Origin: Zingiber officinale
Taxonomy: Eukaryota; Streptophyta; Magnoliopsida; Zingiberales; Zingiberaceae
Reading direction: 5' to 3'
Assembly: GCF_018446385.1 (NCBI RefSeq)
Contig: NC_055993.1
Span: 41,103,645 to 41,167,644, forward strand
Length of the DNA: 64,000 nucleotides
A program made the position numbers and the translations under genes. Shown one piece after another: positions 1 to 64,000 of the stretch. Below the pieces are notes generated by a model. It was not told the DNA's origin. It made no database searches and saw only the letters and a program-made list of their open reading frames with translations. How positions within the stretch are numbered: position 1 is the stretch's first letter; every line of letters begins with the position of its first letter.

Positions 1-258
1 AAACATCTGGATTGGTCGACTGAACATCAAGATCGGTTGACCGAATCTCCAATCAACAAGATCAGATTTCTAGCCAGCTGATCAGGTTCGATCAAGGGAT
101 TGGTCGACCGAACCTCAGGATCGGTTGACCGAACAGTGGATATGTGGTGACCAAGATCAGGTTAGATTGATCGGATCAGACCAGATAAGCCAGCGAGGAT
201 AGCAGGATCGGTGGACCGAACGAAGACTCATCCGAAGCTAAATCTGGATGGGAAGACT
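1..258 (+). repeat. Element A 5' LTR, first visible segment
   Basis: The segment matches about 37183-37430 nearly base for base. It contains several copies of a short palindromic motif around GGTCGACCGAAC. The run stops at 258, where element B begins, and resumes at 12849. Confidence 0.85.
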
Positions 259-2506
259 GTAACGACCCGCCTTCTACTGGCTAGGCTGTAAGGCCGGACC
301 GTCACATTATGCTGTGCTAAGCTATCTCCATGACCATTACTAAGTCTAGATACGGAAAACTGTACCAATTTGAAACCTTGCTAAGCTAATACAAGTTCTT
401 GGTACTACATGTGCTAAGGGATACAATCTAAAGTATACATGGCCTATCCTACATCCCCTATGGTCAAGAAGCCGAATTACAAGGTCTCTTGATCGAAACC
501 CAACTTCCCAATCGATCCAGACTGAACTCGATCGATTGCAAGCTGTTGGATCGATCCATGGATCGATTCAGATCACTACTGTGCTCGGGGTAATAACCTG
601 GATCGATCGGCTGATCGATCCAGACTGGCCAATCGATCCAGCGATCGATTCCAGCACTCTCTGTTCACGGGAGCGATTTCTCGATCGATCAAACGATCGA
701 TCCCGGAACCCTCTGTTTGCGACAGAATGCGTCTCGATCGATCGACTAATCGATCCAGAAGCTTACTGTTCACGGAACCAGGCTCCCAATCGATCCACTG
801 ATCGATTGGGGTTTCTGATTTCGTAGCAAAACTCTGATTTCAGCACTGTTTCGTGCCAAACTTACCTACAAGAGTTCTATATTAGCTGGAAACATACTAA
901 TAACACATAACTAAGATCCTAAACATGATCACTAACAATCTAAGCAGATTTTCTATAATTCCATGCACTTAGATAACTAAATAAGCAAAGAGTAACATGA
1001 TAAGAAACACTAAGTTCTTAAATGTTCTAGTTCTTCCAAGGTCTTTATTCCAGGCTCCTTCCACACACATCTTCATCGCATTGACCTCCAGCCTCCGCTA
1101 ATCCATCTTCCCTTTACCTTTATCTGCAGTATAAGGAAAGAAGTATCTATAAGCTTTACGCTTAGTAAGAAACCATCTACCTCACTAAAACATGCATACG
1201 ATGCAATTTATGTTTTTAAAAATATGCTATTTGAAATATACGCTGAACAGGTGAGTGCATGGCATGGTATCATACAACATGGAAACCAAAAATTGATCAT
1301 AGAACTATTACATGTATCAATGATGAAAACTAAGCTGAAGCATGAACTGAGTTAAAACAAAAACTAAGCTGGAACTGAGTTTAAACTGTATACACAACTG
1401 ATTTGTGAGTTTTGAAAATTATTTATCATAGATAGATTAAAATGCATAATCATGTTGCTGATGGGCCCAGCAACTGTACGTGCTATGCGCGCATCCCTGA
1501 CTTGACCCGGGTTTGCAAGTCCCGAATTTAGTAGGGTTTACTAGGTTATCTAAACCTAGGGATGACTATGGGAGCCCAACCCAATGGATATCTAATCCAG
1601 TACAATGCAACTGCTAAAATAAAATACTGGTTATAGCTAAATTCTTCTTATTTTGCTATTTCTAGGTTATCTGAACCTAGAGCTAGGTTGTCTGAACCTA
1701 GAGGCGACTGTGGGAGCCCACCCATTGGACCGTAGTCCCATAAAAGCTATAGCAAGACTAAATGTGCTATAAAATGCTTCTACTGCATTTATCTAAACTA
1801 TTGAAATGCCTATGGTGACATTTTACTGAATTAAGCATTAAAGCAAACACTTGGTGTGCGCTAATTCACACCCTATATACTGAAAATTCTGCATATGACT
1901 AAACTAATGCATAAAACGTATGAAGAGCTACTTATACTGCAGGTGAGGGGTTTCTTACATCCTGCGCTAGATTTCCTTACGATCTGATCGCTAGATTTCC
2001 GGTGGAGAAGATCCCTTCGTCGATCTCCTCGCGTCTACGTGTTCTTCTCGCGGAGAGGAGCGTCCTCGTGCTGGAGTTGTCGCCGGAAGGTGCTCTTGGA
2101 ACCCTTGGGACGGAACCCTAGCCCTTGGGGCTTGGTGCGCCGAGAGAAAGAAGAGGAGAAGGGGGCGGCGTGTAAGGGTGAGGAGAAGAGGTAGGTCACG
2201 ATAAAATTAAAACTCCTCCCTTAATTCCCTATTAATATTAAGTGATAAATTCGGCCCAACTCTAACATAAATATAATTGATTCCCTTTCCTTTCAGCATG
2301 GCGCTGCTGGGTTCACTTGGTTACTAGAGTTCACCTTAAGTCATAGAACCCAATAGGTCTCGGGTTCAATTCTCGCGTAGGCTATTCTACGATTCTATTT
2401 ATTTTTGCTACTTCTGCTACTCTAAAAATTCTGTAAAAATATCCTAAAATTCCAGAAAAATCATAGAATATTTCTAAAATAATTTTGAGAATTTTCGGGC
2501 GTTACA
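259..2506 (-). repeat. Element B 3' LTR (left copy)
   Basis: The copy is 2248 bp, TGTAACGACC to GTTACA, and aligns along its whole length with 10619-12843. It carries an array of ATCGAT-centred palindromes at about 500-815. A tRNA-like block at 2298-2390 includes a B-box-like GGTTCAATTC followed by T runs. Long ORFs here (for example 536-826) are by-products of the palindromes and not genes. Confidence 0.93.
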
Positions 2507-2520
2507 ATCCCCCATACCTT
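2507..2520 (-). other. Element B polypurine tract
   Basis: Read on the minus strand this is AAGGTATGGGGGAT, directly upstream of the 3' LTR. It is the expected plus-strand priming site for reverse transcription of a minus-strand Ty3 element. Confidence 0.8.
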
Positions 2521-2541
2521 ATAAAAAGTTCGTCCTCGAAC

Positions 2542-4139
2542 TTAGAATAACTCTGGGTACTTCTGCCTCACACTAGCTTCTGTCTCCCAGGTTGCCTCTT
2601 CTGCTGTGTGATTTTGTCAAATGACTTTTACTAATGGTACCTCCTTGTTCCGTAATTTCTTAACTGCTCGGTCTATTATCTGAATAGGCCGACTATCATA
2701 GCTGAGGTCTTCGCGGGCTGGTACCGACTGGGGCTCAATCACCTGGGTGGCATCTGGGATATACTTCTTTAGCATAGAGACGTGAAATACATTATGGATA
2801 GCTGACATCTCCTGGGGTAGCTCTAGCTCATATGCTACCTTGCCAACTCTTCTAGTGATAAGGTATGGTCCCACATATCTGGGACTCAATTTGCCCTTCT
2901 TCCCAAAACGCATTACTCCCTTCATGGGAGCTACTCTGAGGAACACTGAATCCCCAACTGAAAACTCTAATGGTCTGCACCGTGTATCAGCATAGCTTTT
3001 ATGGCGGCTCTGAGCTGTCTCTATCCTCTGGCGGATCTGCTGTATAGCTGCTGTCTGAAGTTCTAGTTCTTTCTGTTCACCACTCTCATACCAGCAGATT
3101 GGAGATCTACACCTCCGCCCATAGAGAGCCTCATAAGGTGTCATACCGATAGTGGCCTGATAGCTATTGTTGTATGCAAATTCTGCTAAACTCAGTTATT
3201 TGCACCAACTTCCCTTGAAGTCTAGGGCACATGCGCGGAGCATATCTTCGAGTACCTGATTTTCTCGCTCCGTCTAACCATCTGTCTGAGGATGGAAAGC
3301 TGACTGTACACACTCCCAGAAGTGTGATGTGAATCGACTGTCTCTGTCTGAAATAATGGTCCGTGGGACTCCATGTAGTCTGACGATCTCCTTGAGATAC
3401 AACTGAGCTAGCTGTTCCATGGAGTAGGATATTCTGATGGCTAAGAAGTGGGCTGATTTAGTTAACCTGTCAACTATTACCCAGATGGTATCAAAACCAT
3501 TCGTGGTTCTGGGTAGTCCCACTATAAAATCCATAGAAATGTCTTCCCACTTCCATTCTGGGATCTGGATGGGCTGCAAAACTCCTCCTGGTCTCTGATG
3601 TTCTGCCTTGACCCTCTGACAGGTCAGACAGGTGCTAACATATCTAGCGATGTCTCTTTTCATCTCGGGCCACCAAAATGTTTCTTTAGATCTTGTTACA
3701 TCTTGGTGGAACCTAGATGCATAGCATAAGGAGTCCTGTGAGCCTCGTCTAAAATCTTCCTCTTTAGTTCCTCCTGATCTGGAACACAGAGTCTGTCATT
3801 GAAATATAATACCCCACTATCGGACACTCTGAATTCTCTACTTTCTGATTCTGCTAACCCTTGCTTGGTTTTCTGAATTTCAGGATCCTGTTCCTGAGCT
3901 GTCTGAATGTCACCAAGCAGGTTAGATGCTAATGTCATAGTAGAGAGCTGTCCCACTATAAGTTCGAGACCAAAATATGTGATCTCTTTCTGTAGGGGCG
4001 GTGACATGACTGCTAGGGATAGTAAGGTAGCATCAGACTTTCTGCTAAGTGCGTCTGCTACCTTATTAGCTTTTCCTGGGTGGTAGAGCATGTCTATGTC
4101 GTAGTCTTTGACCAGCTCTAGCCATCTACACTGTCGCAT
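2542..4139 (-). pseudogene. Element B integrase, chromodomain and RNase H tail
   Basis: Read on the minus strand, 4139-3696 holds the RNase H tail and linker ([17 protein letters not shown]). Integrase follows in 3663-3274: the CLTCQ zinc-binding cysteines, the first acidic residue in MDFIVGLPR, the second in SDRDSRFTS, and the glutamate region ENQVLEDML after an in-frame stop near 3275. The 3144-2617 stretch has the MTPYEALYGR and GPYLI motifs of the integrase C terminus. The last 25 codons (2616-2542) encode HTAEEATWE, the chromodomain end, after one stop that replaces a tryptophan codon. The chromodomain is thought to steer insertion to heterochromatin in this lineage. Integrase joins element DNA to the host. 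It is broken by at least two stops. Confidence 0.9.
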
Positions 4140-4175
4140 ATTCAGATCCTTCTGAGTGAAGAAATACTTCAGACT

Positions 4176-5475
4176 CTAATGATCTGTATACACTCTGCAC
4201 TGAGCTCCATACAAGTAATGTCTCCAAATTTTGAGAGCGAACACTACTGCTGCAAGCTCAAGGTCATGAGTAGGGTAATTCTTCTCATATTCCTTGAGTT
4301 GTCTGGAGGCATAGGCGATCACCTTGCCATTTTGCATCAGTACTGCTCCTAGTCCCAACTTAGAGGCGTCACTATAAATATCAAAGCTGTCGGTGTTGGC
4401 TGGTAGAGTCAAAATGGGAGCACTGATCAATCTCCTCTTTAACTCGCTGAAGCTGTTCTCACAGTCCTCTGTCCACTGAAATTTTCTGTTCTTTCTGGTG
4501 AGAGCTGTCAGTGGGGAGGCTATTCTGGTGAAGTCCTCTACAAACTTTCTGTAATAACCTGCTAGTCCCAAAAAGCTTCTGATCTCACTAGCATTATTGG
4601 GTCTTTTCCAGTTACTCACAGCTTCTATTTTACTGAGGTCTACCATGATACCATCCTTTGAGATGATGTGACCCAGGAAGGACACCTGATCTAACCAAAA
4701 TTCACATTTCGTGAACTTGGCGTGTAGCTGGTGCTACTATTCTCAGGTGCTCTGCGTGTTCTTCCTGAGTTCCTGAATAGATAAGAATGTCATCGATAAA
4801 CACAATAACAAATCTATCTAGGTAGTCCCTGAATACTCTGTTCATGAGGTCCATGAAAGTAGCTGGAGCATTTGTCATGCTAAAGGACATGACTACGAAC
4901 TCGTAGTGTCCGTATCTAGTCCTGAATGTTGTCTTGGGTATGTCCCCTTCTTTAACTTTCACCTGATGATAACCTGATCTGAGCTCTATCTTAGAAAACA
5001 CTGCTGCTCCCTTTAACTGATCGAACAGGTCATCTATTCTGGGAAGAGGATACCTGTTCTTGATGGTGACTTGGTTCAGTGCCCGGTAGTCTATGCACAG
5101 GCGCATGCTCCCGTCCTTCTTCTTCACGAACAATACAGGCGCTCCCCATGGTGAGTGACTAGGACGAATGAAGCCCTTGTCAAGCAGCTCCTGTAGTTGC
5201 TCATGAAGTTCCTTCAGTTCTGCTGGAGCCATGCGGTAAGGTGCTTTGGAGATAGGATTTGTACCGGGAATGAGCTCTATCTCAAATTCGATCTCCCTGT
5301 CTGGTGCTAGGCCTGGTAACTCCTCAGGAAAGACTGCTGGGTAGTCACATACGACTCGGACCTCCGCTAGCTGTTGGTCTTTGTCCTGACTGGTATTGAC
5401 TACATGTGCTAGGAATCCCGTACATCCTGAATCCATTAATTTCTGTGCCTTCATAGATGAGAGAAATTTCTTCAC
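4176..5475 (-). pseudogene. Element B reverse transcriptase and RNase H
   Basis: The reverse transcriptase is in 5475-4702 on the minus strand: the [14 protein letters not shown] entry, [33 protein letters not shown], and the catalytic [10 protein letters not shown] near 4789. Two normally conserved spots are altered ([11 protein letters not shown] where Asp is usual, [12 protein letters not shown] where Gly-Leu is usual). A frameshift or stop near 4700 separates this from the connection and RNase H part (4685-4176) with [14 protein letters not shown], the catalytic FDIYSDAS and [20 protein letters not shown]. The family copies element RNA into DNA inside virus-like particles. The sequence is closest to Tekay/Del elements. 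Confidence 0.92.
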
Positions 5476-5538
5476 TTTTCTTTTTGGTTCTCCAATGTAC
5501 TCGAATTGCCCTTCTTCTTCAGGTTGGAATACAACTTT

Positions 5539-6333
5539 CTATTTATGACACTCTATAGAGGCACCGTATCTGATTAGGAAGTCCATTCCAAGGATGACAT
5601 CACAATCAGTCATATCTAGCACTATCAGATCACAAAAGAGTTCTCTGTCTGCTATAATGACTGGCACTGCTCTGAGCCAGTGCGTGGATGCCATAATTTC
5701 TCCTGAAGGTAGGGTGGTCAAAAACTGACCACTGAATACCTCTGGGGGTACTGCTAACTTTTCGGCGAATGCCCTGGATATATAAGAATGGGTTGCCCAG
5801 TATCGAATAAAACAGTTGCACTTTGCTGTAAAATACTAATCTGACCTGTAACAACTGTCGAGGCATTTGCTACGTCTTCTCTGGTTAAGGAGTAGATCCT
5901 TGCATTCATCATAGCTGGAGGGGCTTCTAGTCTGCCCTGGCTGATATGTGGACCATCTAAAACGGCCTGCATCTGATGTAGCTGTGCTGGCTGGCCTCCA
6001 TACTGTATCAGCTGTGGTTGAGGAAGACTTGTCTTGTTCGGGCATTGCTTAGCCATATGCCCTTCTTGTCCACATTCAAAGCATCCTCGTGTGCCCTTGC
6101 GACAAACTCCTGGGTGAAATTTCCCACAAGTAGCACATTTGGGATAACTAGGTTGTTTGCTGGCTGGTCCTCCCTTTGGGTAACTCCCTGGAGTTCCCTT
6201 TCCAGTTAGAGTTGTGGCCCTGTTGTTTCTGAGTACTTGAGCCTCCTTGCCCTTTGGACTCTGAGAGAACTTGCTTCTGCTGCTTGATATGGTTCTGGTA
6301 GTGCTCGGTGGTCAAAGCACTGCTGACTAGTTC
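5539..6333 (-). pseudogene. Element B gag zinc knuckle and aspartic protease
   Basis: The zinc knuckle (C-x2-C-x4-H-x4-C, reading ECGQEGHMAKQCP in part) is at about 6083-6042 on the minus strand. The protease active site reads LFDTGQP at about 5813-5793; Asp-Thr-Gly is kept, but the usual alanine after it is changed. A frameshift follows. The protease C-terminal half, VLDMTDCDVILGMDFL, lies in 5721-5539. The upstream part of gag is displaced to 9693-10406 by solo LTR H, inserted at 6334. Confidence 0.85.
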
Positions 6334-9300
6334 TGTAACGACCACCCTTCTTACTACTACTACTCTCTAAGGATGACCGTTACTTAACTACTAACTCTAC
6401 TTAACCGGTATGATTAAAAATCACATGGGAACCCTACCGAAAAATTTCAGCAGAGTCTCCCCTATACCGGTGACCTTAAACTGACATACATAACATAATA
6501 TACACAGCCATAGGCGGCTGGAACACATATCAAACACACAAAAGGAATAACATCACCACGCAGTTTAATGAAATCAAATCATGCAAGTAATGAATAGCGG
6601 AAACAAAATAAAAACATACAATTAACTAACAGCGGAAGACTAAATGACTCATCTAATACATTCTTAATAAATGACAATCTTAATAAATTCTTAAACTAAG
6701 TCCCAAGGCTTCCATAGTCCTGGCATCACACACCATCCGCGCCACCTTGTCGCCTTCCTTGCTAAATCTTTTCTTTTCCTTTATCTGCAGTAAGAGGAAG
6801 TGCAATCTATAAGAAAAATTTGCTTAGTAAGCGCTATCTAACTCACAAAATCACGAATGTGCATGTATACGAAAAGAACTAGAAACTATATGCTCTAAAA
6901 AGAAATAAAGCATAAACATAACTGCTCATGTCAAACTAATAGCGAAGAAAAGCTAAGGAATCTACTCATGTAATTCTAATAGCTAATCATGCTACTCATC
7001 TAATAGGTAAACATGAAAACTACTCATCCACTAGATAAACATGGTAGAATAAAGAACTAAACTTACTGATTTTTAGAACCATATGAAACTTATTTCATTT
7101 GTTCTAACTTAATCTTTAATACTTTATGTTTATGTAAAACTCGTTTTACTTGTTCAAAAACTTATACTTATAATACTTCAAAATAATAATCAACTTCTTC
7201 TTGGGCCCGGCAACTGTGCTTTTACTTTTGTATCGAGCCGACCAATAAAGCGGCACCTTCGTCTAGTGTACAAGACCTCGGAATTGGACACCTAGATTTG
7301 TTTAACGACAACCTCGGAAGTCGGGTACTAGCCTCTTCTTAAAAGTAAAATACTTATAATCTTAATTACTTCTTCTTTTAATGCCTTGGCATTTTAATAG
7401 GCACCTTGTGTGCCAAAATCCCTAAAGTCTTGACTTTTGGGATCTACTTAAGGCCTCGGCCTTTTCTTTCTTTTCTTTATCTTTCTTTTACTTTTCTTTA
7501 TCTTTCTTATACTTTTCTTAAACCCAAAATACTGTTAGGGTATCTTTCATATGAATCTATGAATGAAACTAACTATGTAACACATAATCATGCATAGAAT
7601 ACAAAAGAAATCTACACATATAATAGTTATCAAAAATCTGTACTAATACTTAACAGAGATCTACATACTAGCTTAATAAAAATCTGCATACTAAGCTTAT
7701 CTAATCTGCTCACTATACTAACTAACTTCTGCACTTGAAAGCCGAATAAAATTCTGCATATTAAGCTTAATAAAAATCTGTTTTATTAAGCTTATCTAAA
7801 ATCTACATACTAAGCTTAATCAGATCTGCATACTACTAACTAGGACAAAGCTGCATGCTCATAATACATGTATAGAAACTATGTAAAGCTTAAGCTCATG
7901 ATCTATGGACTGTTCTTGTAATAACACGCCTCTAACTGCATCCATGCTAAACCTAACTATTCTTAAACTAACTGTTCATGTCAAGTCTGATCATCCTTGA
8001 TTTACTTGGTTAAATTATATCCATAAAGTATCTTATCAATCTTAACTTACTTAACAAACGATATCAACTTTGGAAATCCACTAACCTGTCCATAGAGAAA
8101 GGAAATTCTGAAATCATCAAAATGTGCAGGAGCCTTAGATGAATTCACACTTCACCCTATAGATCTACTACCAAAACTATAACCAAAAAAAACTACAAGA
8201 CCAATTACAAGCCAATCATGCACATTAAGGCTGCACTGCTCATCAATTACAAGCTGATCATGCCTAGAAGAAATAAATCTGCTACAACATGTTCTGAAAG
8301 CAAGGAAAAGGACTAAATCCCAACAATACTTCAACTTAGCCTTTCTTAGAGCACAACTACTTAAACAATTATGACTTTCCAAGATGAACAATACAACTCG
8401 AATCCTCAGATCGCAGTTTAATAAAACTCATCAACCTCATAACATTCCAACTAACAATCCTCTTCTATCGCTTAACCTCACTATCCGAATCTCATACTCA
8501 AGTAACTGGAATGTAATTGCAATGCTAATTACAAGGGCTTCATCTATACTATTTAATTATTTTCTTTTCTTTTTCTTTGTGGTTCACGGCAACTAAATCT
8601 GTTCGTGCTTGCTAGACATGATAACAAACTAAAATCTGTTCAGGCTAATAAGCATGTAAATCTGGCAGTTTATTTAAGGTCAATAATTCAACATATAACT
8701 ACATGCTTAATCTAACCACTTTCCTCCTTTGCAATCCAAAGAAAGAATCAACAAACAGGAATTAAAATCCCTAGCGGCAAGCTTCAAGAATCAACACAGC
8801 AGCAAGCTTCGGAAATCATGAACACAAAAAGATCCGAAAACTGAAACCACAAGAAAATTCATGCAAAGCTTCGGAAACGAGAAAAGAACAAGGAATAAAA
8901 CCTCGGAGCTATCCTACTGCAAGTGAGTAGCAACTTACCTAGCGTTCTTGGACTTACAGCCGAGAAGAAGGCTTCTAATGCTTCTAGGGCTCGCGGAAAA
9001 CATGACAATCCGGCTCCACTTCGTGCCCACAAGCTCTCCTCGACGAAAGGATCGTGAGGAGGTGGAGAGCTCTCGGAAAACTCCCTCAATCGACCGCCGG
9101 AGTGAAGCCCTAGCCTTCCTTGCCTTCCGCCCGAGCATGGTCGTCGCGCGCAGAAGAGAGACGCGAGGAGAGGAGAAGGGAAAGTTAGGTCACAGGGTAG
9201 GAAAATAATCTCTTCTTATAACTTAGGCATTTTCTAATTCAGTTATGACTTAAGACCAATTCCTTATAAATTTGTTTATGAAATACCAGCTGGCGCGCTT

Positions 9301-9692
9301 GGTCCGCTTGAAAGATGAATTCCCGAAGGTCTCGGGTTCGAGCCGCCCTCGGCTCCTTTTTAAACGGAATTTTTATTTCGTTTCTTAAGACTGCTTAATC
9401 ATATTTAATTCCCTTAAATTATAACAAAACAGCCGTGGACCAGCTGGTTGTCTGAGTTCGGTTAAGACTCGGGTCAAGCCCGAGGTCTTGGGTTCAAAAC
9501 CCAGCTTCAACATTTTTCTTTCTTCTTTTTTTTTTTTAAACTTCTTCCTCTTGGTAAAAATACCAAATGAACTCCAAAAATTATATAAAAATACTCTATA
9601 AATTCCTAAAAATCTTTAGAATGTTTCTAAAGTATTTCTAAATATTTTAAAGTACTTTTAGGACTCCTAATGAGGAAAATTGGGTCTTTACA
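6334..9692 (-). mobile_element. Solo LTR H of a Ty3 element inside gag of B
   Basis: The 3359-bp block starts TGTAACGACC and ends TTTACA. It is flanked by the perfect 5-bp duplication AGTTC (6329-6333 and 9693-9697). Excising it rejoins the two halves of gag in element B. Its layout resembles the LTR of B: a CTTTATCTGCAGTAAG block near 6780 matches one in B near 1118, so it is a related family in the same orientation. No coding domain, primer site or purine tract was found inside. The 3.36 kb length is long for an LTR. Two tRNA-like stretches lie at about 9288-9358 and 9430-9520. ORFs at 8859-9208 overlap on both strands in a GC-rich part and look like chance. Confidence 0.85.
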
Positions 9693-10406
9693 AGTTCTTC
9701 GGTGGTTTGCGGCCTGTGAACGCCGCCAGCCACCTTCATTGCTATTTCCGGCCTCAGCATCTTGAGCATCAACCGGACTCGTTCTTTTTCTGTGCTGACT
9801 AGTTCGGGGCATAGACAAGCCAATCTATTGAATTTCTTCACAACTTCCTCAACTGATAGGTTGCCCTGACGAAACTCAGTGAACTCGTCGTAGTGGCGGT
9901 TTGTGACCCGCATGTGAAAGAACTCCTCGAAGAATTCTTTCTCGAAGTCAGCCCATGTCATCTGGTTCACTGGGCGCTTTGCTCTAATTCTCTCCCACCA
10001 CATACGTGCATCTCCTGCCAAGCAGAAGGAGGCACACTTCACCTTTCCATGCTCGCCACCCGTAAGCTCCAACGTACTCTCGGTGTTTTGAACCAGTGCT
10101 TGAGCATCCCATGGTTCACGCCTGAGAAGTTCTCGGCTTGACTCTCTGCCACTGGATCAAATAGGCTTCTGGTACTGGTGCTGGTGTTGTAGGGTGGATG
10201 GTGGAACCTCTATAACTACTGGGTTGCTATTTTTGGTTCCGGGGTGACGGAGTATTCTGCCGATTAGCCTTTAAGGTGGCTATCTCCTGTTGTTGTCAGC
10301 TAGCTGCTGATCGAGCCACTACTTAAGGTCCGGGAGGCACTGAACTGTCTGCCTCATGATGGGGCTCAGTAGCTGGTGCCCTTCTAGCTGGGCGTCCTCG
10401 TGCCAT
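9693..10406 (-). pseudogene. Element B gag, N-terminal part
   Basis: A minus-strand ATG at 10406 opens a reading frame beginning MARGRPARR, which is decayed by stops until about 10080. From 10072 the retrotransposon gag domain is clear: CASFCLAGDARMWWERI, TWADFEKEFFEEFF and the F-x-x-L-x-PEL region. Gag forms the particle. The frame is cut at 9693 by solo LTR H and continues at 6333. Downstream of 10406 come the leader and the primer site. Confidence 0.88.
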
Positions 10407-10603
10407 TTCTAAAGGAACAAAGGACATACATAACTAAAGCATCATGTTTACATAGCTAATACTATCATGTTAGTTACTATCACAACTAAGCATACTTTAG
10501 TTATCTACAAATATGAAAGCAATAAACATAACAGAGTGAGAGATATTCTTACTTGGAAGCTACAGGTTCAATGCTGATGTGTGTGTAGGAAGTATGGAAC
10601 TTT

Positions 10604-10615
10604 GCTCTGATACCA
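10604..10615 (-). other. Element B primer binding site (initiator Met tRNA)
   Basis: Read on the minus strand this is TGGTATCAGAGC, the standard complement of the 3' end of plant initiator Met tRNA. It lies three bases inside the right LTR. Confidence 0.93.
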
Positions 10616-10618
10616 CTC

Positions 10619-12843
10619 TGTAACGACCCGCCTTCTACTGGCTAGGTTGTAAGGCCGGACCGTCACATTATGCTATGCTAAGCTATCTCCATGACCATTA
10701 CTAAGTCTAGATGCGGAAAATTGTACCAATTTGAAACCTTGCTAAGCTAATACAAGTTCTTGGTACTACATGTGCTAAGGGATGCAATCTAAAGTATACA
10801 TGGCCTATCCTACATCCCCTATGGTCAAGAAGCCGAATTACAAGGTCTCTTGGTCGAAACCCAACTTTCCAATCGATCCAGACTGAACTCGATCGATTGC
10901 AAGTTGTTGGATCGATCCATGGATCGATTCAGATCGCTACTGTACTCGGGATAATAACCTGGATCGATCGGCTGATCAATCCAGACTGGCCAATCGATCT
11001 AGCGATCGACTGGATCGATCGACCGATCGATCCCGAACCTTACTGTTCGTGGAACCAGGCTCCCGATCGATCCACTGATCGATTGAGGGCTCCCAATCGA
11101 TCCACTGATCGATTGAGGGCCCCCAATCGATCCACTGATCGATTGGGGTTTCTGATTTCGCAGCAAAACTCTGATTTCAGCACTGTTTCGTGCCAAACTT
11201 ACCTACAAGAGTTCTATATTAGCTGGAAACATACTAATAAGACATAACTAAGATCCTAAACATGATCACTAACAATCTAAGCAGATTTTCTATAATTTCA
11301 TGCACTTAGATAACTAAATAAGCAAAGAGTAACATGATAAGAAACACTAAGTTCTTAAATGTTCTAGTTCTTCCAAGGTCTTTATTCCAGGTTCCTTCCA
11401 CACACATCTTCATCGCATTGACCTCCAACCTCCGCTAATCCATCTTCCCTTTACCTTTATCTGCAGTATAAGGAAAGAAGTATCTGTAAGCTTTACGCTT
11501 AATAAGAAACCATCTACCTCACTAAAACATGCATACGATGCAATTTATGTTTTTAAAAACATGCTATTTGAAATATACGCTGAACAGGTGAGAGCATGGC
11601 ATGGTATCATACAACATGGAAACCAAAAACTAATCATAGAACTATTACATGTATCAATGATGAAAACTAAGCTGAAGCATGAACTGAGCTAAAACTAAAA
11701 CTAAGCTGGAACTGAGTTTAAACTGTATACACAACTGATTTGTGAGTTTTGAAAACTATTTATCATAGATAGATTAAAATACATAATTATGCTGCTGATG
11801 GGCCCGGCAACTGTACGTGCTATGCGCGTATCCCTAACTAGACCCGGGTTTGCAAGTCCCGAATTTAGTAGGGTTTACTAGGTTATCTAAACCTAGGGAC
11901 GACTGTGGGAGCGCAACCCAATGGATATCTAATCCAGTACAGTGCCACTGCTAAAATAAAATACTGGTTATAGCTAAATTCTTCTTATTTTGCTATTTCT
12001 AGGTTATCTGGACCTAGAGCTAGGTTGTCTGAACCTAGAGGCGACTGTAGGAGCCCACCCATTAGACCGTAGTCCCATAAAAGCTATAGCAAGACTAAAT
12101 GTGCTATAAAATGCTTCTACTGCATTTATCTAAACTATTGAAATGCCTATGGTGACATTTTACTGAATTAAGCATTAAAGCAAACACTTGGTGTGCGCTA
12201 ATTCACACCCTATATACTGAAAATTCTGCATATGACTAAACTAATGCATAAAACGTACGAAGAGCTACTTATACTGCAGGTGAGGGGTTTCTTACATCCT
12301 GCGCTAGATTTCCTTATGATCTGATCGCTAGATTTCCGGTGGAGAAGATCCCTTCGTCGATCTCCTAGCGTCTACGTGTTCTTCTCGCGGAGAGGAGCGT
12401 CCTCGTGCCGGAGTTGTCGTCGGAAGGTGCTCTTGGAACCCTTGGGACGGAACCCTAGCCCTTGGGGCTTGGTGCGCCGAGAGAAAGAAGAGGAGAAGGG
12501 GGTGGCGAGTAAGGGTGAGGAGAAGAGGTAGGTCACGATAAAATTAAAACTCCTCCCTTAATTCCCTATTTATATTAAGTGATAAATTCGGCCCAACTCT
12601 AACATAAATATAATTGATTCCCTTTCCTTTCAGCACGGCCCTGCTGGGTTCACTTGGTTTCTAGAGTTCACCTTAAGTCATAGAACCCAATAGGTCTCGG
12701 GTTCAATTCTCGCGTAAGCTATTCTACGATTCTATTTATTTTTGCTACTTCTGCTACTCTAAAAATTCTGTAAAAATATCCTAAAATTCCAAAAAAATCA
12801 TAGAATATTTCTAAAATAATTTTGAGAATTTTCGGGTGTTACA
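10619..12843 (-). repeat. Element B 5' LTR (right copy)
   Basis: The copy is 2225 bp and pairs with 259-2506. It differs mainly in its palindrome array (about 10860-11150), which has three tandem copies of a unit of about 33 bp where the left LTR has one, and which lacks part of the left copy's array. It carries the same tRNA-like block at about 12633-12720. Confidence 0.93.
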
Positions 12844-12848
12844 AAGAT

Positions 12849-13069
12849 AGACGAGGGATTGGTCGACCGAACATTAGGATCAGTCAACCGATCAACGTCG
12901 AGTCAAAGACTGATCCTGAGATTAGTGGATTTGAATCAAGTCTGGCTTGGTTATAAAAGGAGGGTCGACAAGCATCTTCGATACAACATATTCAAAATGA
13001 TCATCTTACGTGCGTGCTACTCCGAAATAACTCAACAATGCTCAGCCGCTGCTCCAACAATCACCGAAC
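12849..13069 (+). repeat. Element A 5' LTR, middle segment with TATA box
   Basis: The segment matches 37440-37665. TATAAAA at 12952-12958 (37544-37550 in the other LTR) is a plausible promoter, sitting just after the GGTCGACCGAAC-type repeats. The segment ends with CGAAC, the duplicated target of solo LTR D. Confidence 0.85.
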
Positions 13070-15456
13070 TGTTAGAGTGTATACTAAAAGCCTAGCTTTT
13101 GTAAACATTTATTTTGAAATAAAGAATCACATTGGTAAAAAATGTCTACATTTATGCTAAGTGTAGTTGTTCAATTAATTTATATTGTAGATAACATGTT
13201 GTGTGGTGTTACACACAGAAGATCATGTTATCGGTTCTTTATAAATTATAAACAGTAGCTTACGACTAAAATGGAAGGGAGCAAACCATTGGAATAGTCG
13301 TAGTGAAATTTGGTATTAGTTTATCTTAACTATAAAATTACACTAGTACACTCTGAGTGTATTGAGCAAGACCATTTAAGGTAAGTTCTTTTTATGTTGA
13401 CTTAATAAAAGAACAAGACCTTAGTTATTATGGAAGTGTGTGCTCTTAATCCTAATATAATAACAAGCACATATATTTAGTATTTATTTCTTTGACTTAT
13501 CAAAGGGTGAGATTTAGCTCGATAAATCAATAGGCCCGATAAGTTGGGAAATGATATTACTTATAGTGTGTGTTGTTAATTATAGAAGGAAACTGTGTCC
13601 TAGTAATCTAGGTTGATAATTTCCCCAAGAGGAGCTCATAAGGATTGTCATGTTAAACCCTACAGGTGGACTTAGTCCGACACAACGATAAGGTTGAGTG
13701 GTACTACTCTTGGACTAAGACATTAATTAAAATGAGTTGTCAGTAACTCAATTAATTAGTGGGCATCCGATATCTTAAACACAGGGAGATTAACACACTC
13801 ATGATAAGAAGGAGCCCATAATGTAATTTGGGACTGGTGCGATAGTGCAATAATAGCTCTCTAGTGGAATGAGTTATTATTAATGAACTTGAGTTGTGTG
13901 TTCGGGGCGAACACGGGATACTCGAGCTCATTGGGAGGTCAAAATCAATTTCTCCTCTAGGTCCCTGTCATAGCTTCATTAATGCCTCATATCCACCCAT
14001 GAAAAGCCCATCTTGGTGTCCAAGAGGGGGCAGACCCAAGGCTTGGTGACCAAGCCAAGGGCCGACCACTATCTTCTCTTAAGGGGCCGACCATAAGTTT
14101 TGCAAAGGGGGCCGACCACATAATTCAAATTATGAGGGGTGTTTTGAATTTTTAAAATATTCTCTTTGTAGATATCTATAAGTTTTAAAAGAGAGATTTT
14201 AAATTATAAAACTTTCCTTATTTGAATTAGGCCATATGGTTTAAAAGAAAGTTTAAAAGTTTTAAAACTTTCCTTTTTTAACCATCCTCATGGTTTTTAA
14301 AAAAGGTAGTTTTAAATTTGAAACTTTCTTTTTTTGTAACCATGTTAAAAAAGGAAATTTTAAATGAGAAGTTTTAAATTTTAAAACTTGTTTTAAAATA
14401 AAGAAAATTTTCCTTTTTTAAACATCCACATTAGGAGATTGAAAGAGAGCTTGTAAAATTTTATAAGAGCTTTCCTTCTTTGCTTATAAAATTTTTATTT
14501 CCTTCCTCTTAGGGCCGGCCACCCTTGCTTGGTGCCCAAGCAAGGGGCCGGCCAATCAATTGAATCAATCAAAGAGGAGAAAAAGGAATTAAAAAGGAGG
14601 AAAGGAAAAACAAGAGGAAGATTTTAATTTTTGTAAAAATCTTTCCTTGTATGCCTTGGGCAAGTATTATAAAAGAAGGGGAGGAGAGGCCTCATGATAA
14701 ATCAATTCTTATTCTCTTGCTTGTGCTCCCTCTTGTGGCGGGCCCTCTCCTCTTTCCTTTCCCCTTGCTCTCTTTTATTTCTTTGTGGTGGTGGTGACCG
14801 GATTTTAGAGAAGGAGGAAGAATCTTTTGGGTGGTGTTCATCTTGGAGGTTCGTCGCCCACACGACGTCCAAGAGGAGGCGAGGAATACGACAGAATATC
14901 TCGAGGTTATTAGCATACAAAGAAAAGGTATAACTAGTAATTATTTTCCGCATCATGCTAGTTTTTTCTTTGTATGAATTCCAAACATAAGAGGCATATG
15001 ATTCTAGAGTTTCGAATTTGTAATTCGAGTTTGTGTTTTTTTTTTATTTTTCGAATTTGTGATTCGATTGTTCTTTTTGGTTAAATCTAGAGTTATATAA
15101 GGAAATTAAATATTAGCTTTCCTTAAAATGCTTTATCTAGGCGGTGATGGATGATCCCATACCCAAGAAGGACTAGTGCCTCGCCATGCAGTCCTAGAAG
15201 TCAATTTTGGAAATTAATATTTAATTGAATTTATAACATAGGTGGATTTGGATCAATAATGTTAAGCATCGTTTGCGATCCAAATCTAAACCATTAAGAA
15301 CAGATAAGTTAAATTTTGAATCAATAATGTTAAGTTCCGTTTGTGATTCATAATTTAATTTCTAAAGAACACAATAGGTTGTTTAGGAAAGGTTTGATAC
15401 TTGTACAAAATTTTTGTACAGTGGAGCCGGTACGATCTTCCTAGGACCATCCAACA
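13070..15456 (+). mobile_element. Solo LTR D (same family as element G) in the 5' LTR of A
   Basis: The block is 2387 bp, TGTTAGAGTG to CCATCCAACA, with the perfect target duplication CGAAC (13065-13069 and 15457-15461). Taking it out recreates the intact sequence seen at 37640-37680. It is related along its length to the minus-strand LTRs of element G. It contains GGCCGGCC-flanked palindromes (about 14512-14553), further ones at 14010-14065, and a TATA box at 14668-14674. No internal element sequence remains, as expected after recombination between two LTRs. ORFs at 14692-14956 are not conserved in G. Confidence 0.92.
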
Positions 15457-15461
15457 CGAAC

Positions 15462-15739
15462 AACTGCTAATCATTTATTGTTAGTATACCTTGTCTTTTC
15501 AATACTTGTACTTGCATATTTGTAAAGAATTTATGAATTGATAGTGGATTTCCCAACATAAGTAATCAACGATTGCGGGTCTTAGAGTAGGAGTCGTCAC
15601 AAGATCCGAACTAAGTAAAACCAAAGGTGTTAGTTTTATTTTCTCTCTTTATTCTGCTGCGTTATTTTGTGATTTCCCAAATGAGTGAAAAAGCCATGAG
15701 TGTTATTCACCCCCTCCTCTAGTATGTATTGATCCTACA
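15462..15739 (+). repeat. Element A 5' LTR, last segment
   Basis: It resumes the LTR after solo LTR D, matches 37665-37936, and ends GATCCTACA just before the primer site. Confidence 0.88.
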
Positions 15740-15741
15740 AT

Positions 15742-15753
15742 TGGTATCAAAGC
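15742..15753 (+). other. Element A primer binding site
   Basis: TGGTATCAAAGC differs by one base from the initiator Met tRNA complement TGGTATCAGAGC and lies two bases after the LTR end. Confidence 0.85.
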
Positions 15754-16102
15754 TAGGCCACTCTGAACTGGTGAAACCACCAATCGAGCAGGGGGTCTTT
15801 TTTTGAAAAAGTAAATTATATATCATGTTTGTTTAAAACCACCAATCGAGCTACGCCTTTCGTTTTCCCTCCAAATTTCTTTTTTCAAAAAATTCACTTT
15901 CATTTTTTCATCATTAGTCAAAAGTTATGAAATAGTGCATTTTACAAAATTTTATCATAATATTTTTATTATTATTTTAGTATTTTCTTCAAAATTCATG
16001 TAATATTACTGGAGTAATTTATTTATCTCTCGCATTATTAATCTGAGACTAAATCTTGGAACAAGTTTCATTATTTTTTTATGTGCAAGATTTATTTCTT
16101 AA

Positions 16103-17554
16103 ATGACCCACCAAGAAGGGTATAGCATTGTATGCCCTCCACTATTCTCCGACGAAGACTTCTGCTACTAGAAGGGTCGAATGGAGTACCGCCTCCAGAT
16201 GCAAGTTGAGATGTGGATGATCATCCAGACCAGCCTGGTACTTCCACTCGACGACACTTGAAAACAAGTATCATGCGAGAACTAGGACACAAATTTGATG
16301 AAAAAGATTGAAGCCAATGCCAAGACAACATATACTCTACAATGCAACCTGACAAAAGAAGAGCTAAGCAGAGTTGGTCCATTTTTAAGTGCAAAGAAGC
16401 TGTGGAAAAAGTTGATCGAGCTACATGAAGGAACTTTCGGCACCAAGGTAAGTAAGTGTAATTTAATTCTAAATAAATTGTATAATATAAAAATATAAGA
16501 AGGTGAATCAACGAGTCAACTACATGCACGCATCCAATACCTTCTCAACGGTCTCCACACAATTGGTTAAAAGGTGAAAAATCACGACGTCATCAGGTAT
16601 GCACTCAATGCCTTTTCAAGGAATACTTTGTAGGCATCCATAATAGATGCTTACAAAGTTTCTAAGGATATGTCTAAGATTAGATTAGATGAATTATTTA
16701 CAAAATTTGAATTGTATAAATAGACTAATGCACTGCCAGTTGAGAAAGAAATTACTTTGGTTGCAGGTACAAATAAAATGAAGGAACCAAAATCCAAGCA
16801 TCGGACAAAACCCAAGCATGAAGATGAATCAGTGTCAGAAGATGACGATGAGATCACCACTTAGCTCATCAATCTTGTACAAAAATTGTGTAATAAAAAG
16901 AAGGGCTTCACAAAACATGAGATCAAAATGATGATCCAGGCAATGACTACGCAACCAAGTCCAAACTCAAAAATAAAGTTTGAAGTCACTTGTTATGGTT
17001 GCAACAAAAAGGGACAAATTAAGGAAAACTGTCCAAATTAGAAGGAAGCAAGGAAGCAACGGAAAAAGGAGCTACAAGTAACATGGGACGAATCATCATC
17101 GAAAGACTCTGACGAAGACCGCGAACAAACTAGCTTCCTCACACTACCAGCCCAAGAGCAAGTTGTCGAATCTGAGTCCGAGATAGAATAAGAAGTCGAG
17201 TCCGAGCGAAGCCATGGATCCGTATCCGGTTCAGGAGGTTCTTAAATCAATGCAAGTATCTCTCTAATTAGATTACATAACTTGATTTCTTACTTGTCAA
17301 GAAAGTTAGTTAAGTCCAATCTCCGGGTCAAGTCACTCCAAAAGGAGGTAACAACCCTTAAGGAAGTGACTAACCCAAGCTCCTTGACTGAATTAGTTCA
17401 GACTGAAACTTCAACTCAAGTCCAAGAGCTTGAGAAATAAAATTTCAGCCTGAAAAGTCAAGTCAAGGAACTGAAGAATACATTGGAACAGTTCACCTTG
17501 GGTTCTAAGAATCTTGATTTAATTCTTAGAAAACAAAGAGTTGTATACAATTGA
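16103..17554 (+). pseudogene. Element A gag (copia, SIRE-like) with zinc knuckle and coiled coil
   Basis: One reading frame can be followed from ATG at 16103 to a stop at 17552, with about eight in-frame stops. The start has the copia gag signature of a P-x-F-x-x-x-x-F-x-Y stretch and MEYRLQMQ. The UBN2-like region includes LSAKKLWKKLIELHEG (about 16386-16435). A zinc knuckle CYGCNKKGQIKENCP is at 16991. An acidic stretch and a heptad-rich tail (17260-17540) follow. This layout, with a long coiled-coil C terminus, is typical of SIRE/Maximus gag. After the stop, WVPKSNL-like words near 17640 recall the region just before protease in that lineage, but no protease follows. Confidence 0.85.
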
Positions 17555-19645
17555 TCCTAAATTGGATACAAGGCTAACTGTAAATTTAGATCTTATTTAT
17601 CACTTGTTAACTGAACAAATAGAAAAATAGTCCAAGCATGGGTCCCCAAGTCTAACTTGATTAATCAAGTTGGACTTGGTCAATATTGGATCCCCAAGGG
17701 TTAAATCCATTACCTTGATAGACCTTATCAAGGATATGATCTAGGAGAAGCCAATAGAAAGACCATATTCATTAGATAAATTTGTGTGATGTTTGCGTTA
17801 CTACTTTTATTGTTCATGTCTAGTTTAGGATAGATAAGAACTTAGGCTTAATCCACACTTGACTCGTTAGACCTAGGATTTTAAGAAAGAAAGTTAAATA
17901 TTCAATTTCTTTAAAAATGTTTGTCTAGAAGTGGTTGACGATCCAATACCCAAGAAGGCCTAGTGCTTCGCCACAGTTTGGAAGCCAATTATTGAAATGA
18001 ATATTTAATTGACTAATTGTTAAATCTTAGCCTAATTTAAATGTGAATCAATCCTTAAACTTCAATTTAAACTGAAAATAAAATTAACCATCTCACAAAA
18101 CTATTAAGATTCCCTGATTGAAAATCTAGAAAAGGGTGAGATGGAATTAGGTTTAAAACAAAAAGTAGTTAACCAAATCTAAATTAATTAAAATCAATTT
18201 AATTAAGTTAAGTTAACTAAAATTCAACTAAAATTAATTCAATTTAATTAATCTAAGTCACTATAATTAATTTCAAATTTATAATTAATTTTAAAAATCC
18301 TAATTAATTTTAATTTATAATTAATTTTAAAAATCCTAATTAATTTTAAAATATAATTAATTTTTAAAATCTTAATTATTTTTAAAATCTTAATTATTTT
18401 AAAATCTTAACTTATTATTTTCAAATCTTAATTATTTTCAAATATTAATTAATCTTCAAAATTTTAAATGTTCAAATCTAATCTTTCAAAATTTAAAAGT
18501 TAAATATTTTTTAAAATTTTCAAACTTAAATCAACATCAAAATTAACCAAACTCCATCTCACACAAACATATAAGTTGAACATGCTTGATAACATAGAAT
18601 GAGTGAAATGGAAAATTAGGAAAATAAATAGTTACTTTTTTAACTTTGAACTCTCATGCTTGGATTCTAAGACCCTAAAACTTAAAGCATTTATTTTTTT
18701 GGCGTTAATTAAGGGGGAGTCAAAGGAAGTTTAAGGCGTTGCTTTCAAGATTTCAAAATTAATTTTGCAGATCTTTAAAAAGTTTAGTGTTATTTTTGGT
18801 TTAACTATTTTTGAAAATAAAATTTAACTCTTTTTTAAAAGATAATTTTTCAAAAAGGACGTTCAAATCTAGTTATTAAAAAATTATTTTTAACTAAGTT
18901 TTTATTTACTTAACTGAGTTTTTCAAAAAGCTAAGTCATTTTTAAAACTTAAATTTAGCTAAGTTTTTTTTTTTGAAAAAAGATAAGTCATTTTCAAAAC
19001 TTAAATTTAGCTAAGTTCTTTTTGAAAAAACTAAGTTATTTTCAAAACTTAAATTTAGACAAGTTTTTGGAAAAATCTAAGACATTTTCAAAGCTTAAGA
19101 TTAGCTAAGTTTTTATAACGGCTAAGTCATTTCCAAAACTAAGTACTTCACTAAGTTTTTAAAAGATTTTTAAAGCTAAGTACTTAACTATATATTTTTT
19201 AAAATCTTTTTAAAACTAAGTACTTAACTAAGTTTTTGCTAAAAACTTTTCAAAAGCTAAGTATTGAACTAAGGTTTTTTTCAAAGAAAATCCTTTTCAA
19301 AGCTAGGTATGTAGTTATTTTGTTTAAAAGGTAAATGCTTTTTAGGCCAAGTAAGTGCTACCCTTCAGGGAGATTTTAAAAGATTAAAAACTCACCTTTC
19401 AAATTTAAAGATACTTTTTCTCTCTCTTAGTACTCTTTTTTGACATATGACAAATGGAGAGAGAAAAGTTAAAGTTAAGAATTAAACATAAAACAGAAGC
19501 ATAAGAGAGAGTTTTTTTTTAATATGTCAAAATTGCTGTATTTTACTTATGCTTATGCTTAAATTCCTTTTCATTATATTACAGTAAATATTATTATGTT
19601 TTACTTAACTTTGAACTAGGTTGCCGTAATCAAAAAGGGGGAGAT
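17555..19645 (+). other. Element A non-coding interior and polypurine tract
   Basis: No ORF or domain is seen after gag. 17890-18060 resembles part of the LTR of elements D and G. 18140-18540 is built of AATTAATTTT-type words. 18890-19300 is a degenerate tandem array based on CTAAGTTTTT and AAACTTAAATTTAG. The region closes with the purine tract AAAAAGGGGGAGAT at 19632-19645. Such long filler is typical of non-autonomous elements. Confidence 0.75.
18890..19300. repeat. AT-rich degenerate tandem repeat in element A
   Basis: Units of about 50-60 bp alternate CTAAGTCATTTTCAAAAC and TTAAATTTAGCTAAGTTT words, at least six times, with drift. It is non-coding in all frames. Confidence 0.7.
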
Positions 19646-20203
19646 TGTTGGTGCAGGGAGCACCAAACGATCGAACCTAAGTTTTGATTATGACAAAGGG
19701 TCCAAAGTTAAGGTTACTTATTATCTAACAAGTGTGATTGAGCTTGCAGAAAAGTCCTAAGTGCTCTTAGGCAAAACTACTAGTGGATTCTAGGCAGGTG
19801 GAAAATCCTAGGGGGAGATAACCTTATGCCCTAGGGGTGGTAACCCTAGATTATGGAAAATCCTAGGGGGAGGTAACCTTAGGTCCTAGGGGGTGGTAAC
19901 CCTAGGTTATGGAAAACCCTAGGAGGAGGTAATCCTAGTTCCTAGGGAGTGGTAACTCTAGGTCATCGAAGTCTTGGCGAGTCGAGTACTTTGAGCGAAA
20001 TCCTAGAGTCGGGGAGTCTAGGTGAAAATCTTGATGGTCGTGGACCAGGTGAAAGTCTGGACTGGTCGTAGAGTAGATGTCCAACATGAAGACCTGAAGT
20101 CTCGAGCGCTGAGAAAAAGTTCAATTAGTCTGGAGGACCGGTCTGACAAAAGGTAACTCTCCTGAGAAGAGTAGGTGAGGATGTGTTCCCTGAAGAGGGA
20201 ACA
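19646..20203 (+). repeat. Element A 3' LTR, first segment
   Basis: It begins TGTTGGTGCAGG after the purine tract. At about 19800-19965 it has three tandem copies of a unit near 60 bp built on CCTAGGGGGAGGTAACC. It ends with GAACA (20199-20203), the likely target of element E, and resumes at 37000. Confidence 0.85.
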
Positions 20204-21749
20204 TGATGTGCGTAGATATTATGATCATTTATGCATGTTTTAACGCACATTCACTTGCTTTATTTGTATATATTCTTTGCACGATCATCTCTCTTATCGT
20301 TTATTCAATATTTATTACTCTTTTATCGGAGATCTGCTCTTTGTTTGGTTTTATATTGGCAGGGACAACTTCTGGAGAAAAAATGTCGATTGTCGATGCA
20401 CCGGAGCAAAGCAGAGCACGGCCGTGCAACCCTGCACAACCGTGTGCCCATTCCAGATAGAGATCAGAGCACGACCGTGCAACCCTGCATGGTCGTGTGG
20501 CCATTCCCTGAGAGAAAGCAGAGCACGGGTGTGCAACCTTGCACGACCGTGCCTCACAACCAGTAGCCAAGATCCACACGACCGTGTGAACCTCACACAA
20601 CCGTGAAGTGCAGCCCGAGCCAAAGCAAGACATGACCGAGCCACTTAGCCCGAAGAGAAGAAGAGCTTGGTTGTCCGAATCTCGCACAGCCGTGGCACAT
20701 GCTGTGCGCTGCCCATGTTGTGCGCCGCCCATGCCCTAGCCTATATAAAGGCTTTTAACTCTTCTCCTTGAGGGGGGGAGGCGAATCGTTAGAGGAGATT
20801 TACCTTGGTGTCATTCCACGCTATCCCAGACCTCTGTTCAATGATTTGAGATCACCTTCATCACCGTATCAACTCTAGAAGCAAAGGATTGGATCCGAAG
20901 ATTATTCGACATTATTGGATAAGCATCTCTTCTTTTTCTCTCTTCTCGTTTGAGGATTGTATGCTTACTTATATTATGTCTTTGGGTTTTTCTCCTGCGT
21001 CTATGGAGTAGATCCTTTATTCTAGGATCAGGGAGTAGTTGTGGATAGTGTTTGATGTAAGACTCATGTTTATGCCTTTACTCATTGGATGATTTCGCTT
21101 GCCTTATTTCTATTTGATATGCATGAGACTTGTTGCTGAGATTACCTTGTCATATTAGTTGATTGTGTAGGAATTGCTAATTTCGTAAAGAGAGGATCTT
21201 AGATCATATACCCGAGGGGCCCTGGTGACAAGGGTAACTCGTTCACGGATATCTAGGATACTCCCTTGAAAGGAGAGGCAACTTCTCCACAAGGAAGTAA
21301 GAGACCAAACCAAACCCCTATGTCTATCCCTAATGATACCGATTAGATTTGTATTCTTGTGATCTACCAAGGCGCCCTAGTGACAGGGGTTAACTGTAAC
21401 AGGATTTCACAAGGATCTTCTCTGTTTAGTGCTTAAGGATAGTAGCTTTAACTTTCGGCGAATGCATGTTGATTGACAATGAGGAAAAGATAGAACATGA
21501 TACATCAGATTCCACCATAACGAAACCGAACTCCTAGAACTCTTCCCAAGCCAATTTAACCTTTCTCTCTTTTGTTAGTTCTCACATCTACTTCCCCATT
21601 TCCTTTCTTCCTAAGAAATAGTTAACTTACAACCAACGGAAATTCAGCTAATTCTACGTGAACAATCGCTAGTGCTTATAACCAGTCCTCGTGGGATCGA
21701 TAATCTTTTATTACTGATGACGTATCCATGCACTTACAGAAGCGTAACA
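20204..21749 (+). repeat. Element E 5' LTR
   Basis: The LTR is 1546 bp. At 20400-20730 it has pairs of palindromes of the type CACGACCGTG in several variants, followed by a TATA box TATATAAA at 20743-20750. It pairs with 35445-36994. ORFs across 20203-20732 arise from this repeat. Confidence 0.92.
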
Positions 21750-21754
21750 AGTTT

Positions 21755-21772
21755 TTGGCGTCGTTGCTGGAG
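21755..21772 (+). other. Element E primer binding site (Asp tRNA type)
   Basis: TTGGCGTCGTTGCTGG resembles the TTGGCGCCGTTGCCGG site, complementary to Asp tRNA, that is used by Athila/Tat elements. The differences are C-to-T changes, as expected from decay of methylated cytosines. Confidence 0.8.
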
Positions 21773-22061
21773 ACTGTCTATAACATTAGTGAAAATCATA
21801 TTGGATTAGACTATACTAGACTTTGTTTTTCTTTATTTCACTTTACTTTCCGCATTTTTATTAAAATGCAAAAAAATAACATAAAAAGGAGAAAAATATA
21901 TTTTAACTCTTTACTTACACTTGGATTATTCAATATCTTGTTCATGCATGCGAAGAGCTAATCTTTCAAGAGAACTTCTGTCGTTCGATCCAGAAATTGA
22001 TAGAACTTTCCTGAGGAGAAGAAACTTGCAGAAACTCCAAGCAGAATAAGAAACTTCTGAA

Positions 22062-23516
22062 ATGGCTGACAAACTTTTGAAGGATTACGCAGCATCTTAT
22101 GCACGAGGGCTTCGGTCTAGCATCACTCGACCACCAATTAAAGCCAACAATTTTGAAATCAAGCCTGCAGTGATCCACATGGTCCAACAAAATCAATTTG
22201 GAGGAGGACCGCAAGATGATCCAAATCATCACTTGGAGCTTTTCTATGAGATCTGCAGTACTATGAAAGTAAATAGGGTCCCTCTAGAAACAATAAGGTT
22301 ACTTCTTTTTAGATTTTCCCTGAAAGATAGAGCCAAGAAGTGGCTTAATTCTCTACCAGTAAACAGCATAACATCTTGGGATCAGTGTGAGCAGAAACTT
22401 TTGGACAAATTTTACCCGCCGAGTAAAACTGCACACATGAGGAATTTAATTGCAAGCTTCAAACAGATAGACTTAGAATCGCTATTCGAAGCATGGGACA
22501 GATTCAAGAGTATGCTGAGATAGTGCCCCCATCATGGCCTCGAGAAGTGGTTGGTACTACACACGTTCTACAATGGAATCAACTACCACACGAAGGTGTC
22601 CCTCGATTCTGCAGCAGGAGGGGCGTTAATGAATAAGAGCCTTGATGAAGCTGAAGAGATCATAGAAAATGTGGCACAGAACCACCATCAGTGTGAAATT
22701 GAAAGATCTGGAGGTTCTTTCTCTGGGAATCCAATAAAGGCATCAGGAAAATTCGACGTAGGTGCAGTCATGCTCATGTCTGCAAAGCTGGATGCTCTGA
22801 CCAAGAAGCTTGAGACCATGAGGAACAACACAACCAATGCAATAGTGTGTGTTTACGAAACTTGCGGAAGTTTAGATCATGCTCAAGATACTTGCCCCCT
22901 AGGACCAATACAAGCACAAATGAACCAACTTGAGAAATACGATGCGATAGTTAATTATAACCAAAAGCAAAACAATCCCTACTCCAACACATACAACCCT
23001 GGGTGGAGGAACCACCCAAATTTTTCTTACCGGGGCAATCAAGATCAAGGACCAACAAAACAAAGTTACCAACCTGGGCAACAAAGCTACCCACCTAGAC
23101 AACAGGCTTATCAACAACAGTAACCTTCACAACTGTCCAAAATTGAAAAGATGCTTGAAGAAGCTCTCTTGGAGCAAAAAGAGATGAAGAATAAAATCAA
23201 GCAATTAAATTAAAGATTGGAGAATTCTGAAAAGCATCAAAAGATGCAAGACAGACAAATCGCCTAGATAGCCCAGTCCTTTTCAAGAGCACCGGGAGCA
23301 TTTCCAGGAAAGCTCGACATGAACCCGGTGGAACATTGCAACCACATTGATCTGAAGAGCGGACGGACTTTGGGAGACCCCCAAATGACTGCTCAGAAAG
23401 GAATTAACTCAGAGGAAGATCCCTCTCCTCTCATGCCTAATTTGGTCCAGAACAAAGACAGGGAGGAGATCACTAAGAAGGTTGAAGGGACTCTTCCACT
23501 TCCCCCACAAAGTTAG
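22062..23516 (+). pseudogene. Element E gag (Athila type)
   Basis: ATG at 22062 opens MADKLLKDYAASYARG. Then come the Athila/Tat gag signatures SSITRPPIKANNFEIKPAVI, NQFGGGPQDDPNHHLELFYEIC, FSLKDRAKKWLNSLP, LLDKFYPPSKTAHMRN and, after one stop at about 22521, PHHGLEKW and TFYNGINYHTK. A zinc-knuckle-like TCGSLDHAQDTCP follows near 22858, with its first cysteine apparently replaced. A Gln/Pro/Tyr-rich stretch ends at a stop near 23121. Two more stops occur before 23516. Gag is the particle protein. The frame stays constant through 23516. Confidence 0.9.
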
Positions 23517-23559
23517 ACAATTCCTTTCCTCCAGAAACTAATTACATCCCAAAAGGATG

Positions 23560-24349
23560 AAGAGTTCCACCGATTCCTTAAGAAGACTAAAGAAATCTGC
23601 ATTGAAGTACCTCTAACAGACGCACTGCACCAAATGCCGAAGTTCGCCAAATTTTAAAAAGTATTCTATTTAACAGAAGACAGAAGGGCGACTTTGAGAC
23701 TGTAGTATTGACAGAGATGTGCAGCGCTCTACTCATGGCAGACATTCCCTCAAATCTCCAGGATTCAGGAAGTTTTTCTATACCGTGTAAAATTGGCTCT
23801 GAGCTCATACAGAAGGCTTTCTACGACTTGAGAGCAAGTGTCAGCCTACTTCCATACTTGTTATGTAAGAAGCTAGGACTCCAGAACATCAAACTTACTA
23901 CTATGACACTATAATTGGCTGACCATTCATGTAGATACCCAATGGGTATAGTGGAAGATGTGCTAGTAGAGGTAGGCAAATGCATCATTCCCATAGATTT
24001 TATTGTCCTGGATATGGAGGAGGATCCCAAGATCCCAATTATCCTTGGAAGATCATTCCTCGCCACCGCTGGAGCCCTCATTGATGTAAAAAATCACAAG
24101 TTATCCATGGAAATCGGTAAAGAAAGGTTAGAATTCAATTTATATGATTCTCCTAACTGCATCTCCTCTTCTCAGGGAAATTCTAGCATGACGAATATAC
24201 ACAAAGATGAAGAATGCAGTTTCCAAGAGAGGTCGCCTCCAAAAAAAAAAGAGAAGTACATTTGTCCTGCACGAGCGAAACTGAAGGAGCAGACTGGAGC
24301 ATTAACCCTAGGAGGAGAGACGTGCTTCCATGGGTTTAGTCCACACTAA
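23560..24349 (+). pseudogene. Element E aspartic protease region
   Basis: After a frame change near 23600-23700 come KGDFETVVLTEMCSALL, FYDLRASVSLLPYLLCKKLGL (active-site Asp kept, but the usual Gly is Arg) and VLDMEEDPKIPIILGRSFL plus ATAGALIDVK, all typical of Athila/Tat protease. The frame ends at 24347. It is followed by AAGCGCTTCTTGGGAGGCAA, a stretch usually found much further downstream in Athila elements, so the reverse transcriptase to integrase part was deleted here. Confidence 0.87.
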
Positions 24350-24599
24350 CTGATATGGGGTCGAGTTAAAGACCTAAAACAAGCGCTTCTTGGGAGGCAA
24401 TCCAAGGGTTTTCGTTTTAATTCGTTATTAATTTGTCGTTCTATTTTTTTAGTTAGTTCAATGAAGTATTTTTTTTATTGCCTGATCTTTGTTTGCAAGA
24501 TGTGCATAACCTCTATGAGCTGGTCGTGATTGTTTCATGAGTGCGGGGGCGTCAGAGGAGTCAGAAAGGTGAAGGGAAAGATGATACACGTGTAAGAGA

Positions 24600-24890
24600 G
24601 TCGGTCGTGTGACCCCACACGACCATGTGAAGCTAACAGAGGAAGAAATGCCACTGGCCGTGCAACCCTACACGACCATGTGGCCTGTGCAGAGAAAGAA
24701 TAATACACGGTCGTGCCAATTGGCACGACCATGCGAAGTCACCAAAGGGGAAGAGGGCATAGGCCGTGCAGATCTGGCACGACCATGCGATCTCGACCGA
24801 AAGGAGAAAAGAAGGGGTCGTGCCAACCGGCACGACCGTGCGACGACACAAGCTACCAGGCCGTGTCTTTATGACACGACCGTGCCTTAC
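24600..24890. repeat. Array of GGTCGTG-type inverted repeats in the interior of E
   Basis: There are about six hairpins with 5' arms starting GGTCGTG or GGCCGTG and 3' arms ending CACGACC, separated by purine-rich linkers of about 30 bp. One copy (about 24713-24734) is a perfect palindrome. Arm extensions vary but pair: GTGTG with CACAC, GTGCC with GGCAC, GTGTC with GACAC. It is the same motif class as in the LTRs of E. Confidence 0.85.
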
Positions 24891-25156
24891 CCGTGTGCGC
24901 CACCAACTTCCCTAAAAAGCCCTAATTCTCATCTCCTTCTCTCCCAAAAGCTTTTTCCTCCCCACTGCACCTCATCAACCTCCAATTCCTACACCTAAAA
25001 CTCATCTTTACTAAGATCTACATCTAGATCTAGGATTTCTTCAAGCCCCAAATCCGGAAAGAGAGGAACAATTTCCCTATTCTTTTTCTTTCCCCTCCTT
25101 CATCCTCAAGATCCATCTCCACCCACAAGAAGTTCCTCAAGTTCACCCTGCACATC

Positions 25157-26354
25157 ATGTCTCAAATCTTGAAGAGACTCTGATGAGGAAGCGGTGGATC
25201 TAGCAAAGGAGATGTACCAGGAGGAGACAAAGACAAAAGAAAGGCTTCTTCTTCCAAAGGCAAAGGGAAAAGGGTGGCACACGACGAAGGTAGCGAAAAT
25301 GAATTTAATATTATTTTTAGAAATCATGAACATAAAGCTAAATATGATATTCTGGCGGCTAGAAAAATTGTGTGCACTAGATATATGGATCTCACTATCA
25401 TGGATATGTTAGGAATTAGGGATGACGTGGATTGGATGATTAGCTCATTAGATTGGAATGACATTATATACACTCGTTTACCGACTTACCCCCGCCTTGA
25501 ATTTTTGAGCTCAATTGATGTTAAATTTTCTTCTGAGGATGACTACATAGGGGTCATATCTTTTAGGTTGATGAACAAAGAAATTCGATTTTGATTTACC
25601 TACTTGCGGTGCCCATGGATTTGATAGTGCTATTAACTGGAATGAATTTTGGACGTCAATTACTGGATCAAAGAACCCCTATGAGCCCTCTAGAGCTAAG
25701 GCATCCCGCATGCAAAACCCTACCTTTAGATACCTTCACCGTGTGATGAGCAAAACAATATTTGGTCGAGATGAAAGTGATGGGGTGGTTAGAAAAGTGG
25801 AACTTTATTCTCTTTGGGCGATGCTAAATAAAGTAGACTTTGATTCTGGATTTGATTTCCTACAGAACTTGCTGAGAGCAGCTAAAGCCTCTTCGAGGAT
25901 GATAGTGTTTAGTGGTTTAATAACCTAAATAGCAATAAATCTGGGGTGTGAGCTTGATAGGCTAGAGGTCGTTCATGGTAATGACAAGATCAACATCGAT
26001 TCTTGTCTTGCAATGAAGATGATTTGTCGGGACGAGAATGAGTTTGCTTTCCCTAAGAACGATGGTTTCCCATTACCCCTTCCTTGTTCCGAGCGCACTT
26101 CAGTTCACAACCCCGCAAACTAGGTGATCACCGATTCAGACCCCAAGTTTGTTCCCCCCCCCCCCTTGTAGGAGACACCGAATACCACCAAGAGCCCTCG
26201 TCATCAGGATTCCCGCAACCTTCCGGAACCTGCTAGGCACTCCTTTGCCTATGGTACGGGACCTTCTAGATTTGATGTTTTTGATTTCCATGCCTCCTTA
26301 GACTCGCTTAATGAGAAGCACAATACCCAACAATAACTGTTGGAGGGTTGTTTC
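25157..26354 (+). pseudogene. Athila ORF-1-like gene in element E, part 1
   Basis: ATG at 25157 opens MSQILKRL, then two stops, a Lys-rich linker, and from 25300 a run matching the Athila ORF-1 family in style: AARKIVCTRYMDLTIMDMLG, DWMISSLDW, LPTYPRLEFLSSI. A single frameshift near 25590 leads to NWNEFWTSITG, ASRMQNPTFRYLHRVMS and FGRDESDGVV. A stop is at 25926 and a 12-C run at 26154. In Athila elements this ORF sits where an envelope gene would be; its role is not established. Element C interrupts it at 26355, and it resumes at 34065. Confidence 0.75.
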
Positions 26355-27852
26355 TGTTGGGGCAATTTCCCTAGGTCAAGTTTGACCAGTTTGACTAAGC
26401 TTGAGTTGAGTCAAGCTTGAGTCAGGATTGGAGTTTTGATGTTTGACAATATAAGGAGGTTGCTGGATCAATCGCCCGGTTATGGAGATGGTCAAAGAAT
26501 TGACTAGGTTGATGAGAATACAAGTTAAGTATGTCAAGGTTGACAAGAGACTTGATTGGGAAAGTCCTAACTGGATATTAGGCATTTGGAAAGTCCTAGT
26601 GAGGACCTAGGCAGGAGAAAGTCCTGGTGAGGAGCCACGCAGTTGGAAAGTCCAAGTGTGATCTTGGCAAAGGAGAAAGTCCTGGTGAGGAGTCAGGCAA
26701 TTGGAAAGTCCAAGCATGTGGTCTTGGCAAGGTAAGTCCTGGTATGACTTGGCAAGGAAGACCCGACAACTAGGATGAGGCCGAAGGAAGCTCCTGAAGG
26801 CAAGGCGTGAAGGATGGGGAGAAATCCGAGGGACGCAAGGCTGATGGAGGAGGCTAGAAGGATAGTTTGAGGTTGGTCGGGTGTGGCCAAAGGCTAGGCA
26901 TGGAGACCCAACAGGTCACGGCTGACCGGAAGTTGGGTTTGGGACTTTGGACTTGAGTTTGAGTCAAGTTCAGAGTGTTCAATCGATCGGGTGATCGATT
27001 GAACAGGGTCCAAATCTATCGGTCAATCGATTTGGACTGTGCTGCGATTGTGGGAAGGCACAATCGATCGGCCGATCGATTGGGATATGAAATCACGAGC
27101 ACAGAGACTTTCCCAATCGATCGTGCGATCGATTGGGAGTTGCCAATCGATCGGTCGATCGATTGGGCAGCAGAAGCTCTCACGCGGATGCGAGAGCACA
27201 GAAAGGTTCTGAATCGATCGGGCGATCGATTCAGAAAGTCCCAATCGATCGGTCGATCAATTGGGAAATGACCGTTGCGCAGGATGCAGGTGATGGACGG
27301 CTGCGATGGAGCGATGCTGACGTGGCAGTCTATTGGGGATGAATTCGATCAATTGGGAGCATTGTTTAAATCCTGGGCAGAGCATTTTCTCCACAAATTT
27401 TTGAGATCTTTCTCCTGCGATTTTTCGGTGATCTTCAGCAACTTTCTTCGATCTTCACCGCCTGTTCTTGAAGGCTCTTGGGAGTGTTCTCTCAAGGTTC
27501 AAGAGGCAACAACAAACAACAAGCAACAAGTAAGCAAGAAGAATGGTGTATTGTAGTTATATCTTGTATTTTCTTCTTGTGTGAGTTGTGTTGTTGTGTG
27601 TGGATTTGTACGAGGCTTCTCCGCCTCCGGTTGCGACCGAAAAGGAGTTGTTCATAGTGGAGGAGCGTGTCATGTGTAGATCCTTGGATTAGTCACCTCT
27701 TCTTGAGGTGGATACCAAGTGAACCCTAGGTGTTAGCATTGTGAGTGTTTGTCTTCGAGTATTCCGCTGCACAACAACAAGATGAAGCAAACCGACACAA
27801 GCGTGACGAAACACTATTCACCCCCTCTCTAGCGGACACATCGGTCCCAACA
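26355..27852 (+). repeat. Element C 5' LTR
   Basis: The LTR is 1498 bp. It carries seven palindromes centred on GATCGATC words at 26975-27270 and a possible TATA-like TTTAAA near 27365. Repeats with the words AAAGTCCTGGTGAGGA lie at 26590-26760. Confidence 0.95.
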
Positions 27853-27870
27853 ATTGGTTTTAGAGTGAGG
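27853..27870 (+). other. Element C primer binding site, decayed
   Basis: ATTGGTTTTAGAGTGAGG keeps the position and 9 of 12 bases of the initiator Met tRNA complement. Confidence 0.6.
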
Positions 27871-27921
27871 TCGCTCTTCTACGGACTAACCGCCAAGAGA
27901 GCAAGAAGCTAGAGGAAGAAG

Positions 27922-29403
27922 ATGGAGTCCGAAGGACCACTCGGATGGGATATCCGAATTCCACCTCCGTACGACAAAGAAGACTTCAATTATTGGAGGA
28001 TGAGGTTGGAAACATAGTTCCAAATGGATTGGAATCAATGGGTTGCTTTGGAAGATCCATTTGAGCCTCCAAAGGATAAAAAGGGGAAGTGCCTCTGACC
28101 TCGATATTGGACCGAGGAACAACGGGAGCGAGCGGAGGCGGATAAGGAGGTAACAAAAATCTTGTTGAATTTATTACCTTCTAATATCATTGTGAGTGTA
28201 GGTGAATGCACAAGTGCATGTGATCTTTGGAAAAAGATCATTGCCTATCATGAAGGCCCATCACAATTCCAAGAAGTAGAGGAGCCCAAGGAGAAGGGCT
28301 CATTGGTCCAAGAAGAGAAGGACCAATCCGATGTTGACATAAGATCAACATTCGAGGAGAAGAAGGAAGAGGAGGAGAAAGAAGAAGATGAGAGATCTTC
28401 TACATCTTCAAGAGAGGAAGAGGTGGAAGTATCCACATCCTCAAGAGTTGAAGAGGTGGAAGCACCCACATCCTCAAAAGGAGAAGAAGAAGAAGATGAT
28501 GCAACCTTCACAATTCAAGCTACATCAAATGGAGAATCAAGCATCATCCCTACAAGCAAAGGTATAGAAACCTCAATTGTAAAAGATAAAAATCATATCG
28601 TTTACTTTGAGTGTAGGGAGCATGGGCACTACAAGAGCAAGTGTCCCAAGATGGCCAAGAAGAAGAGCCAAGTAGCACTCAAGGGCAAGGAGAAGCCCAA
28701 GGAGACAATCCTCACAACAAAAAGGAGCAAGGAACACATTGTGTGTTTCTTGTGCAACCAAAATGGGCATTATCGAAGCCAATGTCCAAAGGGGAATAAA
28801 ACAACTAGAGTCAAAGGAGGAAGCACAAATCAAGGGGGAGCTTTTAAGAGTAAACCCAAGGTAAACTTTGACAGTGCAATTCCTCTTAGTCATGATAAAA
28901 TGCATGTTAGAAATAATTCTTATCATTTTAATGCTAATTATCATGAAAGTAGAAAGCATGATAACCTTAAGGATAAATATATTCCTCCTCATACTAGAAC
29001 TACCACACCTAAGTCTAGGAAGGTAGATAGCGACTTAGGCAATAATTCTAAGGACTTTAGATATATGCCAAAAAATAGAAATGCTCAAGGATTCAATGAA
29101 AAACTAAAATCTAGGGATTTATGGAGTGAAAACCAAGTCTTGAGGACAAGAATTGATAATTTAGAAAGGACTCTAGCAAGAATGGAAAACATGCTTAGGG
29201 GTCAAAATGAGCATAACCTAGGAAAAGCTAGGCAAGAGCCATCCAATGGCTATAGAGGTTTGGGATACAACCCTAAAGTTAAGAAGGATGTGACTTATTT
29301 CATAGGGTTCCATATAGCTATGAGACCAACCCTAGGTGTAAAGGTCAAGTCAAGGATACTAGGGAAGGAATCCCTAAAGGTTCTTTTGGCAAGACCAATG
29401 TGA
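27922..29403 (+). pseudogene. Element C gag with two zinc knuckles
   Basis: ATG at 27922 gives MESEGPLGWDIRIPPPYDKE, then NYWRMRLET, the copia gag entry. There are in-frame stops at about 28015 and 28097, after which the frame is open to 29401. ACDLWKKIIAYHEG is the UBN2-like core. An acidic Glu/Ser repeat stretch (28290-28510) follows. Two zinc knuckles are FECREHGHYKSKCP (about 28606, first Cys changed to Phe) and CFLCNQNGHYRSQCP (28744). A basic linker and heptad-rich segment (LRTRIDNLERTLARMENML) lie near 29140-29210. Only two stops in 1.5 kb suggest the gag was under selection until recently. Confidence 0.88.
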
Positions 29404-32400
29404 CTAAGACTTCTAAGAAGTCTAACAAAGTCACAAAGAAGGTTACAAGGGAAGTCATTCCTAGGAGTGACCTAGTAGAGGTGACCAAGACTTCTAAGAA
29501 GCCTAGAAAGGTCCTTAGGAAGGTATCTAGGGAAGTCATCTCTAGTGAGTACTTAGAGCATCCAAGGAGTACCAATAGGTTTTAGGTTCCTAGGAGCATA
29601 TTCTCTACACTCTAGATGAGTTTAGAGAGCGTCAACTTCAATTGGAAAGGTAGTTAACCCAACCTTGGTAAAGTTGACACTTGAGAGCATTTTCAAAGTT
29701 ATTGTTAACCTTTGAAAATGAGAAGGATTATTAGGGTTACTCTTTGAAAGAGTAAAATGTGTCAAAATTTGAGGAGTTGGATCTAATTTAAATTGACACA
29801 CTTGAGAGAGGCAAAAGAAATGCCAAATTGGGAATTTGACATTTTCTTATGGGATTAAGGAAAATGTAAACCGTAATCCAAATTGTCACTCTTGGAAAGA
29901 GTAATATGTGCCAAATCTTAAGGAATTATGTTTGAATTAAATTGGCACAATTTGGAGAATCATATGAACTACCAAGTTGAGATTTTGGTATGTTCGTTGG
30001 GAGTCAAGGGCAAATCCGGGCTTAAAATATAAGGTGATTACTCCTTTGGAAGAATAAATATGCCAAAATTTGAGGAATGTGCTTAATTTTAATTGGAATA
30101 AATAAATCAAGAGATTAAAGAAATGCCAAGTTGGGGTTTGACACTTTGTTAATGAAATTGGGCAATCTAGGATTTAATTTTAAGATTAGCTAAGGTTTAA
30201 GGACACTTAGATAGGTAATCTAAGTATTTTATTTAAGCTAATTTGTCATATTTTGTTTGTCCATCATATGTCATGACATCATATTTATTTTTGCATTCAT
30301 GATTATTATTAAAAATATAAGAAATACCATGTCATGTCATTCATACATCATGTAGTTATAGGAAATTTTCTTTTGGAAATTATTTCTTTTTGATGTATGT
30401 CATAACATATCATGCATCATATTTAATTCCTTGAAATTAAGGAAAAATGACATCTATTATAAATGGTAAATATCTCAACAAGTGGGATGACACCAAGTGA
30501 TATCCTAGGTGGATGATCACAAGTTTCATAATGCCTAGATAGTTATGCATGATCTCTTAGTTTAGGGAAAAACCAAATATACATCTCACAAAGAACTATA
30601 AGATAACTTGTATGTATTTTAGTATACATTATATACAAGTGAGATGTTAGAATGGAGAACAAAACTCAAGATGTTGATTTAGTGCATCTTGTCGAGTTTT
30701 AGGTTCATCAAAACACATAGTTATGTGTTTTCCAATCATTAGGAAAGCTAATGTACAAGTCATGTTCATTGAGCCCAAAGAATATGGTTGGATATTGGAT
30801 TTTAAAATGTTTTTAAAATGATTTTGAAAACCTTGGTGAAGACTATCTTTTGATAGTATTCATCATTGAAAAGTTAGACATAAACTAGGAGAAAACATTG
30901 AAGTTTTCAAGAGTTTTCAAATTTGTGTCAATCTTTGAAAATAGGAAGTATTTTTATAGAAAAATATTTTTTCTTGATAGAATATACTCTAAATAATGTC
31001 TACATGAGTTTTCATGATTTTTAGAGGTTTGTAGAATTTTTGGGGAGTTTCTGAAGTCTACTGAAATTGAATTTCAAAGAAATCAGAAACTCAATCGATC
31101 AGCTAATTGATTGGGATGGTTTTAATCAATCAGTCAACCGATTGAGAAGGTAATTCCCGTGAATAGAGAGTCAGCGGATCGATCAGTTAATCGATTGACC
31201 CAGGCTGAATCGATCAGCCGATCGACTCAGAGGGAATTTCTGCAAGCAGAAGCTCGTGGAATCGATCAATGGATCGATTGAAGTAGCTTCAATCGATTGA
31301 GTCCCAACTTCAATTGATTGAGTCCCAACTTCAATCGATTGGAAAGTCTGATTATGGCTGGAAAAGCCTGATTTCAACACATTAAGCCACTTCAAGTTCC
31401 AATAATCATTCCAAATCCCTTGAAATAATTTGTATACATTTAGGGGGAGTTTTCTTGATGAAAACATGTATGGATTAGCTAAGATAAATCAAATTGAAGT
31501 TTAGAATGAGGTTTAGTTTCAATTTCGAATTTTAGAACCTCAAAACTTCAAGTTTTGGTTTTCAAAGGTCATTAACCATTCCTAACCCTTTGGAATACAC
31601 TTGTATACATTTAGGGGGAGTTTTCATTATGAAAGCAAGTATGGATTGGTTAAGGTAGACTTAGGTGAAGTTTAGGTTAGAGTTTAGTTTCATTATTGAA
31701 TTTTAAACATCAAAACTTTAAGTTTTGGTTTTCCTAACTGTTTAGGAACTCCAAAGTTATTGTTGGTGCAATGACAGAAGTTTGACCATGTTTTTAGGGG
31801 GAGTTACTCCTTGAGTGCATGAAAATTTATCTTCAAGGACCTTGGAAAGGGGTTAAACCTTTGTAATGGACAATACTCAGGGTCGAGTATTAGGGAACAA
31901 TGGAAGATTGGTTACCTTCTTTGATAGGATGATAAATGCTCTCGGATGAGCATTGTGGAGTAGGTTACTGCTCAAGGGGGAGCATTGGATTAATGAAGGG
32001 GATCAGACCTTCATTGGTAAAGTGAAAAATGCTTTTGGATGAGCATTGAGAAGAAGATTACTGCTCAAGGGGGAGCATTGAATACAAAGAATGGGAGTTT
32101 CATTGGGAAGTTGATGCATGCTCTAGGATTAGCATTGTAAAGTAAAGTAAAGCTCAAGGGGGAGCAATGGAGAATATGAGATCTTCATTGTGGGGTTGTT
32201 AACAACATATGAGGTTGTAAACAACGTAGAGTTAACTCTTATGGAGAAGAGTTTGTTTTCAATTTTTGATGTGTGACAAAGGGGGAGAATGGAAGGTTAA
32301 GTTAGGCCTTCATCCCAAGCAGGGGGAGTTTGCCCTCTAGGAAAGGGAGAGAATGAAGGAAACCTTCATTCAAGCCTTGGTGTAAAGAAGAGGTTAAGAC

Positions 32401-32567
32401 TATGAGATTTAGCCTTGTGATAAAGAAGATGTTAAGGCTATGGGATTTAGCTTTGGTATAAAGAAGTGATTAAGGCTATGGGATTTAGCCTTATGATAAA
32501 GAAGATGTTAAGGCTATGTGATTTAGCCTAACTTAGAGGTATTGTCAAACATCAAAAAGGGAGAGAT
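29404..32567 (+). other. Element C non-coding interior and polypurine tract
   Basis: No pol domain was found in any frame. It has short Lys-rich repeats to 29585 (TKTSKK and VTREV words, still readable), AT-rich filler, a palindrome array at 31085-31345, then repeated phrases: GCTCAAGGGGGAGCATTG at about 31970, 32065 and 32155, and GGCTATGGGATTTAGCCTT at 32400-32530. It ends in the purine tract AAAAAGGGAGAGAT (32554-32567). Confidence 0.8.
31085..31345. repeat. ATCGATC-type palindrome array in the interior of C
   Basis: About eight inverted repeats of the CAATCGATC and GATCGATTG type, more diverged than those in the LTRs of C. It ends with a triplicated 23-bp unit around TCAATCGATTGAGTCCCAAC at 31290-31345. 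Confidence 0.8.
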
Positions 32568-34059
32568 TGTTGGGGCAATTTCCCTAGGTCAAGTTTGACC
32601 AGTTTGAGTAAGCTTGAGTTGAGTCAAGCTTGAGTCGGAATTTGAGTTTTGATGTTTGACAATATAAGGAGGTTGCTGGAGAAATCGTCCGGTTATGAAG
32701 ATGGCCAAAGGATTGACCAGGTTGATGAGAATACAAGTCAAGTATGTCAAGGTTGACAGGAGACTTGATTGGGAAAGTCCTAACTGGATGTTAAGCATTT
32801 GGAAAGTCCTAGTGAGGACCTAGGCAGGAGAAAGTCCTGGTGAGGAGCCAGGCAGTTGGAAAGTCCAAGTGTGATCTTGGTAAAGGAGAAAGTCCTGGTG
32901 AGGAGCCAGGCAATTGGAAAGTCCAAGCATATGGTCTTGGCAAGGTAAGTCCTGGTATGACTTAGCAAGGAAGACCCGACAACTAGGATGAGACCGAAGG
33001 AAGCTCCTGAAGGCAAGGCGTGAAGGATGAGGAGATATCCGAGGGACGCAAGGCTGATGGAGGAGGCTAGAAGGCTAGTTCGAGGTTGGTCGGGTATGGC
33101 CAAAGGCTAGGCATAGAGACCCAACAGGTCATGGTTGACCGGAAGTTGGGTTTGGGACTTTGGACTTGAGTTTGAGTCAAGTTCAGAGTGTTCAATCGAT
33201 CGGGCGATCGATTGAACAGGGTCCAAATCAATCGATCGCTCAGTTTGGACTGTGCTGCGATTGTGGGAAGGCCCAATCGATCGGCCGATCGATTGGGATA
33301 TGAAATCACGAGCACAGAGACTTTCCCAATCGATTGGGCGATCGATTGGGAGCTGCCAATCGATCAGTCGATCGATTGGGCAGCAGAAGCTCTCACGCGG
33401 ATGCGAGAGCACAGAAAGGTTCTGAATCGATCGGGCGATCGATTCAGAAAGTCCCAATCGATCGGTCGATCAATTGGGAAGTGACCGTTGAGCAGGATGC
33501 AGGTGATGGACGACTGCGATGGAGCGATGCTGACGTGGCAATCTATTGGGGATGAATTCGATCAATTGGGAGCACTGTTTAAAGCTTGGGCAGAGCATTT
33601 TCTCCACAAATTTTTGAGATCTTTCTCCTGCGATTTTTCGGTGATCTTCAGCAACTTTCTTCGATCTTCACAGCCAGTTCTTGAAGGCTCTTGGGAGTGT
33701 TCTCTCAAGGTTCAAGAGGCAACAACAAGCAACAAGTAAGCAAGAAGAAGGGTGTATTGTAGTTATATCTTGTATTTTTCTTCTTGTGTGAGTTGTGTTA
33801 TTGTGTGTGGATTTGTACGAGACTTCTCCGCCTTCGGCTACGACCAAGAAGGAGTTGTTCATAGTGTAAGAGCATGTCGTGTGTGGATCCTTGGATTAGT
33901 CACCTCTTCTTGAGGTGGATACTAAGTAAACCCTAGGTGTTAGCATTGTGAGTGTTTGTCTTCGAGTATTCCACTACACAATAATAAGACGAAGCAAACT
34001 GACGCAAGCGCGACGAAACGCTATTCACCCCTCCTCTAGCGGGCACATCGGTCCCAACA
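32568..34059 (+). repeat. Element C 3' LTR
   Basis: The LTR is 1492 bp and pairs with 26355-27852. Seven palindromes lie at 33190-33480. Confidence 0.95.
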
Positions 34060-34064
34060 GTTTC

Positions 34065-34331
34065 AAGTTGTCTGACGACCAATTTAGGGAGGTACAAGAC
34101 CATTTTCAGTTTACTAGAGATTTTCATAGTCAGGTGACAGGATTCGTTCAAGATTATGAGGTTGACCAGGAAAGAATGAGGAATTTCATAGATGATATGG
34201 ATATTACTCGACAACAAGTAGACGCTCTTTACCAATATCATCAGCACATTGGCCATCTCCCTGGTATGTCTAGATTTCCCTCCGGCACACATTGGGGACT
34301 CCCTTATCCCCCTCCCCCGCCACCGTATTGA
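34065..34331 (+). pseudogene. Athila ORF-1-like gene in element E, part 2
   Basis: After the GTTTC duplication, the frame FKLSDDQFREVQDHFQF, FIDDMDITRQQVDALY continues to a Pro-rich end (LPYPPPPPPY) and stop at 34329. By position it is the C-terminal part of the gene cut at 26354. The frame is also open upstream into the LTR of C (ATG at 33948), which I take as chance. Confidence 0.65.
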
Positions 34332-35444
34332 TTTCATCGGGACGATGAAAAATCTAAGTCTGGAGGGGTGTTGTGTTTGCACAACCTGAGTCGAGTCGAG
34401 TCCTTTTCTTATCTGTAAATTTATTTAGTCTACTTTATCTACTTGCATTTCATTTTTATTTCTTTTAATTTCATATTTCTTGCATCTCATTTGCACTTCC
34501 TTTTCCTACTTGTAGTTTTTCATCGTTTTTATTTTGAAGTTTTAAGGCATATTTGAGAACATCAAACCTTCTACTTCCTCTGCTGACCTGCCTAATAGCA
34601 AAATGACTAGCACGTGTAATTTCTTAGTTCATGTGTTGTAGAGATAGTGTTAGTATGCTTGATGTACCTCCTTTCTCTATCTTTAGTAGCATGAAATAAG
34701 CTAAGTATTGTACGGAGTTTAGTATAAGTCTTGCCCTAACCTTAAAGATCTTACTTTCACTTCACTTAAGTACTTAAGCTTGAATAGTAAAAATATTTTG
34801 AAATAGTTGTGATTCATCCAATTTGCTTAGTACTTCTGTTCCCATAAGGATTCCTTAGTTACATTTTGATTACTGGATAACCTCGGATCATGGAAGCTCA
34901 TTTGGAAAAATCTAAATTCCAACATATGCATCTGGCATTTGTGATTAGTGCTAGACCTCTATAGCACCAAAAAAAATAATAAAAAAATAAAGAAAAAAAA
35001 GAGTTGAATAAGGGATAAAAAATAGTTGTCGTGAGTGGAAACTAACAATTTACCCCTTTGAGACCGAATTAGGTAACTGAGGAAATAAATGTTATGTTTC
35101 TCTTGATTCCGAGTAGTATCCTTTGAGACCTTGTGTAATTTAAGGAAAACGAACCAAGTGTGTGGCAGGTAAGTGTCTATCACCGGGAACATTAGGAACT
35201 CAATTGTATGGCGACTTGACTAGGACAGAAAATTGAAACTTGAAGAGTTTGAGTTACTTATTGCACCGAGCACAAAGAACTTATGCTTAGGCCATACTTA
35301 GGTTACTCCACAATCATGCTTATCAATGAAACTAGTTAATAGAGTTAGGCGAGTACACTAGGGATTATGATACACTATAAGAACTCATGAACATAGATTG
35401 CAGCGTTTTGCTTGAGGACGAGCAAAGGGTCAAGTCTGGGGGTG
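34332..35444 (+). other. Element E 3' untranslated region and polypurine tract
   Basis: No ORF or domain. AAGTCTGGAGGGGTGTTG near 34353 resembles an extra purine tract. The functional one, CAAGTCTGGGGGTG, is just upstream of the 3' LTR (35431-35444). Confidence 0.7.
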
Positions 35445-36994
35445 TGATGTGCGTAGATATTATGATCGTTTATGCATGTTTTAACGCACATTCACTTACT
35501 TTATTTGTATATATTCTTTGCACGATCATCTCTCTTATCATTTATTCAGTATTTATTACTCTTTTGTCGGAGATCTGCTCTTTGTTTGGTTTTATGTTGA
35601 TAGGGACAACTTCTGGAGCGAAAACTGCAATTGTCGATGCACCGAAGCAAAGAAGAGCACGACCGTGCAACCCTTCACGACCGTGTGGCCATTCCAGACA
35701 GAGAGCATAGCACAACCGTGCAACCCTGCATGGCCATGTGGCCATTCCCCGAGAGAAAGCAAAGCATAGCCATGCAACCTTACACGGTCGTGCCTCACAA
35801 CCAGCAGCCAAGATCCATACGGCTGTGTGAACCTCACACGACCGTGAAGTGCAGCCCGAGCCAAAGCAAGACACAACCGTGCAGATGTGGCACAGCCGTG
35901 CCACTTAACCCGAAGAGAAGAATAGCTTGGCCGTGCAAATCTCGCACGGTCGTGGCACGGGTCGTGCGGCGCCCATGCCCTAGCCTATATAAAGGCTTTT
36001 AACTCTTCTCCTCGAGGGGGGGGAGGCGAATCGTTCAAGGAGATTTACCTTGGTGCCGTTCCACGCTATCCCAGACGTCCGTTCAATGATCCGAGATCAC
36101 CTTCATCACCGCATCAACTCCAGAAGCAAAGGATTGGATCCGAAGATTACTCGACATTATTGGATAAGCATCTCTTCTCTTTCTCTCTTCTCGTTTGAGG
36201 ATTGTATGCTTACTTATATTATGTCTTTGGGTTTTTCTCCTGTGTCTATGGAGTAGATCCTTTGTTCTAGGATTAGGGAGTAGTTGTGGATAGGGTTTGA
36301 CGTAAGACTCATGTTTATGCCTTTACTCATTGGATGATTTCGCTTGCGTTGTTTCTATTTGATATGCATGAGACTTGTTGCTGAGATTACCTTGTCATAT
36401 TAGTTGATTGTGTAGGAATTGCTAATTTCGTAAAGAGAGGATCATAGATCGTATACCCGAGGGGCCCTAGTGACAGGGGTAGCCCATTCACGGACATCTA
36501 GGATACTCCCTTGAAAGGAGAGGCAACTTCTCCACAAGGAAATAAGAGACCAAACCAAACCCCTATGTCTATCCCTAATGATACTGATTAGATTTGTATT
36601 CTTGTGATCTACCGAAGCACCCTAGTGACAGAGGTTAACCGTAATAGGATTTCATAGGGATCTTCTCTATTTAGTATTTAAGGATAGTAGCTTTAACTTC
36701 TGACAAATGCATGTTGATTGACAATGAGGAAAAGATAGAACATGATACATCAGATTCCACCACAACGAAGCCGAACTCCTAGAACTCTTCCCAATCCAAG
36801 TTAACCTTTCTCTCTTTTGTTAGTTCTCACATCTACTTCCCCATTTCCTTTCTTCCTAAGAAATAGTTAACTTCCAACCAATGGTAGTTTAGCTAATTCT
36901 ACGTGAAAAATCGCTAGTACTTATAACCAATCATCGTGGGATCAATAATCTTTTATTACTGACGACGTATTCATTCACTTGCGGAAGCGTAACA
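35445..36994 (+). repeat. Element E 3' LTR
   Basis: The LTR is 1550 bp and pairs with 20204-21749. The CACGACCGTG-type palindrome array is at 35640-35975, followed by TATATAAA at 35986-35993. Confidence 0.92.
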
Positions 36995-36999
36995 AAATA

Positions 37000-37936
37000 G
37001 TAGGCATCGGTTCGACCTAGGATTTTAGGAGGAAATCCGAAAGTCAGAACTGGACAATCCAGAAATTATCAAAAGTTATCTTTTATATTACTTTATTATT
37101 TGCTATTATTCTAACTTTATTTTGTAGGAGACTAACATCTTTTGCATGGCTAGATTCGACCTTTATCAGTAGACTAAACATTCGAATCGGTCGATCGAAC
37201 CTCCAATCAACAAAATCAGATTTTCAGCCAGCTGATTGAGTTCGACCAAGGGATCGATCGACCGAATCTCGGGATCAGTCGACCGAACAGTGGATATGCG
37301 ATGACCAAGATCAGGCCGGATTGATCAAATCATACCAGATAAGCCAATGAGGATAGCGGGATCGGTTGACGAAATGGTGGGATCGATCAACCGAACAAAG
37401 ACTTATCTAAAGTTGAATCTGGATGGGAAGACGAAGCAATTCAGGCAGGATTGGTCGATCGAACGTTGGGATCAGTCAACCGATCAACATTGAGTCAAAG
37501 ACTGATCCCAAAATTAGTGGATCTGGATCAGGTCTAGCTCGGCTATAAAAAGAGGGTTGACCAATAGCTTCGATACAACACATTCAGAACAATCATCTTA
37601 TGTGCGCGTTGCTCTGAAACAACTCAACAACACTCAGCCGTTGCTCCGACAATCACCGAATAACTGCTAATCATTTGTTGTTAGTATACCTTGCTTTTTT
37701 AATACTTGTACTTGCATATTTGTAAAGAATTTACGAATTAATAGTGGATTGCCCAACGTAAGTGATCAAGGATCGTGAACCTTAGACTTGGAGTCGTCAC
37801 AATCTCAGAACCAAGTAAAACCAAAGGTGTTAGTTTTGTCTTCTCTCTTTATTCTGCTATGTTATTCTGTGTTTTCTGAAACGAGCGAAAAAACCATAAG
37901 TACTATTCACCCCCTCTAGCACGCATTGATCCTACA
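37000..37936 (+). repeat. Element A 3' LTR, second segment
   Basis: It resumes after element E. It includes the GGTCGACCGAAC-type repeats (37180-37460), TATAAAA at 37544-37550 and the LTR end GATCCTACA at 37936. Confidence 0.88.
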
Positions 37937-39628
37937 ATTGACTCAAAAGGAAATTACTTTTAGGTAAAATATATATTTAAAGGTAGTTTACAGGGACAAG
38001 ATTTTATTTTTTGTTCAGATCATGGATAAAATATGTTGGCCCAAAGGAAGATGTATTATGTGGCTAATTAAATTGTTGTGAGCTATGGGCCATTATATAG
38101 TTCATATAAACCATTTAGTATATGTATAATGTGTTGGTCCAAAGGAAGACACATTATGACTATCTAAGGTTTAAGTTATATTTAAGAGTACCGCTAACAA
38201 ATTGTATTTTTAATTCAAAGATTAAAAAGTAAGGTTGTATATGGTATCTTATAAGGAGCCTGTTAATATGCATATTTTTATTACATCATTATATGATAAT
38301 TAATTAATTATTAATTTATCTTTGTTCTTGGATTTAGTTAAATTGTGAGCTTACGATGGATATTATAATTTATCCATGGCCATGCAGGCCTCACGACCCG
38401 TGGCAACGCGCACAAACGTGCCAACTGCGTCCTCCCGTGAGGCCGCACAGTCCGTAGTCACATGGGTTGGTAGGCCACATACGCTTGTCGCCACGCAGGA
38501 GTGAACAGTCGCAGCGTCCGTGGCCTCGCAAGAGGCCATGGCCAGACAACCCAGCACAGAGGCCATGGCCAGACAACCCAGCACAGAGGCCATGCAGACC
38601 GCGACCATGTCCCCGGTAGTGGTCCTACACGCCTCGCACATAGGCACGGAGGCGACCGTGGCTCAGTGGCACACAGAGAGGTCAGCTGCCCAGACGAGCG
38701 CGGAGGTGACCGTGGCCCAGGCGCTTTTACAGGTGTGCGCGACGATGGCCCACCCATGACTAGACACATTTTTCTGGTGAAACAGGCCCGCATGAGGGTG
38801 TCGGCTCGTCGGTGACGTGAACTTGACCGTCTTGCAAGACACCGCTCTAATGTGATTTTGCCGAGCGGACCTTGTGGTAAAGCTTGACTTAGTCACATTA
38901 TTGGACGTGGACCTGCAGGGAATGCTGACCCGGTCTATCATCACCATAATAATGAAATTTCACAGTACGACGAGTCCGACATCACATACGACATGTTCCC
39001 TGGCGCCGTGCTATGACTCCCACCCACCTCCAGATGATTTCTTTAGCTATTATAATGTTATTGCTATTTTAAACATGATTTTATTAGTACTTCGGATCAT
39101 TATTTGCTTTATGATTATGAGATTGTCTTATTTAAGTCCATGCAATAAATTTAGTTAGTTTGCTCTTATAATAAAATTATTTATGCACTTCATATTCCAG
39201 CAATCTATGTATGATCTGATGATTTAAAATCATGTGTTGTACCCTTTATTAAAGGAAAGTTTTTAAACATGCATGATTACTTGTTATTTGAACATGAATG
39301 ATTCATTATTGTTCAAAATTATTCGAATATCTTTTGAACATGATTAGTTGCTGTTAATTTTTATTTGAATATTCATGTTTAGTAGATACATGCTTATTAA
39401 TTGAGAGATGTTAGTTCCTCTCCCTATACATTATTTGATCGAAATTTCTCTAATAAAATTGAATATTCTTATATAAATGGGAGATTACTGTAGTACTCTA
39501 AGTTTACTTTCGATCTCATTATATAGAAAATATTTAATATTATAATGTAGTTTTTGGGTCAAATAGACTTATGTGTAGAATTGTCAATTTAGCCTTCTCA
39601 TTATTATTTTAAATGTAGTGATTCACCG
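37937..39628 (+). other. Putative leader of element F with a GC-rich island
   Basis: AT-rich DNA to 38370 contains two copies of a phrase around TTGGCCCAAAGGAAGA (38038 and 38135). A GC-rich stretch at 38370-38910 has a 27-bp unit, GAGGCCATGGCCAGACAACC plus seven bases, repeated about 2.3 times from 38532. AT-rich DNA continues to the gag ATG at 39629. ORFs in the GC-rich part overlap on both strands and match no family I recognise. Confidence 0.5.
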
Positions 39629-40595
39629 ATGACCTCAAAAAATGTTATTGTTGACTTAACGAAAGGGGATAAATTAGATGACACTAACTATGACATATGG
39701 CATCGAAAAATCCAATACCTCTTGAACGAGTAAGAGTTGCTTGATCACATTACTACATCCATGACCCCACCTGCAGAAGGCAGCACTGCTCTACACCGAC
39801 GAGATCAAGAGGCTTACAACTCATGGTTCAACAAAGATCGTAGCACACACTTTACACTATTAAGATTTTAGAGGTACCTCTACCACAAGGTTAAGGGCTC
39901 TTATTTTGAAATTTGAGACCCTCCAAAAAGATCCCCGACAGAACATGACTGAGCACCGAAAAAATTAGATGACACTAACTATGACATATGGCATCGAAAA
40001 ATCCAATACCTCTTGAACGAGTAAGAGTTGCTTGATCACATTACTACATCCATGACCCCACCTGCAGAAGGCAGCACTGCTCTACACCGACGAGATCAAG
40101 AGGCTTACAACTCATGGTTCAACAAAGATCGCAGCACGCACTTTACATATTAAGATTTTGGAGGTACCTCTACCACAAGGTTAAGGGCTCTTATTTTGAA
40201 ATTTGAGACCCTCCAAAAAGATCCCCGACAGAACATGACTGAGCATCTCAGGATGATGTTAAGCATGATCCTTGACTTGAAGTCTGCAGGTCACAATCTC
40301 ACTGATGAGCAGTAGGTGCAGGTTGTCATAAGATCTTTGTCAGACTCTTAGACTCACATGAAATAAATCCTCACTCACAATGAGAGCATTAAGAATTTTT
40401 CTGACATCTCTCACCATGTGGAGTTAGAGGCTAAGCGCGAGGAAGCTATGCACACTACTACCCTTGTCGCCCAGGGAGGTAGACAACAGGGCAAGAAGGG
40501 TCCAAAGAAGAACTTCAAGAGGAAGAGGTAAAATGTCGCATCCACTTCCAAAGAGGGGCAGACACCAAAGCGCCAAAGAGGCAAGCACGTCAAGG
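39629..40595 (+). pseudogene. Element F gag (copia type), with internal tandem duplication
   Basis: ATG at 39629 opens MTSKNVIVDLTKGDKLDDTN, then YDIWHRKIQYLLNE, the copia gag entry. A 291-bp stretch (39671-39961) is repeated at 39962-40252. Then come MLSMILDLKSAGHNLTDEQ and HNESIKNFSDISHHVELEA, characteristic of copia gag. A Lys-rich end (GKKGPKKNFKRKR) runs into integrase without zinc knuckle or protease. Several in-frame stops make it non-functional. Confidence 0.85.
39671..40252. repeat. 291-bp tandem duplication inside gag of F
   Basis: The two copies (39671-39961, 39962-40252) differ at only a few bases. The period is a multiple of three, so the frame is kept. Confidence 0.93.
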
Positions 40596-41347
40596 GGCTT
40601 CGTATTTCCTCACATTTAAAGATGATTATTCACGATATGGATATATTTATTTGATCACTCACTGCTATGAAGTATTAGATTGCTTCAAACACTTCTTGGC
40701 AGAGGTTGAGAATCAATTAGGCAAAACCATAAAAGTTCTTCAGACAGATCAAAGACGTGAATATCTTTCGGATGAGTTCTGAACTTTATGTGAATAAAAA
40801 GGAATACGTAGAAAATTAACTATTCTAAATACACGGCAACAAAATGGTGTTGCTGAAAGATGGAATAAAACACTGTTGGATATGGTTAGGTTGATGATAG
40901 CGCTGCCAACCTTCCAATATCTTTTGGGGGGGGGGGGGGGGGGATGCTATAATGACTATGGCCTATATCCTTAACCGCGTACCTTCACAATCAGTTCCTT
41001 CCACCCCTTATGAGTTATGGCATGGTGAAAACCCAAATTTAGATAATCTAAGCCCATGGGGTTCAGCGGGATATATCCATGGCACTTCTCACAAGTTTGG
41101 AAAACTTGACCCTAAAGCTAGAAAGTTTATCTTTATAAGATATCCTGAAGTCTCTAAGGGTTATGTCATGTACGGACAACATCTGAATGGAGGGATGACA
41201 GAAAAAGACGTCCGAGATGTTGTTCTCTTAGAAACAAAATTTCCTAGTATCGGTGACACTAGAAAGAGTCTTGATCTCCATGAGTTGGATGACCCTAATA
41301 ATATTCTACCATCTTCCAGCGAAGGGAGAGAATTAGTTCCCAACTAG
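40596..41347 (+). pseudogene. Element F integrase, truncated
   Basis: It starts abruptly inside the catalytic core (TFKDDYSRYGYIYLI), continues with LQTDQRREYLS in place of the usual Asp-Arg-Gly-Gly-Glu motif, and RQQNGVAERWNKTLLDMVR, which carries the catalytic Glu. The N-terminal zinc domain and protease are deleted. An 18-G run at 40926-40943 breaks the frame. Then AYILNRVPSQSVPSTPYELW and the integrase C-terminal region follow. Confidence 0.87.
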
Positions 41348-43085
41348 GAAGCCGCCAGAGATAGTAGAGATGATCATGATAGTGGGAGCTTTATGCCTAG
41401 TGGGAGCACACCTATAGAAGAACAAGACGATCAGATACGCCGTAGCAAACATGGACACATACCTCGTCGTCGATTTGAGATTGAAGAGGAAGCCCTTGTG
41501 TGCCAGCTTGCTACTGATGATGAGCCTACTTCTGTTAAAGAAGTATTAACTTCATCTGCTAGTAAAGAGTGGAAGGAAGCAATGCAAGATGAGATGGACT
41601 CTATGAGTAAGAATCAAGTTTGGGAACTTGTCGACCTCCCTCCAGGGCGTAAGGCTATTGGAAATAAATAGATTTTCAAAGTCAAACGCAAGGCGGATGG
41701 ATCAATGGACAAATATAAAGCACGACTTGTAGAGAAAGGATATACTCAAAAGGAGGGTATAAATTTCAATGAGACATTCTCCCCAGTGGTGAGATTCACA
41801 TCGGTTCACCTTATTCTAGCTATGGTTGCACATTTAGACTTAGAACTTTTTCAGATGGACGTTAAAACAATATTTCTCAATGGTGAATTAGACGTAGAAA
41901 TTTATATGGTTCAACCGGAAGGTTTTGAGGCAAAGGGATAGGAGCGCAAAGTTTGTCATCTCAAACATTCCATTTATAGCCTCAAACAATCGTCTAGATA
42001 GTGGTATTTTAGATTTCATAAATCTATTATCTCATTTGGTTTTGAGATGATTGAAGAAGACTACTGTGTATGTTAAACGTACGATGGAAAAGATTCTTAT
42101 TTTGTCATTATATGTTGATGATATTTTATTGGCAAGAAATGACATGAAATCTATCAAAGTCACTCGAAAATGGTTGTCTTCTATCTTTGAGATAAAAGAC
42201 ATGGGTGAAGTAAATTATGTGCTGGGAATAAAGATCACCAGAAATCGCTCGAATAAACTTCTGTGTTTGTCATAGGAGACTTATATAAATAAGATTCTTG
42301 AGCGATTTTGGATGCATTATTCCAAACCCATCGATACTCCAATTGATAAGAGTTGTGTTTTAAGTATCAGTCAATGTCCACAAACTGATAAGGAAAAGAA
42401 TGAAATGTCTAAAGTGCCATATGCTGCTATAATTAGAAGCCTAATGTATGCCATGTTAGGCATACGGCTAGACATTAGCTTTGCGGTGGGCCTTGTTAGT
42501 AGTTATCAAAGTAATCCCGGTCGCATTCACTGGAAAGTAGTTAAAAGGATTTTTCGATATCTCTGTGGTACTTCGGACCTTGTCTTATGTTATAAAGGAG
42601 GTGACTTAAGATTGAGAGGTTACAGCGATGTTGATTGGGCCGGTGACAAAGATGAACGCAAATCCACCTCAGGTTATGTGTTTATGTTGGGTGGAGGGGT
42701 CATTTCTTGGAGTAGCAAGAAACAAACATGCATTGCTTTGTCCACCATGGAATCAGAATATGTGGCTTGTTCTGCTGCATGTCAAGAGGTTGTTTGGTTG
42801 CAGAGTTTCCTATAGCGATTGGCCATGATACAATTGACAAAGGAGGCGGTGGTGCTGTATGTTGATAGCACATCGGCCTTGACCTATGATAAGGACCCTA
42901 AATACCATGGACAAATCAAACACATTGACATTCGTTATCACTACATTCGGGATTTAGTTGCAAAGGAGTTGGTGGTTCTTCGACACATTTCAATAGGTCA
43001 TATGTTGGCTGATCCACTAACTAAACAAATCCCGAGGGAGGCATTTGTAACCCATATTAGAAATATGGGATTGTGTAAATTGTAA
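41348..43085 (+). pseudogene. Element F reverse transcriptase and RNase H
   Basis: The copia reverse transcriptase opens with EWKEAMQDEMDSMSKNQVWELVDLP, a stop where Trp is expected (about 41670), KARLVEKGYTQKEGINFNET, LFQMDVKTIFLNGEL and, after a frameshift near 42040, the catalytic LSLYVDDILLA. RNase H follows: YAAIIRSLMYAML, YSDVDWAGDKDERKSTSGY, ALSTMESEYVACS and, past a stop near 42813, VDSTSALTYDKDPKYHGQIK and HIDIRYHYIRDLV, ending LCKL at 43085. It is a typical copia pol end, broken by several stops. Confidence 0.92.
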
Positions 43086-44127
43086 CACAATATTTATTGA
43101 CAATTAAGCAATAATGTTTTCCTTCCTTATGTGTGTCTATGGTTGGAATACTTTACACATCAAGAAAGTGTCGCTAGGCTTTGAATGGACCCCCCCCCCC
43201 CCTCACATGGGTCATTCGCCTTGGCGCTATGAGAGCGAGCGAGATAAATTTATATCTATGGCGCTATGAGAGTGAGCAAGATATTTTCGTTTTATTGTTG
43301 CCTTAAACTGAATTAAGATGAGATCCCTCTGGATCGATCATAGGATATGAGAATCAATTCCGTTAAGCCTTTATTAAGTCGGTTGCGAGTTTCATGATAA
43401 GACGTCGTGAGACTCGGGTTAGCCGCACTAGGAGTGGCTAGACTAAGAACTGTATGGTGTTATTTTTTTATGTTGTAAGTGATACGCCCATAATGATGGA
43501 AGAACACCGTAGCATGTGACCATACCAGATGTGCGTAAAACGACCATTGAAGAGAATGATGAATGAGACTGTTTCATCATTGTGTGAGCTCTTGGATCAT
43601 AATTTTTTGATCCATCTGTACCCTTAGGACTTAAGATCTATGCCATAAAAAGGAAGCTTGATGTTGCTACTTTAGCATGCAACTTAGGGCTATGGCTGTT
43701 ACAGTCCAGCGAGACATGACTAGGAAAGCGGTCAAGACTAATTGAATTGACATGAGAACTCAAGAAATACATCTAAGTATTACACCGTGTTTTGTGGCTC
43801 ATACCTTGAGGGAATATGTCGACTTAATGGCGATAAAGTCGTGAGCACAAAACGTTCGAGTTTTGACGTCGCTAGTTTTAAGAGATTCGGGATGTCAAAA
43901 CTGGTGAATATTGAAGATATCTAGGGTACCACAGGAATCCTTTAGAGTATTGTGATCTGTTAGTTTTGGTGATAATTTAATAGATCACTACTCATTTGTT
44001 GTGCTGACTCTCATAAGGTCGCTCACTCCATTCGTCGTAAGTTAGATTGAGAAGCAAGTGTCGAGAGATGAATTGCTCTTAGTGAGCAACTGACCTTTTA
44101 TTGTGCCCTCTGTGGGCAAGTGGGAGA
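43086..44127 (+). other. Element F 3' untranslated region with polypurine tract
   Basis: A 1-kb non-coding stretch, long for copia. It includes a 13-C run (43190-43202) and two copies of GGCGCTATGAGAG (43223 and 43260). It ends with CAAGTGGGAGA, the purine tract, at 44117-44127. Confidence 0.75.
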
Positions 44128-44478
44128 TGTTAATATGGGCGATTATTGCCCACACTAAAGGTTGCCAAAGCAACCTGTGACCAAAGGTTGCCAAAGCAAC
44201 CTTTGGAAAGAGACAAACCACACCCCTCCTATGTGTATAAAAGGAAGAGAGTTTTCTCTTTTGAGGTGAGCAAGACTCTCACTTTTCTCCCTTTCTCTCT
44301 TGATCACACAAATACAAGACGTCTCTCACAGGACATCACCACTGGATCCCGAGGATGTTTGGAGTGAGGAACTACGAAGAAGACTCTTGTAGACTTCTTC
44401 ATGATCCTACGAGAATCCGGAACCAACGAGGTTATCATCTCTATCAAGGTTTAACCGGAAGCAAGTTCAATATTAACA
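44128..44478 (+). repeat. Element F 3' LTR
   Basis: The LTR is 351 bp with perfect 9-bp ends TGTTAATAT and ATATTAACA. GGTTGC and GCAACC hairpins lie at 44160-44175 and 44182-44205; the second has 11-bp arms. They are followed by TATAAAA at 44236-44242. Confidence 0.85.
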
Positions 44479-45790
44479 ATACCAATAATTTTTAATACAC
44501 CCATTATTTCCAAATGATACAACTTCTTTGTTCTAGTACTTTAAGGTAGAAAATTTATATCATTGCTAATGTGTCAATAATCCATTTATCGGAATGAGTT
44601 TTCTTTATTTGTACATAGAAAAATTGGATCTTTTGGTACCCAAAAATGTTGGGTCGACTAGATTAACAAAACATAGCTTAGGAACTCAAGATTGAACAAT
44701 TTTAGATCTAGCGAAACTACTAGTATTGATATAAGACAAAAAGGGTGCACTTCTAGTCATTAATGAAACATATGAAAGTTTTTTTTCTCTTGTATTAAAA
44801 CCTATCCACATTCTATTATAAATGACATGGTCTCCAAAGATCATTTTGGAGCCGGACATAAAATTTTCAAGATATATCTTCAATTTGCAACTTTAAGGAT
44901 CCATTCTCTTCATAAAATTTATCATTTTTTAAAGAGTAATGTTCTTGAATTATGCAAATTGAGTTTAAACTAATTTTTCTAGGTGACTTAAGTTCTTTTT
45001 AAAGACATTTATTCTTATCTTAGATGTAGAAAGAGAATTTGTCAAATAGGTAATAGTTTCGTACAATTGTTTAAGTTCGATAAATGTTACCTCGCTATCC
45101 CTAGAGGATGAGTTTCCATGGGTGGAAGAATTTTCGTCACAAGAGCTTTCAACTAGATTGTCAACTCCCATAAAGCTACATTTTTCCTTTCTTTATTTGA
45201 CTTATCTTTTTTAGATGAATCAAATAAAGTTTCATCCTAAGTGATCTTTAATATCTTGTTTTCTACTTATTTAATTCGAAGCATTCAGATGCCCCTTCAT
45301 GTTACATTTAAAATATATTATAAAAGATTTAGACCAGATTAACTTTTACTTTTGGTTGTTTTTTTTAATTCCTGAAGATTCTTTAAATGCCTTTCTTATT
45401 GGAATTTTTATCCCTTCTCATAATTTTCTTTACAAAGTGAAACATTTTGAATGCAGATACATCACTTTTGATTTGAATTCACTCCTAAATTAGACAAAGA
45501 TGATTCTTCCCCCTTCTTGGATTTTTTTTCCCACCATTAAAGTTAAGCCATTTTCCTTTCAAATATGGTTAGCTTCTTCCTGCAATTTAAACTTCAAACT
45601 CAAAAAATAATTCATCTAATTTAATAATCACAATATTCCTTTACAAATAATTTCATCTAATTTTTTCCCCACCATTAAAGTTAAGTCATTTTCCTTTCAA
45701 ATATGGTTAGCTTCTTCCTGCCATTTAAACTTCAAACTCAAAAAATAATTCATCTAATTTAATAATCACAATATTCCTTAATACTTCATA
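44479..45790 (-). pseudogene. Remnant of SIRE-like gag and protease start
   Basis: Scattered words on the minus strand fit the gag end of a SIRE-like element. They are a heptad-rich stretch (FIELKQLYETITYLTNSL, 45171-44965), a LWVPK-like phrase near 44640, and a decayed WIIDT region near 44570 where protease would begin. Many stops and frameshifts are present. A local tandem duplication is at 45526-45779. Confidence 0.5.
45526..45779. repeat. Tandem duplication, about 136-bp period
   Basis: 45526-45643 and 45662-45779 are nearly identical, beginning CCACCATTAAAGTTAAG and ending ATCACAATATTCCTT. Confidence 0.9.
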
Positions 45791-46778
45791 TGTAGGATCG
45801 AAAGAAGTGCTAGAGGATGAATAACACACGTCGCTTACTCATTTAAATTTTTTTTTTCTTTTTGAAAGATAGGCAGCAGAAACACAATGCTAGGGCAGTT
45901 TTATTTTACTTGGTTCACAGTCTTAGACTACTAATCCAAGGCTCGCGATCATTAATCGGTTTGATTAGACAATCTACTATTAATCTCTTTCTTCGAGGAG
46001 AAAGAGATTCATCTCTTTGCAAATAATGAGGAACAGTAACAAGTTTACCATTCCTTAGAGTTTAAAGCACGAAGATGAAATGAAAGTGCAAGTATACTGA
46101 CAAAAAGAGATCTCGAAGGGTTGCTTTGTTATCAAAGTAGCACAGTGGCATTGTATCAAGATTTCAGAGCAAAATGAGAGTGAGAGGGCGTATCACAATG
46201 ATGTTTTGAAGCCTCTAGTCGAGATTTTCGTTATAGATTAGGTTCGGTGTACTGATCCACCCGATCGATCATCCATATCCTCAAAATCAGATCTAGATGT
46301 AGTTTTTGGTCGACCGATCTATAGGATCGATCTACCACTCCAGCCTTCTACTAGTGACTTTCCTCCTCGTTAGTGCCTTGACGTCGATTACCTGCCACGT
46401 CAGCTATGCATTCCTTATCCTTGACCATGCCTTTTGCCATGTCAGCAGGTCAACTCTTATCCCTGTGTCATGTCAGCCAAATGGTCCTTATCCCATGTCA
46501 CGTTAATCATCCAAGACTTATCTTGTCCATCTTGGATGCCATGTCAGTACATAAGACATCTCAATTGACACCTCAACATAGGGTTGATTGAACCATGCCT
46601 TTTGGTCTGCTGAACTGTTCAGTCTATTGAATATTTCAATCCACCAATTGGCTCGATCAGTATACCGAACCCCATAAAATAAGACTAGCACAGAATATGA
46701 TAATTAAGCACAAAAAGGTTTGACAGTTACTTAACTATTCGATCTTGACTTTGGAATCCTAGTGAAACCCTTAGTCAA
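45791..46778 (-). repeat. SIRE-like LTR remnant, minus strand
   Basis: It starts TGTAGGATCG and CTAGAGGATGAATAACAC, the reverse complement of the end of element A's LTR. Internal words (GTGCAAGTATACTGAC) also match in reverse. GATCGATC and GGTCGACCGATC palindromes lie at 46255-46335. The right limit is uncertain. Confidence 0.6.
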
Positions 46779-47689
46779 TGTAGGATTGAACTCAACACTA
46801 GAGAGGGGAGTGGTGAATAAGGTTATGAATTTTACGAGCTAATTATTATTTTCGAAAATAACTAAAATAATTGAATAAACAAAATAGCATAGCAGAAATA
46901 ATTTAAAATCTAACTTGGTACAAATTTAATTAAGTGAAATAAAACAATTCATGCAAAAGATTGGATCAACTATTGAGCATGCAAAACTTATTTAGCAGTT
47001 TATTAATCAAAGTAGAGATAGCCACACACAATAATTATAAAATATGGTTCTTATTTCTAATTTCTCCTTCTAAAAACCCTCTAGAGGTGGAAAAACCTTA
47101 TTGCAAAAGAATCTAAAAATTAAGCATACAAAAAACACAAGTATGGCAATACAAGAAAAATGAAAGATTATACACTAGGTGTTGCCGATCGGAATTGAAG
47201 TGAGAAATTGTAGTGTGTCGTTGTCACAACACAGAAAGAACAAGAGCACAAGAATTACGAGAAGAGTAACACTAAGATGGAATGAAAGCTTTGTCTCAAG
47301 GCCAATTATATAGCACTCTTTTTGTTGCTGACGTGACAAGCTTCGGTTGAATGGAGCCTCCCTAGTCACTTGCAAGCTGCTGATGTAGTGGCAACATTCA
47401 ATAGATAATGTCATCCACGCTCTCTGATCACCTAGAGGCCCTTTGGTTGCCTGGAGGTCCTCCAATCGCTAAGGGGATGGTCAAATTTGATCTTGACCCG
47501 TCTCGCTCGAATTACTGGATAACATCTTCTATCAATCGCCTGGAAGCTACTTCGGTCGTCCTGACCTAGCTATGGTCGCCTGGACCCTCTGACTTTGCTC
47601 ATTAAATTCAAGAGGTGACATTGCACCAAATTCTTGCATCACCATGTGTAGCAGACTTCCTTAGGCAATTAGTCCTTTGGAAGTGATCA
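46779..47689 (-). repeat. Second SIRE-like LTR remnant, minus strand
   Basis: It starts TGTAGGATTG and CTAGAGAGGGGAGTGGTGAAT, the same LTR-end signature. It has a TATA-like ATTATATAG near 47306 and repeated words around GTCGCCTGGA and TTGCCTGGAGG at 47400-47590. The right boundary is not defined. Confidence 0.5.
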
Positions 47690-47786
47690 AGGTTTTGATA
47701 CTAATTATAGGATTAAAATAGATGCTAGGGGTGAATAGCTTATTATTTAACTTCTACAATAAGGTTAGTATACAACAAAAAGAGAC
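47690..47786 (-). repeat. Third SIRE-like LTR end and its primer site, cut by element G
   Basis: Read on the minus strand, an LTR end resembling ATCCTATA (47706 onward) is followed by ATTAGTATCAAAACC, a decayed initiator-Met primer site (47690-47705). The LTR is cut at 47787 by element G and probably continues at 60234. Confidence 0.6.
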
Positions 47787-50388
47787 TGTTGGTTGCTACT
47801 CGAAAAACCTAATGGTTCCACTGTACAAAAATTTTGTACAAAGGTATGAACCTTTTCCTAGCTACCATGTGTTCTTTTAAATTAAACTTGGATCACCTGT
47901 GGAACTTAACACGTTTGATCCAAAGTTTAATCTATTTGTTCTTTTAGGTTTAGACTCGGATCTCCTGCGGAACTTAACACGTTCGATCCAAATCACCTAG
48001 GTTATTAATTTCATTAAATATTAATTTTTAAAATTGGCTTCCAGTACTGACGTGGCGAGGCACATGGCCTTCTTGGATATGGGAACAACCACCACCGACT
48101 AGACAAAGCCTTTTAAGGAAAGTTAATATTTAATTTCCTTAAATAACTTTAGGTCAACCGAAAAGAACAATCAAATCACAAGAAAAATAAATAAAAAAAA
48201 AACAAAAGAACACAACATCGAAAACAAATTCGAAATACTAGAATCGCATGCCTCTTGTATTTGGTATTATTTTCAAAAATAACTAGTATGATGCGGAAAG
48301 GAAAAATACTAGTTATACCTTTTAGAAAGACCTCTTGATCTTCTACCGTATTCCTCTTCTAACCTCGGACGTTGTGTGGGCAACGATCTTCCGAGATGAG
48401 AAACCACCAAAGCACCTTCTTCTCCTTTCTTCAAGTTTCGGCCAAGTACAATGCTTACAAAAGATGAAGATCTTTTTCCACCAACCAAGCTCCAAGGGAT
48501 GCATGAAACAAGACTCCTTTCTCTCCTTTTCTCCAAGCTAGATCCGGCCACTTCTATGCCTCCAAGATATGATGAAGTCTCGGCCACAAGAAGGAGAAAG
48601 GGAACCTCTAGGGGCCGGCCACACCAAGGAAGAAAAGAGAGGAAGAAAAAGAATAGAGTCGTTCATCATGAAGCCTCCTCTACCCCCTCTTTTATAATCC
48701 TTGGTCTTGGCAAATAAGGAAATTTAAATAAAAACTTCCTTAATTCTTTTGCCATGAAAAGGAAAATTTATTTAATTAAAAATAATTTTCTCTTCTCCAA
48801 TTTATTTGGCCGGCCACTTCTTTCCCCAAAACAAGGAGAGTTTTAATTAAAACAAAAATTAAAACTTCCTAATTTGTTTCTAGAAATTTATAAAAATTTC
48901 TCCAATAATTTTAATCCCTTCATGATTGGTTAATAAAAAGAAATTTTATAAATTAAAATCTTTCTTTTAAACATGTGGATAATTTCCAAAAGGAAAGTTA
49001 TCTCTAAAAATTAAAATCTCCTTTCAATCTACAAATAAGGAAAGATATTAAATCTTTTCTTAATCTTTTGTAGATACTAATAAAAGAGAATTTTAAATTT
49101 TTAAACTTTCTTTTAAATCATGAACATAATTAAAAGGAAAGTTTTTACCAAAATTAAAATCAACCTTTTAATCTACAAATAAGGAAAGAGATTTAGCTCT
49201 TCTCTTAATCTTTTGTAGAATCTTATAAAAGGAAAGATTTAAATTTTTAAACTCTCATTTAAATCATGTTATCCACATAAGAAAAATTTTTAAAAATAAA
49301 AATCCTTTTATTTTAATTTGGGCCGGCCACACCAAACTTGAACCCAAGCTAGGGCCGACCACCTTGAAGCACCCATGAACCAAACTTTGGCCGGCCCTAG
49401 CTTGGTCTCCAAGCTAGCTTGGCCGGCCCCTATGGGATGGGTAAGAAGGTAGGTATAGGTGGGTATAGTACTCTATAATTAAGAGGCTACAATAGGGACC
49501 GAGAGGAGGAATTGGTTTTGGTCTCCCGATAAAATTAAGCATCCCGTGTTCACCCCGAACACACAACTTAATTTTATCAATAATAATTCATTCCACTAGA
49601 GAACTATTATTAAACTACCGCACCAATCCCAAATTACATTTTGGGCTCCTTCTTATTATGAGTGTGTTAGTCTCCCTGTGTTTAAGATAACAAATGTCCA
49701 CTAATTAAGTAAGTTACTGACAACTCACTTAATTAATATCTAGCTCCAAGAGTAGTACCACTCAACTTCATCGTCATGTCGGACTAAGTCCACCTGCAGG
49801 GTTTAACATGACAATCCTTATGAGATCCTCTTGGGGACATTCTCAACCTAGATCACTAGGACACAGTTTCCTTCTATAATCAACAACGCACACTATAAGT
49901 GATATCATTTTCCAACTTATCGGGCTTATTGATTTATCGAACTAAATCTCACCCATTGATAAATTAAAGAAATAAATATCAAATATATGTGCTTGTTATT
50001 ATATTGGGATTAAGAGCACACACTTCCATAATAACTGAGGTCTTTGTTCCTTTATAAAGTCAGTATAAAAGAAACGACCTCTAATGGTCCTACTCAATAC
50101 ACTCTAAGTGTACTAGTGTAATTATATAGTTAAGATAAACTAATACCTAATTACACTACGACCTTCCAATGGTTTGTTCCTTTCCATCTTGGTCGTAAGC
50201 TACTGTTTATAATTTATAAGGTACTGATAACATGATCTTCTGTGTGTGACACCACACACCATGTTATCTACAATATAAATTAATTGAACATCTACATTTA
50301 TCATAAATGTAGACATTTGACCAATGTGATTCTTATTTCTAGATAAATGTTTATACCAAAAGCTAGGCTTTTAGTATACATTCTAACA
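47787..50388 (-). repeat. Element G 3' LTR (left copy)
   Basis: It aligns with 55002-60228. A promoter-like TTTTATA (minus-strand TATAAAA) is at 48690-48696. GGCCGGCC and CAAGCTAG palindromes lie upstream of it on the minus strand, at 49320-49430. The 92-aa minus ORF at 48309-48587 recurs at 58136 only because it is in both LTRs. Confidence 0.95.
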
Positions 50389-50402
50389 ATCTCCCACTTA
50401 TA
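50389..50402 (-). other. Element G polypurine tract
   Basis: The minus strand reads AGTATAAGTGGGAGAT next to the 3' LTR, the normal copia form. Confidence 0.85.
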
Positions 50403-50741
50403 CTAAAAGACTAAGCTGCCATAACTGCTACCATACATCTGATTCCCAAACCGTCAACATGCCCATCAAAAGCTCTTGCCTTAAGGGCTTTAGTGAAAGG
50501 ATCTTCTAGGTTATCACTTGATGCAATTTAGGCAGCAACAACTTCTTCTCGTTTATACGATTTCTCGTATTGGTTGGTACTTGCGCTCTATTGCGTTTAC
50601 TTGCCTTATAGACTTATGGTTTCTTCGAGTTTGCTACTGCACCACTATTATTACAATGAATTGTAATAATCTTTGGACAAACCAGAAATCATATCTAAGT
50701 CCATCTTGAGGTTATTGAGTCATTTAGCTTTTATGGCTACC

Positions 50742-51930
50742 TCAGAGGCTTGCCATATACTCAGCTTCTATGGTGGAGTCCAGAAAAACACCTATGCTTA
50801 TCACTCTTCCATAGTTATGACTTTTCCTCCTAAAGTAAACACAAAACCCCGAGATTGACTTATTATTGTCCCTATCTGATTGGAAGTCAAAATTCATGCA
50901 ACCCACAGGGACCAAATTAACTGCCTTGTAAACTAGTATATAATCTCTAGTGCCTCTAAGGTACTTTAATATATGTTTTACTGCAGTCCAATGTCCTTGT
51001 CTAGGGTTACTTTGATATCTGTTAACTATGCCCTTGGCAAAATAAATTTCTGATCTCGTGTATAGCATACATTAGGCTGTCTAACTTTCGAAGCATAAAG
51101 AACTGCCTACATGTCCTCAATCTCCTTTGATGTCATCGGAGACATCTCTTTAGATAAAGACACTCCATGCTTAAAAGGTAGAAAATCTTTCTTGGAGTTT
51201 TGCATGCTAAAACGAGCTTGTTATATAAAGCTTGAGATAAGCACAACATTCTTTTCTTGCAAACCTTGTTCCCAAGAATATGTGCTTATTTTCCTAAGTC
51301 CTTTATAACGAATTGCTTGGACAATCATACCCTTACTTCCGATAACACCTTGATATTGTTTCCAACTATCAAAAATATAATCTACGTATAGTACAAGAAA
51401 TACCACCACGTTTCCATCACACCTTTTGTATACACAAGACTTATCCGGTTACTAAATAAATCCATAGGTCTGGATAACTTTGATAAACCGGATGTTCCAA
51501 GACCTTTGAAGCTTTGTCTCAGTCCATAGACTGATTGAGCTTGCACACAAGATACTCTTAGCCCTTTGCAATGAACCCTTCTGGTTACTTTATATGGATG
51601 TTTTCTTCAAGACTTCCATTAAGGAATGCTGCCTTGACATCCACTTGCCAAATAGATAAAAGAATCCAGATAGATTTAAGCATGGCTACCAATGAAAAAG
51701 TTTCCTTTTTCATCAAGCCTTGCTTTGAAAGTTTCTACCTTCCTGTCTATCCCTCTTTTCCTATTATAGACCTTTTTATACCCAAAGGCTTTTACACCAT
51801 TTGGTGGTTCTACAAGCTTCCAGATTTTATTATTAGAATACATATATTCTAATTCTATTATTCATTACTCTTTGCCAAGATGCTGCATCTTTATCTTGGA
51901 GTGCTTCGTCATATGTCCGGGATCAGGCTC
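50742..51930 (-). pseudogene. Element G reverse transcriptase and RNase H remnants
   Basis: RNase H words FAKGIVNRYQSNPRQGHW, VKHILKYLRGTRDY and STIEAEYMASL lie in 51068-50742. In 51409-51221 the catalytic motif reads FLVLYVDYIF, so the second catalytic Asp is Tyr. Upstream reverse transcriptase segments to about 51930 are in shifting frames. It is inactive. Confidence 0.85.
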
Positions 51931-52249
51931 ATGTTCATTTGGGATCAAGTCCAAAGACTCTCCCAAAACATGAATCTCTTAGGTTGTTTGACAACCCTCC
52001 CACTACGATGATGCATTATGTATCAATTGTAATACGTGTTGTAGTTTCTTATGATATTTTATCTTGTACAGTTGGTACTAGATTAGACGTGTCTTTTATT
52101 AAGAACAAATTTACTTATGGGCTTGTGGTTCATTATATAGTCCTCTTCTAAAAATCAGTCATTAATGCTAACAATGACCTTCTGGTTTTTAAGACTATAA
52201 ACCTACTTTCATTTCTCTAGGATAACCCACAAACAAGTGAATTCCTGTC

Positions 52250-53372
52250 CAACTTATCATTATCTCTCTTCAGCATATGCGCTGGACTACCCGAATCCGA
52301 ATATGCTTCAAAATAGGCTTACGCTTATTCAACAATTCTATATAAGTAGAGAGTTCTGACTTTGGAAGGTACTATATTCACTTCCATTTCCAGAGTATAT
52401 CCTTAAAATGAATTTGGTAATAACTCATCATCAATCTACTTATTTCCATAAGAGTCCTATACCTTCCTTTTTCTACACCATTTTGTTGGGGTGTACCAGG
52501 TGCAGTTAGTTGGGATTGAATCCCTACTTCTGATAAGTGACTCCTAAATTCTCCCAAGAGGTACTTGCCACTACGATCTCACCGTAGTATCTTGATACTT
52601 TTACTTTGACGTTTCTCCGCATCAGCCTTGTACTCTTTGAACTAATCAAAGCACTTAGTCTTGCGGCACATTAAGTAATGTATTTGTATCTTGAATAGTT
52701 GTCTATAAAATAGATGAAATATTCAATACTACCTCTTGTCTGGATAGTCATAGGATCACATAAATCATAATGAAACAATTCCAACATATCTTTGGCTCCA
52801 TACCCCTTAGACTTAAAAGCTTCTTGGTTATTATTCCTTCCAAGTAAGACTCGCAGGTTGGAAAGATTTCCACTACCAATGAACCCAAAAGTTCATCAGC
52901 TACCAATGAATTCTACTCAAGTTAATATAACCTAGCCTTAGATGCCAAAGATATAATTGGTTCATATCCGAAGGTTACTTTCTCTTAAAGTTAGAAGATG
53001 TGTTATAATTTCCATTTATTGCATCGTGGGAGTTATTGGATTATAAATTGTCAACCAACATACCAGAATAGATAACTTCTCTATTTTTCTTAATAACAGC
53101 TTTGTTATCAAAATAGACACAATATCTATTCTATAATAGTTTAGAAACTGAAATCAGGTTCTTTCTAAACTTAGTACGTAAAGATAATTTCTAATAATCC
53201 ATATTTTATTCCTATTAGAGAATAAACCTCTCCCACTGCAACAGCTGCTACTTTTGCAGTAGTGCCCATGTGGACGGTGTTTTTATTTTCATTTAGTTGT
53301 CGGGTTTCCTGGAACCCTGCAATAAATTGCAGACATGATTAATGGCATCTGTATCTACACTCCAGGTTCTGG
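52250..53372 (-). pseudogene. Element G integrase and protease remnants
   Basis: The integrase motif GTPQQNGV is at 52497-52474 on the minus strand, with further core and zinc-domain debris up to about 52900. A WSVDTDAINHVC phrase at 53372-53330 is the decayed protease active site and following region. There is no long open frame. Confidence 0.75.
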
Positions 53373-53589
53373 TAGATAACACCACTAAACATGTTTCAAC
53401 TAATGAATTAAATACACCTAAATTGTTCTTAGTTCTAAGAAGACAGTCTACCTTAATGTCCAAGTCCTATTTCCAATCATTACAATTGGGATTACTAAGT
53501 CTTTTCTATAGTATAACAACTAGGGGATTGACAAACATTTTAAATCCTAAGAATCACAAAAATATTTGGTCAAGATCAATTCTTTAAAA

Positions 53590-54330
53590 TTCCCATGAAT
53601 TTTGTATGCCACGATAGTGTGGACGTATACAAAATCAAAGAGGAGATTTTATCCATTAATTTTATTATCTCATCAACTTTTCTTTATGATGAATAAAATT
53701 AATAGTTGATCTGTCTTTGATCAAATATTTGGTCAAAACTTTTGAATTTAAAATAACATTGATTCCTCAAACAATATTATTTAAATTCACCAACACCTCA
53801 AACACCATGAATTTTGCATGCCACGATAGTGTGGACGTATACAAAATTAAACATTTGTAAGAGGAGGGGTTTACCCATTAATTATCTTGTCAATAAATCT
53901 TTATGACATAAAATTACCTCAAACACCGTGAGTTTTGTATGCCACGATAGTGTGGACGTATACAAAATCAATCATTTGTAAGAGGAGTTTTTAATTTTAT
54001 TCTCTTGTCAACCTATTTATTTGACAAATTAATAGTTGGTTTTCTTCGGTCACACAAATAATAGCAGTGACTCCGATGGGGAGGATACTATTAGACGTGC
54101 CTAAGTGTTTACCATTACTTGACACTAAGTCCATTAATAAGATTGTGCCCCTTCCGATGGGGAAGATCACACGCTCTTAATTAACTTCCTATAGTCATCC
54201 AAAATGGAAGTTTAAGCTAGTGGTCCGCAAACAAGCTCATCCGATATGGAGGAAGGCACTCAGAGCCAACGCGCAAGCTTGTTGCATCACTTATAAACCA
54301 GTAATGGAAACCGTGGAATTTATTTAAAAA
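53590..54330. repeat. Repeated phrases in the gag position of element G
   Basis: GCCACGATAGTGTGGACGTA occurs at 53608, 53819 and 53941, each within a larger similar context. TCCGATGGGGA-like words occur at 54073, 54147 and 54240. No gag domain is found here. Confidence 0.8.
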
Positions 54331-54980
54331 TAAATCCCTCTCCCACTTAGTTATTTAAAGTGAGGAATTTTGACTATGCTAGCCTACTTAGCATGCATAC
54401 TAACAAGCACACACAACACAACATAAAAAGCAATAAATAGAAAAACTAATTTTCAACTATTATGGCTTTTTATCTATTGTTGTCCTCCATGTGTCGCCAA
54501 CCCTAGCTGCTGCCATCTTTGGCCACCACCACCGGGTCTAGTTGTCGCATCCATCTTGCTCCTTGTTCCGCTGCGCCTCTGGTCCTCAAAAGGTTCCACA
54601 CCTTGCAAGATTTCATCCGAGACATAAATAGAATTTTACATTTTTCGATCCTATATTCCTCGAAGGAATGTACATGTAAATTAGATCGAATATAAAATAA
54701 AATTTACATCCATCGATCCTATATTTCATAAAAGGAATGTACATGTAACTAGATCAAAAAATAAAATCCTAATAAAACTAAATACAGCTCCTACTGTATT
54801 TTATAATACAATCATGCACACACAATAAAATGCCCTTGACATGTCCAAGGGTCCAATCACACACACAATATCTATAAGCCATAATAGTTGGATCCTGCAT
54901 CCACAAAGTTAGCACATCCTACTATTATCCTGCCTAAATTATGTATGACATGTGCATAATTAAACTAATACCAAATACAA

Positions 54981-54999
54981 AACCCTAGCTCTGATACCA
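54981..54999 (-). other. Element G primer binding site (initiator Met tRNA)
   Basis: The minus strand reads TGGTATCAGAGCTAGGGTT, a perfect match over the standard first 12 bases. Confidence 0.95.
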
Positions 55000-55001
55000 A
55001 T

Positions 55002-58000
55002 TGTTGGTTGCTACTCGGAAAACCTAATGATTCCACTGTACAAAAATTTTGTACAAAGGTCTGAACCTTTTCCTAGCTACCATGTGTTCTTTTAAATTAA
55101 ACTTGGATCGCCTGCGGAACTTAACACGTTTGATCCAAAGTTTAATCTATTTGTTCTTTTAGGTTTAGACTCGGATCTCCTGCGGAACTTAACACGTTCG
55201 ATCCAAATCACCTAGGTTATTAATTTCATTAAATATTAATTTTCAAAATTGGCTTCCAGTACTGACGTGGCGAGGCACATGGCCTTCTTGGATATGGGAA
55301 CAACCACCACTGACTAGACATGTAAAATACCGGAAATAGGCGAATATTAATAAGGGAATTTTCCGGAGTTTTTGAACATTTTTCGGGAATTTTTCGGAGC
55401 TCTTACGGACAAGTTAACGGGGATAAAACGGGACCGGGGAAAAGCCTGTTTAGGCGACCCATTTAAGCGAGGAAATGTTTATTTTATATTTCCTTTTTCT
55501 TTTTTCTTTATTTTTCCTTTTTCCTCTCCGTTTCTTTTCCTCTCCCCGCGTGTGCCGTGCCCTAAACCTTCGACGCCGTCTTCTCCTCCTAACCGACGCT
55601 GACGGCTGCCCTAACCGCACAGTGGTTTTCTTCTTCCCTTCCACTTATACTTCTCCTCTGCAGAACCCTCCTTCCCTCATCTCTCGCGACGTCGGCCTTC
55701 TCCACCCGACGGCACCGCCGGTGCTCTTCCTTCTCGCTGAGCGACGCGCCGCCGCCACTCCTACCGATTGCCTTTGCCCTAGTTGAGCAACACTGCCACC
55801 GATCGAAGCCTCTCTTCATCTTCCTCCTCAGCCTAGCGCCGACAGCCGGCTACCTTTCCTGTGTCGATTCCTTGCCGCTGCCCTCTTTGGACCGAAGCAG
55901 CGTCGGCCACCGAGACTTCCTCTCTTCTCCTCTGGTTCGACGAGCCACCACCGGATCCTCCGCCACCAGCCGCCGACAGTGAGGAGAACAAGGGGTAGTG
56001 AGTTAGGTAAGGCATGTTAGGTATTTGGATTGTTGATTTGGGATCCTATGTTGGATTTGTTGGCTGATTACAGTGGTATTTGTCACTGATTTCTCACAGC
56101 AGCTTCTTCGGATCTCGGCATTAAGTTCTCCAGGATTTGAGCAGTATTGAGGCATCGAAAAATTTAAGGTAAGGTTCTTGTTTAACGTTGTGGATTTAGG
56201 TTTTTGCTGTGGATGACCAGTTAAGGTTGATCAATAATTAGGGTTTTCCTAATTGAATTAGGTATATTGGTGATTATTATTTAGGGTTTTTGCCCTAAAT
56301 AGTTTTAAGGATTTATTTAGCAATTCATTTGAATTTTAGCTAAATAAAAGTATATCTATTGGTATTACAGGACTTTGACGCGAGACGAGTATCTCGATGT
56401 CGGATTTGGACATTCCTATTGGAGGCGGGTACTTTTGACTTATGTCATTTGATATGCTTAGTAATTAAATTAACATGTTGCATTAATTGTGTTTCTTATC
56501 TGTTTTCGGTTAATCACTACCCAAATCTTACATGCTTGATTGATTGATTGGTTTTGCATCTCAGGTATATTTTTACCTGTTTATACATCCTTATAGGGGT
56601 AGTGATATGCCATGCTTGACCATGTTCAGGACCTAGGTTTTATACCTTCTGTATACCTTTGGATTGTTTTGGATTCGTTGACCTTTGATGCATTTTTATA
56701 TATATGTGGATTAGGTCAGGATATTCTTGTGGTTAGTGCCATGCACCATTTGCATGATTGCATCGTTGTGCGATAGTCCGCTCCATTATTGTTGAGCACA
56801 TCGCCATTACATGGATCTGCACACACCACCACTCATGGGTTAGTGGTCGATTCAGTCGTGTGTGTTGCAGCAGGGACTTAGGCACCGCTGGTCCGCCCAT
56901 GGGTAGTGTGACACAACGTGTTATCCGGCAGGAATTCCTCCCGTCTTCGTGGGGAGTTGAGAGCATTCGCGCCCCCATTTATGATTTGGGGTAGGAGGAT
57001 AGGTGTACTCGACAGCGTCCACTCGGTCACTCATCGGGAGTAGTGACGACAGAGTGCACGGTTGTCACACCCTACCCACTCGGCCTCACTATGTGTGTGA
57101 GATGATCGACCGGCGGGTGACCAGGACGCATCATTGGCATCATATGCATGATGCATTTATTGTTTGTGTTTGTGGTTGCTGCATTTATATGCTGCATATT
57201 GTTTGGATACCTATGTTTGACATGCATACAGGATTCCTATACCACTCGGACTGTTTTGACCTTATACTCAGGACCTGGTTAGTACAGCATTCTCCTGTTT
57301 ACTTCAGATGCATATTTATATCTTTCTTATATCAGGAGACTGTACGCATGATTAGTGTTAGGTGTTATTTCTTTACTTTGCATATCAATTGTACCTGCTG
57401 AGTGTTGGACTCACCCCGCCTCCATTGTTGTTATTTTCAGGTTGATGCTGTCAGGAGGGAGTTCCAGTCGCTAGTCCTCACTGCACGTAGTGCTGGTCCT
57501 GCAGACCTTCAGGATATGTTTGGTTTTCTTTGGTTTCTTTCTATTCTAGACTGTTTGAACTCGTTATGTTCTGGATTTATTTACTTATGGACATGATATA
57601 GATTTTATTATATTGATGGATTTGGATTTGGTTTTTATTCTACTACATGCCTGCCTGGACGGCAGAAGAGGTGAGTTCGTCGGATTTGAGCTTTACGAGT
57701 GTAGTGGAGTAGGGTGGTTTTTGAGTCAGAGTATTATTACTGCGTGGTTGTGTCAGCCAGAGGCTGAATATATATATAAACTGCGTGGTGATTGATTTTA
57801 TTTACTGTTATTATTCCAGCCGCCTGTGGCTGAGTATTTAGTACTTGTAGAAAATTTTGATTGTCCGCCGTACAGGGGAGATGTTGCCGAAATTTTCTCG
57901 GACAGGGACTCTTCTGGGGGCGTGACAAGACAAAGCCTTTTAAGGAAAGTTAATATTTAATTTCCTTAAATAACTTTAGGTCAACCGAAAAGAACAATCA

Positions 58001-60228
58001 AATCACAAGAAAAATAAATAAAAAAAAAACAAAAGAACACAACATCGAAAACAAATTCGAAATACTAGAATCGTATGCCTCTTGTATTTGGTATTATTTC
58101 CAAAAATAACTAGTATGATGCGGAAAGGAAAAATACTAGTTATACCTTTTAGAAAGACCTCTTGATCTTCTACCGTATTCCTCTTCTAACCTCGGACGTT
58201 GTGTGGGCAACGATCTTCCGAGATGAGAAACCACCAAAGCACCTTCTTCTCCTTTCTTCAAGTTTCGGCCAAGTACAATGCTTACAAAAGATGAAGATCT
58301 TTTTCCACCAACCAAGCTCCAAGGGATGCATGAAACAAGACTCCTTTCTCTCCTTTTCTCCAAGCTAGATCCGGCCACTTCTATGCCTCCAAAAGATGAT
58401 GAAGTCTCGGCCACAAGAAGGAGAAGAGAGAAGGAGAAGGGGAACCTCTAGGGGCCGGCCACACCAAGGAAGAAAAGAGAGGAAGAAAAAGAATAGAGTC
58501 GTTCACCATGAAACCTCCTCTACCCCCTCTTTTATAATCCTTGGTCTTGGCAAATAAGGAAATTTAAATAAAAACTTCCTTAATTCTTTTGCCATGAAAA
58601 GGAAAATTTATTTAATTAAAAATAATTTTCTCTTCTCCAATTTATTTGGCCGGCCACTTCTTTCCCCAAAACAAGGAGAGTTTTAATTAAAACAAAAATT
58701 AAAACTTCCTAATTTGTTTCTAGAAATTTATAAAAATTTCTCCAATAATTTTAATCCCTTCATGATTGGTTAATAAAAAGAAATTTTATAAATTAAAATC
58801 TTTCTTTTAAACATATGGATAATTTCCAAAAAGAAAGTTATCTCTAAAAATTAAAATCTCCTTTCAATCTACAAATAAGGAAAGATATTAAATCTTTTCT
58901 TAATCTTTTGTAGATACTAATAAAAGAGAATTTTTAATTTTTAAACTTTCTTTTAAATCATGAACATAATTAAAAGGAAAGTTTTTACCAAAATTAAAAT
59001 CAACCTTTTAATCTACAAATAAGGAAAGAGATTTAGCTCTTCTCTTAATCTTTTGTAGAATCTTATAAAAGGAAAGATTTAAATTTTTAAACTCTCTTTT
59101 AAATCATGTTATCCACATAAGAAATATTTTAAAAAATAAAAATCCTTTTATTTTAATTTGGGCCGGCCACACCAAACTTGAACCCAAGCTAGGGCTGGCC
59201 ACCTTGAAGCACCCATGAACCAAACTTTGGCCGGCCCTAGCTTGGTCTCCAAGCTATCTTGGCCGACCCCTATGGGATGGGTAAGAAGGTAGGTATAGGT
59301 GGGTATAGTACTCTATAATTAAGAGGCTACGATAGGGACCGAGAGGAGGAATTGGTTTTGGTCTCCCGATAAAATTAAGCATCCCGTGTTCACCCCGTAC
59401 ACACAACTTAATTTTATCAATAATAATTCATTCCACTAGAGAACTATTATTAAACTACCGCACCAATCCCAAATTACATTTTGGGCTCCTTCTTATTATG
59501 AGTGTGTTAGTCTCCCTGTGTTTAAGATAACAAATGTCCACTAATTAAGTAAGTTACTGACAACTCACTTAATTAATATCTAGCTCCAAGAGTAGTACCA
59601 CTCAACTTCATCGTCATGTCGGACTAAGTCCACCTGCAGGGTTTAACATGACAATCCTTATGAGCTCCTCTTGGGGACATTCTCAACCTAGATCACTAGG
59701 ACACAGTTTCCTTCTATAATCAATAACACACACTATAAGTGATATCATTTCCCAACTTATCGGGCTTATTGATTTATCGAACTAAATCTCACCCATTGAT
59801 AAATTAAAGAAATAAATATCAAATATATGTGCTTGTTATTATATTGGGATTAAGAGCACACACTTCCATAATAACTGAGGTCTTTGTTCCTTTATAAAGT
59901 CAGTATAAAAGAAACGACCTCTAATGGTCCTACTCAATACACTCTAAGTGTACTAGTGTAATTATATAGTTAAGATAAACTAATACCTAATTACACTACG
60001 ACCTTCCAATGGTTTGTTCCTTTCCATCTTGGTCGTGAGCTACTGTTTATAATTTTTAAGGTACTGATAACATGATCTTCTGTGTGTGACACCACACACT
60101 ATGTTATCTACAATATAAATTAATTTAACATCTACATTTATCATAAATGTAGACATTTGACCAATGTGATTCTTATTTCTAGATAAATGTTTATACCAAA
60201 AGCTAGACTTTTAGTATACATTCTAACA
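55002..60228 (-). repeat. Element G 5' LTR (right copy), split by solo LTR I
   Basis: It comprises 55002-55320 plus 57933-60228. It differs from the left copy by roughly one base in a hundred, judged by eye, and by a 13-bp extra GA-rich piece near 58425. Confidence 0.93.
55321..57927. mobile_element. Solo LTR I of a Tekay-like Ty3 element
   Basis: The block is 2607 bp, TGTAAAATACCGG to GGGGCGTGACA, with perfect target duplication AGACA (55316-55320 and 57928-57932). Excision restores the LTR of element G exactly as in the left copy. The ends resemble Tekay/Del LTRs. No coding domain was found; ORFs such as 57003-57401 have no recognisable motif. Confidence 0.92.
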
Positions 60229-60233
60229 TAGAC

Positions 60234-61016
60234 AACATAAAAACAAATATAAAGACAAGTATAAAAGCAATGCTAACAAAGAATTATGTTCGATAGCTCC
60301 TAGCTCCTATTCTACAACTTTTGACTTTCTACCGAGTCACTTCACAAAATTCTACTCATGTTATTCTTCGGATACCCTCTACGGATGGAAAAACCTCCTA
60401 CAAAATATGTTCTTACCAAAAAAAAAACAAAATGACACAAGAGAGAAGTTAAAAGAATAGAGTGAAACTTGAGAAAAATAACCATGTATAAACACTTTAA
60501 ATAGTTTTAGCCACTTAACCCCTTTATATAAGGCTCTTGATCAAGCCTTCATCTAGCATTCGAAATATCTTTTCTATGTTAGTACAATCAACTATTTGAG
60601 TTTCCAATCGACTATTGTTTAATGCAGGTTGACTTTACCAGACACATTAGTCAACTACATCTGTCACCAATCAACTGATTTTTCTAAAGCTTTTGGATTG
60701 ATACAATTGTAACATTTAACTGTTCTATTGCAATTGCAAAACTGCATCATCAATTGATTCAATGTTATCAGTTGACTATTCTATAAAAGTTTTAAAATCA
60801 TCAACCATATTAACAAATTAATTGTTCTGTTGTGACAACAAAATTATTTCTTAAATTGACTTGTTAATATTTAACTAACTGGTCGACTAGATTACAACTA
60901 AAGACAAACATAAATATTTTATTCCCTTTTCATTAATCCAAAGTTAATTGACCAATTGGCTCAAGCTTCAACGGTTGATTATTATTATTGACCAAGTCAA
61001 TTTCAAGATTTAGTCC
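60234..61016 (-). repeat. Continuation of the third SIRE-like LTR, right of G
   Basis: It picks up the LTR cut at 47786. It has TTTATATAAGG (minus-strand TATATAAA) near 60523 and, beyond it, degenerate TCAACTG, CAATCGACT and GTCGACT words at 60590-60970. The outer end of the LTR could not be located. Confidence 0.5.
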
Positions 61017-61336
61017 ATGCCTAATGTAGTACATGGTAAACCCCATTTATACAAATGCTCTCATACTCATTTTTATATGAATAAAAACTACCAAGACTAT
61101 CTTTTTCTGGAACTTTGCATTACTAAATTTACTTTCAGATCATATGTCAAATATTTAATCAATCTTGACATTGGCCTAAGATTTCTGCTTATCAAGCATA
61201 TGGTTACCCCTAAGTTCTTGGAACTTCTATTATTGCAACCTATAATACTTTGTTAAGTAACTTACACTTACCCACTCAGTAGTCAGTACCCCTAATTAAT
61301 ATGCATCACGACCAGCATAGGGATTAATTACACTTT
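61017..61336. other. Unassigned DNA
   Basis: Nothing recognisable. A 79-codon + strand ORF at 61017-61256 has no known motif and AT-rich composition typical of chance. Confidence 0.5.
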
Positions 61337-61344
61337 GTCTATAT

Positions 61345-61666
61345 TAAGAGTAGTTTGATACATTATACCAAATCCTAAACCATATATTATATATCGTACC
61401 GAAAATTTTGATATTAAAAAAATTCATATTAATATCGTATTAAAAATTCGATATACTAAATTTTTAGTATGGTATAAATTTCATATCGATTATAGTAAAA
61501 TTTCGATATTGGTATGGTATACTATAAATTTTGATATAAATCTAATACCGATACTAAAAATTCAATACAATATAATACCATACCAAAATTTTTAATATAC
61601 CATTAAATCATATTTCGATATGGTATATACAATATATTAAATTTTTATTATTTTTTCTCACCCCTA
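61345..61666. mobile_element. Probable hAT-like MITE rich in GGTATACC-type palindromes
   Basis: The flanks GTCTATAT (61337-61344) and ATCTATAT (61667-61674) are an 8-bp duplication with one mismatch. The right end reads, on the minus strand, TAGGGGTGAGAAAA, a common hAT MITE terminus; the left end TAAGAGTAG is a diverged match. The interior is made of ATATCG, GGTATGGTATAC and AAAATTT words that pair with each other. Confidence 0.45.
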
Positions 61667-61674
61667 ATCTATAT

Positions 61675-62519
61675 GAACAATTAAATGGATCCTAGTGAAC
61701 ATTGTGTAGAAGTAATCTATGACAATCTACTTGCATGCTAGTCTAATGATCCCAGTGTCTATATGCTTGAGAGCATCTAATGTTACCATATTCAAAATAT
61801 AGCATGTTTTCAAGACTAGTAATTATTTCAATAATATCACCTTTTAGTTTTAGGAGCATCTCACATCTATCTTTATTCTACTCCGAAACAACAATACTAT
61901 TAGGAACTTTTGTTAAATTATGGATAAAATATACTTTCATTAAGCAATTACATTTTATAGTGATCCCTTTACAATCATACTACTTTATGGCACAATCACT
62001 AACATAGATAGATAACCCCAAATTCTTATCAAATCCTTGCACGAATGCAAATTCAATACAAAGATTAGTGGAAAGATGTACTTGTGGGATCAACAATGTC
62101 AAATATATAGTGAAAATAAATAAGAAAGGAACCATGTGCTAACATGAGGATATAGTGCTGGAAACCATAAAAGAAGATTGAGAGTTTACTAAATAGACAC
62201 AATTTTTGAAGTACACGAGTAGCAAAAGCCTGTACTAGAACTGACATCACCAGTGATCCTACTGATTTAACATTTACAAATCCACACGACCTCTAAAAAC
62301 TGAATTCAGAATGATCACTACAGTAAGAATTCTAGCAGACAGATCTCTCACACAAATATCTATACAATGTTGCAGTGTGTTTACTTTTCCTTCAACTTCA
62401 ATGATCAATGCAACCAACAAGATGAAAAGAAGTGAGCGCACGTTTATGAGCATCCCTGTGGGAATAAATGGCTTCATGTGTTATCTTGCTGGCCCCTTCA
62501 AACAATAAAACTGAGGTTG
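61675..62519. other. Unassigned AT-rich DNA
   Basis: There are short ORFs on both strands (for example minus 62274-62477, plus 62311-62508) but no motif I recognise. It could be intergenic or intronic DNA of a neighbouring gene. The hAT element inserted at its end. Confidence 0.4.
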
Positions 62520-62527
62520 CAAACAGG

Positions 62528-63506
62528 CAGGGGCGGATCCAGGATTTGAATATTGAGGGGGCCAAAACTTGTGTCGCTATATTCATTGTCGATTGTGTGG
62601 GAGAATTTAGAATTCATTACATATTTAGAAAACTCCGTGACCTAAATTTTCTAGTCGGTCCTTGTTTCACATCGGAGCTACATGCGAACTTGTTAGGGTA
62701 GAATTCAATTTGCCATCCTTTTGATCATTCACATCTATTCAGCATCTATTGCTTTGCATTTCATTATTGCTATTCATAATATTGGTTTATTAATTGATTA
62801 GGTACTCTAATTACTACATCAAGTTGAAGCGTCTGAGTATTCGAATTGCTTTCCTCTCACATTCGTGGCATTCTTCATATGCAGGTACTCCTTATCTATT
62901 ACTCTATTTGCCATCAAACAAAAATATATATAGCTTTCACCTACTCAACTTCACCTGTAGAGCCCAATAAATTCTTCACTGTTGACCAACAGAGCTCGAT
63001 GTTTTTCAGGGGGTCTCTTTGTTGATCGCAAAATGCCTCTATTTGGCATCCTATCATCAATATATACACTATTTCCATTCCTTGAATTTTGTAATAGCAG
63101 ATCTAGAGTCTGTCAATGTTTTTCTTTGGTTTAGTTTATCCTTTGTTGAATATTCATTGTATCTTATTCTTTGGAACACTCCAGTCTAGAAGATATGGAG
63201 TCTGTCAAGTCTGCAACTGAAGAGTAGAGACTTCCTCCACACTATCAGCACCCTACTTTTATCTTTCTCGTCATTAGCAACCTCAATGCCACTGGCTATG
63301 CAATATGCTTCAGTGTTCGGATAAACCTTCACCATGATCCACCAACTTCTGGTTTCTCCGGACGGCAATTTCGAAGAGATATCTCTGCTTGAGTCTCTTC
63401 AAATTTTGCTCGTTAGAAGAGAGCTAAAAGCAAGGTTGATCCAGGATTTACACATGGACTGGGGGGGGCCGTGGCCCCCCCAAGTCCCCATGTAAATCCG
63501 CCTCTG
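62528..63506. mobile_element. Non-autonomous hAT-like DNA transposon
   Basis: The element is 979 bp with terminal inverted repeats CAGGGGCGGATCC at the left and CAGAGGCGGATTT (reverse complement of the right end). The 8-bp target duplication CAAACAGG (62520-62527 and 63507-63514) is perfect. No transposase domain is seen. Near the right end, 63432-63498 forms a subterminal hairpin around a G8/C7 stem. An internal minus ORF (63368-63186) has no recognised family. Confidence 0.85.
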
Positions 63507-63514
63507 CAAACAGG

Positions 63515-63800
63515 TCTGAAATTAATCTTTGCCTCTTTGGTTGATTGCCAGCGTGAAATATATGAGAACTATTGTCCCAAGGCTTGACCTGTTCATTGTT
63601 GCAAGAGACGGAATTTTGTTTAGGTTACAACGATAATTGATCATTTAGTTATGGAGAGAAACCTTTAGAAAATACAAATAAAACAATTATAAAAACCTGA
63701 TTATTAAGCATAAGTCAATGGAAAAATCATATGAATCTTGTAAGGGAGCACTAATAAAATTGCTCACAATATATAAGGACTTCAATCAAACTTATAGCAT
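63515..63800. other. Unassigned DNA
   Basis: No ORF, repeat or motif recognised. It continues the sequence interrupted by the hAT element. Confidence 0.4.
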
Positions 63801-63810
63801 AGATGATACT

Positions 63811-64000
63811 GTGATTCTTCGACCTGTGGCTCAAGCCATTTACATTTGCATTCTCTTTTCTCGTGTTTGACTAGTTTGCAGATTATCTAGATGGATATTC
63901 AAAAATGCTTCTTACAAGGTAGTTTGATTGAGGATGTCTATATTCAGAAACCTTGATGGTATGTGCATGATGAGAGGTTCCAAAACCAGGTGGACTTCAT
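63811..64000 (+). pseudogene. Copia reverse transcriptase remnant, running off the right edge
   Basis: RPVAQAIYICILF (from about 63820) and then, after a frame change, WMDIQKCFLQGSLIEDVYIQ (about 63888-63947) and a decayed PxWYVHDERFQNQV match the segment of copia reverse transcriptase just before the catalytic core. There is a stop near 63955. The rest lies beyond the window. Confidence 0.75.

What the first reader, a model, noticed from the sequence alone, without database searches (positions are those of the whole stretch)
26975..27270. Hairpin array in the LTR of C whose two arms change together
Seven inverted repeats lie in 300 bp. The core arms are CAATCGATCG and CGATCGATTG around a 2-base centre. 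Outside the core the flanks differ from copy to copy but stay complementary within each copy: GTTCAAT pairs with ATTGAAC, CCAAAT with ATTTGG, TCTGAAT with ATTCAGA, CCCAAT with ATTGGG. The second LTR (33190-33480) shows the same. Covarying flanks suggest the paired structure itself, not one binding sequence, is generated or kept. Candidate explanations are template switching during reverse transcription, hairpin-templated repair, or selection for RNA/DNA folding or dimeric protein binding.
Basis: partly seen in the sequence, partly recalled or inferred. Interest (0 to 1): 0.85.

Follow-up and report, generated by a model that had tools for sequence, protein, structure and literature searches.

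The report
Matched-arm palindrome array in ginger retrotransposons
A mobile element in the ginger genome carries seven short mirror-image DNA sites near its likely promoter; such sites are a known feature of this element group, but here the two halves of each site match in an unusually specific way, and sites like them number in the hundreds of thousands across the genome.

Summary
Observation confirmed. Seven inverted-repeat units lie at 26976-27266 and again in the second LTR. The window is ginger (Zingiber officinale). Element C is a gag-only, Sirevirus-type Ty1/copia element; its array corresponds to the palindromic "repeated motif" arrays published for Sirevirus LTRs.

The covariation claim splits in two. 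Between copies it fails: in 40 close copies two-sided Watson-Crick changes number 7, expected 6.7; C's own LTRs show 0 compensated of 11 changes. Between units it holds: in 354 units of 62 arrays, flank positions 1-5 match their own partner far above a within-array swap control; positions 6-12 do not. Among 90,532 exact sites with C or G at flank -2 on both sides, 80,561 are complementary, 55,575 expected.

Flanks are not free: four triplets dominate, the same on both arms in 232 of 354 units, 72.7 expected. I favour symmetric protein-binding DNA sites before the promoter, with arm-to-arm template copying as a possible source of matched flanks. The same half-site array lies in both LTRs of a Ty3/gypsy element. 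Function is untested.

The parts
26355..27852 (+). 5' LTR of element C (TGTTGG...CCAACA), flanked by target-site duplication GTTTC (26350-26354 / 34060-34064)
   Evidence: self-BLAST 94.3% to the 3' LTR; edges and TSD read directly
32568..34059 (+). 3' LTR of element C
   Evidence: K2P 0.054 to the 5' LTR
26976..27005 (.). palindrome unit u1 (flank GTTCA/TGAAC)
27008..27037 (.). palindrome unit u2 (flank GTCCAA/TTGGAC; core damaged in this copy)
27059..27084 (.). palindrome unit u3 (one mismatch in the flank of this LTR)
27111..27138 (.). palindrome unit u4 (TCCCA/TGGGA)
27143..27166 (.). palindrome unit u5 (CCA/TGG)
27207..27236 (.). palindrome unit u6 (TTCTGA/TCAGAA)
27239..27266 (.). palindrome unit u7 (TCCCA/TGGGA, one core change)
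33189..33480. the same seven-unit array in the 3' LTR (its unit 2 too damaged to be listed)
27365..27371 (+). TATA-like TTTAAAT about 100 bp after the array; some copies read TATATA or GATATAA here
   Evidence: promoter role inferred
27853..27866 (+). LTR/PBS junction: ATTGG followed by a decayed met-tRNA primer site (3 mismatches to ATTGGTATCAGAGC)
   Evidence: Sirevirus junction described in PMC2829016
28099..29403 (+). gag ORF with CCHC zinc knuckle; the two protein hits found are from Zingiber officinale
   Evidence: Pfam zf-CCHC
31094..31342 (.). second, more decayed array of the same kind of unit in the linker upstream of the PPT cluster
31442..32328 (+). eight AGGGGGAG octamers (starts 31442, 31613, 31796, 31975, 32068, 32157, 32280, 32321)
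32540..32567 (+). left arm of a perfect 18-bp inverted repeat (32540-32557; right arm 32647-32664), terminal PPT variant AGGGAGAG (32558-32565) and AT before TG of the 3' LTR
   Evidence: 0 of 500 shuffles reach the score
34022..34039 (+). C-rich stretch 20 bp from the LTR end, the place of the reported Sirevirus integrase signal
   Evidence: PMC2829016
10868..11150 (.). array with the same half-site in one LTR of element A, a Ty3/gypsy element on the minus strand; the other LTR has its array at 505-815
   Evidence: domains in Ty3 order

Best explanation
The array is a Sirevirus-type repeated-motif (RM) cluster in an LTR, upstream of a TATA-like box. Each unit is a dyad about 28 bp long: two inverted half-sites of the form TC-YSR-ATCGRTC (R, Y and S degenerate) separated by 4 bp. 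I think a symmetric, dimeric host DNA-binding protein, or a few paralogues with different flank preferences, recognises the unit as double-stranded DNA and helps drive or regulate LTR transcription. Units are mostly homotypic: both half-sites carry the same flank type. That symmetry was set in the replicating source lineages; each integrated copy then decays independently, mostly by C>T/G>A changes. SHOWN: array anatomy, Sirevirus-type context, strongly preferred 4-bp spacing, restricted flank alphabet, homotypic flanks with an edge between positions 5 and 6 in the full set, no maintenance after insertion. INFERRED: protein binding, dimerism, promoter role, selection on source copies. Identity as a Sirevirus-type RM array: about 0.9. 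The protein-dyad mechanism: about 0.5. The rivals below are not all exclusive of it.
For: Sirevirus-type context (criteria from PMC2829016). The array sits before a TATA-like motif. Spacing of exact inverted half-sites in the window plus 200 kb: N4 50, N0 4, and one each at N3, N5, N7 and N9 among spacers 0-10. In the first 100 rows listed genome-wide, all in the first 1.5 Mb of contig C1, 81 are N4, 2 are N3, 1 is N2 and 16 are longer (my tally). Restricted alphabet: CCA 236, TGG 158, TGA 102, TCA 102 of 708 half-sites; same triplet on both arms 232 of 354, 72.7 expected if independent. Own-partner complementarity in 354 units: positions 1-5 z 8.6, 13.4, 10.6, 6.4, 6.7; positions 6, 7, 8 z -0.1, -0.3, -0.2; 11 representatives of differing families 261 of 432 against 214.4, z 5.7, none of 4,000 swaps as high. 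At flank -2, among exact sites with C or G on both sides: 80,561 of 90,532 complementary, 55,575 expected, odds ratio 46.5. CpG observed/expected is 1.59 in the array, 0.35 before and 0.77 after it in the LTR. The same kind of half-site in elements of two superfamilies points to a shared host factor or exchange between elements.
Against: No binding, expression or small-RNA data. Why units of different flank type sit side by side is not explained unless several proteins or a broad specificity exist. With 11 family representatives, position 5 is not significant (25 of 72 against 21.5), so the edge at 5/6 rests largely on related arrays; in an earlier set of 8 representatives positions 7-12 had a weak excess (102 of 288 against 88.7, z 1.9). 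Some arrays break the rule: element A's arrays show little excess (15 of 35 against 13.3; 20 of 40 against 15.2), and L113 has several C..C units. Unit-to-unit spacing (mainly 30-32, 41-42, 48-54, 66-68 bp) is only partly helical. The folded RNA is very stable, so RNA-level roles are not excluded.
Confidence: 0.55

Rival explanations
1. Arm homogenisation: during reverse transcription or DNA replication the nascent strand folds back at the self-complementary core and copies the flank of one arm into the other, so units acquire matched but unit-specific flanks without selection for pairing. (Not exclusive of the best explanation.)
For: Homogenisation of inverted-repeat arms by template switching is described (starts of the abstracts of PMC8604942 and PMC3820800 in the listing; abstract of PMC8794818). 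Unit 2 of this family carries +A on the left and +T on the right arm compared with relatives such as L078 and L084; of the 100 rows listed (contigs C1-C3, of 582 matches) 77 have neither, 21 both (one of them with a further change), 2 only the right, 0 only the left (my tally). Between 13 C-lineage arrays (12 loci at 69-87% identity plus C) pairing slightly exceeds a column shuffle: 377 of 680 against 366.3, p 0.007, relatedness not controlled.
Against: The unit-2 change is probably one ancestral event. Only 3 of 7 units (u2, u3, u7) show an excess. Fold-back copying should extend variable distances and accept any flank, but agreement ends between positions 5 and 6 in the full set and flanks are Y-S-R restricted. 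No excess of compensated changes among 40 close copies.
Confidence: 0.3
2. Selection for an RNA or single-stranded DNA hairpin (genomic RNA structure, dimerisation, or host small-RNA production), so that pairing itself is kept.
For: Array RNA folds at -150.3 kcal/mol, z -10.9. In maize, an excess of small RNAs maps to Sirevirus palindrome clusters (passages of PMC10760457 and PMC5311732, citing a 2016 paper not held). Matched flanks of varying sequence are what pairing selection predicts.
Against: Pairing selection does not need Y at -3/-4, S at -2 or a 4-nt loop, yet these prevail. Extra complementarity stops between positions 5 and 6. No excess of compensated changes among 40 close copies.
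Confidence: 0.12
3. Nothing beyond duplication and drift: units were copied from one another as ready palindromes and the appearance of covariation is inherited.
For: Correct for orthologous units across copies: independent decay. Unit numbers change by tandem gain and loss, for example between the two LTRs of element A.
Against: Duplication of one palindrome cannot give different flanks that are each self-complementary. Own-partner complementarity beats within-array swaps in 11 representatives of differing families, and counts at flank -2 give an odds ratio of 46.5. Counts of copies are not independent events; the between-family test is less affected.
Confidence: 0.15

Closest known systems
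Sirevirus LTR repeated motifs (RM), Bousios et al. 2010, PMC2829016 (passages and parts 2-4 of 7 read)
   Same: Palindromic units clustered in the LTR upstream of a TATA box, further units in the linker, multiple AGGGGGAG octamers, AT/TG attachment site, inverted repeat at the PPT; element Tnd-1 (tobacco, recalled) has the related RM ACAATCGATTGT (Table 3).
   Different: There the RM is a 10-20-bp consensus per element and was absent from the other Ty1/copia elements compared; Ty3/gypsy elements were not part of that comparison. Here units are about 28 bp, differ in flank within one array while staying symmetric, mostly have a 4-bp spacer, and occur also in a Ty3/gypsy LTR. The array starts 621 bp into the LTR rather than 200-400 bp, and linker units occur although no + ORF of 60 aa or more (so no intact env) follows gag.
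Maize Sirevirus palindromes as small-RNA hotspots (Bousios et al. 2016; known here only through passages of PMC10760457 and PMC5311732, and recall)
   Same: Palindrome-rich cis-region of the LTR; motif CACCGGACNNNGTCCGGTG.
   Different: Different core; small RNAs not tested in ginger; flank covariation between units is not mentioned in the passages I read.
Quasipalindrome correction / template-switch mutation (PMC8794818 abstract; PMC8604942 and PMC3820800 abstract starts in a listing)
   Same: Creates or restores matched inverted-repeat arms in one event.
   Different: Generic replication mechanism; would be applied here to retrotransposon dyads; only one candidate event seen.
Heat-response elements in Brassicaceae COPIA LTRs (PMC5059998, abstract start in the listing)
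   Same: Recurrent gain of host-factor sites in LTR cis-regulatory regions.
   Different: Known stress response; no matched-flank dyads in what I saw.

Membership tests
Sirevirus (Ty1/copia) retrotransposon | multiple identical AGGGGGAG PPT octamers clustered upstream of the 3' LTR | tested here: met
   8 copies starting 31442-32321 and 1 elsewhere in the element (28833)
Sirevirus (Ty1/copia) retrotransposon | terminal PPT AGGGGGAG directly followed by the AT/TG attachment site | tested here: inconclusive
   AT/TG present at the right place, but the terminal octamer reads AGGGAGAG; relative L064 has AGGGGGAG/AT/TG
Sirevirus (Ty1/copia) retrotransposon | inverted repeat whose left arm borders the PPT | tested here: met
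   perfect 18-bp repeat, left arm ends at 32557; right arm about 79 bp into the LTR, further than the reported mean of 28
Sirevirus (Ty1/copia) retrotransposon | 5' LTR/PBS junction CA/ATTGG/TATCAGAGC | tested here: inconclusive
   CA/ATTGG intact, primer site 3 mismatches; L047, L059, L054 keep TATCAGAGC after CA/AGTGG or CA/AGTTG
Sirevirus (Ty1/copia) retrotransposon | C-rich signal about 21 bp from the LTR end | tested here: met
   TATTCACCCCTCCTCTAG, 20 bp from the end, read directly; not aligned to the published signal, whose letters I did not see
Sirevirus (Ty1/copia) retrotransposon | gag with central CCHC knuckle | tested here: met
   Pfam zf-CCHC E 4.3e-6
Sirevirus (Ty1/copia) retrotransposon | reverse transcriptase that falls in the Sirevirus clade | not testable with these tools
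   C has none to place: no copia RT or integrase match inside it (tblastn with ginger copia ORFs, E 1e-3) and no + frame of 60 aa or more between 29585 and 32600. C is gag-only and presumably non-autonomous, so its filing as Sirevirus-type rests on non-coding hallmarks
Sirevirus repeated motif (RM) | repeated palindromic motif, at least 8 copies per element counting one LTR plus linker | tested here: met
Sirevirus repeated motif (RM) | cluster starting 200-400 bp into the LTR and lying shortly before a TATA box | tested here: inconclusive
   starts 621 bp in, ends about 100 bp before a TATA-like TTTAAAT
Sirevirus repeated motif (RM) | CGG-CCG core | tested here: inconclusive
   CGGCCG in u3 only; other units read for example CGGTCG, CGGGCG, CGGGTG, CGTGCG; Tnd-1 also lacks it in the source table
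Sirevirus repeated motif (RM) | regulates transcription | not testable with these tools
   the source paper itself asks for experimental confirmation
Template-switch (quasipalindrome) product | bases changed on both arms in one step | tested here: inconclusive
   one candidate, the paired +A/+T of unit 2

The most novel reading that the evidence does not exclude
Ginger retrotransposons of two superfamilies share a genome-wide dyad code: some 200,000 sites (extrapolated) built from one half-site, in which each unit's two halves are kept alike in a 5-base flank chosen from about four types. Either a family of paralogous homodimeric host proteins reads these types, or arm-to-arm copying during the element's replication keeps rewriting one half to match the other. 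To my knowledge both would be new for LTR regulatory regions.
Probability: 0.4. Interest if true: 0.75.

Novelty: new variant of a known kind. Interest (0 to 1): 0.6.

Why it matters
Palindrome arrays in Sirevirus LTRs have been described since 2010; the papers I saw name no protein that reads them and do not explain their symmetry. Ginger offers a very large natural experiment: hundreds of thousands of units with several flank types, a limited extent and a strongly preferred spacer. It makes testable whether symmetry is kept by a dimeric protein, by RNA structure or by a copying mechanism, and why elements of different superfamilies use the same half-site. If a host protein reads them, these elements have placed one such site per roughly 14 kb of genome on average, clustered in arrays (my extrapolation: 278,999 matches times the 81% N4 share of the first 100 rows, over 3.09 Gb).

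Tried and rejected
Considered and rejected: covariation maintained among close copies (7 two-sided Watson-Crick changes, 6.7 expected; all two-sided changes 17 against 11.1, of which 8 are one outer pair of u6, TA to CC; 4 of 93 pair positions whose commonest state is unpaired were set aside). Inversion as the source of the odd unit 2 of the second LTR: by eye the direct and inverted readings fit equally badly. Helical phasing of units: spacings cluster and a periodicity statistic beats a uniform null (spacings of 12 arrays typed in), but a few modes, tandem 30-bp unit duplication (element A) and inherited spacing explain this too, so I do not claim it. First family clusterings of arrays were too loose because shared cores or single linkage joined nearly everything; replaced by masked-context clustering with a score threshold. 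A viral-contig scan for the core found 0. Seven paper searches showed no listed title or abstract start describing matched-flank dyads in LTRs; (ATCGAT, retrotransposon, LTR, palindrom) found 0 papers. I did not read most listed papers, and the 2016 maize paper is not held.

Limits. The 40 copies are the 40 scored of 2,793 candidates, this element's two LTRs included, so they are biased to close relatives. L067-L094 were chosen because they hold an exact AATCGATCGNNCGATCGATT, which forces the A/T pair at flank -1 for at least one unit each; L095-L114 are 20 of the places listed, chosen by S-AAT...ATT-S, which restricts but does not force flank -2. Both sets lie in the first 6.3 Mb of contig C1. 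Units had to be within 2 mismatches of two self-complementary core templates, so core pairing itself is not evidence. Only arrays of 3 or more units enter (62 arrays from 69 sources; other units dropped). In one search some units are missing (L072 in u1, u5, u7; L075 in u7; L079 and L081 in u2) and u2 of L075 and L082 is misassigned. LTR age (2.1 My) uses an assumed rate. Row tallies are mine and cover only the rows listed.

Full report
WHAT WAS CHECKED. The seven inverted repeats at 26976-27266 and their second copy at 33189-33480 are in the sequence as described. They are far beyond chance: z -10.9 for folding, and 57 such units in 20 arbitrarily placed 10-kb pieces of the genome against 0, 0 and 4 in simulations.

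WHERE IT IS. The window is ginger. The element's gag best matches a Zingiber officinale protein (61% identity over 28% of the query; 2 hits in all) whose contig length, 194,392,478, equals that of contig C2 of the window's assembly. The assembly has 3.09 Gb, like the published ginger genome of 11 chromosome pairs and 3.1 Gb (start of the abstract of PMC8342452 in the listing). Element C has LTRs 26355-27852 and 32568-34059, target-site duplication GTTTC, a gag ORF with a zinc knuckle and no copia reverse transcriptase or integrase match inside it. A similar element lies in L054: gag 58-67% identical, and longer DNA stretches of the internal region at 73-80%.

WHAT KIND OF ELEMENT. Criteria published for Sireviruses (PMC2829016; passages and parts 2-4 of 7 read) were tested. 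Met: eight AGGGGGAG octamers before the 3' LTR, AT/TG attachment bases, a perfect 18-bp inverted repeat bordering the PPT, the CA/ATTGG junction, a C-rich stretch 20 bp from the LTR end, and palindromic repeated motifs in the LTR and linker. Altered: the terminal PPT has one change and the primer site has three. Not testable: there is no reverse transcriptase to place in a tree. The repeated motif of Tnd-1, ACAATCGATTGT, is close to the core here (Table 3).

COPY-LEVEL TEST. The 40 copies scored by the search (of 2,793 candidates; this element's two LTRs included) were aligned. At 93 pair positions, 226 cells changed on one side, 181 of them C>T or G>A. Seven cells carried a two-sided Watson-Crick change; 6.7 are expected if the arms change independently. 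All two-sided changes together are 17 against 11.1; 8 of them are one outer pair of u6 changed to an unpaired CC. Between the two LTRs of C, 11 differences fall in the units and none has its partner changed. After insertion the arms simply decay.

UNIT-LEVEL TEST. Flanks were compared with their own partner and with partners swapped between units of the same array, which keeps composition and motif preference. In the window array: 28 of 35 against 18.6. In 62 arrays with 354 units from the window and 68 loci: positions 1 to 5 out from the core give z 8.6, 13.4, 10.6, 6.4 and 6.7; positions 6 to 8 give about zero, and 7-12 together 621 of 2,124 against 616.0. With 11 arrays of differing families: 261 of 432 against 214.4, z 5.7; there position 5 alone is not significant. 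An earlier set of 8 representatives had a weak excess at 7-12 (z 1.9). Genome-wide, exact AATCGATC-N4-GATCGATT sites with C or G at flank -2 on both sides number 90,532; 61,882 are C..G and 18,679 are G..C, leaving 9,971 mismatched, an odds ratio of 46.5. These are counts of related copies, not independent events.

WHAT THE FLANKS LOOK LIKE. They are not arbitrary. At -3 to -1 the triplets CCA, TGG, TGA and TCA make up 598 of 708 half-sites, and 232 of 354 units have the same triplet on both arms, 72.7 expected. Among exact inverted half-sites 0 to 10 bp apart in the window plus random sample, 50 of 58 are 4 bp apart; by my tally 81 of the first 100 rows listed genome-wide are 4 bp apart (contig C1, first 1.5 Mb), and many of the rest look like distances between neighbouring units. 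Preferred spacing, restricted alphabet and a limited extent are the marks of a symmetric DNA site. A free stem would accept any pair.

HOW THE MATCH MAY ARISE. Between C-lineage arrays (12 loci at 69-87% identity, plus C) pairing exceeds a column shuffle slightly (377 of 680 against 366.3; three of seven units; relatedness not controlled). The clearest single case is unit 2, where this family has an extra A on the left and an extra T on the right: of the 100 rows listed, from contigs C1-C3, 77 have neither, 21 have both, 2 have only the right, 0 only the left (tally; 582 matches in all). Either both arms changed at once, as in template switching, or one-arm intermediates do not spread.

BEYOND SIREVIRUSES. 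Element A of the window (257-12844, minus strand) has gag, protease, reverse transcriptase, RNase H and integrase in Ty3/gypsy order, and both its LTRs carry an array of the same half-site. In its own arrays the own-partner excess is weak (15 of 35 against 13.3, p 0.28; 20 of 40 against 15.2, p 0.038). An array with core ATCGGTC-N4-GACCGAT lies beside Ty1/copia gag and integrase ORFs in L059. The 2010 paper compared Ty1/copia elements only, so it does not speak to Ty3. Sharing across superfamilies points to a common host reader or to exchange between elements.

VERDICT. A known kind of structure, Sirevirus LTR palindromes, in a new and informative form. Which process does it is open; I favour a symmetric protein site, with template copying as a possible way new matched flanks arise.

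Noticed in passing
257-12844 (minus strand): Ty3/gypsy element whose LTRs carry ATCGATC-N4-GATCGAT arrays; its two LTRs differ by tandem gain or loss of about 30-bp units.
   Followed up: partly
15-220, 37169-37476 and 46251-46331: Further partly palindromic GGTCGA/ATCGAT-rich repeats near other element pieces, decayed.
   Followed up: no
L047:1405-1796 and L059:4265-4585: Arrays with a second core, ATCGGTC-N4-GACCGAT, also with matched flanks (one unit 8 of 8 positions).
   Followed up: partly
L066:6245-6389: Three long ATCGATT-type palindromes beside the primer site of a copia element, apparently just after it and so outside the LTR.
   Followed up: no
L113, from about 203: An array in which several units have mismatched C..C at flank -2; an exception to the homotypic rule that could be a useful control.
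   Followed up: no
32647-32664: Right arm of the PPT inverted repeat lies about 79 bp inside the LTR, further than the reported Sirevirus mean of 28 bp.
   Followed up: no
47787-50388 and 55002-60228: A 98% identical repeat pair flanking a copia reverse transcriptase match (50751-51831, minus), probably the LTRs of a young element.
   Followed up: no
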